Part shown: positions 1 through 64,000 of the stretch, piece after piece
Layout of the letters: the number at the start of each line of letters is the position of its first letter
Position numbering within the stretch: the first letter of the stretch is position 1
Source: Pyrus communis
Lineage: Eukaryota > Streptophyta > Magnoliopsida > Rosales > Rosaceae
Direction: 5' to 3'
Length of the DNA stretch: 64,000 nucleotides
NCBI RefSeq assembly: GCF_963583255.1
Contig: NC_084810.1
Location: 9,445,853-9,509,852, forward strand
Program-made: the position numbers and the translations under genes
The notes under the pieces: model-generated
Told to the model about the DNA's origin: nothing
What the model saw: the letters and a program-made list of their open reading frames with translations, nothing else
The model's database searches: none

Positions 1-170
1 GAAACCTTATCGAGTACTTCTAATAGTATCCATCTGCATACACGAATTATGAAAGTAAAGCACATATTGTGAGTGCCAAAATCATAAATTAAATGAAAAA
101 AAGTACATCAAGGAAAAGCAATGTATCTATCTCTGTCAGATAAACTCTGGCTTAAACTAGGAACACTCAC

Positions 171-2807
171 CCATTTCTCACATCTTCAAAAACATTATTA
201 ACATAACTAACAATTCCTAGACTGTTGATCCACAGCCGGAAGCATCTCTCTTCTCTAGATGTTTGCACATCATCTGTCATCATCTCTGCAAAAGAAATCT
301 TCTTGCTATCTGTGGAGAGGCCGTTCCTGTACATGGTATATTCTTGGTCAACAAATTACTAAAATAATACAATTTGTTTAAAAATCATGAGAGTAACAAC
401 ACACACATCCAGGGAGAGAGATAGAGACAGAGTGTGCAATGCAATGCTCGCATGTCAAAGTTTGGCCTTATGAGTGGTCTTCGCTAACAATCTAACAGCA
501 TAGTGTGCCATACTGTCTAGCAAGAGAGATATACTTCACATATACGACAAGAACAAAAGGCTAGGCTACTAGAAGAATGATTTCGACAAATTCTTTTGAC
601 AATATATCATATGCAGGATTGTATGCCTATGCTTATTCTCAGTTCTCTACCTAGTCACTTCGATCCCATATAAAATTAACACAAAGATAATTTGACTATA
701 AAAAGTAGTCATAGTTCATTTCCAACCTTTCATGGAATATTTGTGCCACAAATGCCAGATTTAAGTTTGAAGAACCCTCAATAATGTCTTTCGGAGTTAA
801 ATATCTTTTGCAGTTCATTCTCTCGGCATGATCAAGAACCAACTTTGCCCTTTCATTGGGCTTGGCATCCAATGTGGCGGGATTGCAGTGTTCTGGAGCA
901 AGAACATTAAGTAGGTAAGCATAAGCTTCTCCATCCTGTGCTTGGATTACAAATTATGAAAAAATAATCAGTTGGTTTATAGGTCTATTCAATTGATGAG
1001 AAATCAATAATGAAACAGTGGTAGTGATTACAGAACTGCAAGTTCTGATTGAATGAAAGAGATAAGTGAGGAAGGGGGATATCATTTGCGAATAATTATA
1101 CTGGAAAGAGTCTCGTTAACAGTACTAGTCCTTGGCACTCTATTCTATAACAGGAAAAATGTTCTGTGTTATATTACCTGTTTTATAAATCAATCTGATC
1201 ATTTCTTTTCAAGTTAATTTGCTTTGGAAAGAGAATGGGATCACATTAAGCATTCTAAATTCCCTACCGCCTACCCGCAAAAAGAGAGAAAAAGAATACA
1301 AGAGGAGTGATAATGACACTGCTACTGTGCTACATGCTGCTAAATATACAAGAGGGATGATAAATACCTTCACGTCAGAAGAAAAGTTTGAAACAGGTTT
1401 CTTGTAGCCGGCTTTCTGGAGGTGGAAATTCATCCATTTCAACAATACCTTCTCGGGGGGTAAACTCAAAAGCTCTTCAACATCCTGTGACATAATAATA
1501 CAAGAAAGAGAAAGTCCTTAACAAATTCTTCTTTTCCAAAAACTCATTAACTGCAAGGTTTTGGAAATCAAGAATACAAGAAAAAAAATTCCAAACTGTA
1601 TTACCCTGCTGTCATCCACCAATTCTACAAGCTGAGGCGTCTTCTTAAGGTTGAGATCTGCCAACAGTTGGATCTGAAGTTTCCATATTGGTTTCAAGCA
1701 AGGCAAAAGGGGAAAGAGTCAACTAAATGAATCATCAAGACTGCAACTAACTTAATTTTTTCGTGGTTATGCTAGATTTAGTGTCAAAACAAACTTTAGC
1801 TACCTACCTTTATAATTTGCGAAATCAACCCCAGTAGCAGATGAGGCTGCAAATAAATAACCAAAACATAAATTCTTGTATCCCAAAAATATACACCGAA
1901 CTAATTTCAGAATCAAAATTTTAAACGTACTCTTCCTTCAACCAGGTCCTGCGTGCCAATGTTAACCACTGTGCAGCCAATGGCCTTGGCAGAGTTGAGG
2001 CAAAGAGTATGGTTCTCATTCCTCTCCCACGGGTTGATAACCCTTTTGGTGTTAATTGCTCGTTCATCTATTGTCCCAGGCACAGCAACATTTATAAGCT
2101 TGCTGCATTTGATCAATTACACGAACTTCATAAATGAATTTAAAAAACAGCTTTAGCAAACGTAACTGCATAGGCATTGATAAACCAAAGCCTGATTAAA
2201 TACCAGAGGAGAACTCCATCTTTTGCAAGATGGAATAGGTCATTTGTAGCTGGGTCTAATGGGAGAAACTGCTTTAGAAACGGGTCATCCCCGAGATAGC
2301 TGTTTATGTGAGCCACGTAAGATGCTTTCTCTGATTCACTGATTGTATGAAGGAGGGTGGTTGTGGTGGCCTTCAAGAATGATGAAGAGTTCTTTGAACC
2401 ACCCGATTTTGCTGTTGTTTGCCCTTGCAAACTTAGGTATGCCTGTGCAGTTTGTGCAATAAATTAATATTTGAAATCCTATAAACTCCCTTGTAAATGT
2501 ATGCAAATTACAATTTACATGCAACGTCATATACACCTAACTAAACAACAAGGAAAATAAAAAACTTAAACAAACATTTCTTCTGATTTGGGACTTCTTT
2601 CAATTAAAAAGGGTGGTATAGTACTATGACACTACAAACTACCACACACTTATTTGAATCTAGACAGGGCAACATACATATGCAGCCTGTAATGCAGAAC
2701 CCAAGTGGACGCTGCCCTAAATCAAAGGGTGTTTTAGTCTTTAATTCTCTGGGGTTTTAGTATTCTGATTTCCGTTTACATATGTAAATGTATGTGAGCG
2801 TGCGTGC

Positions 2808-2862
<55 letters not shown>

Positions 2863-3304
2863 GAAAAAGTAAACAAAGAAACAATATGAATCACCTTAAG
2901 GAAGGATTCAAAATCAATCTCGTCACTGAAGTCAGAATCCAACGCACTTAAGATACCTCTAATCTCCTCCTCAGAATACATTTCCCTAAATGCCTTTAAT
3001 TTAACCATTAGAGGTGGCAAATCTCCAGCCATAACTTTACCATTCTGATTCTTCACTGAATTAAACTGAAAAGCACAGAAAGTTTGCAATTAACTCAAAG
3101 CCGCATATTAAAGAAAAACTATCCATAATAACATCCACAAATATCAAACGATACCAAAATTCAGATAAACCTCCTATACTTTAAACATCAACTGGCTAGG
3201 GAACAAAATATACATACTTTGGATTCCAGACTGCGAAGCTCAACCTGCGTGAACTGGCTTTGAAGCGATTGATCTGTAATGTGAACACCCACATAACTAG
3301 ACAT
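171..3304 (-). CDS. FIM: Fimbrin (plastin-like actin-bundling protein), 5' nine exons, 3' end outside window
   Basis: Fimbrins cross-link actin filaments in the cytoplasm through tandem calponin-homology (CH) domains. Exons I could join in frame: 3218-3304, 2895-3065, 2204-2442, 1931-2102, 1808-1846, 1605-1673, 1368-1484, 727-935 and 171-326, all with GT-AG borders. They give 419 residues starting [12 protein letters not shown]. Residues about 7-75 resemble the EF-hand-like head. CH1 starts near residue 115 ([17 protein letters not shown]), CH2 lies near 262-370 ([14 protein letters not shown]), and CH3 opens near 390 ([10 protein letters not shown]). Plant fimbrins are usually 650-730 residues, so about a third lies left of base 1. 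The ATG is the first in the fimbrin frame after a likely leader-intron acceptor near 3333. No break was seen in the visible exons. Family is certain; which paralogue is not. Confidence 0.95.
2804..2860. repeat. Compound microsatellite (TG)n(AG)n in fimbrin intron 2
   Basis: A run of about 13 TG units passes directly into about 13 AG units, inside the intron between the second and third coding exons of the fimbrin gene. Confidence 0.95.
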
Positions 3305-4162
3305 CTCCACCAATTACCAAGTGGAGAAGAAACTGATTTCCCAGTTTTTGAAGTCTTCGTCAGATTCCACCGATGGAGAAAAATCTAGCATAAATATATC
3401 AAGCAACAATTCAGCAGTCAACACCCAATTCCGGAATCAGAATCACATCAAATCCATTTAACGTATACCTAATCAATAAACACAAAGCACCGAAGCAGCC
3501 TAGTGATTCTGCTCTATAAAATCACCAACCTCTCCCACTCTCTCCCTAATGATTATACTATTAAGGCATAAATTTATTTACTACATCAAAGGAATACAGA
3601 TACAATATCATCACCGATATCCTTGTCAAGATATCGGACATCAAGTGCACAACACTACAGCAAACACATAAACTCGAAAGGTTCCTACAAATGCAAACAA
3701 AACGAAATTCAAACAGTGAAAACAAGAAAAGAATTGAACAAAGATTGGCTCTATGGCATATAATTCAATGCGAACCAGAAATCCGAATCAGATATATAGA
3801 TTATATGCATATGAAGCATCAAATCTAATAGAACAGTAAGAAAAACACGTTAAAACATCCAGTCGAGTACAATTCTGCGCCTGCTCGTCCTCTGTTACGG
3901 TAATCATGAAAAAAGCACTTTTTCATGAACAAAGTTAGCAAACCAATCAAAACCCAATAAAGAAAACGTGAAGCCTACGGCAACCCGGAATTCCATACCT
4001 CCACAAAATCAAGACCATGCAATGAAATTAACGCCCAAATGGATTAATTACTTGCCCTCAGAATTTCGGTGCCGAAGAACCATCCAACACGTATAATGCA
4101 GAAAACAGAGAGATGGGTTCTAGAGAGAGAAACGGGATCGATTTTTCTTCGTGGGAGAGCAA

Positions 4163-4216
<54 letters not shown>

Positions 4217-4260
4217 GATTCTTGTATGAGGAAGGAACCGCTTGTAGTCCATACGAAGAC
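3305..4260 (-). promoter_or_regulatory. Fimbrin 5' leader with probable leader intron and (CT)n tract
   Basis: Reading the minus strand, a splice acceptor (AAATCAG) sits near 3333 and a donor (GGCAA/GTAATT) near 4052. This suggests a leader exon at about 4055-4250 and a roughly 0.7-kb intron in the 5' UTR. The leader carries a long CT dinucleotide tract on the coding strand (GA on the plus strand at about 4163-4216). CT-rich leaders and leader introns are common in housekeeping plant genes. I could not place a TATA box or the transcription start. Confidence 0.5.
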
Positions 4261-5290
4261 AGCCGAGAGCTTATTGTCTCAGAGAGACCCGAATCAAGCA
4301 GGGGTGAGGGTACGCGCGCGTGTATGTTATCGTTTCGTGTACTCGCTCATTCTGTTTTACAACGCATTGGGTGGGCGTACACCTGTTTGGTTTCTTCTTA
4401 AACCACTTTTGGTGACTTTTTGGACTCACTCTCAATTTTTTGTCATCACAAAAATTTGATGACACATACCAAAGCATATTGCCATTTTTGAAGATCAGGT
4501 TGGGGGCGGGATCCTAGGCACGTTAATATATAACATTTTGAGTTAACATTAACATTTTCAGCCCTCGTTGTATATCAAGATAGTGTAATTTCTGCTATAT
4601 TCCTGGTCAATCATTGCAAATTTCTCAATTAGAAAAAAAAACATATATGTTAATGTGAGATTTGGCTACAATGCTTACATGTATTCAATAGAAACATCTC
4701 AACGATCAGATGAAGACCATATTAAATATATGTAAATATTGTAATCAGTTACATTAATGTGTGTTGGACGACTAAAATCTATTGACAATATAAGATATAA
4801 CAAATCAATTTATAGGTCAACGGCCACACATCCAGATAAGACCTTTAAATTAACGTCAGAATAAGAAAATTTTGATATTGACAAAATTTCACATAAAGGA
4901 CTTAAAGTGAGAGACAAATGTTAGGTCATTTTATTGTTACTTGGGGAAAAAGAATAAATGGTTAGAGGGTTGGGGAAGGCAGAAAGTTACATCAAACGTA
5001 GATCTAGATGGTATAATTAAAGTTTACATAGTATAATTGTATTGACTGGCATTTTTCATTACTTATTATACAATATAAAATGATGGTGCCATGGTTTACA
5101 TTGCATGTCAACTTCGTACAGAAGATTTGGTTTGTCCCACCCTGAGCTCCTTTGAAGTAAGTTATAATCCAATGACAAAAGAAACAAATATGTATAAAAA
5201 TATGGACCAGAAAGAGTGGTCTTTGGTGATTAAAATAGTAAGCTAGTATAGCAAGTACGTGCTTTCTACAACTATTCTTGCTTTCAAGAG
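4261..5290. other. Spacer, no gene recognised
   Basis: AT-rich sequence upstream of the fimbrin leader. I see no conserved coding frame, no terminal repeats and no target duplications. The distal fimbrin promoter presumably lies in its first few hundred bases. Confidence 0.6.
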
Positions 5291-5559
5291 ATTAGTTGAC
5301 ATCAATATTGTTTTTTTCTTTGGTTAGTAAAGAAATGGGGAATACAAGCCAGAGCTAACTCACAACATCAGAGAAAATAAAGTGAGATCGAAAAATCTCA
5401 GAAATAATATCTATAATCGATGTGAAGCCTAAAATAATTCCAAAATTTCTAGAGGGCGACGTGTAGACTTTCGCTTGAGAAAGACAAGATTACCCTCATT
5501 GAATGTGCAGGCTTCTCAAATGCTCTTACGTGCAACTTAGCTCTCCTAAAGGTCCAAAC

Positions 5560-6060
5560 AGTTGAATACGACTGCTCACAGCTTACCTGCTTATGGCAAG
5601 TAAACTCTAAGGCATTAAAGATAAGGATTAATTACCAAATCCTATCTTTAATACATTCCCAATTGAAGATTGACTCAACTCAAGTAGTAATCCATATTTT
5701 AATCAATTAGATACTTCCACCATTATCTCAAGATATTATTTCCTATTTAATATTTGGAGAATATTATTTCCATACACCTTGGCCAATAGGATGCCGTCAT
5801 ATGTAGGGTAAAACCCTAACCTCTCTACTATATATTTCTCAATTTCTACCAAATTTCTGTATGTTTTTGCTACCCCTAAAAGCCCTAAACACATTATTTT
5901 CAAAGAAACTAACTTAGGCATTGGAGTATCCATTGGCTAACCTCCCCACCTCGTGGGCGCGTGAAGCTTAGGTCTTTGATCGTGTGATTGTTTTGCATCA
6001 ACAAGCGCTTATTCAATCCAATCAGGAGATTTATCAATCACATAAACGCCAATATCAATT
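5560..6060 (+). mobile_element. LTR-like remnant (solo LTR or small LTR element fragment)
   Basis: A TATA-like box (CTACTATATATTTCTC, about 5825) is followed about 85 bases later by CTAACTTAGGCATTGGAG and then a CT/GTG-rich stretch. This order is the R/U5 signature of many plant LTRs, where a CTAACTTGANCGTCGGAG-type motif follows the promoter. I could not find TG..CA ends, a partner LTR, a primer-binding site or a target duplication. Boundaries are approximate, and a solo LTR or a truncated copy is equally possible. Confidence 0.45.
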
Positions 6061-6772
6061 TAAAACTTAAGTTTGCTAATATTAACACTGTTTTAATATC
6101 TCTTCAGACACTGACATTTTCAACAATTTTTTTTTTCTTCTTGTTAGAAATTTTGCAATAGCCTTATACAAGAGACGAACTTACTTACTTGCAACACAAT
6201 ATGTATTGGTAAGGACGAGATTAACCATATTATTCAATTCGGTTTTTTTTTTTTTTCCCAAGTGGAGCATGGTACCACTCCCGCACTTAAGCTCATTTCA
6301 TGTCAGTTATTCTTCACACACACAAACACGCCGTAAGCTCATTTGCTAAAGCAACTTTTACCAATTATAAACTGTTTGGTTTGGAAATAACCCAATCAAA
6401 GTTGATCAATTCAGCGACACTCAATTGGCTAAGTTTGAACTAAATTTTTCTTTAGATGAAGGATCAAATTGGCTCATCAATCTTTCAAACTCAATAAAGT
6501 CCGATCTCGATTCTCCTTTTCCCACTCTTGATTGTAAAAATGAAAAAGAACTCAGATAAAATTACAGTTTGCCCCCTCAATTTTCATCTAAATTCAAATT
6601 CATACAATTTTTTTTTTAATTTTTTCAATATCATACAAGCTCACTATTCCGTACCAACGTCGTGCAACTGTCTCGTTTCTGTTAGTTCCTTTGTTTACTA
6701 CTTATGTGGCCATTTTAAAGTCCCTCCCCATAGACTTCTTCCTCTCTTACTTCATCTTCATGCTTGCAACCT

Positions 6773-6809
<37 letters not shown>

Positions 6810-7240
6810 GCTGAAAAAATTGAAGCAACAATCATAAACACGATCTAAATGACTATATGAAGTGGGAATCGAGAAATTTGCATTTCCAGTTTTTGTTCTT
6901 TCATTATTTTTTTCTTAATTTATTCCAAAAAAATAAAAATTTGGTTCTTCATAATTAAAAAAATAAAAATTAGAGAGAATTAGAGCGAGATGGGAAGGAG
7001 ACAAAGGCAAAGAGGAATATATGAGAGAGGGCCTCCCCTATAACCTTTGGTTCTTCACCACTATCATTTTCCAGTGTTCGACTGTCTATTCTAAGTGAAC
7101 TCCACTATCAAAATGATGAGCTCACAATTTACTAAAATGCAGATAATCAATTTTCGATCTTTAATTCTAGCAAAAAACAAATACAGTGGCAATCCAAAGG
7201 CGATGTTAGTGGCGTGTGGTATAGTGTGGTGGTGGTGTTA
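6061..7240. other. Spacer, no gene recognised
   Basis: AT-rich spacer with several poly-T runs and the CT microsatellite. No coding frame resembling a known family was found. Confidence 0.6.
6777..6808. repeat. (CT)n microsatellite
   Basis: About 15 uninterrupted CT units in otherwise unremarkable spacer. Confidence 0.95.
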
Positions 7241-7333
7241 GGATGTATGCCCTGGTTCTGGCTGTGCTACACCTACTAGCCCAATATGCACCACCCCCAC
7301 TTCATCCACATCCCTATCATCATCGTCATCTCC

Positions 7334-7491
7334 ATCTGCGTCTTGATCATTATGAATGTTACGATGAATTTGATTGGGAAGTACAGTGGCAAAAAGAAGA
7401 TTCATTGGCTCGTTATCTAGTTCGAATTGGTGAAATGATAGAATCTGTAAAAATTATTCAACAGGTCTTGGAAGGAATTCCTGGGGGACCC
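7334..7491 (+). pseudogene. ndhH: Nuclear plastid DNA fragment (NUPT) from ndhH
   Basis: An open stretch of about 50 codons reads as an internal piece of the plastid NAD(P)H dehydrogenase subunit H. It includes [32 protein letters not shown] and [13 protein letters not shown]. NdhH is a core subunit of the thylakoid NDH complex and is plastid-encoded, so this is DNA transferred to the nucleus. The match starts near the codons for LHLRLDHY and ends abruptly after GGP at about 7491. A codon or two is lost after WQK relative to my recollection of the family. The open frame continues on both sides into unrelated residues and is not a gene. An alignment would set the exact ends. Confidence 0.85.
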
Positions 7492-7958
7492 TTCCCCATT
7501 GGTTTTTTCTTTGCCTTTGCCTCACAAACTCCCAGTCGAATTCAATTATGGAAGCCATGCATCATCTTGTTTTATTTTAACATTAAACTCTGGGTGCACT
7601 TAGCCTCTTAAACTAATTGCATGAAAACATAGAGAATTTAGTGCCTAAGATTTTTGCAGGTTGGAGGAACATGAAAGAAGAAGGTGAAAGTGGGGCGAGT
7701 GAATCGTTTGGCGTGAAAGAAAATAAATAAAAAAATCAAATCAGTTCATGGTACGAATTGAGGCCTTCTTTGACCTCGAAATTGATGGAAAATGAGACGG
7801 TTGTATTATATTGGTAACAATTGAAAACATTGTATCAATTTGAAATTGAAGAAAATCTGAGTAAGTAAATATAATTTACTCAATAATTTAAATAAATAAT
7901 AGTCCTATCTTTTGATAAAGTAACAGGTAAATTACATTTTATTCTCTTAGGTTTGAAT

Positions 7959-8502
7959 TGTGACATCCCACATCGCCCAGGGGAGTGATCCTTATATGTA
8001 TATTCTCATCCCTACCTAGCGAGACCTTTTGGAAGCTCACTGGCTTCGGATTTCGTGGTAAGCCCAAAAAGGACAATATCGTGCTACGATAGTGGAGTCG
8101 GGCCCGGGAAGTGGTCCCCCCCCGGGCGGGGATGTGACAATATGGTATCAGAGCCTAACCCTGGCCGCGTGTGTGCCGACGAGGACGTCGGGCCCCTAAG
8201 GGGGGTGGATTGTGACATCCCACATCGCCCAGGGGAGTGATCCTTATATGTATATTCCCATCCCTACCTAGCATGAGGCCTTTTGGGAGCTCACTGGCTT
8301 CGGGTTCCGTGGGAACTCCGAAGTTAAGCGAGAAAGGGGCTAGAGCAATCCCATGATGGGTGACCCACTGGGAAGTTGCTCGTGAGTTCCCAAAAACAAA
8401 ACCGTGAGGGAATGGTAAGCCCAAAGCGAACAATATCGTGCTACGGTAGTGGAGTTGGGCTCAGGAAGTGGTCCCCCCGCCCCCCCGGGGCGGGATGTGA
8501 CA
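7959..8502 (+). mobile_element. Cassandra TRIM retrotransposon, complete, with 71-bp interior
   Basis: Both LTRs begin TGTGACATCCCACATCG and end GGGATGTGACA. The 5' LTR is 7959-8139 and the 3' LTR 8211-8502. Between them is TGGTATCAGAGC (8143-8154, primer site for initiator Met tRNA) and a purine tract AAGGGGGGTGGA just before the 3' LTR. The 5-bp target duplication TGAAT lies at 7954-7958 and 8503-8507. The 3' LTR contains the 5S rRNA-like promoter that defines Cassandra: AAGTTAAGCG at 8321 and GATGGGTGACC at 8355. The 5' LTR lacks about 110 bases covering this region. Cassandra elements encode no protein and move with helper enzymes. Confidence 0.95.
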
Positions 8503-9030
8503 TGAATGCATATGCAGTCTCATACAATATCATTAAACCATTTCAATCTTATACATTTACTATTATTTCATTTCAATTTCACACCTCCGATAAAAAATAT
8601 GTTAAATTAACTATTAAGTGATGATGTGGCAAATATGAGGTCCACATTTGTGCTCACATGGATTCAACTTTCCAACTTGTGAATAAAAAAAACAAATTAA
8701 AAAAATTATTCACCCCATCTTATTCTCCAGCAACCCCTCTCTCTCTCTGTATCTCTATTTTCCGCTTTGTACGACTCCGTTTTTCCTGCTAAACAACTTT
8801 CCTTTCGCCATGTTTTCTTTTGATTTTTTTTGTTTCACGTTTTTGTTGACCACCTCCTCAAGACTCTTTCTTTTTCGTAGCACCAATCGTGCTCCGACGC
8901 AGAATCTTCGCCACTGCTCCATCTCGTATCTAAACCTCTCCGGTCAAGACCTCATCTTGCTCATCCACCTCCTCCCAAGACTTCAATTTCTCAACCACGG
9001 CATACAAACCGATATTAGATTGCTGTTGAT
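8503..9030. other. Remainder of left inverted arm and spacer
   Basis: Continues the arm that pairs with about 11180-11452, then T-rich and CT-rich sequence. An open frame at 8810-9106 has no recognisable domain and runs into the adjoining hAT end, so I do not call it a gene. Confidence 0.5.
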
Positions 9031-9032
9031 GG

Positions 9033-9350
9033 GCAGGGCTGGTCTTGAGTTTTTTGGTGCCCAATGCGAAAGCTCAAAATGTGCCCTTTTTAATACAGAA
9101 ACATAAGTTTAAAAAAAAAAAAAAAATTTAACGAGGGCTGGAACCCTATCGAAGTTGGGGGGGCCAGACCCTCACACCCAGATTATATTACTTGAGAAAA
9201 TATACAACGGGGGGGACATAGTACCTAAACCCATGAAATACTCCCTTATATTTATTGACCTACTTGAGAAGTCCACACATCTCAAAATTAAAGTCATTTG
9301 TTCCACATGACTTGCATCAGGAGTACAATCAAGAATGACAGAAAAAGAAA
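9033..9350 (-). mobile_element. hAT transposon fragment (TTF-type zinc finger transposase piece)
   Basis: The plus strand at about 9033 reads CAGGGCTGGTCTTGAG followed by a GGTGCCCAATGCG stretch, which resembles the terminus of the large plant hAT group that starts CAGGGCCGGCCCTGAG. On the minus strand at about 9260-9345 one frame reads [16 protein letters not shown] then [10 protein letters not shown]. This is the hallmark of the TTF-type zinc finger / hAT transposase family annotated in plants as zinc finger MYM-type protein 1-like. The frame then decays. The opposite terminus is not clear, though a poly-T and GGGTGCCCC stretch near 9920-9940 may be related. Confidence 0.65.
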
Positions 9351-10540
9351 TTTGGCTTCTTTTACTTTTTTAATGATTGCCGCTAAACTTCAATTATCGT
9401 ATAATTGATAATTCATCAACAAAACCAATTCTATACATCAATTATCATATAATTCTATGTCAATTGCAAAATTTTATATTAAATTATGAATTAATAATTC
9501 CAAATTTAAAAATTAGTTTACCTCAAAATTCAAAAGCGTTGATGAATGCACTGAATGGTGAATGGCGTTGAGAAGGACCTGTTGAGCTCATAAACTGCAA
9601 CAACTTGCAGTTGGGAATTGGGAAACAATGAATTTTGGGAGTTAAAGTGCTGCACTTGCAGCCAATGGAATTGGGAGAAAGGAACAGAGACGGCAGGGTA
9701 GTGGGGAAACAAGGTGGGGTGGGGAGTCGGGAAAAAGGGTAGATGCGTTAGGAACTTAGGGTTAATTGGGGGACGAGTGATCCCCTTTATGTTATTTTTT
9801 TTTTAATGCCAAAAACCTGGGCCATTCTATCTATTGTCAAACTTGGGCTCTTGCCCTCCAGCCCTTATTTTGGGCTCTGGACATTTTTTTTTATACCTAA
9901 TTATTTGGATTTTTTTTTTTTGGGTGCCCCTTTCAACTCATTCATAAATTGCACTAAATATTGTTCTCTTATGGTGAACTGAAATATACTGTATTCAGAA
10001 ATAGCGTTTGCAATCCTAATCGGATTAAACTCCAAAACTCTTGTTATTCCTCTTTTCTCTAGCTTTCTCAAACTTCCTTCCTACCAATTTTCTTCTGCGA
10101 CAGATTTGCTGCAATTGAGATTTCCAACAATACAGAAATCAAATGCCAATTCACAACAACCTCCATAACTCAAAACAACCATAAAACTCGAAACTTGATC
10201 ATCAAAATCCATATTTTTAATAAATAAAAAATCAACTCAAAACACATCCATTACAAACCCAATTAGCACTAATAAGTGAAACTACCTGGAGGGTGCTGGG
10301 TTTTTGGGCCTTATTGATAGTGTGAACCAGAGCAGCAGTGGCGAAAAAGCTTCAATGCTATGATTCCACAAGCAAGTGGTGGACCATGATTTTCCAGGTT
10401 TAGGGTAAGGTTGATTTGAATAATGTTACCTCAGAACTCCGGTCATGGACTTACCAGCTCAAGGCAGAGCTGGATTAGACGGAGTAGGGTGACGCTGTCA
10501 TTCTGCTCCAGGCATTAGGCGGAGTCCAAACGACTCTGCT
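9351..10540. other. Transposon-derived spacer
   Basis: Follows the hAT fragment and may include its non-coding end, up to about 9960. The rest, including a stretch near 10300-10540 rich in short GGAGT/GACTC motifs, matches nothing I recognise. Confidence 0.4.
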
Positions 10541-10549
10541 AGATGACCA

Positions 10550-10980
10550 TAGACATGCGATTTGATCTGGATATGAACTTAATCAAATCTTATAAGCCTT
10601 GGAGTCCTTACAATCTAGGGATAGGCGTGCGCCGCAAGTAATCACACTCGTAAGAGGATGCAATATTTACTTACTAGATATCCTCTAGGATTCTTCTGGC
10701 TTATAACAAGGATTCTATCATAAAAAGGTATATCTCTCATCATATAAATACACCCATCTAGGGTTTATCTACTGTAACACATTTTGTACACTTGAATTCT
10801 CTTGCCAATTACTTGAGACTAAAATGATTCACTAACTTGACCGTCAAAGAGCTTTTGGCCGGTACCCTTCTAGGCCTAAGGTTTTCTTACGGTTGTTTCA
10901 CTGTTTTACAGGTTGTTCCAGATTACACAAATTTGTGTTTAACCGTCGGTCACGGAGGTGCGTAGATTTGGTTCTAAAGT
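10550..10980 (+). mobile_element. LTR-like remnant with TATA box and R/U5 motif
   Basis: A TATA box (CATATAAATACACCC, about 10741) is followed by CTAACTTGACCGTCAAAGAG (about 10832), GGCCGGTACCCTTC and a GTTTTACAGGTTG stretch. This promoter plus CTAACTTGAcCGTC arrangement is a known signature of plant LTR R/U5 regions. No partner LTR or target duplication was found. Confidence 0.5.
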
Positions 10981-11514
10981 GTGGTTCGAGATGTCGTTTT
11001 CCAACCCCGTAATTGAAGCGACATCGATGATTTGCATGAAGGTCCTCAGATTATTGACCACCACGGTAGACGCCGACTAGCATATGGAGAAGAAGGAGAT
11101 GGATTCGAGGGTGCGTTCCAGCTCAACGAGGTGGCAGGCGAAGGAAGGGAAGGAGCGGAGGAAGAAAGGGTTGGGCTCCAAGGCCTTAGTGGAGAAGGGG
11201 GTGATGAAAAATATTTATAAAAAACTAGTTTTTAATTAGTTGTTTGGCCACGTGGCATAAGTTTGGGAGCCATGTTTGTACAAATGTGAATCTTATATTT
11301 ATGACGTCATCATTGAAAGGTTGAATAAACAATTTTTTTAACCGATGTATTAAATGGAATTGAAATAATAGTAAATGTATGAGATTAAAATATTTTAAAA
11401 ATACTGTATGAGGTTGCAATTGCGACCCAAAAGTATAAAATGTAATTTGCTTTAAAATAAAATAAAATTTCAATAAGGTGGATGTTTTCTTTATGTTCTT
11501 TAATAATTAATCTT

Positions 11515-11637
11515 GAGAATTGTTATTGATACTTCAAAAATCTCATTTTATACTCCAAACCTTATATATTTGGAAAGAAAAAAAATACACTTATGAGGAA
11601 TGTAGAATAAGATTTTTGGAGTGCCAATAACATTCCC
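11515..11637. mobile_element. MITE, hAT-type by 8-bp target duplication
   Basis: A 123-bp element with imperfect inverted ends: the left end starts GAGAATTGTTATTGATACTT, and the right end reads, on the minus strand, GGGAATGTTATTGGCACTCC. Inverted pairing continues for about 40 bases. The flanks carry a perfect 8-bp duplication TTAATCTT (11507-11514 and 11638-11645). It is non-coding. An 8-bp duplication points to the hAT superfamily as the source of transposase. Confidence 0.85.
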
Positions 11638-11645
11638 TTAATCTT

Positions 11646-12880
11646 TTCCTTATTAGATTTCAAAGTATAAATGCTGTTGCAATGTGTGTCGCTCAAATTT
11701 GGTAAATTTTTTGAAAAAAAAAAAAAAAAAAAAAATCTGGTTCCGTGAGGTCCAAGGTATTAGGGTTCTTATGATTTATTCACTTATCCATTTTTTTTTT
11801 GGGTATGTCAATGAGTATTCATCGTTAATGCTTTTTTTTTTTTTTTTTTTTTTAAATATTTTGGACGGAACAAAGCTTGGTTACAGATTCATCCCCTTAA
11901 TTAAGTAGCGGCCACCGAACAGTCGACCACCGCATCATTCCCATACTCTTGCCCATTAACTTGGAAATTTTCTTTTTCTCTTCTTTCTGTTTTTTTTTCC
12001 TTCCTAAAAATGGCACTATGCTATAAACTTATATTAAATAATATTTTAGAGAAACAGGAGAGGGACGGCAAAGAGACGGAAGAAGGGGCTCAATCTCTAG
12101 CTTTATTGATTTCTCCGTGGCTTTGTACATTATTTATGTTAAATAGACGGGCTTCACTTGTCCTCCAAGTAATACAAATTATATAAGAAAATAATCTTCT
12201 AGATTCTATAAGATTCTTACTTTTAGTTCTAGTTTTCATGGCAAAGAGCTTGGTAAGGTTATAGTCCACAACTCAAGCCTTTAGGGATATTGAATTACGC
12301 ATGGATCAAATGTGAGCCTCGCCAATTTAATGAGAGCATTCATGTCTTTTTTCGTAAAAGTCCACGTGCCAATTCCAGAAGTTTTTGATTAATTTTTAGC
12401 TTCACAAAGAATTTCTGAATTGTATTATTTTTATCCTAAGTGGAGGTATGTATGGAATTTACAAGAAAACTGTTTACAAATAATTACAAAAAAAAAAACT
12501 AATTACAGCAGGACTATAAACAAAAAACCTTCCTAACTCACAACACAAAAGTCATAATCAAAACCATTCATTCATTCTATAATTTTTAAAGATCATCTCT
12601 AAAAAAATTCTACAATTTGAAGACCGTCAGTTACATTAGGATATCAAATAACATCCTCATAGGAATCATCAATTTGTTTATATGAATAGCTGATGATCTC
12701 CAAAATGAAAGAGAAGGAACAATTCAAATGACGAAGTGCGTACATGACATTGTCATCATCAATAGAGAAAATGAGCCAAAAAGTGTCTAATATCCGTAAC
12801 AACAACGACACATAAAAAAGAAAAGTAACTCCCACAGACCTTGACTTTTCACCCTTATTATTTTTACTTTTAAGACAGTA
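11646..12880. other. Spacer upstream of the SWIB gene
   Basis: AT-rich sequence with poly-A and poly-T runs (about 11714-11735 and 11831-11852). No coding frame of a known family was seen. The proximal promoter of the SWIB gene lies at its right end. Confidence 0.55.
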
Positions 12881-13066
12881 AAATTAGGAGCAAGTGATAG
12901 GAGTGTCGACGTGGAAAAGAAACACGTCAAACAGGTCACCACCTGATTCACCCGACTTCCGGGAGGGCAGTTGGGTCATTTGAAATCCAAAACCCAAGAG
13001 AGAGAAAGAGATAAGCTCTGAACAGCACTCGGCAGAGAGAGAAAGAGAGAAGGAGAGAGAATCAGA

Positions 13067-16000
13067 ATGGTGACAGAACAAGAGATATCGCAAGCGTTAC
13101 AAGCCCTAATCCACGACTCCACTTCCAACCCTAACACCACCACCCCGACCTTCACCACCTTAAACGACGTCGTCCAGCAGCTCCAGTCCCGCCTCGGCGT
13201 CGACCTCTCCCACAAGACCGACTTCATTCGGGCTCAGATCCACTACCTCTTCCGATCCCACCCACCCACTACCCATCCTCAACCCCAACCCCAACCCCAA
13301 CCCCAACCTCAACAAATTCCTCACCCTCAGCACCCTAAAGACCATTTTGCCCTTCACCAACCCCCTAATTACCATCACCCTGCCCCCTCCGCCTTCCAGA
13401 CCTTCTCCTCTCAGCCCCCGCCTCCACTCCTGAAGCCCGAGCCCGTCTCCGCCGCCGGTCCTCCGCCCGTTTCCGGCTCTAACACGCCCAAGGAGAGGTT
13501 AGTTTCCGCTTTTATTTGTTTTTTTTGGATAATTTCTGTTTGGTTTCCGAGAAAATTGAGGGAGGGGAAAGTGGAATAATGTTATAGGGGCTTGGCACGT
13601 CGTATTGTGTTTGGTTAATTTTGCTATGTCTCAGCTTGCTTAGCGTGAAATTGGCATTTTCTCGGACACTTTTGTATTTACGTAACAATTAGGGTTTAAG
13701 GAAATTGGAAATTGCACATTCACATTTAGTTTCCTAGGTTTAATTCCTTAGTATTTTCTTGCCGGCTGTTTGGTTTCCAATAAAATTTGAGCAACAAATT
13801 GCGAAAATATTGTAGGCTGAAGGCTTAAGCTTTATGCCATTTGGGAAATGAAATTTAAGCAATGGAAAGAAAATGGATAGTATGCTTTTTAGGAGTATAA
13901 GCTTTATGCTGTTTGGAGCATGGGAAATAGTGGAACTAAAAACTTGAAAATTGCGCAGAGAAAAGTATGCCGTTTTCATTTGCTTCCTATGCCCGGCATT
14001 GGTATTTAGGCTTACTGTAGAATGCCGTTTTCAATTCTACCCGTACGGCTCTAGATGTTTTTTGGTCTCGTATAATATGTTTTGCGTCGGTCTTATATTG
14101 TATGTAAGATGCATTTATTTGCAGAGGCTGTTTGGTCTCTCATGCATCAAGTTTTATTTATTTAAGTCTTGGTTTGGAAGTAATTAACCGGTAAAGCTGC
14201 TTACATGATGTAGTTATTCTAGTAAGTTGGTGCGTAATGGTTGTTTGATGTTTGGGTTAATGTTTCTGTGCTTTTTATCATTTATTTGCAGCCCTAAGCC
14301 TAAAGCTAAGAGAAAAGGTGGCCCAGGAGGTCTAAACAAACTTTGTGGTGTTTCGCCTGAGCTTCAGGCCATTGTTGGCCACCCAACTCTCCCAAGGACT
14401 GAGGTTCAGACTCATCCATTTGTGCTATTTGTTAAAGTTTATTTGTTATCTGCCACGAGATTTTTTATTTTATTCTCTTTTATATTTAATGTTGAGTACA
14501 GATTGTTAAACAACTGTGGGCTTACATAAGGAAGAACAATCTCCAAGATCCCGGTAACAAGAGGAGAATTATTTGCAATGATGAGCTGCGAGTGGTTTTT
14601 GAGACAGACTGTACTGACATGTTTAAGATGAACAAGTTGCTTGCTAAACATATTATTCCACTCGAACCATCAAGTATGTATTTCATATAACGGTTCCCTC
14701 TATCCGGGTGTATGGGGGTCACACTATTTCTGCGTGTTTTGTGGTATGGGTATAAAATATAATACATGCCTAAGGATTTTATGTTTTGGTGCTCTCAGAA
14801 CCAGTAGTTCCCAAGAAGCCCAAGGTGCCCAAGAATGCTGTGGAGTCTGCAACGAAAAGTACAGAACCGAGTCCTTCCCTGATAATATCTGAAGCACTCG
14901 CAAATTTTTTTGGTGTTGGTGTAAGGGAGATGATCCAATCAGAGGTTGTAACGCGTATCTGGGAGTACATAAAGGTCCACCATCTGGAGGTAAGTTGACT
15001 TCGACTCCCCATTCTCAAAATAAATAGAAAATTATAAATTTATTTTGATTCAGTGACTGTTATATTGAAGTTTTGTGGAGTCTTTATATCTGAATAGTTT
15101 GCATTGGTCATCCTCCAGCTGGGTGTCTTTGTCTATTTACTTTTTTAAGAAAAATTTGCTTGAGGTGTATGTAAATACAAATGAGTTTGAATTTGATAGT
15201 TGATGTAAGAATTGTTTTGAAGAATTTTTAGCATATGGAATTATTTCTTGGTTGGTGTTTTAATCGATATGAACTTTTGGGTGGTGTTTTAATCTTATAG
15301 TTCATATTGGTCATCCTCCAGTTGGTTTTTGCTTTGTATATTTACCTTTGTTATTTTTCTTGAGGTCTAAATAAATCAACATGGTCTGAATAACTGAATC
15401 TCTGTTCCATTGCTGACCTTTGGTAGTATAGTGTGTTTAGTCTAGTTTGTCACACCATTAGTAGTTGTTTACTATGGTCTCTTTGAGCATCGCTTGTTCG
15501 AGTAGTGCCAATATTTATATCGTATGTGGGATATCTCTTTTGTTTACTCTATATGAAGCATGATGATTAGTGGTCGGGATGTTTTCTGCGTTTCTCAAAT
15601 GTTTACTTAATAGTCTGTCTAAGATTATTTAAGGGTCCATTTGATAACCAATTTGTTATTTGTTTAGTACGGGAATAGTATGTGGGAGAAAAAGGAAGAA
15701 GGGAGAAGGAAGGATGGTGGAAAAAAGTTTTAAAAATGTGTATGGGTTGATACACATAATGAAAACTAAAAACCAAAAGCTGAAGACAATTTTAAGTTGT
15801 TTTCACTTTCAAGTTTTTGTTTAGTGTAATCTCCTTCATTTCTTTCTCCACCCTCCCACCACCTCCCTTTTTCCATTCCGAATATCTCCCATATACTTTC
15901 CCCCTCTCTCACTAGCACAAAAAATGAAGACGATAAACTACAAAAAGAAATGGTTATCAAACAGGCCCTAAGATACTTTTAGAACACAATTACAAAATTG

Positions 16001-16287
16001 AAAAACAAAACAATTTGCACCTACACTTAATGGCATGAAGGTTGTGCAAGCATCTAATTTTTCTGTGCTAATCAGAAAATTTTTGCTGGTCCGTTCTCCA
16101 CTAATTCATTGAGACTTCATAAGTTCAGAAATCAATTATTATTAATGTTTAAACGCATATCCAGGATCCTCAAAATCAAATGGCTATACATTGTGATGCA
16201 AAGCTTCAAGAGATCTTTGGTTGTGAAACCATCAATGCATTGGAAATACCTGATATTTTGGAACGTCATCACATATTCAGGAGATGA
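13067..16287 (+). CDS. SWIB/MDM2 domain protein with N-terminal DEK-C domain
   Basis: Exons 13067-13497, 14292-14403, 14502-14673, 14799-14989 and 16165-16287 join in frame with GT-AG borders to give 342 residues ending HHIFRR. Residues 4-66 fit the DEK C-terminal fold (QEISQALQALIHD). Residues 68-130 are rich in Pro and Gln, including repeated PQ. Two SWIB domains follow, about 155-235 (LCGVSPELQAIVG, LWAYIRKNNLQDPGNKR) and about 265-340 (FFGVGVREMIQSEVV, WEYIKVHHLEDPQNQ). SWIB proteins are linked to chromatin remodelling, and the closest named relatives are UAF30/spp27-like, so nuclear location is expected. The start ATG follows a GA-rich leader. A 3' UTR intron (acceptor near 16545) is possible. 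The last intron holds a MITE. Confidence 0.93.
15633..15968. mobile_element. Tourist-like MITE (PIF/Harbinger) in intron 4 of the SWIB gene
   Basis: The ends are GGGTCCATTTGATAACC at the left and, on the minus strand from the right, GGGCCTGTTTGATAACC. The imperfect inversion continues inward for over 100 bases. The 3-bp target duplication TAA flanks it (15630-15632 and 15969-15971). The GGGCCTGTTTG-type terminus with a TAA/TTA duplication is the classic Tourist pattern. It encodes no protein. Confidence 0.8.
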
Positions 16288-16299
16288 TAATAGGTTTGT

Positions 16300-17205
16300 A
16301 GTCCATAATCCCTTTTTCGCTTTTTCTTTTTTACAAGTAGGTTCGTGGATGTTAAATTTATCACTCTTCTGTTTTGTTGTTGTAATTGTTCCTTATTTAT
16401 CTCTTAATTGTACTACCCGCTTTAGTTCTTAGTAGATTCATTTTGACCGTTCATCAACATCATTGCTTCCATTCTTCTTTCCTTTTAATTAGGTATTAAA
16501 TCTCGGTCCATAAGTTTTGATGCAATGTTGGTCATTGGTTGCAGTTGGAGGTCACAGGTGCGATAAAATTTGCGCCAAACCTTGTTAGAAGGTGATGCAT
16601 CTCCTTGTACTTTGAACGGTTATGTAGCATATGTTTATTTTTAGGTCATGTTTGTAAGTAGAGTAACGGCACGGCAGGTCTTATTTTGCCGATGGCGCCA
16701 TGGTTCGTCTGACTTGGCCAGGTAGGTTTAGAGTGAGCAGCTTCTGGAGTTTCTAACACCTGTAAAATAGCAGACACTAGAAAAAACAGAACCAAATGTA
16801 CTCATGTTTTTTAACTCATTTCAGTTTACTAATGTATTTATTTAGTCGATGTCGGAGTTTACCTTCACTGTTTTACCTATGTTTAACAATGTATTCTTCC
16901 AGAACTTATCTCCGTTGTTTTTACCGTTGCCGGGGAAAATAAAAGTAACAGACTTTTCTGTGTAAAAAATGTCTTTGTCATGTATGTGCAGAAATTCCCG
17001 TGACGGACTCAATAAAACAAGATTTTACAATCGTTGTGGAAGACAATATTATTACTTAAGAATATGTTATAGTTTGTCTAATGTATTACTTGAGAATTTG
17101 CAATTCTTTATTAATAGTTCGGCGTCCCGTGACTTGGTTCCTACCAACTTGTTCACATGACAATCCCGAAATTCGACACAAAATTATAAACATCCCTCAT
17201 CCCTC
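16300..17205 (+). other. SWIB gene 3' region and LTP promoter region
   Basis: Contains a possible spliced 3' UTR of the SWIB gene (acceptor TTGCAG near 16545). No separate gene is recognised. Confidence 0.45.
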
Positions 17206-17272
17206 CGCTATAAATCTGCTTCAAATTACAAGAACAAAATGTGCTGCTTTGAGAGAGAGAGAGAGAGAGACA
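17206..17272 (+). promoter_or_regulatory. TATA box and GA-rich leader of the LTP gene
   Basis: CTATAAATC at about 17209-17217 lies about 60 bases upstream of the ATG and fits a plant TATA box. A short GA tract (17250-17270) sits in the presumed leader. Confidence 0.6.
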
Positions 17273-17599
17273 ATGGAAAGGACTAGCAGCGTGGTGTCGT
17301 GGGCGCCAGTGATTTTGTTGCTTGCACTTGTTGCCGGATCTACGGCGGTTTCCATATGCAACATTGAATCCAACCAACTGAAGGAGTGTCGCCCGGCAGT
17401 AACCGGCAAATCACCAAAACCACCAACCAAGAGATGTTGCAGTGTTGTCCGCCAAGCCAACTTACCCTGCCTCTGCAACTTCAAGTCCGTCCTCCCTTCG
17501 ATTGGGATCAACCCTGCGCTGGCTATGGCGTTGCCTAAGAAGTGTGGCCTGAAAACGCCCCGAGAATGCCATGGTAAGATGCCTAAGCTTCCTCAGTGA
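17273..17599 (+). CDS. DIR1-like non-specific lipid-transfer protein
   Basis: A single exon encodes 108 residues starting MERTSSVVSW. Residues 1-25 or so form a hydrophobic signal peptide (APVILLLALVAGSTAV). The mature part has the complete eight-cysteine pattern: C (ICN), C (KEC), CC (KRCC), CLC (LPCLC), C (PKKCGL), C (REC). Spacing and the motifs ECRPAV and ALPKKCGL match the DIR1-like branch, whose founding member is a phloem-mobile lipid-binding protein needed for systemic acquired resistance in Arabidopsis. The tail KMPKLPQ is basic. An earlier in-frame ATG would add a long non-signal extension, so this start, just after the GA-rich leader, is preferred. A polyadenylation signal AATAAA lies at 17817. 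Secretion is inferred; the defence role is inferred from the family only. Confidence 0.92.
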   Translation: MERTSSVVSWAPVILLLALVAGSTAVSICNIESNQLKECRPAVTGKSPKPPTKRCCSVVRQANLPCLCNFKSVLPSIGINPALAMALPKKCGLKTPRECHGKMPKLPQ

Positions 17600-18125
17600 T
17601 CAATATTTGTCGATTTTTGTTGAATTACATTGGTTTCTAACTGTTACTTTCTTGGGTTCACTGCAGTTGTTTGAAGCACATGAGGCTCCGATGGTTTCAT
17701 TTGATTGAAATATTTACCATGTTTTCAACGTATATTTCGGGAACATTTACCTGCTTTATTGTCCAGTCACTTACCTCTGTGATTTTCTCTGTTGGAACCT
17801 TATGCATTATGCAATGAATAAAGTTTGGTTACTACCTCAATATACACATAGCGTTACGTTATTCCACGAATTTATTCCGCAGCCTCGACGATTAATTCCG
17901 CCCTGTAACTAAAGTAAACATTGAATCCCTGCCGCAACAAAAGTAACATTGAACCCCTCAAACTCATATTCCGGCAAATAATGCTGATGTTTTGCTTATA
18001 CCATTCTACAAAATAAGCATCCTCAAAGGTAATGTACCTACTTGTAGCAACCGGGCACGGCTGTGTTTCGTGATTGTGTGCTTTGATTGTAAGGCTCTGA
18101 CGAACTTAAACCGAAGGCTTTCATT

Positions 18126-21100
18126 TTAACATGCGGAGTGATTGCGAATTGGTCCTCCGAACATTGGTCTCATATAGGCATCATCGAACCTCCTCCAGTA
18201 AGAGTGTATGGTGTGTACTGGACTTTCCATCAACATGGATAAATTGTCCTTTGCACGACTGATATTCGTGGAAGCCGATTCTTCAAAGGAGAGCAAAGGC
18301 AGATTCAGGTCATCCGATCTGTCCTTTGACTCTTTACGCTGAATGTTGCTAGTTGCAGCGTGCGGAAGCAAATAAGTTATAAGCGGCTTCGTCAGAAAGC
18401 CAAACACCTAATGTCAAAAAGCAAAATGAAGACATCATAAAACATTTTGAGGTGCAGATTTCATACCTACTGACATTTAGCTATAACTTTCTGATAAAAA
18501 CAAACAAGATTCTCGACAACTTGAAGGTTGTTTAAATTGTAATAGAAATCATAACAAGAACAATGTCTTACATACCAGCGTACTGAAGAGGACGACAATT
18601 ATGGTGTTAGTAATCATCGTGGCATTGATGGGATCCAATGTGACACCAGAATATGTGAACTTCACGAGTGAAAAGCAGTCCGAGTGATCACACGAGTACG
18701 GTTATTCACATGACAGATACTACCAATTACTTGAAATAAAAAGAATATGCACGTGCACTCGCACCTGTTTAAAAGCCAGAGCAATAGAGACTGCTCCTCT
18801 CATCAACCCGGCCCACCATATGATTACCTGCATCAATATCAGGTTTAAATCCTTTCCTAAACGAGTAAAAGGATTAACATCATAGGTACTAACCTGGTTC
18901 TTGAATGAAATTGATGATGATCTTTCAGCCCGTCTATTCATGTAATTGGAGACTGCTGACAGAGGGAATACAAACGCAGCACGTCCAATCAATATTAACA
19001 TGAGTATCGTACTATAGATGCCCAACGAAGACCCTAAACTGCAAGAATTACAAGTTCAAGGGAAACAAGAAAAGGTACACAAAGTTGGATGATCCAATGC
19101 ATACAGAATTTAGTAAATCAATAACTTCATCAAAATTCAGGAGGAAGAGTACCTTAATTCAGTTAACTTCCACTTCTCGATGTCAAGAGCATCCATCCCC
19201 ACATAAAGAAATATGAATGTTTCTGCTATAAATGACATCATCGCAAATACATGCCTAAAAATCGGAAGGCAGAGCAGTCAGATGAAATAGCTGGGAAATT
19301 ATGGGAACCTTTGTAGCATTTCAATTTTTATCAGATGGCCCCCGAAAGGATGTTATGGGCACTTTTTGAATTGAATATGAATTGTCCATACACGATACAT
19401 GCCTGGTTGTGATTCTTGAACTTTCAGTGATGTTATGCCATGCGTAGTGTGACATGAGAATCCCACAGAAGAAAACAGTGAGAATTCCACTCAGGTCGAA
19501 CAGCTGTATGTCAATCGTCAATCAAAATAAGAGAGGTTTTCAGCTACACGGTGAGATGACAAACAAGCTTCCAAGTTCATTTCTCCAGAATATATAATAA
19601 CATATAAGAGAAGAATCCCACACGTGCGAATGAATTATTGAGCTTGGAATACATAATGAAACATAAGTTCAAAGAAATGTGAAGTGTTATGTACACTTTT
19701 TTACCTCAGCCACCATGTAAGACAGATAAGCCATTAGAACCACTAAGGAAATCTCGCGGATGCTTGAATGCCTGTAAGAGAGAATAAAATAAGACTTGTA
19801 TAGGTACCATCTGAGATTCCCTACAACATCTATCCGAACTGTCCTAGCCCTGAGGGATTGTAAATATGCTCTACTAACCTTCCGAAGCATAAGGTTTTAA
19901 GGGCATATGCTGCCACAAGTCCAAACTGAAAATAAAACACGAAACCAATTTGAGGCCACAGATAAGTGAGCGGAGTATTCTGAATAATCTTTAGTGATAT
20001 TATATTGCCATAATCGGTCACATGGTAAACTTACTGCAATTCCGAGAGCAGTGCTTGTGAAGAATAAGTATAGAAAATCTCCAATGACACGAAGTCCAGT
20101 CGTGCCATTAAGCTTACTAACATCAATCTTTTGAATTGCATTGAACAGGACAACTGATGTTGCATCATTTACCACTCCTTCCCCAAAGACTAGGCTGTAC
20201 AGTAAAGGAGTTTCGTCTTGATGAAGAATCTACATAAGGTGGATATAATATCTCAGCAAATCCAAATACAGGAGCGGGTCACCCAAATGAAATGAAAGAG
20301 AACATCTAAAACATGACAAACCTGCAGCGTACACACTGTATCAGTTGACGAAAAAATTGTCCCAACAGCTGTTTCAAGCCAAAAGATTGATGTAAAACAA
20401 AAGTTGTCTACACGATTATACTGTTATATAGCATAAAAGTGTCAGTTCATATGATACAAATAGCTAATTGTTTCATCGAAACGATTCTCAGTTCTAACCG
20501 AGATAGTCTCGCACATTCAGGCCACCAAACCCCAACTTCGGGAACAGCCACCGGGCTCCTAATCAAAAGTAACATGCAGAAACGTTCAGTTCTACAGAAA
20601 TCTATAGTAGCTAGCACAATGCAAAATCAAACGTTGGACATTAAGTTAACGAATCGAAATAAAACTAGTATAAAATATATGAAAAAGAACAGATTAAAGT
20701 GTTACCAACTGTTATGAAGAATACTGAAATGAAAACACCAATCACCCCAAACATCATGATGGTTAAGAAGTTCTGAAAAAACTTTTTCTTCTTGACCTGG
20801 AATCTGCATTGGTCGTAAATTAACTAAGTAAGCGAATTTGTCGCTAAAAGTTTCTATGAATCCGGCAAGCAAATTAATTAAAACAGGAATATTATAATCA
20901 ATACGAAAGCTGAATTACCCAGCATTGAATATAATTGGTGGGAGGAGATATATAAAGAACAACTCTTCATTAAATCGCAGGATGTGAGAACTCTTTCCGT
21001 TGCTCACAAGCAAGATTATTGTTCCAGTTATGCATCCCTGTTTGAAAAAAAAAAAAGAAAAAAAAAAAAAAAGGAAAAACACACTTTAGACAATGAACAT

Positions 21101-21397
21101 GCTTGGGCAGGCACCGAACCTATCAATCTTTCCAAATGCAAATTAAATATCCCCAATATACTTCTCAGCTACTGGTCTATCTGAATTAGGCATTTCAAAT
21201 TCATTAGCTCATTTTTTTACCTACATATATGAAAACTTAATTTTGTAGTAGACTAGGTGAAAAAGAAAAAAATAAGGGTACTCATTAAGCTTGTTATATA
21301 TGAAGGTCGCAGCAAATTGTTAGTACACCCATTTTGGTGAACATTAACAACGCACATTTTCTCAATTTGATACATGTGCAAAAGTAACTCTTACTAA

Positions 21398-21453
<56 letters not shown>

Positions 21454-21853
21454 GTAGACCTGTACACATATCTCGAACTGTGATTTTCTGGTCTAGCCGA
21501 GGCATCCGCACACATGATGTAGTATTTAGTGTAAACTATAAATTGATGATATGGCTAAATAACATAGGGGAAAACAATTAAAATGGAGGTTAATTAGAGT
21601 ATAGATTAACCTAAATATTCTAACCATTGAAAACCAACACACACACGCAAATGAAATTGAAGAAAATGGGGTTAATTAAGTAAGTAAATACGATGATAAT
21701 GGCGGTGATGGATTCGTTAACCCATCGATTTTCTTCGAACAAGTGGCCGACGACTAAGCAAAGGCAGAGAACCGCCACAAAGAGTGAGACTGGTATCACC
21801 TGCGCATGCCCCCGGGCCAAGTTCTCTGCAAACTCAGACGCTCCTGCCTCCAT
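18126..21853 (-). CDS. NHX: Vacuolar-type Na+(K+)/H+ antiporter, NHX family (class I-like)
   Basis: Fourteen exons: 21692-21853, about 20920-21037, 20706-20803, 20499-20558, 20322-20368, 20035-20229, 19879-19925, 19705-19771, 19403-19503, 19153-19254, 18894-19038, 18765-18827, 18576-18659 and 18126-18407, giving about 523 residues. NHX proteins exchange lumenal H+ for Na+ or K+ at the tonoplast or endosomes. Seen: the amiloride-site motif LFFIYLLPPI, GEGVVNDATSVVLFN in the transport core, HYAWHNITESSRITT, many hydrophobic segments, and a C-tail ending RRFDDAYMRPMFGG typical of class I. Two oddities: intron 9 starts with GC, and exon 2 counts as 118 bases by the numbering, one short of keeping frame (near 20940), which could be a real deletion or a counting slip on my side. 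The remaining exons join in frame. Confidence 0.92.
21415..21445. repeat. (TA)n microsatellite in NHX intron 1
   Basis: About 16 TA units, inside the first intron of the NHX gene. Confidence 0.95.
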
Positions 21854-22006
21854 TTCTCAGCCTTCAACTAAAAATTAACCAGCTAGCTGTAGTACATCTG
21901 CATCCCCCACTAACCGACGTCGTGAGTATATATGACAACTGCAGAACTGTTAAAAACAGAGGCTTTCCTGTGAGATAATCTGATCACTGTCTGTGATCTG
22001 TACTGT

Positions 22007-22008
<2 letters not shown>

Positions 22009-22056
<48 letters not shown>
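22009..22056. repeat. (GA)n tract upstream of NHX
   Basis: About 22 GA units, read as CT on the NHX coding strand, 150-200 bases upstream of the ATG. It is probably in the 5' leader or core promoter. The fimbrin leader has a similar tract. Confidence 0.9.
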
Positions 22057-22057
<1 letters not shown>

Positions 22058-22505
22058 GCCGACGAGGTTTGTTGTTTTGCCTGGTAAACGCAGTTTTGTT
22101 GAGTGTTCGCAGTTAAGGTTGACACGTGGGTGAAAATTTGCATGTGAGTGACACGTGGAGGTAGCCCATCACATTAGTCTGGGGACTAGGATATGGTCAA
22201 ATTATCATGCATGGAGATTCTGATGAGTGGAGAGAATCATATGTCACGTCATATCCCATACAAATCGATGATCACTGTCACTGTAGGTCTTTATTTAAGC
22301 CTGGATATTTTTTGTCCAATTTGCTCGATTCCCCAATTTTTTGTTGTTTTCCTTTCCTTATGTTGCATTGTTGCTTAAGAATTGGGACTGTCTAATTTTT
22401 AGACATTTTTATATAATTAGTTTGAAAAAAAATAAATAGAAATTGTTCAATATCTTCGATTAATGGTATTAAAATTTTAATATTTAAAGGAGAAATATGG
22501 TTCTT
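22057..22505. other. NHX distal promoter and spacer
   Basis: No gene recognised. Contains GACACGTGG at about 22119 and 22150, ACGT-core sequences of the ABRE/G-box class, which could bind bZIP factors if functional. Confidence 0.45.
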
Positions 22506-22509
22506 TTGT

Positions 22510-22676
22510 ATTAGGATAATTGTAAGATGCTAAATTAGGTTGTTTATTGTGAAATGAGAGGTCGTAGGTTCGAATCTCGTGAATGACGAATTCGATGTCA
22601 AATTAAGTTGCTCATTGTATGGTTTAACCAAACTCCTCCTCCCCTTAATGTAAATTATATCAATGTACCAAAAAAA
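22510..22676 (+). mobile_element. Probable tRNA-derived SINE remnant
   Basis: GGTTCGAATCTCG at 22567 matches a Pol III B box. A unique body follows and ends in a short A run (ATGTACCAAAAAAA). The A box is not obvious and no target duplication was confirmed, so this is a tentative call. Confidence 0.45.
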
Positions 22677-22790
22677 CTGTTAGGTGACTAAATCGATAGA
22701 GACCAATAAAGGTCAAATCATCTTACCAACATTTTTCTAAACGAGAAAAAAAAAAACTAAAAAATTAGAATAAAAATGATAAACTAAGAA

Positions 22791-23165
22791 GGGTGCTAGC
22801 ATTTCGATTCCAGATTTTTTGCATCCAAATACCCATGTGGCCCCTCTGTAGCCCTTCTAAATCTGTGACATGTGTCCACACACTTACTAATCCTAACTCT
22901 GTTATTTTTTTCTCTTATCCTTAAATTTCTTTTATCTACTACATTTTTGGAAAAAGAAATTGCAAAAGGCATACAACTTTTGGACTCTTCCAAATATCCC
23001 TCTGTCGCGCGACTTTCTTTCTTCCCCGTTATGGTTTCCAAAGTTGTCCGTTCCCAAGTCCAAGCATTGAATTATGGAGCCAAATATCCATATGCATAGA
23101 GTAGAGCACAACATTAGCGAAGAAGCTACTGTAAGTAATTTTTTTTTTTAATATTTTATTTGAAA
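22791..23165 (+). repeat. Left terminal inverted repeat of the MULE
   Basis: Pairs with the right arm at roughly 80 percent identity by eye. Matched blocks include TTGCAATTTCTTTTTCCAAA, ACACATGT, and GGGGCCACATGGGTA read inverted. Confidence 0.85.
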
Positions 23166-25002
23166 AATGGACATGTGAAAAGGTTGAGATAGATTAGTCA
23201 GTGAAGATGGCTGTTTTTTTTTCATTATTGACCTTTCCCCAAATTTTGGTCTTTCATTCCATTTCGATTATGGTCTCAGAAACATCACAATTAATTGTGC
23301 ACAATCTTTCTTTTTACTTGCATAATATGGACATCACAAAGAACTTTATGGAGTATCAAACTAAAGCACATCATAACCTGGATTTTGAAGGTGATATTTC
23401 CCTAAAGAATTTTGTTGAAGGCGAGTGCGCGCAATGACAAAATGTTAGAAGATATAACGGATAGTGAAAAGATTGTTGTGTTTCATTCCAAAATATAAAA
23501 AGAATTCATTCCAACAATTGGCTTGGAGTTTGAAACAGAAGTTCAAGCATATAATTTTTACAAGACTTATGCATATCATGTTGGCTTTGGCATTAGAAGA
23601 AGTAATGCACGTAGAAGGGAAGACGACACGTTCAAAGACTGGCTTTTTGTTTGCTCTTGCTTAAGGTTACCGTGGACCTGATAAACGTGATGCTAATGTT
23701 CAACATCATCGTCTTGAGATTAGATTTGGGTGCTAAGCAAAGCTGCAAATAAATTCTCTCATACCTGGTAAGTATCATGTGGTTGACTTTGCTGTCGAGC
23801 ATACACATAGGACAAGTCCATCTAACACACATTTTTTTAGAGCTCACAGGAGCATTAGTGTTGCTCAAAAAACCTTAGCTGATATAGCTGATAGTTCAGG
23901 AATTCCTCCAAAAGCAACCATTGGTTTTTTGAGTAGACAAGCTAGTGGCCGTGAAAATCATGGGTTTATTCCTGAGGGTTAAAGATAGGGGATACTGGCA
24001 GAGTGTTGGAATATTTGCAACAAATGCAATTGAATGATCCCAATTTTTTTTTTATGCAATACAAGTGGATGAAGATGATCTGATAACTAACATTTTTTGG
24101 ACAGATGCAAAAATGATGGTTTGATTATGATTATTTTGGTGATGTGGTATGTTTTGATACAACCTATAGGAAAAATAAAGAAGGAAGACTTTTGCTATGT
24201 TTGTTGGTGTGTATAATCATAAGCAAACAATTATATTTGGAGCTGCATTATTGTATGTTGAGACTGCCTCAATTTTGATGTGGTTGTTTGATACTTTTGT
24301 CAAGGTTATGTCATGAAAGAGACCACAAACCATTCTTATAGACAAAGATGCTACAATGGCTAAAGCATTACTTGAAACATGGCCATATCATCGATTATGC
24401 ATTTGGCATATATATATCAAAATGCTACGAAGCACCTTAGTAGTGTTTTTGAAGAGTTTAAGGATTTTTCCAAAGATTTTAGCCATTGCATACATGATTA
24501 TGAGGAGGAAGAAGAGTTTATAAATGCTTGGAGTGACATGCTTGAAAAATATAATCTCAAAAGTGATGATTGGTTATGTGGAATGGTTCATATAAAAGAG
24601 AAATGGGCTTTGGTTTATGGACGATATCATATTTGTGCTGATATCACCACCACCTAACGTAGTGAAAACATGAATAGTTCTCTAAAGAGGTATGCCAATT
24701 ACAAACATAATTTGTGGCGTCTTTTCAATCATTTTCAAAGACTAGTTGAGGATCACAGTTATGAAGAATTAAAGGTCGACTTTGAAGCAAGTCAAAGTTC
24801 TCTAGCGTTGTCATTTCCGATTGAAATCTTGAAGCATGCAACTAGCATTTACACACTAAAAGTGTACTTTATTTCAGTGTATTTTAGAATGAGCTATGTA
24901 AAGCTCATGATTATGTGTTGAACTTCTTGGGCGAGTGGTACAATGAGCAAATATGGACTTGCTCCTCATGGAAGACATGTATACCATATTGTCACATATG
25001 AC

Positions 25003-28000
25003 TAGACCTGGCAAACGGGTCGTGTCTGTCGTGTTCGTGTCGTTTTCGTGTAACACCTGTTATCTTAACGGGTCGTGTCGTGTCACACCCGTTATCTTAA
25101 CGGGTCCTTAACAGGTCGTGTCACTTTACCCAACGGGTAAAGTGACCCGACCCGTTATGACCCGTTATGAACCGTTAAGAAAAAAATATATTTTTTTACA
25201 ATTTGCACATACCACACATTGCGACATAAATATTACTTGAAAACATTAAAACATTTCTCGTTCAAGTACTATATCTACACTCGAAAATGAAAGCCTAATA
25301 AAAAAAATAATACATACACTACTAATCTATTACAAATATTTTAAATTTAAATTGAAGATCGAATTCATTCATTGTATTCATATAGGGTCAAGGAGTGTAG
25401 TTATAAAAAATCATCAAAATCGGAGTTAAAATAACCGTTAAATCTTGATTTTTCGTTTATAACCGTCGAAAAGCTTTGTCCCGTTACTTGATCTCTGAAT
25501 GTTTTTTTTTTTGTGATTTTTTGCTGATGTGATCTCCAAGCATATACAAACAATTTTGACGGTTTGGATCGTTGAAATTAGTTTTGGAGAATTCGTAAAA
25601 CGATAGATTGACTAACACTTAGAGTTTATTTATACTTTTATTAAGTATAACATAAGATTTTGTGGTATCCACTTGTGTAAATATTTTAAATTGAAGATCG
25701 AATTCATTCATTGTATTCATATAGGGTCAAGGAGTGTAGTTATAAAAAATCATCAAAATCGGAGTTAAAATAACCGTTAAATCGTGATTTTTCGTTTATA
25801 ACCGTTGAAAAGCTTTGTCCCGTTACTTGATCTTTGAATGTTTTTTTTTTGTGATTTTTTGCTGATGTGATCACCAAGCATATACAAACAATTTTGACGG
25901 TTTGGATCGTTGAAATTAGTTTTGGAGAATTCGTAAAACGATAGATTGACCAACACTTAGAGTTTATTTATACTTTTATTAAGTATAACATAAGATTTTG
26001 TGGTATCCACTTGTGTAAATATTTTAAATTGAAGATCGAATTCATTCATTGTATTCATATAGGGTCAAGGAGTGTAGTTATAAAAAATCATCAAAATCGG
26101 AGTTAAAATAACCGTTAAATCTTGATTTTTCGTTTATAACCGTTGAAAAGCTTTGTCCCGTTACTTGATCTTTGAATGTTTTTTTTTTGTGATTTTTTGC
26201 TGATGTGATCTCCAAGCATATACAAACAATTTTGACGGTTTGGATCGTTGAAATTAGTTTTGGAGAATTCGTAAAACGATAGATTGACTAACACTTAGAG
26301 TTTATTTATACTTTTATTAAGTATAACATAAGATTTTGTGGTATCCACTTGTGTAAATATTTTAAATTGAAGATCGAATTCATTCATTGTATTCATATAG
26401 GGTCAAGGAGTGTAGTTATAAAAAATCATCAAAATCGGAGTTAAAATAACCGTTAAATCGTGATTTTTCGTTTATAACCGTTGAAAAGCTTTGTCCCGTT
26501 ACTTGATCTTTGAATGTTTTTTTTTTTTGTGATTTTTTGCTGATGTGATCTCCAAGCATATACAAACAATTTTGACGGTTTGGATCGTTGAAATTAGTTT
26601 TGGAGAATTCGTAAAACGATAGATTGACTAACACTTAGAGTTTATTTATACTTTTATTAAGTATAACATAAGATTTTGTGGTATCCACTTGTGTAAATAT
26701 TTTAAATTGAAGATCGAATTCATTCATTGTATTCATATAGGGTCAAGGAGTGTAGTTATAAAAAATCATCAAAATCGGAGTTAAAATAACCGTTAAATCT
26801 TGATTTTTCGTTTATAACCGTTGAAAAGCTTTGTCCCGTTACTTGATCTTTGAATGTTTTTTTTTTGTGATTTTTTGCTGATGTGATCTCCAAGCATATA
26901 CAAACAATTTTGACGGTTTGGATCTTTGAAATTAGTTTTGGAGAATTCGTAAAACGATAGATTGACTAACACTTAGAGTTTATTTATACTTTTATTAAGT
27001 ATAACATAAGATTTTGTGGTATCCACTTGTGTAAATATTTTAAATTGAAGATCGAATTCATTCATTGTATTCATATAGGGTCAAGGAGTGTAGTTATAAA
27101 AAATCATCAAAATCGGAGTTAAAATAACCGTTAAATCGTGATTTTTCGTTTATAACCGTTGAAAAGCTTTGTCCCGTTACTTGATCTTTGAATGTTTTTT
27201 TTTTTTGTGATTTTTTGCTGATGTGATCTCCAAGCATATACAAACAATTTTGACGGTTTGGATCGTTGAAATTAGTTTTGGAGAATTCGTAAAACGATAG
27301 ATTGACTAACACTTAGAGTTTATTTATACTTTTATTAAGTATAACATAAGATTTTGTGGTATCCACTTGTGTAAATATTTTAAATTGAAGATCGAATTCA
27401 TTCATTGTATTCATATAGGGTCAAGGAGTGTAGTTATAAAAAATCATCAAAATCGGAGTTAAAATAACCGTTAAATCTTGATTTTTCGTTTATAACCGTT
27501 GAAAAGCTTTGTCCCGTTACTTGATCTTTGAATGTTTTTTTTTTGTGATTTTTTGCTGATGTGATCTCCAAGCATATACAAACAATTTTGACGGTTTGGA
27601 TCTTTGAAATTAGTTTTGGAGAATTCGTAAAACGATAGATTGACTAACACTTAGAGTTTATTTATACTTTTATTAAGTATAACATAAGATTTTGTGGTAT
27701 CCACTTGTGTAAATATTTTAAATTGAAGATCGAATTTATTCATTGTATTCATATAGGGTCAAGGAGTGTAGTTATAAAAAATCATCAAAATCGGAGTTAA
27801 AATAACCGTTAAATCGTGATTTTTCGTTTATAACCGTTGAAAAACTTTGTCCCGTTACTTGACCTCTGAATGTTTTTTTTTTGTGATTTTTTGCTGATGT
27901 GATCTCCAAGCATATACAAACAATTTTGACGGTTTGGATCGTTGAAATTAGTTTTGGAGAATTCGTAAAACGATAGATTGACTAACACTTAGAGTTTATT

Positions 28001-29501
28001 TATACTTTTATTAAGTATAACATAAGATTTTGTGGTATCCACTTGTGTAAATATTTTAAATTGAAGATCGAATTCATTTATTGTATTCATATAGGGTCAA
28101 GGAGTGTAGTTTTAAAAAATCATCAAAATCGGAGTTAAAATAACCGTTAAATCGTGATTTTTCGTTTATAACCGTTGAAAAGCTTTGTCCCGTTACTTGA
28201 TCTTTGAATGTTGTTTTTTTGTGATTTTTTGCTGATGTGATCTCCAAGCATATACAAACAATTTTGACGGTTTGGATCGTTGAAATTAGTTTTGGAGAAT
28301 TCGTAAAACGATAGATTGACTAACACTTAGAGTTTATTTATACTTTTATTAAGTATAACATAAGATTTTGTGGTATCCACTTGTGTAAATATTTTAAATT
28401 GAAGATCGAATTCATTCATTGTATTCATATAGGGTCAAGGAGTGTAGTTTTAAAAAATCATCAAAATCGGAGTTAAAATAACCGTTAAATCGTGATTTTT
28501 CGTTTATAACCGTTGAAAAGCTTTGTCCCGTTACTTGATCTTTGAATGTTTTTTTTTTGTGATTTTTTGCTGATGTGATCTCCAAGATATACAAACAATT
28601 TTGACGGTTTGGATCGTTGAAATTAGTTTTGGAGAATTCGTATGCCATCAATCAAGTTCCCCGTGTGTGTGTGTATATATATATTTATTAAGTAGATTTA
28701 AATCTATTTATTTTGTACGTATAAATTATAATTGACTGGTACATGGAATAGTACATACATCACGTGTCACGTGTTCATTATAAAAATAGTGAGATATGTC
28801 ATGACAGTCATGTGTGTGATAAAAAGTTAATAACTTAAAAAAAAAAAAAAAAATTTCTCACCACTTCTATTAATTTTCATTTTTCCCTCTCTTTTTTGTT
28901 TCCTTTTCAACTTTTTCTTATCATTTTCACTTTTTCCTCCAACATCTTTCCCTAATTCCCTCACTTTTTTGTTTTATTTTCAACTTTTCTTAACATTTTC
29001 ATTTTCCCTCCATTTTTTTTTTCAAAAAGGGCGGCAAGTTGGCAAATGCATTGATCATGCATATTAAATTATTAATTAATATGCATTATAGTTTTTATAA
29101 AATTTAATATATATATATATATATATAATTAGTATAGATAGACTTAATATTTTGGGGGTATAATTATTATAGTATATATAATTATTATAATTATTATAAA
29201 TTTTATAGTTAATTTAATATATATATATATTTATTATAATTTTTAGGGGTATAAAATTGTAAAATTAATGTATATAATTATTACAGTATTTTTTTTAGGG
29301 TTATAAAATTATAAAAATAATATTCTGCTTATCGTGTATCGTGTTTACCCACGTGTATACCCGACCCAACCCGTTATCTTAACAGGTGCTTATCGGGTTA
29401 CCCGATAAGACCCGATTCGTTATCGTGTCGACCCAAACACCTGTTAATTTCGTGTCGTGTCGTGTCGGGTTATCGAGTCGTGTCAGAAATTGCCAGGTCT
29501 A
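25003..29501 (+). mobile_element. Repeat-filled non-autonomous hAT-like element, copy 1
   Basis: Perfect 12-bp inverted ends TAGACCTGGCAA / TTGCCAGGTCTA and a perfect 8-bp target duplication CATATGAC (24995-25002 and 29502-29509), both typical of hAT. Subterminal regions carry many copies of ACGGGTCGTGTC-like and CCCGTTATC-like motifs in both orientations, as expected for transposase binding. The interior is about 3.3 kb of tandem repeats plus an AT-rich stretch (28650-29330). There is no transposase. It sits inside the MULE transposase gene. Confidence 0.92.
25351..28640 (+). repeat. Tandem array, about ten units of 338 bp, inside hAT-like copy 1
   Basis: GGGTCAAGGAGTGTAG recurs at about 25386, 25723, 26061, 26399, 26739, 27078, 27418, 27757, 28094 and 28433. 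Units differ by only a few bases each plus the length of one poly-T run. A T/G difference (AAATCTTGATT versus AAATCGTGATT) alternates in units 1-8, giving a two-unit period of about 677 bp. Small open frames of about 72 codons recur on the minus strand but are cut off in each unit and look incidental. Confidence 0.95.
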
Positions 29502-31556
29502 CATATGACTCAATCAACAACACCATATCTTGTAGTTGTAAGAAGTTCAAGTTTGTCAGAATGTTGTGTGCTCATGACTCAATACATTATGAACAAATGG
29601 ACAAGAAACGTTAAGGATAAAAACGTGAAATCTACTTGCATGACTATAAGTGAAGTGACCCAAAGTTAGAAGTAGCAAGGCGCTATAGAGAGTTATGCAG
29701 TTGAATATTCAACTAGCAACAAGGGCAACATAATCTCAACAAGCATATGAAATTGCTATAAGGGAACTTACAAACACATTGGCAGATATCGATGCATCCT
29801 TCAATGAAAACAAAATTCAAAAAGCACCTCAAGTCCTCTACCCAGATGTTAATAATGTGTCTCCGCTTGAAGAAAGTATTTATGTTGATGGCAATCATAA
29901 CACTAGAGTAAGAGAAATTAAAACTAAAGAAAGATCAATCAGTGAATCTAGTAGGCCAAAAAGTGCTTTGGAGAAGGCCACAAAAAAGAAAAGTGCTAGA
30001 AAAAAGGCATTGCACATATTAAGTGCTCCAGCCACACAAAGTGTTATGGCTTCCACCCTCCCAATCCAACAGGTATGCCTGATCTTTAATTAATTGACAT
30101 GATTTCATAAGGGTGCATTAAAATTAGTTACTTATTTGTATTAATCAACTACCATGAACAGACTGCTTGTAATTTAACCATGAGTGTGCCAATCCAAACT
30201 ATGAATCAATTACCTACAAACTTTGTTCAGGTATTCATGAAGTTTCATTATCAGTTTTTAACATGTGTTTGCTTATCATTTCTTTTTCTTCTTAATTTTA
30301 TTGAGTCATTTTTTATTTTCTTTGTCCAACCCATGCACTGCATAGCTTCATGGTGGCAATAATTTAAACACAAGTTTTCCAATCCATGAGCAAAATGTAA
30401 TGCTTCCACAAATGCAATTTAGACAACCATTTCAATTTGCTCAGATATTATCACTTTAAAGTGTATTTAGTAATTCACCTTATCATTATTTTAAGTATGT
30501 TACTTGTTGCACTTATTTTTATTTATGTTGTTTGCCCACATATCTACACCAGCAAAACCACATGAGAGGCTATTACCGATGGCAGTTATCGACAATGTTA
30601 CTCGAACATGGCTACCTTATCAGAAGTAATATAGTTAATCTAAAAACTTAAACTACTTTATTTTGAGTAATTTGTACATAAACAATGATACATTTTATTT
30701 CATTCTATGTTTTATTAATGCAAACATGATTGGAAGAAGAACTAGATTTGCTTGGATCTCAATTTACAAGCCAATAAGAGTCATCCTATGGACGTACAAG
30801 ATGATAAGTGAGATGAGATTAAAGGATGAGAGGAAAAGGATTGTAGCACTAACAATTTTGACCATGTCTTTTTCAAAGAGTAATGCTAATATGTTCTAGA
30901 CGCATAGTAGAGTATGAGTGAGTAAAATTACTTGGGTTCAGGATTTCACTCAATTCTTGTCATATTTTTGTGATATTCCTAAGCTGACAAGCACATAAAT
31001 TGTTGCCATCAATTTATAAATGCAATTTCATGACCTTTACTCATGTATCTAGTTTCATTGCTACCAGAGCTATTGGTATTTTCATCTATTATGATTATAT
31101 CAAGGTATTGTGATCTTTCAATTTGTATTAGCACAGATTAGTCGATATCAATTAGTAGTTCAGTTTCTTTGGATGAGATCATGAATTATTTGATAAAAAC
31201 TCCAGAATTTGAACATACTTAAAGCCTCTTCGTTCATAGATGTTCATCACACTTCGATTGTAATTGAACACATGTTTGTGCTCGATTAAAACCATGCACA
31301 ACATCAGTGGTTTCGATGAATCTTTTCATGGCGCTTCTCTATGCTTATACTCTACTTGATCATTTGTGGGAGGAAATTCAATAGATGAATATCTTTGCAC
31401 ATGCTTTTTTGGCTCCATAGTTTAGCTTTTGTTGTTCTATGTTATGCTCAACACTTTGTACGTGAATTTTTGGCTGCACAGTACAATGCTTGGACATGGA
31501 GACTGAGAATTCGAAATGGAATTAAAGACCAAAATATGGGCAAAGGCCAACAATGG

Positions 31557-31596
<40 letters not shown>

Positions 31597-31647
31597 AACA
31601 GCCATCTCCACTGACTAATCTATCTTAACCTCTTCACATGTCCCATT
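29502..31647 (+). other. 3' part of the MULE, degraded
   Basis: Contains the end of the broken transposase to about 30095, then AT-rich sequence with no clear coding. At 31459-31510 a block (TTTTTGGCTGCA...AATGCTTGGACATGG) resembles the inner part of the terminal repeat, followed by a 38-base A run at 31557-31594. Confidence 0.5.
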
Positions 31648-31716
31648 CACAAATAAAATAAGACAAAAATTTACTTACGGTGTCTCCTTCTCCAAAGTCT
31701 TGCTCTACTATATGCA

Positions 31717-33814
31717 TGATAGGAGCATATTTATGCGACTTAATTGGCTTGTTCTCATGCATTTACGTTGTGTTTCTTTAGTTATTTTAGTCCTTTATGC
31801 CATTTTCGTGTGTTTCTAGGTTCATATGGCTAAGGAAGCAAAAAGAAGCAATTTGGAGCATTCTAGAGCATTTTTGGGCCAAGATTGGATAGTGCAAGCA
31901 TGGAGGCATGAGGATGGACGAATTTGAAGGCTTGAATTCAGTTAGGGAGCTACAAGGGGGCCTAAAAACCTTATTTCTAGAAGGCTTTATCTATTCACAC
32001 ATGGTGCCTAATTCCTACCTTGTCCTAGCCGTCCTACCTTGTCTCCTAGCCGTCCTACCTTGTCTCCTAGCCGTCCTAGCTTGTCACTAGCCGTCCTACC
32101 TTGTCTCCTAGCCGTCCTACCTTGTCTCCTAGCCGTCCTACCTTGTCACTAGTCGTCCTAGCTTGTCACTAGCCGTCCTACCTTGTCTCCTAGCCGTCCT
32201 AGCTTGTCTCCTAGCCGTCCTAGCTTGTCTCCTAGCCGTCCTAGCTTGTCACTAGCCGTCCTACCTTGTCTCCTAGCCGTCCTAGCTTGTCACTAGCCGT
32301 CCTAGCTTGTCTCCTAGCCGTCCTACCTTGTCTCCTAGCCTTCCTAGCTTGTCCAAGCTACACACATTTATCCTTTATGTGTTTCATGTATAGAATTTCT
32401 GGTACAAAAAACCTTTTGGTTTCAACTAAGTTCAAAACCTTTCCTAGCCCTATAAATAAGGCTTTGCAGCAAGGCACTGGGGGATCACTCATTCACCCAA
32501 TTTTCGTCCATTCATCTAGCCACACCACTCTACACATCCTAAAATCCTAGAAACACAATTCCAGCCAAACACTACACCTTGCCGTGCCTATCCTCCATCC
32601 AATTCCATAATCCCTGATCCTAAAACACATCCCAACCATCCCATCCACCTTTGTGCCGTAGTAAGGAGAAAGAAGGAAAGACTCTTGGATGCTCAAGCTT
32701 CGTCGTTGGTGCATTCTAGGTGTAATTTGTTTTATGATTTCAATGTTTAATTTATTTTCCTTTCATTTTGCTATGAACATGAGTGGCTAAACCCCTATTG
32801 GTTAGGGGTGATTTCGAAGCCATAACTATGTGTGCAAGTTGATTTGATAAATTCCAGTTATGAGTTCTTGAATCGTGAATGCAATTGGCTTAACTGTGCG
32901 AGTAATAACGTATTTGTGTTTGTTAATTAGGGGTCGACACTTAATTGGCTTGCATGAATATGATGCTAGAATATAAGTTTGTTTCACATAATTGTCACAC
33001 ACTTATATTCACAAGTAGTGAAGGTTGCTAGTCACAATCGCGTTAAGTTCAATTCCTAGCATAAGTGTCATGATGTCATAGTCACAAGTGCTTTGTCAAT
33101 GCTTATAGTTTTCATTGAACGTAATGATCTTTGATTGTATCTTTATTATGATGTCATGTAAGGAACTTTTGAAGAATGCTTTGGGTTGTCGTATGATGTC
33201 ATCCAATTCAATAACACAAGGAAAACTTGAGAATTAACTAGTGATGTCACGGTTAATTTGGGGCATTGTCATTCATAATTCTATGAAGGAATAACTGGAA
33301 ATCGAGTCATTTGCATACTTGTCATGTGTGGAGAAAGAACCCCTAACTAGTCCATCATCCATTAAAAACCCCAAAAATGTTTCAAAATCAGTTTTACTTT
33401 GCAATCTATTTTCTCAACTTTAATTTCGTCCAAATCAAATCCCCCTTTACTTTGAAGTCTCAATTTAGTTAGAAATTGTTTTGGTTCATGTTTTTAAGTG
33501 TTTTGAGTCAAGTTTTCAACCAATTTCGTCCAAATTAGTGTAGGTGCTCAAAACTGCCCAGAAAGTGGTTTTTAGGCAGTTTTGAGTCTTCTAGTTGCTG
33601 TTTTGAGTTTTTGTTTTGTTTTAGTGTTTTAACTTTGGTTTTTCATTCTTTGAGTCCAAATTAGTGTTTTTAATTTTGTTTTGGAGTCCTTAGGTCAGTT
33701 TTCAAGAGTTTAGCAATCCCTCCTAATCCCCGGTTTTGAACGATCCCTACTTACATACTTTGCTACAATTGTCAGAAGAGGGTTTAATTTGTGTGCTTAA
33801 TATATTTCGCATCA
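31717..33814 (+). repeat. 5' LTR of the LARD-like element
   Basis: 2098 bases. A TATA box (CCTATAAATAAGG, about 32448) marks the likely promoter. A minisatellite of 20-21-bp units lies just upstream at 32016-32357. Confidence 0.93.
32016..32357 (+). repeat. Minisatellite in the 5' LTR, about 16 units of 20-21 bp
   Basis: Variants of CTAGCCGTCCTACCTTGTCTC and TAGCCGTCCTAGCTTGTCAC repeat head to tail. They yield runs of AVLPCLL/AVLACLL in one frame, which I regard as incidental. Confidence 0.95.
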
Positions 33815-33838
33815 AATTTTTGGCGCCGTTGCCGGGGA

Positions 33839-35941
33839 TTAGCAACTTTGCTAATCCCTTGGATTGTTTTATTTTTGTTTGTTTTTATTTTATTCCAGAT
33901 TCTTAATCTTGTTTTGTTTCTTGTTTTAGGTACTAGTTTATGACTCGGAGTTCTCATCCGATTCGTGAACATATCCTGGAGTGATTGGGTTCTTCGTCCG
34001 GCTGTACGACGTTAAAGCAAGCGCTACTTGGGAGGCAACCCATGCATTCAACAAAGGAAGACCTAGAAAGCACTCCAATTCCAGATTTGCGTTCCTAAAC
34101 TCTTCTCTTTGTTGCTATTTCGTTTCTGCCATGTTAGGTTGTTTAGTTGTTGTTTTGTTTGTTTGTTTGTTAATTGTGTGAGTCTATGCTTGAAACATTG
34201 AGGACAATGTTTGATTTAAGTGTGGGGGGGTAAACAAGTGTTTTTGTATGATTTTACATGATTTTCGTGGGATTTTATCACCTATCACTTATCATGTTGT
34301 TTCTCACTGTTTTTAAGTGTTTTTAGTGTGTTTTGAAGTGTTTTTATGTGTTTGGATCAGAAAATCCGAAAATTTACAAAAAAAAAATTGCAAAAGAGTT
34401 TTGAAAAACCCCAAAAAGAGTTGTTTTAAAGTTGTTTTTGTGTGTTTGTTTGGGTCTTAGGTCACCTTCCAACACTATGATGAGGATTTGGTTTTAAATT
34501 ACATGACTATTAAAGAATGTTGTAAACATGGCTGGAAGTTGATTTATGCTTTGGTTTATGCTTGGTTATGGTTATAGCTTATGAATTCACATATTACAAA
34601 GAGAAAATCTGTTTTTGTAACATGCTTGAACGAAGGAACTTAAACTAAAGCTACATCCTTGTGAGACTTCAGCCTATAACGTTCTTTGGAGAGTATAAAT
34701 CTGTGATTTCTTGTTTTCTAAAGTCGTTGCATGATCTCATCATTATTTGCTTGGTTGCTACTTGGAATGCATTTCATTGTAGTTCCAAATACTAGAACTC
34801 ATGCCCAATTCATTCAAAGCATGATATTGATTGCATAACATACAATAAGATGAAGTTGTTAGTCAAGCCAAAGCCAAAAAGCCTATCCCTTTTCACATGT
34901 ATTGTAGGATTACACCTTTTGAGCCTTTTCAAGCTTATTTTCTTTCTTAACCACATTATCCTCACCTAGCCTAGATTAGGACTTTCCATACCCTTGTTCT
35001 TAAAGGATAGTGAAGCATGACTTAGCATGAACTCCTTTTGATCAATATATTGCAGAAAATAAGTGTGGGGGAAGATAATAGGGCACGGCCAAAGAATGAA
35101 ATAAAGAAAAAAGAAAAAAATTATTGGAAAAATAAAAAAAGAAAATAGAAAAGTGTTGAAAAGAAAGAAAAAGAGTTGAAAAATAAGAGAGAATGATCTC
35201 ACAAGTATTGGTTATTGAAGGAAGGGTCCAAAAGAGTGAATTTGACCCTAGTTGTTGCATGAATCTTCCCTTGTGTTTAAAAGTTGATTTCTGCCATTAA
35301 AAGTGAGTTTAAGTGTCAATTTCATTACTTTGCTTCCTATTACTTTAAGAACCTTTGTTTTACTTTACCTTTCTTTGTTAAACCATTACCCTTAGCCCCG
35401 TTACAACCCTCAACTTCTATCTTGATGTTATGTGTTCAATTTGTGGAGTTTGAATTTGGTATGAGCATATGGAATCACTGGTCCTCATTCTAAGTAGTAG
35501 CATTCCATTCATGAGATCATATTCATGTCATTGTCATAAATCCAGAAAATACTTTCTTTGATATAACATATGTGAGTGTTAGAATTCATATTTTCATCAA
35601 TCTCCTCACATATACCTAGTGTAGGGTGTGGAGTTAGAAAATTTGTGTGAAAATTGAGTGCATTCTAGTAAGGAATTGAGGGAATTCTCTAAGGCATGTT
35701 ACTACATTCAAAATGTTGTTTTCATTGATTAAATGTGAAATAATAAGTGGTAACTATGATTAAGTGTTTGTTGAAGTGTAAAGTAAGCTAAATGTCGTGG
35801 GAATGATGTTCTATATTGTGTCATGTTCGTTTGAAATCCCTGAGATACATGTTGGAAGGTTTAGAATGTGTTTTGGTTTGTTTTTAGTTTCTTTCGTTTT
35901 GTTTTGCTCGAGGACTAGCAAAAGCTAAGTGTGGGGGAATT
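33839..35941. other. Interior of the LARD-like element, non-coding
   Basis: No gag-pol motif beyond the short start. The long spacer is T/G-rich and A-rich with no protein of known family. The purine tract before the 3' LTR is at about 35927-35939. Confidence 0.75.
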
Positions 35942-38038
35942 TGATAGGAGCATATTTATGCGACTTAATTGGCTTGTTCTCATGCATTTACGTTGTGTTT
36001 CTTTAGTTATTTTAGTCCTTTATGCCATTTTCGTGTGTTTCTAGGTTCATATGGCTAAGGAAGCAAAAAGAAGCAATTTGGAGCATTCTAGAGCATTTTT
36101 GGGCCAAGATTGGATAGTGCAAGCATGGAGGCATGAGGATGGACGAATTTGAAGGCTTGAATTCAGTTAGGGAGCTACAAGGGGGCCTAAAAACCTTATT
36201 TCTAGAAGGCTTTATCTATTCACACATGGTGCCTAATTCCTACCTTGTCCTAGCCGTCCTACCTTGTCTCCTAGCCGTCCTACCTTGTCTCCTAGCCGTC
36301 CTAGCTTGTCACTAGCCGTCCTACCTTGTCTCCTAGCCGTCCTACCTTGTCTCCTAGCCGTCCTACCTTGTCACTAGTCGTCCTAGCTTGTCACTAGCCG
36401 TCCTAGCTTGTCTCCTAGCCGTCCTAGCTTGTCTCCTAGCCGTCCTAGCTTGTCACTAGCCGTCCTACCTTGTCTCCTAGCCGTCCTAGCTTGTCACTAG
36501 CCGTCCTAGCTTGTCACTAGCCGTCCTAGCTTGTCTCCTAGCCGTCCTACCTTGTCTCCTAGCCTTCCTAGCTTGTCCAAGCTACACACATTTATCCTTT
36601 ATGTGTTTCATGTATAGAATTTCTGGTACAAAAAACCTTTTGGTTTCAACTAAGTTCAAAACCTTTCCTAGCCCTATAAATAAGGCTTTGCAACAAGGCA
36701 CTGGGGGATCACTCATTCACCCAATTTTCGTCCATTCATCTAGCCACACCACTCTACACATCCTAAAATCCTAGAAACACAATTCCAGCCAAACACTACA
36801 CCTTGCCGTGCCTATCCTCCATCCAATTTCATAATCCCTGATCCTAAAACACATCCCAACCATCCCATCCACCTTTGTGCCGTAGTAAGGAGAAAGAAGG
36901 AAAGACTCTTGGATGCTCAAGCTTCGTCGTTGGTGCATTCTAGGTGTAATTTGTTTTATGATTTCAATGTTTAATTTATTTTCCTTTCATTTTGCTATGA
37001 ACATGAGTGGCTAAACCCCTATTGGTTAGGGGTGATTTCGAAGCCATAACTATGTGTGCAAGTTGATTTGATAAATTCCAGTTATGAGTTCTTGAATCGT
37101 GAATGCAATTGGCTTAACTGTGCGAGTAATAACGTATTTGTGTTTGTTAATTAGGGGTCGACACTTAATTGGCTTGCATGAATATGATGCTAGAATATAA
37201 GTTTGTTTCACATAATTGTCACACACTTATATTCACAAGTAGTGAAGGTTGCTAGTCACAATCGCGTTAAGTTCAATTCCTAGCATAAGTGTCATGATGT
37301 CATAGTCACAAGTGCTTTGTCAATGCTTATAGTTTTCATTGAACGTAATGATCTTTGATTGTATCTTTATTATGATGTCATGTAAGGAACTTTTGAAGAA
37401 TGCTTTGGGTTGTCGTATGATGTCATCCAATTCAATAACACAAGGAAAACTTGAGAATTAACTAGTGATGTCACGGTTAATTTGGGGCATTGTCATTCAT
37501 AATTCTATGAAGGAATAACTGGAAATCGAGTCATTTGCATACTTGTCATGTGTGGAGAAAGAACCCCTAACTAGTCCATCATCCATTAAAAACCCCAAAA
37601 ATGTTTCAAAATCAGTTTTACTTTGCAATCTGTTTTCTCAACTTTAATTTCGTCCAAATCAAATCCCCCTTTACTTTGAAGTCTCAATTTAGTTAGAAAT
37701 TGTTTTGGTTCATGTTTTTAAGTGTTTTGAGTCAAGTTTTCAACCAATTTCGTCCAAATTAGTGTAGGTGCTCAAAACTGCCCAGAAAGTGGTTTTTAGG
37801 CAGTTTTGAGTCTTCTAGTTGCTGTTTTGAGTTTTTGTTTTGTTTTAGTGTTTTAACTTTGGTTTTTCATTCTTTGAGTCCAAATTAGTGTTTTTAATTT
37901 TGTTTTGGAGTCCTTAGGTCAGTTTTCAAGAGTTTAGCAATCCCTCCTAATCCCCGGTTTTGAACGATCCCTACTTACATACTTTGCTACAATTGTCAGA
38001 AGAGGGTTTAATTTGTGTGCTTAATATATTTCGCATCA
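35942..38038 (+). repeat. 3' LTR of the LARD-like element
   Basis: 2097 bases and nearly identical to the 5' LTR. I noticed three substitutions outside the minisatellite (near 36693, 36829 and 37631). The TATA box is near 36673. Confidence 0.93.
36241..36581 (+). repeat. Minisatellite in the 3' LTR, rearranged relative to the 5' LTR
   Basis: Same units as the 5' LTR copy and nearly the same total length, but one C-type unit is missing after the TAGTCG unit and one extra GTCAC-type unit is present further on. Confidence 0.85.
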
Positions 38039-38335
38039 ATGCATATGAATATTTGGCTCCATGGTTCAATGCTTGGACATGGAAACGAAGAACTTTGGAA
38101 GCCATAGTGAGGAAGAAGGAGAGTCGTTCGACAAAGATATTTGAATGAGTCCAAATGTGCATGCCTTCTGCAATTTCTTTTTCCAAAAATTTAGCAGATA
38201 ACAGAAGTTTAAGGATAACAAAAAAAATAACAAAGTTAGGATTAGTGAGTAGGTGGACACATGTCGGATATTTAGAGGGGCACATAGGGGCCACATGGGT
38301 AATTGGGTGCAGAAAATTTAGACTCTAGCATTCCC

Positions 38336-38629
38336 TATCTTTAAACATGTGTATGTTGTAGAAATCATGATTGATTAGATTAGAAGTGTCATACGGAGAA
38401 TCAAGTTTTGAAGATTGTATAAAATATATTGAGCACACACTTTACAGTAGTTTGAATGAATGTGATACTTATATCATTATTGTTACACAAATGTGAGTTC
38501 AATAATTGTGAAAGTCGTACATTTTACAATATTAGTTTGGAAATATCACACTCAAAAGTTCATACATGATTATAGTTTTGGACCATATTGATTGAATCAA
38601 GCTTTTGAGTTTAGCTTGTCCTTGGTTGA
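38336..38629. other. Short spacer between MULE and copia element
   Basis: No feature seen. Confidence 0.5.
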
Positions 38630-38986
38630 TGTTGACTAGTATTGACTAAAGAAGTGTCATGTAAGCTGCTATGTCATCATTAATACGGTTGAGAATTAGT
38701 TGGAGTTGTTATATGTAGCTTACACTGTAAGAAAGTTAGTTAAGCTATTCGACTTGTACAAAAAGCTCATCACAGCTCATTGATTGTATCAAGTCTTCAT
38801 TTCATCAATACAAAATCTCTCACACTTTCTCTCTCTATCCTTTGATATTCTTTCTGTTGTTCTTTCCCTGTTTTTCTTCAATTCCATATGCTACTGTTAA
38901 GATGGTATCGAGCCATGTGTCGATCGATTGAGAATTTTTCTTACGCTAAGCATTTCTAGGTAAATCGTTGAAGTTCTTGGAGTTTT

Positions 38987-39824
38987 TGTGAACACGAAAA
39001 ATTCCTGAAACAAGAAACAAGAATACGTGTACAAAATATATTTTTGTGTTTAATGATTTTTGGGTTACAATCTCTTTGTAATTTGATCCTCTGATTCTAT
39101 CTTCGTAGGGTGTAAGTTTGTGGATGAGCTGTTGATCCAAAGGGCCGTCGGGGCTTGGTCTAAGGATGAACAGTTGATGAACGGATCTTCGAGGGGCGTT
39201 GGGCTTGATCTTGAAGAATGGGTGTATGGGTTTGTGGATGAGCTGTTGATCCAAAGGGCCGTCGGGGCTTGATCTAGGGATGAACAGTTGATGAACGGAT
39301 CTTCGAGGGCTTTTGGGCTTGATCTTGAAGGTTGATGGATGAGCAGATCTTCAAGGGCTTTTGGGCTTAATCTTGAAGAACGATTGGATGTGTGGATTTG
39401 TTGAGGTTGTTGATCCAAAGGGCCGTTGGGGCTTGATCTTAGGATGAACGGATGATGAACGCTTCTCTTCAGATTTGACGAAGAACTAAGATAGCTTTCT
39501 TGGTCCTTCGAGATTTGCTTGAGAGCTTTAGAGTTTCAAAGCTTCAAAGTTTTGGTGTAATGTAAATTTCCTTCTTTCTTTCTTCCAAAATGAATGCCTT
39601 GGCTTCCTATTTATAGAATTCCAAAACTTGATTTTTGGATTTAAATAATCAGATGAAATAAATCATTTCTGCCAGGTATTGACATGTGTCCTATTTGATG
39701 ACTTTTCCAATTTATTTCGATTTTTTGTTGAGTCACACGCTACATGTAAAATTTATGTGATACGTGAGCGTTGAAATTTTAACTATTGGTCAACATTCAT
39801 TTCACCGAAATTTCGATGTCCACA
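38987..39824 (-). repeat. 3' LTR of the Tat-like element
   Basis: 838 bases. Contains internally repeated blocks of the GATCCAAAGGGCCGTCGGGG type, shared with the other LTR. Confidence 0.9.
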
Positions 39825-39889
39825 AATGCCCCCACTTCAAGGCGCGTCGTAGACATGTGCTTGTCACGTGTAAAAGATGCGTTTTGAAG

Positions 39890-41060
39890 TCCCTTAATGT
39901 AGATGTCAACCCAAGGGCCGTCGGGGCTTGATCTTGAATTGGGCTGGAAATTTCTTCAAGGGCCATCGAGGCTTGATCTTGAGTTCGACTGGAAGATTTT
40001 CTGGTTTCCCCCAATCGTTGATTTTCCACAGGCTTAACCTTGAACTGGGCTGGAGATTTCTTCAAGGGCCATCGAGGCTTGATCTTGAATTGGGCTAGAA
40101 ATTTCTTCAAGGGCCATCGAGGCTTGATCTTAAGTTCGACTGGAAGATTTTCTGGTTTCCTCCAATCGTTGATTTTCCTTTGTGCTACTCTTGAACTGGG
40201 CAGCAGGATACTTTTGGTCTCCCCCGAAGGTCTGAGCTTACTCCTTTTATCTGTTTCTTTGTTTAATCTCTCCAATTCGTATTGAAGAGGGTTAGAGGAT
40301 AGCTCAGCATATGCAGTTGTTGCTTGTCTCCACATGCCTCAATGTATCATTTTCATTTGCCTTACTTGCTCCCCTTTGCAGAAGTGGTCCCTTCTCTGGA
40401 AGTGTATCAACCGTTGAAGATGACTACTCGAGAGCAACGCTAGGTAAGCAACCAGGGAATAGATTCCAGGCAGTTGGTTCCAGATCAGAAGACTGACTCC
40501 AAGTGCCGGCTGATTGCTTCTTTCACTTTGCCATGCGAGTAAGAATAAGGACAAAGAAAAAGACAGGGAAAAAGCATGATATGAGATACCTTTGCTTTCA
40601 AAGAAGCAGCGAATGAATCAGCACATATATTTGTTGTGCTTGTCTCCACATGCTTCGATGTATCATTTTCACTTGCCTTACTTGCTCCCTTTGCAGAAGT
40701 GGTATTTCCTTATGCAGGTTTGGCATCTTCTCTTGTAGTATTTGTCCTCTGATGCAGGAGTTGAATGCAAACCTTGCATTTGAATGGACCATCACTTCTT
40801 GGTGGCAGCGCAAGTTTGAGTGGAGGTTCCGACATATTGCTTTCTCTGTCCTTGTCCTGGTAAGTGAGAACAAGGGCAAAGGAAAAGACAGGGAAAAAGC
40901 ATGATATGAGATACCTTTGCTTTCGCCCTTGATGATATGGGATACTTTTGCTTTTGAAGAAGCAGCGAATGAATCGGCACATATATTTGTTGTGCTTGTC
41001 TCCACATGCTTCGATCTACCATCTCCTCTTGGCTCATCTGTACTCCAGGTATCTGGTATC
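39890..41060. repeat. Two sets of tandem duplications next to the 3' LTR of the Tat-like element
   Basis: At 39910-40185 a block containing TCTTCAAGGGCCATCGAGGC and TTTTCTGGTTTCC..CAATCGTTGATTTTCC is repeated two to three times. At about 40310-41020 a longer block containing TGTTGTGCTTGTCTCCACATG, GCATGATATGAGATACCTTT and GAAGCAGCGAATGAATC is repeated two to three times at about 320-bp spacing. Open frames here follow the repeats and show no known domain. Confidence 0.75.
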
Positions 41061-41499
41061 TTCTTTGGGGAAGAAGAACAAATTGAGTATTTCGAGAGGC
41101 TTTGCTGGGAGTGCACCCTCAGAGGTGAGAAAGAGTTGGGCATTTTCTTCAGGTCTGTCTTGCCATAAAAGATGAAGGTCGACATATATAGGGATTTCCC
41201 AACAGCAAGTGGTGGTACTGTTCTTTTACCCTTGTCGACAAACGTCTCTTCGATTTTTTAACAAGCGTCTCTTCGATTTCTGAGCGAGCGCCTCTTCGAA
41301 AAAGTAGTCACGGGTGCGGCTCTGTCACCACGCTTGTTGGCAAAGGCGCGTAGTTGGGATGATAACCTTCACGTGTTTTCAACTTTGTCAGAGATTTTTT
41401 GACAAAGTTGAACGCGTTATCTGAAAAGCCGCGAAAGCGTCGCTGAACTTCACGCAGGAAAATCCAGTTTTTTTGAATCGGTGGTCGTGTCGCCTTGGC

Positions 41500-41622
41500 T
41501 TTTTATAGAGGTATCGATCACCTCCAACATGCACACTTTGAAGATCGCCCGTTTGTGAAAATCGTCTCCGGCCCTTTGAAATTTAACTCCATCCACCCCT
41601 TCTCTTTGAACACTTTTGAAAA
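41500..41622 (+). promoter_or_regulatory. Putative promoter of the antisense ORF
   Basis: TTTTTATAGAGG at about 41500-41511 is a TATA-like box about 110 bases upstream of the ATG, in a region with no coding. No other element is diagnosable. Confidence 0.45.
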
Positions 41623-42240
41623 ATGGCAAACCCATCGAACCTTAGCTTAGAATTGAGTCTCAGCAGTGATACAGGCGCGCCGCGTCAAGGTAACGTATGG
41701 CGCCCTTCTTTCTTATCTTCTAACGGTCCTCTTACAGGTGAAGACTCTGTAATGCAGGACGCCACAACAGCTACAATAATAGCTACGAACCTCCTCACTC
41801 CAAAAGATAGTAGGCTGCTGTCAGGACGGTCCGATGAGTTGGTCGTTCAAGAGTCCCTTGCTCTTAGTGTTCAGTGTGCGAGCTCTGTGTCCAACATGGG
41901 CCAACGCATGCTTGCTCGGTCCCGTCAGGTGGAATCATTGATGGCAGAGGTGGAAAATCTTAAGCAGGAGATCAAACAGCTTAAGTACAAGAATAGAAGT
42001 TTGCACGTGCTTGCAAATAACTATTCGTCGGGCATGAAGAGGAAGCTTGATGAGCTGCAAGAATCTGAAGGTCAGATTCAAAGTGACCGTCAAAAGCTTG
42101 CGGCTTATCTCCAGAGGCACCTTTTTCCTGGGTCATCTAGCGTTCCACCCAGTATTGAGGCCTGGAATGCTCTAGCTCCGATGCCTCCTGCTCCGAGAGT
42201 TTTGCCAAGTAATGGGGCTTCAAGTGAACATCCTTTGTGA
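41623..42240 (+). CDS. Antisense ORF (aORF) of the Tat-like element, coiled-coil protein
   Basis: 205 residues starting MANPSNLSLELSLSSD, read opposite to gag and placed before the 3' LTR. Residues about 95-165 are heptad-like and charged (RQVESLMAEVENLKQEIKQL, KRKLDELQESEG), predicting a coiled coil. The rest is Ser/Pro-rich without a known domain. Plant Tat-lineage elements are known to carry an extra antisense ORF at this place; function is unknown. The frame is intact although the element has lost pol. A T-rich stretch follows the stop. Confidence 0.7.
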   Translation: MANPSNLSLELSLSSDTGAPRQGNVWRPSFLSSNGPLTGEDSVMQDATTATIIATNLLTPKDSRLLSGRSDELVVQESLALSVQCASSVSNMGQRMLARSRQVESLMAEVENLKQEIKQLKYKNRSLHVLANNYSSGMKRKLDELQESEGQIQSDRQKLAAYLQRHLFPGSSSVPPSIEAWNALAPMPPAPRVLPSNGASSEHPL

Positions 42241-42249
42241 AAGCTCCAT

Positions 42250-42460
42250 TTTTTTTTTTTTTTTTTTTTTTTGTATGCACTTGTAATTTCTTGGAGATTA
42301 ATGGACATGCTTTATTTTATTCAGTGTATTGTGCTAAATACAGATAAAACATATACATCACCGTCCATCATCATTCCTTTTTATTTTTTTTTTATTATTT
42401 ATTATTATTATTATTATTATTTTTTACTTTTCTTTGCTTTCGGTGGCACTAATCCACCAT

Positions 42461-42500
<40 letters not shown>

Positions 42501-42543
42501 CAGATGGTGCCAGAAGCACCACCATTGTTTTTTTCTTTCTTTT

Positions 42544-42585
<42 letters not shown>

Positions 42586-42623
42586 CTTTTTGCACATGGT
42601 TCTAGAAGCACCATCATTGTTTT

Positions 42624-42670
<47 letters not shown>

Positions 42671-42675
42671 AGTGC
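42250..42675. repeat. Tandem array of units carrying TA microsatellites
   Basis: After a 22-base T run, units of about 80-90 bp repeat three or four times. Each has a GGTGCCAGAAGCACCACCATT-like half palindrome, a T/C-rich part and 10-14 TA units (TA runs at about 42467-42496, 42550-42582 and 42630-42652). The TA runs create spurious Tyr-Ile open frames on both strands. Confidence 0.8.
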
Positions 42676-42719
42676 TGTCCACCCAGATTCCATCATTTTT
42701 TTCTTTTATATGGTGATCT

Positions 42720-43020
42720 GCAAGGCTGAGTTTGTGGGTGAAAACCCAGGCCGAGTCCGAGAGAAGACAGAGGAGGTCTTTGGGTGTAAGTTGACAAACT
42801 TTGGTTTTGTCAATCACATTCAAAGGCAGCAGCAGAGGCAAGCAGATGTGAGGTCTTTGGGTGTGAGTTGACAAACTTTGGTTTTGTTGATCACATTCAA
42901 AGGCAGCAACCATGGTGGAGGTGCAGAAGCTGCCAGAGCTTGAGGCAGAGTGTAAGGCGTCGAGTTTGAAGACCGGCTAGTCGTTTGACAGCGGTCAATG
43001 AAGCTCTTCGTTGATTTTGA
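42720..43020. repeat. Duplicated 55-60-bp block next to the NUB1-like copy
   Basis: GAGGTCTTTGGGTGT.AGTTGACAAACTTTGG followed by ATCACATTCAAAGGCAGCA occurs at about 42773-42830 and again at 42850-42906. Its origin is not recognised. Confidence 0.75.
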
Positions 43021-44226
43021 TCATGGTGGCCAGGGTGACGAGCTCAAGGTTTGTTGGCAGCGTGAGGAGACAAAGGGAAAAGCTCCACCATCACCATTGA
43101 GCACAAGCAAGGAGTACAGCCACTGAGCACGAGTACCGAGCACAACCACCAAGCACATCCACAGCAGTGAGTTCCCATACTTCTTTTGCTCCATAATTTC
43201 ATTTTGTCGCTGAATATCTTCTTCCCGTTTTTGGGCTCTCTTTGTCTTCTGCTCAACAAGAAAATCAACAGCACTAGATACATCTTGATTGCTCATCCGC
43301 AATGCCCTTTTAGAATCTCGTTCTTTAAATCCCATGCTCATAACAAGCGATAGAGCTTCATCTGGCACTTGTAGCTTGGTGAATTTTTCTTGTGTAGAAG
43401 TCAGCACCTTCCTTGATTTATCGTACGGGCCACTATGATACGCAACCACCCCTTCCAGTAGCTCCAGTCTCAAATATAGTGCAAGCTCTGGATAGCGACC
43501 TCCCTGAAGGAGTCTGACACGAGAAGAGTCATTTCCATGAGCTCTCTCAATACCTTTTCTGGCTTTTTCAAGGCGAACTCCTGCCACTGCAAGCCAGCTG
43601 ATATATCGGAGCATGAAATAGCACCAAACCATATCGATTTGGAGTATAGGAGGATTGTCAACAAGCTCAATAACCTTCGGGTCACAAAGAGAGAAAGCCT
43701 CATCTCCCATGGTAAGCACTTCTAACGCGTCTTTGTAATTTTGTCTTTGAATTAGTTGCTTTGCATTCGTATGAAGCATCAGGCCCATCATAATTGCCCT
43801 CTGATCAGTCTCGGATCCCAACTCTACTTTCTTTCCACTTTGATCTTCAAGAACTATATTGAAGTCTTTAATTGGCAATGATCCATCTGCATGTCTCTTG
43901 GCCAATGCAGTGGCAGCTGCCTTGACTCGAGTCAATCTTCGAGAGCGTTCCTCCTCAGCCATCAACTCCTCCTTCAACGACTTACTCTCCTCCACGCACA
44001 CCCGACTGGCAAGAATCTTGGCGTTGTTTTTGATACCCACTTGGGCGAGCTTCTCATCGCCGCCGCCGTCTTTCAAGACCCTCCCGGCACAAATCAGATT
44101 GATCGAATTGCGGTCGCAGTTTGATCGCTTTGCAACTTCGTCTCTCAACATGGGCACGGTCCAATTCTCCAATTCAACCTCCAGCACGCCCGCCCATGTC
44201 CCTGCAATCTTCAGCTTCGACGCCAT
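43021..44226 (-). pseudogene. Intronless, 3'-truncated NUB1-like (UBL-UBA) gene copy inside the Tat-like element
   Basis: 401-codon open frame starting MASKLKIAGTWAGVLEVELE. Residues about 14-78 form a ubiquitin-like domain, about 155-285 are helical repeats (KQLIQRQNYKDALEVLTMGD), and about 287-325 a UBA domain (VPDEALSLVMSMGFKERDSK). This matches the N-terminal 60 percent of plant NEDD8 ultimate buster 1-like proteins, which steer NEDD8- and ubiquitin-linked proteins to the proteasome. After residue 351 (near 43174) homology stops and the frame runs on in unrelated sequence. No intron interrupts 1.05 kb, which is unexpected for a plant gene of this size and suggests an RNA-derived copy. It lies in the same orientation as the element's gag. 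It could still be expressed; I call it a pseudogene because the end is missing. Confidence 0.75.
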
Positions 44227-44421
44227 GAGAGACTAAGTGAGAGGACTGATTGTCGTGTGGGGTATCGAGGAAGAATACCTAGTGGACGCGAGCGTTTTAG
44301 CGAATTTGATGATGGATTTGGCGATGGAGGTGCGACACATCCAGGAATCTCGCCGGTCCTTTCAGTTGGCTAAAACGAAGGTGGTGAGACGGCGACTTAG
44401 GATGAGATCGAGGAGAACTTC

Positions 44422-45035
44422 TCAAGACACCCAACTCCCCATGAGGAGGTACGGGTCTCGCAAGTGATGATGATGAATCGAACGGCGCGGCAACAGCAGA
44501 GGCAGCGGAGGTGAAGAGAAAGATGGGTAGAGGGACGGCAACTTTTGGGACTTCAAGTCTTTCGAAGAAGCCAAGGTTCTGATGGCCTCGTCGACTGTCT
44601 CGACCCTGTAGTCATCTTTGTCGACAATGGCCTTCACCAGCCTCTCTAGCTGCTTCTTTATCTCCACGGCCTTCGCCTTCTCCGCTGCCGTGGACGCATC
44701 GGCGTCGGTCACAGTTCCCTCCCCGGAGACGAAACCTTTCCTGGCCATTTGCGGAAGAAAGAAGAAAAATTGAGATCAGGGGTTGCTGTTGCTCTGATTA
44801 TTCGTCTCAGATGAATGGGACGTCGAGAATTGTAGACCGCTGCTGCAGCTGCATCGTCTCGTCTGTCAGAGGAAGGCGAGAGAGACACAGAGAGAGATGC
44901 TTTGTTTTCCTGGATTTCTTTTTGTTTTGGTTTCTGTGTGCGACTGACTGAGAGGAGAGAGAGCTGGGCCTGGATTTGGGCTGCTCCTTTTTTGTGGACT
45001 TCAACTTCCGTTTCTTTGAGTTGGCATGGGTCTTA
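44422..45035 (-). pseudogene. 5' fragment of a U-box E3 ligase (PUB9-type) gene in the Tat-like element
   Basis: From the ATG at 44748 the minus strand reads MARKGFVSGEG and then EIKKQLERLVKAIVDKDDY, the N-terminal region of PUB9-like U-box proteins, which precedes the U-box and ARM repeats. Homology continues weakly to a His-rich stretch and a possible scrap of the U-box (RDPYLLM), then stops at 44422. Upstream (44749-45035) is a CT-rich leader that looks like the donor gene's own 5' UTR. The catalytic U-box and ARM repeats are absent, so it cannot work as a ligase. It lies directly upstream of the NUB1-like copy, same orientation. Confidence 0.6.
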
Positions 45036-45057
45036 AGTGTAGGTAAACCCACTTTAA

Positions 45058-45175
45058 CATGTATATATATATATATATATATATTTATTTATTTATTTAT
45101 ATTATTTTATTATTTTATTTTTTTTTTGAGTAGAGAATAAATATATATATATATATATATATATTTTTTAATACA
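45058..45175. repeat. AT-rich stretch with two TA microsatellites
   Basis: TA runs at about 45061-45082 and 45139-45164 separated by TTTA repeats, just upstream of the U-box fragment. Confidence 0.9.
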
Positions 45176-45359
45176 TAGTAACATATGTATTTTTTTTTCT
45201 TTTCTTTTGTAATAAAATTGACTTTCTTTAATGAAACATTTATTTATTTTGATGTGACTGTACTTGAAGTTTTGAAGTGTCAAGTTGCCTACGTACTCTT
45301 CCAAAGAAGAGATCAAGTCATAACGTAGTTCAAATGAGTGATGGTTTTGATGATGATTT

Positions 45360-45565
45360 TGCCGTACACAGTTTATGCTCTTGCGGGCCAGGAGCGTTTG
45401 GTGCCATTTGCAGTTTCAGCTCATGCAGACAAGGAGCTTTTGGTTGCCGTTTGCAGTTTCAGCTCATGCAGGCAATGAGCGTTGGTTGTCACCTTTTAGG
45501 CTCGTGCGAACGAGGAGCTTTGGTTATCGCCTTTTAGGCTCGTGCGAACGAGGAGCGTTTTTTTT
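45360..45565. repeat. Tandem repeats downstream of gag in the Tat-like element
   Basis: Two linked repeat families: TGCAGTTTCAGCTCATGCAG-type blocks (about 45408-45470) and CTTTTAGGCTCGTGCGAACG-type blocks (about 45500-45558), each two to three copies. Such short tandem repeats are common in the untranslated parts of Tat elements. Confidence 0.75.
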
Positions 45566-45583
45566 TTTTTTTTGATGATTTTA

Positions 45584-47443
45584 TCAAACGATCTTAGAGA
45601 GGCATTCCTTGCAATCTTCATAGCAAGGAGTCTTGACTGAGTGATTGAAGAAGTCTTTGGGGAAGAAATCGCGCATCGTGATGGCAACGGACGATCTTTG
45701 TGTCATAACTTCATCATCCTCAACACTTTCATGTAGCTTTGAAGGTTGACAGTAGCTGCTTTGCCCCCTTTCCGATTGGTGAACTTGTGGAGGAGACCTA
45801 TGTTTCTTGTGCATTTTCTTTGGAGTGACATAAGTCCATCCTTCAACTTCACTTGACTTGACTGACATGGTTTTGGAGCATGCCCCCAGCGGTTGCGGTG
45901 AAGATTTTGAGTTCAAAGAGCCAGAAGTGACGGAGGTATAGTTTGATTTCACCACATCATTAAGATCTAGCTCGATGATCCCTTTCTGAGCCAACTTCAT
46001 AATGAGATCTTTTAGCACAAAGCACTTTTCCGTCGGATGACCAATGAAGCGGTGGAATTTACAGTACCTTGGACTGTCAGTACGGTTCATCTCTTCCGGC
46101 CGTTTACACTCAGGTAGGTCGATCACCTTTTTTTCCAGCAAGTCATCTAACATGGCAACCACGTCAGAGTCGAGGAATGGATAAGTCTTCTCCTCAAGCT
46201 CTTTCAAAGTGCGTCTACGTATCTCTTGATCACGAAAAGCTTCGGTTTGAATCGCCTTGCCTCGTGTATGGGTTTTGACTGGAGTTGTGTTGACAAGTGC
46301 GGCAATCTGCAAGTCCTTCTCTTCCACAGTCCGTGTGAGCTTTGCGATTGCTTCATTTATCTGAGCTAGCTGCTCCTCGATTGAAGTTGCTCCAGTGGTC
46401 ATGACTTGCATGGTTGTACTGCCGCTCGAATTAGCGTCGGAGAGTAGGGACTTTGAGTATTTCCTCGGGCTTTCATCTTCTTTACCTTCTTGAACCGTGA
46501 TGTAGAAAACATCTTGGATCTCCTCTTCAGTGCCGTTCTCTTGGGTTTGTTGGCATGAAGATTTGCCAGTGTGGATGATGATGCGCCTCCTTACCTTCAG
46601 TGGTCCTTTTGTGTCGACCTCTAGGATTGCTTGGCGCTTCATCCTTGAAGGAATCAAGCTTCGAGTGTCGTCTTTTTCTCCTAACCCATCGAGCTTTTCT
46701 TCCTTTGGTGTTGTCTTCCTCTTTCCAAAAGGCTTACCATTATCTTCAAATCTTTCTGAAGTTGATCGTCGCAGAGGAGAGATAGCTGTGTTGCTTTGTT
46801 TCTTAGGCTTTAACAACCTTTCAAAAACAGAGCTTTGGGATGTCGGCGCGTTAAGCCTCTTGAAGACAGAGGTTCGGTCTTGACCACCAATGCGATTAAG
46901 CACTGAAGTTCTGGAGCTTGAATGGCTCATCCTATCGAAGACCGACGTCCGAGGGGAGGGTTTAGGCTCTTCTTGGTCTTGTTCAATGCTCACGCTGATG
47001 TGTTGAGCGCTAGTTTTCTTCACTTTGCTTGAAATTTTCACGGGTGCATTTAGTGTGAAGCCAAGTCCAGCTTTGTTGTTGTCAACTCCATAATCATGCT
47101 CCTTCAACTTCTTTTGAGTCTCGGTGAGGTAGCGATCTTTGTCGTTGACGGTGTTCGAAACCTTCTTTCCAAGATTTGAAGAGGAAGCAAAGTCATGCCT
47201 AGCCTTTGACATGAGTTCGTAGGCATTTGGGTTGAAGCCTTCTTCAGTCCTCTTAGTTGGAAGAGAGCTTGGTTTCACTATGACACCATGTTGCGCCTCC
47301 AGACAGTTGATGAGTCCGGCGGTTTGCAAGTTTTTCTCCTCTGCAGTCTTTATCAGCCTTGCAATTGTTTCCTTCATCTGAACCAGCTGTTTTTCAATGG
47401 AGGTAGTGCCGATAGTCATGACTTGTTCTTTGTTTGAAGCCAT
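45584..47443 (-). CDS. Composite gag-like ORF of the Tat-like Ty3 element
   Basis: 619 residues from MASNKEQVMTIG, the first ATG inside the primer site. An in-frame ATG further upstream lies in the LTR and is not preferred. A module near residues 7-50 (TTSIEKQLVQMKETIARL) recurs near 395-440 (ATSIEEQLAQINEAIAKL), so two gag N-termini seem fused. Between them are at least four RTSVFDR-like repeats. Toward the C-terminus come a Cys/His segment YCKFHRFIGHPTEKC and LIMKLAQKGIIELDLND, typical of Ty3 gag C-terminal sequence. I see no protease, RT or integrase motif. A gag-only product could form particles if expressed, but the canonical capsid core seems absent. Confidence 0.75.
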   Translation of the reverse strand: MASNKEQVMTIGTTSIEKQLVQMKETIARLIKTAEEKNLQTAGLINCLEAQHGVIVKPSSLPTKRTEEGFNPNAYELMSKARHDFASSSNLGKKVSNTVNDKDRYLTETQKKLKEHDYGVDNNKAGLGFTLNAPVKISSKVKKTSAQHISVSIEQDQEEPKPSPRTSVFDRMSHSSSRTSVLNRIGGQDRTSVFKRLNAPTSQSSVFERLLKPKKQSNTAISPLRRSTSERFEDNGKPFGKRKTTPKEEKLDGLGEKDDTRSLIPSRMKRQAILEVDTKGPLKVRRRIIIHTGKSSCQQTQENGTEEEIQDVFYITVQEGKEDESPRKYSKSLLSDANSSGSTTMQVMTTGATSIEEQLAQINEAIAKLTRTVEEKDLQIAALVNTTPVKTHTRGKAIQTEAFRDQEIRRRTLKELEEKTYPFLDSDVVAMLDDLLEKKVIDLPECKRPEEMNRTDSPRYCKFHRFIGHPTEKCFVLKDLIMKLAQKGIIELDLNDVVKSNYTSVTSGSLNSKSSPQPLGACSKTMSVKSSEVEGWTYVTPKKMHKKHRSPPQVHQSERGQSSYCQPSKLHESVEDDEVMTQRSSVAITMRDFFPKDFFNHSVKTPCYEDCKECLSKIV

Positions 47444-47515
47444 GGACTGTGCTTGAATATCTTGAACGGAGACAGAGATGAGAGGTAGAGATGGTCCAAC
47501 TGGGCGTGCCAAATT

Positions 47516-48403
47516 TGTGAACACGAAAAATTCCTGAAACAAGAAACAAGAATACGTGTACAAAATATATTTTTGTGTTTAATGATTTTTGGGTTACAAT
47601 CTCTTTGTAATTTGATCCTCTGATTCTATCTTCGTAGGGTGTAGGTTTGTGGATGAGCTGTTGATCCAAAGGGCCGTCGGGGCTTGGTCTAAGGATGAAC
47701 AGTTGATGAACGGATCTTCGAGGGGCGTTGGGCTTGATCTTGAAGAATGGGTGTATGGGTTTGTGGATGAGCTGTTGATCCAAAGGGCCGTCGGGGCTTG
47801 ATCTAGGGATGAACAGTTGATGAACGGATCTTCGAGGGCTTTTGGGCTTGATCTTGAAGACTGGGTGTATGGATTTCTTCAAGGGGCTTTTGGGCTTGAT
47901 CTTGAAGGTTGATGGATGAGCAGATCTTCAAGGGCTTTTGGGCTTAATCTTGAAGAACGATTGGATGTGTGGATTTGTTGAGGTTGTTGATCCAAAGGGC
48001 CGTTGGGGCTTGATCTTAGGATGAACGAATGATGAACGCTTCTCTTCAGATTTGACGAAGAACGAAGATAGCTTTCTTGGTCCTTTGAGATTTGCTTGAG
48101 AGCTTTAGAGTTTCAAAGCTTCAAAGTTTTGGTGTAATGTAAATTTCCTTCTTTCTTTCTTTCCAAAATGAATGCCTTGGCTTCCTATTTATAGAATTCC
48201 AAAACTTGATTTTTGGATTTAAATAATCAGATGAAATAAATCATTTCTGCCAGGTATTGACATGTGTCCTATTTGATGACTTTTCCAATTTATTTCGATT
48301 TTTTGTTGAGTCACACGCTACATGTAAAATTTATGTGATACGTGAGCGTTGAAATTTTAATTATTGGTCAACATTCATTTCACCGAAATTTCGATGTCCA
48401 TAG
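47516..48403 (-). repeat. 5' LTR of the Tat-like element
   Basis: 888 bases, 50 longer than its partner. The extra length is one additional copy of a repeat around GGGCTTGATCTTGAAG (near 47850-47900). A handful of substitutions separate the two LTRs, implying a fairly young insertion. Confidence 0.9.
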
Positions 48404-48419
48404 TTTTATTACTACAATC

Positions 48420-49820
48420 TTGATGGAAATGGGTATACAAAATCAAGAAAAATCTTGATGGAAATGTTTCCAGGTATAAAGCCAAACTTGTGGCTCAAGG
48501 TTTTTCACAAGAACAAGGGCTTGATTACTTAGAAACCTTCAATCCAGTGGTAAGACACACTAATGTGAGGTTAATTTTGTCTTTAGCAGCTATCCACAAA
48601 TGGGAATTGAGACAGTTAAACATCAAAAATGCATTTCTACATGGCGAACTTTCAGGAAGAGGTGCATAAGAAACAGTCACAGGGATTTGTTGACCAATCT
48701 AAACCCATCTATGTATGCAAGTTAGTCAAATCATTATATCGATTAAAACAAGCACCTCGAGCATGGAATTCGAAGTTTACAAGTTAGTTACCAGCTTTGG
48801 GATTCATTGCATCTTCACCTGATACTAGTTTGTTTGTGAAAAGTGATGACAAGGATGTTATTGTTCTCCGACTATATGTGGATGACATTATTCTTACAAG
48901 GTCAAATGCTACTAAAGTACAACAACTTATTGAAGATTTGGCTGGTGTGCTTGACTTAAAGGATACAGGTAAACTGACATACTTCTTAGGTTTACAAATT
49001 CACTACAGAGACAATGGAGACATATTTGTAAGCCAATCAAAGTATATCAAAGATCTTGTTCACAAGGCTGGAATGGAGTTATGCAAACCAGCAAATACTC
49101 CATGTAAACCACACAATCAGATGCTACTTAATGAGAGCAAACCATTGCAGGATTCTACATTATAGGAGCTTAGTTGGTTTACTACAATATCTTACATTTA
49201 CACGCCCAGACATAGCTTATGCTGTGAATTTAGTATGTAAATTTATGCAGCTCTAACATATATACATCTTGGTTCTGTGAAGAGAATTATTAGATATCTT
49301 CAAGGAACTGCAGAGTGTGGAATTACCTATTCATCTGATACTGATATTCACTTAACAACATTTTCTGTTGCTGACTGGGCTGCTGACTTAAACACAGTGA
49401 CTGGTTACGTAGTGTATCTTAGGAGTAATCAAATTTCTTAGCAATCCAAGAAGCAGCCTTCAGTTTCAAGAAACTCCACAGAGCCAGAATACAAGGCACT
49501 TGCGCATACTGCAACAGATGTAGCATGGATGAAGTTAATTTTGAGAGATTTGGGGATAGTGCTACTGTTCCACCACCTATACACTGCGACAACATGTTAG
49601 CAATAGCACTTAGTGCTAACTATATTTGTCATTCAAACATAAAAACACCTCGATACTGACTATTATTTTATCAGAAAGAGAGAGTGCATAAAGGTGGTTT
49701 GTTAGTTGAATATCTACCTACTGATGAACTGACAGCCGATGTCCTTACTAAAGGGTTACATAGTCCAACATTCACTCATCATTGTTTCAATCTCAAGCTA
49801 GGTTACCTAGTTGAGATTGA
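48420..49820 (+). pseudogene. Copia reverse transcriptase and RNase H remnant
   Basis: Motifs in order: YKAKLVAQGFSQEQGLDY, then LRQLNIKNAFLHGEL, an open stretch at 48797-49165 with LYVDDIILT (the catalytic YVDD) and GKLTYFLGLQI, then the RNase H part with SADWA-like, TGYVVYL and STEPEYKALA. Several frameshifts and stops (near 48660, 48780, 49165, 49440) break it. It is copia type because of the YVDD box and RNase H at the C-terminus. Confidence 0.9.
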
Positions 49821-50106
49821 GGGGGGATGTTGACTTATATTGACTAAAGAAATGCCACATAATTTTCCATGTCATCAGTAATACAATTGAGAATTAGTTG
49901 GAGCTGTTATATGTAGCTTACACTGTAAGAAAGTTAGTTAGGCTATTAGACTTGTATAAAATGCTCATCACAGCTCATTGATTGTATTGAGTCTTCATTT
50001 CATCAAATACAAAATCTCTCATACTTTCTTTCTCTATCATTCGATATTCTTTCTATTGTTCTTTCTTTGTTTTTCTGCAATTTTATATGCTACTGTTAAG
50101 AGTTGA

Positions 50107-51014
50107 ATATATTGGCACATTGCGTGGTTGCCCAATTCTTGTTGTTTGTTGTTTGATTGAATCAAGCATGTTGCCTGCCTAAGCATAGCTTTCCTTGTTT
50201 TGCAATCTTCATAGTATCGAGTCATTTCCTTTTCCTAACTATTTACTGCAAGAGTCGAATCCCTTTAAATTATAATGCATTTAGAGATTAAGAGAATTCT
50301 TAATTTCCAAACCAAACTATTTTAAAAAAATTTCTTAAAAAATTCCAAACTATGCTAATTTTTCTTATAATGATTTACTAAAATTATTTATTTAGTAATT
50401 ATCTTTATATTTTCATCATATTCATTGTTAGTTTGAATATACTCATAAAAGTGATAAACATTGTAGCATATTGTGGCAAATCTATCATTCAAATCTTGGG
50501 GGTCCTAGTGTGAAAGGTTCAAGTTTTTTAGATAAAAACAGAGTACAAAGCATGCAAATTTGTTTTCAGTTTATTCACCGTGGCGTTTGTCTAATACTTG
50601 GTGGGCTTGTTGTCATAAGTCAAATGATGCACACATGCCAACAAATATCAACATGTCAAAGCAATGTGATAAGTGATATCAAGAGAATTTGTCGAGTGTT
50701 GTCGACATAACTTGTCAAGATAAACTAGCAAGTATTACATCAAACACTTGATAGGTACAAAAAGAGACTTGTACAAAACATTCGAAGAGTCTCAGAAGAC
50801 CTTTACATGTATAATTGTCAAACTTTGGGTATCCAGAAACCACATTGGTCCCAGTGTGCATCCGCCTCTGGTAGCATATAAAAAATTAAATAAATTTATA
50901 CACAAACACATATACCAAGTATTAAGAAATAACAATCCAAAAATCTATATTATGTTTCAATAACTTGTAAACATATGAATTGGAATTATGTTTTGAAAAT
51001 TCAAAATTTAGATT
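50107..51014. other. AT-rich spacer between copia element and LINE
   Basis: No coding frame of known family, no terminal repeats. Confidence 0.55.
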
Positions 51015-51028
51015 TTGTTTCCCTAATT

Positions 51029-53935
51029 TCCAAGTGTTACCTGGGAAATGAATGCTAGCTTACTTAGTCTAGTTATAGAAGATGAGGTTTGAAGGGCTTT
51101 GTTTCAAAGGCATCCTTCTAAATCCCCAAGGCTTGATGGAATGTCACCGTTATTTTATCAAAAGTTCTAGCATATTGTGGGCAATGATGTAGTGGGTACG
51201 GTGCGGTCATTCTTTGCATCAGGAAGGCTACTGAAAGAGATATGTTATACGCATGTGGTGCTGATACCAAAGGTGAAGGAACCTCAAGACATGTCTCAAT
51301 TGCGTCCGATTAGTTTGTGCAACGTTCTTTACAAAATCTATGCTAAAGTTTTGGCGAATAGGTTAAAGGCTTTGTTGTCATCACTAATTTTGCCATTTCA
51401 AAGTGCTTTTGTCCCTGGATAGTTAATTTCTGATAATTTTTTGTTAGCATCCAAGGTTAGTCATTTCCTTCATAATAAAAAAAGTGGGAAAGATGGGTTC
51501 CTTGCACTTAAATTGGATTGAAGTAAGGCATATGACCAGGTGGAAATGAGCTTCTTGGAAACTATGATGAAGGAAATGGGCTTTGCTGATGCTTGGGTGG
51601 CTCTTGTTATGGCTTGTGTGTCTTCAGTTTTGTACTCTTTCCATGTTAACGAGGATATGAAAGGTTATTTGATTCCTTCGAGAGGTTTACGACATAGTGA
51701 TCCACTCTCTATATCTCATTTTTCTTTGCGTGGAGGAGTTATCTGCCCTTATTTCTACGAAAGAAAAAGAGGGCTTGTTTGATGGGATTTGGCTGGTAGA
51801 ATCAGCACCAAGTCTTCACCATCTGTTGTTTGCAGATGATAGTTTTTTCTTCACACGGGCTACGGTTGAGGACTGTGGAGTGGTCCAACATGTGTTAGAT
51901 GTGTACTCTTAATCATCGGTCAGGCAATTAATTTTCTAAGAGCAGTGTGACCTTTAGTGCTAATGTTGCACCACACTTGCAAGGTCAGTTCGCCTCTTTT
52001 CTGGGAGTCCAGTGCGTTGAGCGCCATGAGAGTTATTTGGGCTTGCCAACTTTTGTGGGTAAAAAGACCTTTTCTTTCATCAATGAGCGGGTTGCTAAAC
52101 GTCTTAATGGATGAAAGGGTAAAATGTTGAGTAATGCAGGGCGGGAGCTACTTATCAAGGTGGTGACCCAAGCCTTTCAGGCATATGCCATATAAAGCTT
52201 CTTATTGCCTAAAACCTTATGCGAAGAACTGCAACAACTAATGGTAGGCTTCTAGTGGAGTAGTGATATCGAATCCCCGTAAAATTCATTGGATGTCTTG
52301 GGAGAAGATGTGTTGTCCTAAACAAGAAGGCAAATTGGGTTTTCGGGATCTTTATGCATTCAATTTAGCCTTTTTGGCAAAGCAGGTTTGGAGGCTAGTT
52401 CACTATCTGGAGTCCTTGGTAGCTCGAGTATTGAAAGCTAAGTATTTCCCAATTGGATCATTGTGGGATGCCTTGGCATTGGTGTCAACTTCGTATGTTT
52501 GGAAGAGTATTTTGAAGTCACGGAGTGTGTTGGAGCAGGGCTCATGGTGGGCGATTGGCAATCGTAATGATGTTCAGGTATGGCACGATCGATGGTTGCG
52601 TAGACCATCTACCTTTAAGATTCTTACACCGTCCTCTCCTCATATTGTAAAGCTTCAGTGAAGGATTAGATTACACCAAAAGGTATGGCTTAGAGAGTTC
52701 ATTTGCCACACCAACTTTTTTTCGGAGGAAGAAGTTCTATTGATATGTTTGATCCCTCTTAGTCTTCGAAGGCCTACAAATCAAGTAATGTGGCATTACG
52801 ATAATAAGGGCCTTTTCTCCGTCAAAAGTGCATATAAGGTGGCTCGTGTTGGTTGTGCGTCCCTATCTGTTATGGTGTCCTCTTCTTCTCATGGGGAGGA
52901 GTGCTTACGTTAGGCTTTGGCAAGTCATTTGGAAGGCCCGTGTACCGTCTAAAGTGAAAATGTGTGCACTAATACTTTACCAACGAGATCAAATCTGATT
53001 ACCAAATGAGTGAGGCTCGATGTTTCCTGTCCAAGATGTGATGGGCTCCGAGAAATAGCGACACGTGTTAGGGGACTGCAATTTCTCGAGTGCAATGTGG
53101 TTTATTGTGCCTTTGGGCCTGGGTACAATGTCAAGTTTCGATGAGCCTTTAAAAGAATGGTTGTTTAGACTTTTGGAGGAGAAGACGGTGGATTTTAAGG
53201 TAGTATTAATGCCAATTTGGGGTCTATGGAAGGAAAGGAATTGTATGGTCTGGGAGAGGCGTACTAACGGCCTTTTCTACGTGGTTCAACGGTCTTTGTC
53301 TTGGTTGCATGACTTTCATGCGACTAATAAACTGCCCACCCTAGTTAAGGAGCTTCGGCAACAACGATGGATAACGCCTAGCGATGGATGGTTGAAGTTG
53401 AACATTGATGGAGCAGCAAAAATGGCGAAGGGGATTTGAGGTGCAGGTGGAGTTATCAAGGGGAGTAATGGTGGTTTCAGAGCAACGGGAGTGTGGCGTT
53501 TTCAGGGGCTATCGTCGGTTAATTAAGTCGAGCTGCTTGTTCTCCGTGCGGGGTTGCAACTAGCGAGGTTTCTTCGCTGTACCCAAGTGGTGGTCGAAAC
53601 TAACTCCTTAGAGGCAATGGCGGTTTGCAATGAAAGGAACATGGACCTGTCAAATCTTGGTTTTATTGCCAATGATATACAGGTGTTGATGGCTGACTTT
53701 GGTGGGTGTACCATTTCATACATCCCACGTCAGTGTAAGAGTGTGGCACATCGCCTTGCTAAGTCTTGGTTTTCTAGTGGTGGGACATTCTTTTGGTTTG
53801 AGGAACCCGCGGATATTATTCAGGATATACTTCACCAAGATGTACACTTGATTTGAGTTATTTTATCGATAAAGCCGTCGTACCATTTCAATAATAAAAA
53901 TGTACCATTTCAATAATAAAAATTAAAAAAAAAAA
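51029..53935 (+). mobile_element. 5'-truncated L1-type LINE with RNase H
   Basis: Flanked by a 14-bp target duplication TTGTTTCCCTAATT (51015-51028 and 53936-53949) and ending in an A-rich tail with a doubled TACCATTTCAATAATAAAAA. The endonuclease domain is missing, as expected after incomplete reverse transcription. Confidence 0.92.
51080..53860 (+). pseudogene. LINE reverse transcriptase-RNase H polyprotein remnant
   Basis: RT motifs in order: THVVLIPKVK, LRPISLCNVLYKIYAKVLANR, FQSAFVPG, the catalytic LLFADDSFF (FADD at 51829-51840), and YLGLPTFVGKK. Toward the end a zf-RVT-like region is followed by RNase H with LNIDGAAK (about 53398) and HRLAKSWF. At least ten stops and shifts break it, so it is dead. 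Plant L1 elements of this group carry a C-terminal RNase H. Confidence 0.9.
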
Positions 53936-53949
53936 TTGTTTCCCTAATT

Positions 53950-56140
53950 CATCCGAAATGAAATGTTTGGAATGAAAATTAGAAATTTTGTTTCAGATCC
54001 GATCATTGTAAAAACCACCTCTAGTTAGTCATGCGTTATTTTTCTCTAGTTGATTAGAAGATGTATAAAAATTGACTCACAAAATCAATAAATTTTATAA
54101 CGAGCTTTATGCATAGTCGTGATGTCGTCACAACTTAAAAACAAAATTGGAGCCGGGTCCAAAAGAAAAGGTCTTAAAGTTAGTGCCGAGCTATGGTTGG
54201 CAAATTGACGGTTGCTTGTTTGGGCTCGTCTAGGCCTGTTTTGTATAGAGCATCTCACTTCAAATTTTTTTTGGAACAAAAAAAATATTATTTACGCTTA
54301 AGGGTGGGGGAACAGATTAAACCACATATAATGGACTAGTAATAACATAATATTAAGGATCTCACTTCAACTTGACTTATTTATTTTTGCTTTAGACTTT
54401 TATAGCTTTCTCCAACATAATTAGGACCACTTAGTAATACGACATAATTGTACTTTTTTTTTTTATTGTAAGTGAGCATTTTAAGATTTGACTCACATTA
54501 ATGACGAGTTCAATTTCAATATTATTATGATGAGTCTATTATATGACTTATGCTAAATCTCCTACCCTTAAGTACATGTGTATAAAAAAAATATAAAATA
54601 ATATTACAAATGATATTCTACACTAATTTAAAAGAAAATTTTAAACTGAAAAGCAGCAGATCAAAGAAGAAACTAATGATATTTACCATCCTCATTTTCA
54701 TTCATCTGGTTGGCAATTACGTGCAGCATGCTTAAACCTGATAATAGTAGTGAGTAGTACAAAAGTGAACCAAATCACTCTGCCAAATACTGCAAATCTA
54801 TTGATATTATTGGGCCACTTTATTATTTTTCCATGTGGCTCCACACAACTGGTAGGAATTATTGAGAGTTGGTCCGCTCATGGTTAAAGGCCAGTCAATT
54901 AAATTGCTATTTTTCGTTTCATTATCATCACTTTTCTTTAACAGTCGGGGATTACTGAATAGTTAGAAAAATAACGATGAAGATTGTTTAAAAAGTTAAA
55001 TTATTTGATAGGTTAGATCACCGAAGACAAATTCCAGCATCCAAACCCAAAACAAGAACTTGCAAAAAACGGAGCACTCTTTTAGAATTTGGGCTTTTTC
55101 TTTGTTCTACAATACAAAGCTATTAAGATCTTAAGATTATAGGAAAAGGTATTTTTGGACCACCATATTGCTAATAATTAAATGGTGGGGCGAATCCTAT
55201 ATAAACTTATGCCTAGAGGGATTTCTAATCGAAGGAGCAACGCAGCCTTAGCTGGAAATTAGGGGGGAAAAGAAAGTTTTTATGACTTCTTTTATCTCCC
55301 AACATGAGCCAATGTAGTTTCTAAATGTGATTGTTGATGATTTTTTGTTTTCAATCTAAAAATAAGGTGAAAACAAAATGCAAATTAATTTTCACCGCAT
55401 GAGAAAATAAGAGGAAAAATGAAGCAGCGTGAGTTAAACATGATGGGTATGGTATAGAAATATCATGTTAGTTTTTTGACGTAGATCTGTAGTGGTGACA
55501 CGTGTGTTGTTGGCGATTAGTAAGAGAGTGTTACATATTCTCTATATCAAAAAATTGATCACATAGGATAACGTATCCCATATTTTATACCAAGTGTAGC
55601 TGTTTGATTTCATCAATATATTATCGCGATCGTTTTTTCTTTAAAATTTTATTTAGTTTTGTTGTGTTCCTATATACCATTATTGCATGAGAAGATTACT
55701 AAATTGTTCGAAAGTTTTAGGCTTATAGACTGTTTAGGATCAATTTCATCTTTCATACCTCAATTTGTTTAGGATTTATTTTCATGCCTCTTTTTAATAA
55801 GAGAACACCATACCTAAACTCTACATGTGCCATTTTCACTTTCAACTCTTGAATTCAGGCCCTGTGCCACTCCACTTTTTGCACACCCACCACGCCGTCT
55901 CTCCGCTCAGGTTTGCTGATTGTTTTTCACTTGAGATAAAATTTGTTTATAATATCCGACTTACAACACAGTTTTATTCATTTTGTTGTTAGGAAATTCA
56001 TGTGCTTCACACGCAATCCTTCAAAAACAATGTGTATGGATATTCCAAATGTAAAACACCCTTAAAAAAATAAAGTCACCACCAAATTCTCGCTCTAAGT
56101 ATTTAAGCAAAATAACAAACAAAACTAAAACAATCCAGAT
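53950..56140. other. AT-rich spacer, no gene recognised
   Basis: About 2.2 kb without a coding frame of known family. Short poly-A/T runs only. Confidence 0.55.
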
Positions 56141-56148
56141 CCAAATTG

Positions 56149-56311
56149 TAGGGATCTTAAAGATTTTCACATCTTAGTCGTTCATCGTATATCGTGTAAA
56201 AAAATTATTTTGAATTTTTTATTTAAAATTAAATGCAAATAGTGTTTAACGAAAACTGATCGCACAATATACGATAAACAGCTAGGCTGTGAGGATTTTT
56301 AGGACACCAAC
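56149..56311. mobile_element. Degraded MITE related to the one at 62073
   Basis: Inverted ends: GGGATCTTAAAGATTTTCAC at the left and, on the minus strand from the right, TCCTAAAAATCCTCACAGCC. The inner pair ATCGTATATCGTG / CACAATATACGAT and the ATTTAAAATTAAATGCAAAT-like core resemble the element at 62073-62294. No target duplication was confirmed. Confidence 0.55.
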
Positions 56312-56317
56312 GTCTTA

Positions 56318-56326
<9 letters not shown>

Positions 56327-56361
<35 letters not shown>
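56327..56361. repeat. (AT)n microsatellite
   Basis: About 17 AT units. Confidence 0.95.
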
Positions 56362-56364
<3 letters not shown>

Positions 56365-57105
56365 GGGAGAGTGTGCTAAGCCTCCATAATCGAACATAAG
56401 ACCTATTACTTATAAATAAAGAAAAATATCATTAAATCGTAGTATTACGTGATAATATATATTTAATATTTAACACAGATACATACATGCACACCGACGT
56501 CTTGAATTTTTAAATTTTAAGGGAGGGAGGGAAGGAAGGAAGGAAGGTTGGTCTGGCATCAACATACAACATTCACATCGTCCTCAGTCGTCTCAGTCGG
56601 TACGTCCCTTTCCCTTTGTTTATTTGTACTCCGACCCCAGCTGCCGCCCGTACGCGGCTTCTAGTGAGCTTCCTCCAAACATCAATCCCATTTTCTTCCT
56701 AGACAAAAAAAATAAATAAAAAAAATAACTGAAAATAAATAAAGATACAAAATTGGTTTGGTCCACAATTACACTTAGGGACCATATTTTATTTTTTCTA
56801 GGAGTTCGTTTTTGCTCACCCCGACTTTATACCGTTTTCAAAAATTTACCAAGTGTCTATTTAACAAATCATGATTACGTACGTATTTAATGAGGTTCGT
56901 TCTTTTGATTTAGATTGCATTAGCCTGGAATTTCTGTTTATATTTTGATGGAAAATGTAAACATATATATTAGATTATAATAAATTCTACCTTTGGGCAG
57001 AAAAAATAAAAAAAATAAAAGTTCATGCCTGCTCTACATAACAGAAAAAGAGGAAGAAAAAAAAAAAAAAAAAAAAAAACTGAAGTGGTGAAACGGTCAT
57101 CTTGG
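56362..57105. other. Spacer with a GGGA/GGAA purine run
   Basis: Contains GGGAGGGAGGGAAGGAAGGAAGG at about 56521-56547 and a 24-base A run before the hAT element. No gene recognised. Confidence 0.55.
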
Positions 57106-57113
57106 GTTATGCG

Positions 57114-57939
57114 TAGGCCTGGCAATTCCTAACACGATCCGATAACCCGACACGACACGACACGAAATTAACAGGTGTTCAGATCGACACGATAACGAAT
57201 CGGGTCGTTATCAGGTAACCCGATAAGCACCTGTTAAGATAACGGGTTGATTCGGGTATACACATGGGTAACACGATACACGATAAGCAGAATATTATTT
57301 TTATAATTTTATAACCCTAAAAAAATGTTGTAATAATTATATACATTAATTTAACAATTTTATACCCCTAAAAACTATAATAAATATATATATATATATT
57401 AAATTAACTATAAAGTCTATAATAATTATATTAATTATATATACTATAATAATTATACCCCCAAAATATTAACTATCTATAATAATTATATAATTATATA
57501 ATTATATATATATATATTTAATTTTGAATTAAATTTTATAAAAACTATAATAATTATTAATTAATATGCATGATGCATCCATTGATTTGATTCCATTCCA
57601 TTCATGCTGCTCTTTTTGAAGAAAAATAGAGGGAAAATGAAAATGATAAGAAAAGTTGAAAATGAAACAAAAAAGCGAGGGAATTAGGGAAAGATGTTGG
57701 AGGGAAAAGTGAAAATTATAAGAAAAGTTGAAAAGGAAACAAAAAAGAGAGGGAAAAATGAAAATTAATAGAAGTGGTGAGAATTTTTTTTTTTTTTTAA
57801 GTTATTAACTTTTTATCACACATATGACATATCTCACTATTTTTATAATGATACATGTGATATACTACTCCGTGTACCAATCAATTACACGTACAAAATA
57901 AATAGATTTAAATCTACTTAATAAATAAATATATGTATA

Positions 57940-57971
<32 letters not shown>

Positions 57972-60900
57972 CCATTGGAACTTGATGGGATACGAATTCT
58001 TCGAAACTAATTTGAACGATCCTAACAGTCAAACTTGTTCGTATATGCTTTGAGATCACATCAGCAAAAACTCGCAAAAAACAAACATTCAGAGATCAAG
58101 TAACGTGACAAAACTTTTCGACGCTTATAAACGAAAAATCACGATTTAACAGTTATTTTAACTTCGATTTTGATGATTTTTTATAGCTACACTCCTTAAC
58201 CCTATATGAATACAGTGAATGAATTTGATCTTCAATTTAAAATATTTACACAAGTGGATACTACAAAATTTTATGTTATAATTGATGAAAGTATAAATAA
58301 ACTCTAAGTGTTAGTTAATCTATTGTTTTTATGGGATACGAATTCTCTTAAACTAATTTCAACGATCACAACCATCAAACTTGTTTGTATATGCTTTGAG
58401 ATCACATCAGCAAAAAATCACAAAAAACAAACATTCAGAGATCAAGTAACGGGACAAACCTTTTCGACGCTTATAAACGAAAAATCACGATCTAACGGTT
58501 ATTTTAACTCCGATTTTGATGATTTTTTACAGGTACACTCCTTTACCCTATATGAATACAATGAATGAATTCGATCTTCAATTTAAAATATTTACACAAG
58601 TGGATACCACAAAATCTTATGTTATACTTAATGAAAGTATAAATAAACTCTAAGTGTTAGTCAATCTATCGTTTTGATGGGATACGAATTCTCCAAAACT
58701 AATTTCAACGATCCAAACCGTCAAACTTGTTTGTATATGCTTGGATATCACATTAACAAAAAATCACAAAAAACAAACATTCAGAGATCAAGTAACGGGA
58801 CAAAGCTTTTCGACGGTTATAAACGAAAAATCATGATTTAACGGTTATTTTAACTCCGATTTTGATGCTTTTTTACAGGTACACTCCTTGACCCTATATG
58901 AATACAATGAATGAATACGATATTCAATTTAAAATATTTACACAACTGGATACCACAAAATCTTATGTTCTACTTAATGAAAGTATAAATAAACTTTAAG
59001 TGTTAGTCAATCTATCGTTTTGTTGGGATACGAATTCTCCAAAACTAATTTCAACGATCCAAACCGTCAAACTTGTTTGTATATGCTTGGAGATCACATC
59101 AAAAAAAAATCACAAAAAACAAACATTCAGAGATCAAGTAACGGGAAAAAGCTTTTCGACGGTTATAAACGAAAAATCACGATTTAACGGTTATTTTAAC
59201 TCCGATTTTGATGATTTTTTACAGGTACATTCCTTGACCCTATATGAATACAATGAATGAATTCGATCTTCAACTTAAAATATTTACACAAGTGGATACC
59301 ACAAAATCTTATGTTATACTTAATGAAAGTATAAATAAACTCTAAGTGTTAGTCAATTTATCGTTTTGATGGGATACGAATTCTCCAAAACTAATTTCAA
59401 CGATCCAAACCATCAAACTTGTTTGTATATGCTTGGAGATCACATCAGCAAAAAATCATAAAAAACAAACATTTAGAGATCAAGTAACGGGACAAACCTT
59501 TTCAACGGTTATAAACAAAAAATCACGATTTAACGGTTATTTTAACTCCGATTTTGATGATTTTTTTACAGGTTCACTCATTGACCCTATATGAATACAA
59601 TGAATGAATTCGATTTTCAATTTAAAATATTTACACAAGTGGATACCACAAAATCTTATGTTATACTTAATGAAAGTATAAATAAACTCTTAAGTGTTAG
59701 TCAATCTATCGTTTTGATAGGATACGAATTCTCCAAAACTAATTTCAACGATCCAAACTGTCAAACTTGTTTGTATATGCTTGGAGATCACATCAACAAA
59801 AAATCATAAAAAACAAACATTCAGAGATCAAGTAACGGGACAAACCTTTTCGACGGTTATAAACGAAAAATCACGATTTAACGGTTATTTTAACTCCAAT
59901 TTTGATGATTTTTTACAGGTACACTCCTTGACCCTATGTGAATACAATGAATGAATTCAATCTTCAATTTAAAATATTTACACAAGTGGATACCACAAAA
60001 TCTTATGTTGTACTTAATGAAAGTATAAATAAACTCTAAGTGTTAGTTAATCTATCGTTTTGTTGAGATACGAATTCTCCAAAACTAATTTCAACGATCC
60101 AAACTGTCAAACTTGTTTGTATATGCTTGGAAATCACATCAACAAAAAATCACAAAAAAACAAACATTCAGAGATCAAGTAACGGGACAAAGCTTTTCGA
60201 CGGTTATAAACAAAAAATCACGATTTAACGGTTATTTTAACTCTGATTTTGATGATTTTTTTACAGCTACGCTCCTTGACCCTGTATGAATACAATGAAT
60301 GAATTCGATCTTCAATTTAAAATATTTACACAAGTGGATACCACAAAATCTTATGTTATACTTAATGAAAGTATAAATAAACTCTAAGTGTTAGTCAATC
60401 TATCGTTTTGTTGGGATACGAATTCTCCAAAACTAATTTCAACGATCCAAACTGTCAAACTTGTTTGTATATGCTTGGAGATCACATTAACAAAAAATCA
60501 CAAAAAACAAACATTCAGAGATCAAGTAACGGGACAAACCTTTTCGACGGTTATAAATGAAAAATCACGATCTAACGGTTATTTTAACTCTGATTTTGAT
60601 GATTTTTTACAGCTACACTCCTTGACCCTATATGAATACAATGAATGAATTTGATCTTCAATTTAAATTTTTTTTTATAAGTGGGTACCACAAAATCTTA
60701 TGTTGTACTTAATGAAAGTATAAATAAACTCTAAGTGTTAGGTAATCTATCGTTTTGTTGGGATACGAATTCTCCAAAACTAATTTCAACGATCAAAACC
60801 GTCAATCTTGTTTGTATATGCTTGGAGATCACATCAACAAAAAATCACAAAAAACAAACATTCAGAGATCAAGTAACGGGACAAAGCTTTTCGACGGTTA

Positions 60901-61865
60901 TAAACGAAAAATCACGATTTAACGGTTATGTTAACTTCGATTTTGATAATTTTTTTACAGATACACTTCCTGACCCTATATGAATACAATGAATGAATTC
61001 GATCTTCAATTTAAAATATTTACACAAGTGGATACCACAAAATCTTATGTTGTACTGGATGAAAGTATAAATAAACTCTAAGTGTTAGTCAATCTATCGT
61101 TTTGTTGGGATACGAATTCTCCAAAACTAATTTCAACGATCCAAACCGTCAAACTTGTTTGTATATGCTTGGAGATCACATCAACAAAAAATCACAAAAA
61201 ACAAACATTCAGAGATCAAGGAATGGAACAAAGCTTTTCGACGGTTATATACGAAAAATCACGATTTAACGGTTATTTTAATATATTTTTATATGGTATA
61301 GTATTATTATTTTATTTCTTTTCATAATTATTTTGGTAAACTTCTCATAATTTGAATGATTTTTAATGTTTGGTTTTTCTATACTTAGTTTATGCGGAAG
61401 AGAGTTCTGACGTGGAAAACCTTACTGAAAACATCTTCAACATAACTCTTCAAGGCAATAGATGAAGCCAAAGTTTCAATACAATTTCATGATGATCGAT
61501 GTAAATTGAAGATTTTGTAGATAGAGGTGTAAACTTTTGAGAAAGACTTACAATCTTGAAAACAAAAACTCTTTCATTTTGCATATCCTTGCACATTTAA
61601 TATTTGTAATAGATTAGTAGTGTATGTATTATTTTTTTATTAGGCTCTTATTTTCGAATGTAGATATAGTACTTAAACAACAAATGTTTTAATGTTTTGA
61701 AGTAATATTTATGTGGTAATGTGTGATATGTGCAAATTTAAAAAAAAAAAAATATTTTTTTCTTAACGGGTCATAACGGGTGTGACACGACACGACCCGT
61801 TAAGATAACAGGTGTTACACGAAAACGACACGAACACGACAGACACGACCCGTTTGCCAGACCTA
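57114..61865 (-). mobile_element. Repeat-filled non-autonomous hAT-like element, copy 2 (inverted)
   Basis: Ends TAGGCCTGGCAA and TTGCCAGACCTA, with an 8-bp target duplication GTTATGCG (57106-57113) / GTTATGGG (61866-61873), one mismatch. Same architecture as copy 1 but in the opposite orientation: the AT-rich part is on the left (57290-57980) and the tandem array on the right. The subterminal CGGGTCGTGTC-like and CCCGTTAAGATAAC-like motifs are shared. It also has about 270 bases (61290-61560) that copy 1 lacks. No transposase. Confidence 0.9.
57987..61290 (-). repeat. Tandem array, about ten units of 346 bp, inside hAT-like copy 2
   Basis: The marker GATACGAATTCT recurs at about 57989, 58334, 58681, 59028, 59373, 59722, 60068, 60414, 60761 and 61109. 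Units are homologous to the 338-bp units of copy 1 but more diverged from each other. Open frames of about 86 codons beginning MLVNLSF recur in five units. Confidence 0.93.
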
Positions 61866-61873
61866 GTTATGGG

Positions 61874-62060
61874 GTGAGCCAAAACGAACTATTTTCTTAA
61901 TAGAAAAAAAATCATATCTTAATCGTTTTTAATTTCCCATTCCATGTGCTGGTGACTGTTGGAACTTCCTTTGGTGTGTTAGAACTTCCTGCTCAAATAA
62001 GACGTGCGTAGATCCAGACAGATAGTATTCAGATTAAACAGAGTTTAAATTTTGTATTTT
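61874..62060. other. Short spacer
   Basis: Nothing recognised. Confidence 0.5.
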
Positions 62061-62072
62061 ATTAAAAATAAA

Positions 62073-62294
62073 GAGATAGGATCCTCGCCGGATCCTCTTT
62101 GTGAGGATTCCGGGATCCTTTAATCATGTTTTTTCATCATATATTGTACGGTCAGAAATCAATTTAAATTATATTATTTAAAATTAAACACAAGCACTAC
62201 CTAACGAAAACTGATGACATAATATACAATGAACATACATAATTAAAGAATCATTGAGATTCTCACAAAGAAAATACGATCAGGATCCTATCTC
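62073..62294. mobile_element. MITE, Mutator-type by 9-bp target duplication
   Basis: 222 bp with inverted ends GAGATAGGATCCTCGCCGG and, on the minus strand from the right, GAGATAGGATCCTGATCG. Pairing continues to CTTTGTGAG. The perfect 9-bp duplication AAAAATAAA flanks it (62064-62072 and 62295-62303), though its low complexity weakens the evidence. Non-coding. Confidence 0.8.
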
Positions 62295-62303
62295 AAAAAT
62301 AAA

Positions 62304-63480
62304 AGCATAAAAAAAGAGGGGAGGGGTGGAGTGTAGGTCATTCTTCTTGTCACACTATTTGACTTTGGCTTCTGGTAAGACTGTTTATTATTATTATGTT
62401 AATTTAAGATGGGTTAGGTGAGGTTTTGGACAAAAAAAAATCTCAAATTGTGCAATACTGCAATTGCCATAGAAGGATCGTAGATTCACATGAAGAGGAC
62501 ACAGCTAGCTAGCCTCCTATTTTGACCCTGCTTCTACTTGTCATCTTCATAATATGTAGTGTTGATTTACAGGTTTGAATATGCATGGATTGAAAATGTA
62601 CGGCGATTTGGATCCTCGAAGATCATTGAGAGTTTTTGGTTAGTTGATCATACCTACGGAAGCATCTGGGATTGGTAAAAATGGTAACGGTAGCTAAATG
62701 TATGAGTTGGGATGGGCGAGACTTCGATTTTTTTAGCACGGTAATATGATGAAGATATTTTTATTTTAGTAGACATCAAAGAAAATACATTAAAAAAATC
62801 TGTTTATATTCTACAACTCATAGACTAAATAGCTAAAATGAATTTCTTTTATGATTTAAATTCTTGTTAGTTCGAAGAATCTTCAAATTTAATCGGTGAT
62901 GTTATTATAAATTATTGTATTTTTTTTTTAATTTGAAATTTTGGTGAATAACAAACCTAACAAAAGCAAATAGAGAAGCATAATTAAGGGAATAGGTAGT
63001 CATTGTCAGATGCCTGCTAATATACAACTGAGACTGATTAATTATTACTAATTAAACAAGTATGTGACATGGGCATTTTATGGAGGACCTTTTCCACCTA
63101 GATAAAGTTTGTTATTGGTAAGAAGGCATCTCTTTTCACTTTTCATTCAATTTTTACAACAAAGCACAGCATCTTTTCAACATCCTTAAGGCTCACCATT
63201 TTATTTAACAGTTGAATGAATTTAAATTTTGAAATTTGTGTTTATCGACTACAAAAATTTCGAAATTTAAACTTATTTAACGATGATAAATATGACGATG
63301 AACATCAACGTCACTTAAAAATGTTGAACAAAAATATTCCTCAATTTTTATCCTCTTGCTACCACTTGTATTGTGTTGATAAATTCCTATAATCTTGAAG
63401 ACTGCAAAATGTTTATTTTTTGGTTGGAGACAGGAAAATATTAGTAATATTGTACCAAAAAGAAAAATTAAAACTAAAAC
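62304..63480. other. AT-rich spacer, no gene recognised
   Basis: No conserved coding frame, no terminal repeats found. Confidence 0.5.
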
Positions 63481-64000
63481 TAAATTATAATTCATTTCTA
63501 TACCCAAGTCTGGGTTTGCTATGGCCCGCGCAGCGCACAACAGATTTTGGTGGTGCGTCCCACATCGAACATGAACCATGTTCCACTGACCTCGTTCGGC
63601 AGCCGCGTAGGCATTTGCCAGTTGGGTGATCGCCATGTTGTGGGCCCCAAATCTAGCTGTCTCCAATCAGCTGATCATCAAATTGGCGCACCCAAGCAAC
63701 AGCTTCCGGTTTCCGGCTCGAGCCACCCTTCATGTACCTGTTCATTGATTCGCAGAGTTCCGATCTGCTGTGGCGGAGAACATCTCGATTTCAGCGTTTT
63801 CCATTATTTGGAGAAAAGAAATTGTAGCATTAGTCTCTTAATTTTATTTTAATTGAAATAGTGGCCACTTAATAAAAAATTTATGGTCATTGATCTCTTA
63901 ATTTTTCAAAATGTGCAGTTATAGTATTTTTCGTCAACTCTGTTAAAACTTCCGTTAAAATAAGCTAGTAATAAGGGGTGAAAGCGTGGGGTAAGCCTCA
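63481..64000. other. GC-richer patch and possible transposon end at the window edge
   Basis: Bases 63520-63780 are clearly less AT-rich than the surroundings and open in several frames on both strands (for example 63547-63852 plus and 63277-63666 minus), but no frame resembles a known family. Bases 63830-64000 contain GTCAACTCTGTTAAAACTTCCGTTAAAATAAG, which resembles subterminal sequence of common plant DNA transposons. The right edge cuts any larger feature. Confidence 0.35.

Follow-up and report, generated by a model that had tools for sequence, protein, structure and literature searches.

Two elements in the window, by which we mean the whole 64,000-nucleotide stretch of Pyrus communis DNA analyzed here, are very probably non-autonomous members of one hAT family that have lost the transposase gene by deletion, have kept a long tandem array, and could be moved in trans. 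The array is not foreign cargo that replaced the transposase. It is part of a transposase-bearing element, in which it lies upstream of the gene, since one element with the same ends has both the array and a transposase gene.

Results

Copy 1 is a hAT-type element at positions 25003-29501 of the window, with exact 12-bp inverted ends and a target site duplication (TSD) matching at eight of eight positions, just as the initial annotation had described it. The TSD, CATATGAC, stands at 24995-25002 and, in the same letters, at 29502-29509; the left terminal inverted repeat (TIR), TAGACCTGGCAA, runs from 25003 to 25014 on the plus strand and has its exact inverted counterpart at 29490-29501 on the minus strand. 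With up to one mismatch, this 12-mer has three matches in the window, versus 0.24 expected. Inside the ends, all on the plus strand, follow a left subterminal region (25015-25345), with AACGG motifs dense in the first 180 bp of the element, the tandem array (25346-28642), and an AT-rich right flank (28643-29489) that includes the right subterminal region. The array has a period of 338 bp and 9.7 copies at 98% matches, in agreement with the earlier description of about ten head-to-tail units. Its nine inter-anchor units measure 337 to 340 bp each, and units 3 and 5, like units 4 and 6, are the same without substitutions, giving a two-unit pattern. Joined over the insertion site, the flanks of copy 1 read ...HIVTYDSINNTISCSCKKFKFVRMLCAHDS..., which we take to resemble the SWIM finger of FAR1-type genes. 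Because the Pfam SWIM score stays under the cut-off of 19.6 bits (16.1 for the joined flanks, 18.5 for the right flank alone), a FAR1-like gene as the insertion target of copy 1 is suggestive only.

A second element, copy 2, was absent from the initial annotation. It occupies 57114-61865 of the same window, on the strand opposite to copy 1, and its TSD matches at seven of eight positions (GTTATGCG at 57106-57113, GTTATGGG at 61866-61873). The right-end inverted repeat, TAGGCCTGGCAA, is at 57114-57125 on the plus strand, and the left-end one, TAGGTCTGGCAA, at 61854-61865 on the minus strand. Between them, on the minus strand, lie a right flank (57126-57981), an array of 9.5 copies of a 346-bp unit at 94% matches (57982-61281), and a left flank (61282-61853) that retains about 240 bp missing from copy 1. 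Beyond these two copies, blastn of the window at E 0.01 found no further part of the element; the window also has no RNA families at the gathering score and no tRNAs. One ORF of the window is NUB1-like, matching NEDD8 ultimate buster 1 of Pyrus x bretschneideri at 96% over 89% of the query.

Copy 2 is the older of the two. Mean unit divergence is 0.9% within copy 1, 6.4% within copy 2, and 5.9% between the copies, and the two consensus sequences diverge by 2.7%. Eight base pairs are present in all nine inter-anchor units of copy 2 and missing from all nine of copy 1; because this difference is uniform within each copy, we infer that, once the lineages had separated, at least one of the two arrays was rebuilt from one type of unit. 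Of the 111 changes that copy-2 units show relative to their own consensus, 47 are C>T or G>A, with C+G making up 31% of the unit, an excess that would fit an old, methylated array. A half-unit dimer structure was considered for the unit and rejected, the best half-half scores (18 and 22) falling below the shuffle 95th percentiles (25 and 24).

The element that has both array and gene, L057/L058, is on C17. It is 7,006 bp long, both of its 24-base ends are exact, and its TSD, GTCGTAGG, matches at eight of eight positions. It was found via the hAT dimerization domain, which is some 650 bp inward of an exact left end, among 150 scored of 680 candidates. Its array, of about four units, is at 4872-6246 of the element. 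The ORFs of the gene are on the opposite strand; the array is thus upstream (5′) of the gene and lies between it and the right end. A 569-aa ORF (1057-2763, opposite to the array) has the hAT RNase-H fold and a BED finger, and a 94-aa ORF (664-945, likewise opposite to the array) has the dimerization domain. Pfam gives PF14372 at 93.2 bits and PF05699 at 103.3 bits, each above its cut-off; zf-BED reaches 22.1 bits (cut-off 20.6) only in a scan of that piece by itself. A scan of the whole 569-aa ORF at E 0.001 does not list it, and at the same threshold no PDB chain matches this ORF by sequence. On C17 the PF05699 stretch is interrupted by one in-frame TGA, and the two ORFs are parts of a split gene. 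This is the only element with transposase and array that was read whole; a candidate second element with the same geometry is at C9:34.3-39.5 kb.

The initial annotation had the array standing in place of a transposase. Copy 1 itself contains no ORF of at least 150 aa. The reading is not right, though, given that L057/L058 combines the same ends, the same array, and a transposase. The array-only copies are best understood as deletion derivatives of the transposase-bearing form that lack its gene, because a young array-only copy, L016, matches L057/L058 on both sides: the left 366 bp are 99.2% identical, and the stretch from the array through the right end is 96.9% identical over 2,158 positions, the array-to-right-flank junction included. 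For copy 1, the left 338 bp show 95.9% identity to the left 328 bp of L057/L058, and the final 457 bp show 97.4%. Positions 6-587 of copy 2 align with positions 6-637 of L057/L058 at 83.6% and stop just before the last transposase ORF (664-945). In the commonest deletion, TTTTTAAGATTG is fused to ACTAACAC from the unit within a 6-bp microhomology, AGATTG, which is seen in the unit and which L057 has on both sides. The 19-mer spanning this junction occurs 54 times in the genome, versus 0 for the control, and 48 of these occurrences have an exact left end no more than 500 bp away. The left junction of copy 1 is unlike the common one, and a longer part of the left flank survives in copy 2, which argues for more than one deletion event in the family.

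How common the family is was examined in the source genome, a 487-Mb assembly of 29 contigs in which the window lies on C8 (9445853-9509852). The 12-mer alone is not enriched genome-wide (283 matches versus 389 for a reversed control), while the 24-base left end with up to two mismatches has 334 matches versus 0 for its control. Genome-wide, 40 array elements, copy 1 and L057/L058 included, were checked as two-ended with a perfect 8-bp TSD; copy 2 and L029, whose TSD is incomplete, also carry the array and stand outside this count. From the first 100 12-mer places listed, 17 stretches with paired ends were taken, 16 of them plus/minus and one with both ends on the same strand. Full array elements with 8/8 TSDs were found in 15 of the 16 plus/minus pairs; the sixteenth, L012, has neither array nor TSD, and the array is also missing from L025, the stretch whose two end 12-mers share a strand. 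A further 20 exact left ends gave 18 full array elements with 8/8 TSDs, together with L029 and L027, the latter with these ends and a TSD of 8/8, but without an array. L046 to L048 are full array elements (3 of 3, one of them chosen as a unit locus without a listed end), as are L049 and L050, both with 8/8 TSDs (two of four unit loci read). Altogether, the analysis covered 36 of the 59 exact left ends and showed the array at 35 of them. The array is not obligatory for the family, because L027 (ends and TSD) and L012 (12-mer ends) are without it.

The family has the marks of hAT elements: the 8-bp TSD, seen in 40 elements, the 12-bp TIRs, TAGACCTGGCAA, and, in L057/L058 with the same ends, a transposase with hAT domains. 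MITEs are short non-autonomous elements, under about 0.8 kb, and array-bearing members here are 1.8 to 7.0 kb long, outside that size range. The listing of full-length copies and of units per copy proposed in the initial annotation thus yields 40 elements with 8/8 TSDs and, for 36 array elements, 2 to 16 units (mean, 7.7), counts that come from one assembly in which repeats may be collapsed. The longest array read, of 16 units in L037, is in an element with a perfect TSD.

Comparison of closely related members suggests how the arrays change. The sibling pairs L020/L021, L028/L029, and L030/L031 are each on one chromosome, 42 to 70 kb apart and at different target sites. Within a pair, identity is 99.85 to 99.92%, with the same unit series and with 0 to 1 mismatches and 3 to 6 gap positions over the element. 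Because their arrays are near-identical at separate target sites, these pairs point to linked transposition with faithful array copying. On the other hand, L022 (4 units) and L023 (10 units) have flanks that differ by 0.2%, and L014 (10 units) and L015 (8 units) have flanks that differ by 0.3%; near-identical flanks despite different counts indicate that unit number evolves faster than bases. Across 223 units, with the two window copies and first units left out, divergence is 0.85% within elements versus 1.00% between elements, a difference reached in 0 of 500 permutations.

Discussion

In the transposase-bearing hAT form, the 338-bp tandem array lies 5′ to the gene. Very probably, internal deletions, rather than gene gain in the opposite direction, removed the gene and brought the array next to the left subterminal region, most commonly inside the AGATTG microhomology. 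Since the derivatives retain both terminal regions, they could be moved in trans by the transposase of a full copy, by cut-and-paste with an 8-bp TSD, possibly to the present day. The array passes unchanged through transposition, and unit number would shift by unequal exchange or slippage, sometimes by two units at once.

This raises the matter of units outside the hAT ends. An exact 19-base unit tag has 2,126 genome sites, versus 0 for the control. The first 100 sites listed cover C1 to 24.1 Mb and were grouped into 35 loci. At 13 of these, a listed end is within 4 kb (0.2 expected); L009, L010, L047, and L048 were read whole, and the others are known by end and units. Six of the 22 C1 loci without a listed end were read (L049 to L054): L049 and L050 proved to be full hAT elements, L054 has the left end only, and L051, L052, and L053 are without hAT ends. 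The initial annotation had reasoned that an array found widely without these ends, or both ends found in no other copy, would favor a chance insertion of ends around a satellite. The first of these is seen in part, in that three of the six fetched loci lack hAT ends, one of them being a CACTA element; the second is contradicted by the 40 two-ended copies with 8/8 TSDs, within which the array travels.

The CACTA element, L051, has CACTACTACAA ends (CACTACTACAATATAGG and CACTACTACAAAAGGGGG) and a 3-bp TSD, GAT/GAT. It has four full units that match the hAT 346-bp consensus at about 96% identity, and these bring in the idea of an independent genomic satellite that several superfamilies have captured, with hAT just one carrier of the array. 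The units of L052 (87 to 88%) and L053 (77 to 85%), which lie amid other subterminal-type repeats, agree with that idea, and the unit tree does not fix the root among older units. We nevertheless regard it as unlikely. In the unrooted tree, built from 18 of 47 loci with units and with L057 left out, L051 falls between hAT L047/L049 and a group of hAT copy 2 and the young copies (UFBoot 99 and 89), that is, between hAT copies. It also has AT-rich internal sequence in common with the array-less hAT element L027, which would fit a CACTA element acquiring a piece of hAT, and among the 19 of 35 C1 loci with evidence the carriers are 16 hAT, 1 CACTA, and 2 unresolved. A related and also rather unlikely possibility would make the 338/346-bp array a travelling satellite module, one that sits on the promoter side of the transposase-bearing hAT form, multiplies and contracts there, and is captured by other superfamilies such as CACTA. 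If so, a satellite library would be maintained and spread by several unrelated transposons, not by heterochromatin.

The proposal in the initial annotation that the element could be a seed of satellite DNA finds no counterpart in these loci. In place of the many-kilobase arrays of a satellite, the longest tag span among the 35 C1 loci is 3.4 kb, and at most 16 units were read in one array. Exact tag density is 4.14 per Mb in the first 24.1 Mb of C1, near the genome mean of 4.36 per Mb; because the two densities are close, no large array with the exact tag is expected in the assembly, while diverged, collapsed, or unassembled ones are possible.

One could also imagine that repeating the unit adds transposase-binding sites, and that the array is retained for the help this gives to mobilization, as proposed for Galileo and Tetris. 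The motif AACGG occurs 8 times in the left 180 bp of copy 1, versus 1.45 in shuffles, and 3 times in the 338-bp unit, versus 0.58 (reached by 7 of 500 shuffles), and the 16-unit copy still has a perfect TSD. AACGG was, however, picked post hoc after several motifs had been tried; it shows no clear enrichment in the 346-bp unit (71 of 500 shuffles) and none in the right 180 bp (1 versus 1.04), and copies with 2 to 3 units, like the array-less L027, have moved too. Overall, such a role for the array seems rather improbable.

That the ends merely happened to flank an existing satellite block, or that a single satellite insertion fell between them, has a negligible chance of being right: unit arrays without hAT ends do exist (L051, L052, and L053), but ends and array are common to forty copies, each at its own 8/8 target site, one junction is seen 54 times, only about 0.2 chance 12-mer pairs are expected genome-wide, and these recurrent two-ended copies refute it.

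In this hAT family, one genome displays several stages together: transposase with array, gene-less array carriers, insertions with 2 to 16 units, faithful siblings, and the same units in a CACTA element. Unit counts per insertion make the dispersal and variation of satellite monomers testable. For Rosaceae genomics, a family with 334 left-end matches is given a name; its arrays would otherwise be liable to annotation as scattered minisatellites.

One system for comparison is Ac/Ds of maize, in which a hAT parent has internal-deletion derivatives that are moved in trans and in which transposition is linked; the pear family resembles it in these respects. We know of no comparable tandem array in Ac/Ds. 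In Pokey, of the piggyBac superfamily in Daphnia, repeats lie upstream of the transposase, as in L057/L058 (PMC3849761). Pokey uses a TTAA target and has 2 to 5 repeats per element, which are similar to the rDNA spacer and co-evolve with it (PMC3849761); the pear family, in contrast, is hAT, has 2 to 16 units of 338 to 346 bp, and keeps the array in its derivatives, and its unit has not been traced beyond transposon-like contexts. Tetris/TIR-220, a foldback element of Drosophila virilis, is likewise non-autonomous with variable internal tandem repeats, which can seed satellite arrays (PMC4079207). Its repeats are inside the TIRs, and kilobase-size satellite-like arrays are known (PMC4079207), whereas the pear family departs from the Foldback/Tetris layout in having a single internal array, short (12-bp) TIRs, and flanks unlike each other, and no long satellite was found with the exact tag in the assembly.

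The gadMor-hAT-1784 MITE of Atlantic cod is also hAT derived, is without transposase, and has tandem units of 167 to 169 bp (PMC12368964). Those units form two TIRs of about 600 bp (PMC12368964), unlike the single internal array of the pear family, which also has a transposase-bearing array member. In Atenspm/ENSAT1 of Arabidopsis, an autonomous DNA transposon that is En/Spm-like (CACTA) where the pear family is hAT, a satellite is linked to the 5′ UTR (PMC9659126); among the rows examined in the table of that paper, there is no hAT. CACTA-Jozin is another DNA transposon with internal tandem repeats (PMC7320549). A literature survey of limited coverage gave no hAT element with an array upstream of the transposase that is retained by its derivatives. 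Internal variable arrays in DNA transposons are thus already known, and what seems to be new in pear is a hAT element whose array lies upstream of the gene and is kept by the derivatives.

Array units outside the hAT ends

The array unit of the hAT family is not confined to hAT elements. One genome stretch, L051 (C1:6001000-6006500, on a contig of the source assembly), is a CACTA element with the target site duplication GAT, and it contains four full 346-type units together with partial ones; the unit occurs in a second transposon superfamily. The right flank of the array is also present in L051, as an inverted copy.

Older arrays, with units 77-88% identical to the consensus, were seen at L053 (C1:4150800-4155300) and L052 (C1:11134000-11139500), where they are surrounded by other subterminal-type repeat clusters. 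Reading of both stretches revealed no hAT ends.

Other candidate transposase loci and nested insertions

At G000:C9:34317-39517, a unit array accompanies a hAT dimerisation domain in a geometry matching that of L057/L058, the 7,006-bp element with a transposase gene and an upstream array, and this may be a second transposase-plus-array element. Two further hAT dimerisation domains lie on opposite strands at G000:C1:20449762-20455375, 5 kb apart, each in an 807-aa open frame.

Some family copies carry insertions. L027 (C3:8575924-8583224) has the family's hAT ends and an 8/8 target site duplication, lacks the array, and contains an insert of ~2.2 kb with TG...CA ends and TATAA on either side; on visual inspection, this insert looks like a solo LTR. 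A ~1-kb insert with ends GGGGGCG...CGCCCCC lies within the first array unit of L019 (C5:18371679-18377474) and, again on visual inspection, resembles a nested element of the PIF/Harbinger type.

In the window itself, two direct repeats of 2.1 kb (31717-33815 and 35942-38039; 99.4% identical) both contain a 21/62-bp tandem array. The pair probably forms the LTRs of a retrotransposon that is young and harbours an internal array. A second direct pair, containing 114-bp tandem units (38985-39822 and 47514-48400; 94% identical), flanks a 659-aa ORF (45584-47563) and possibly represents the LTRs of another retrotransposon.
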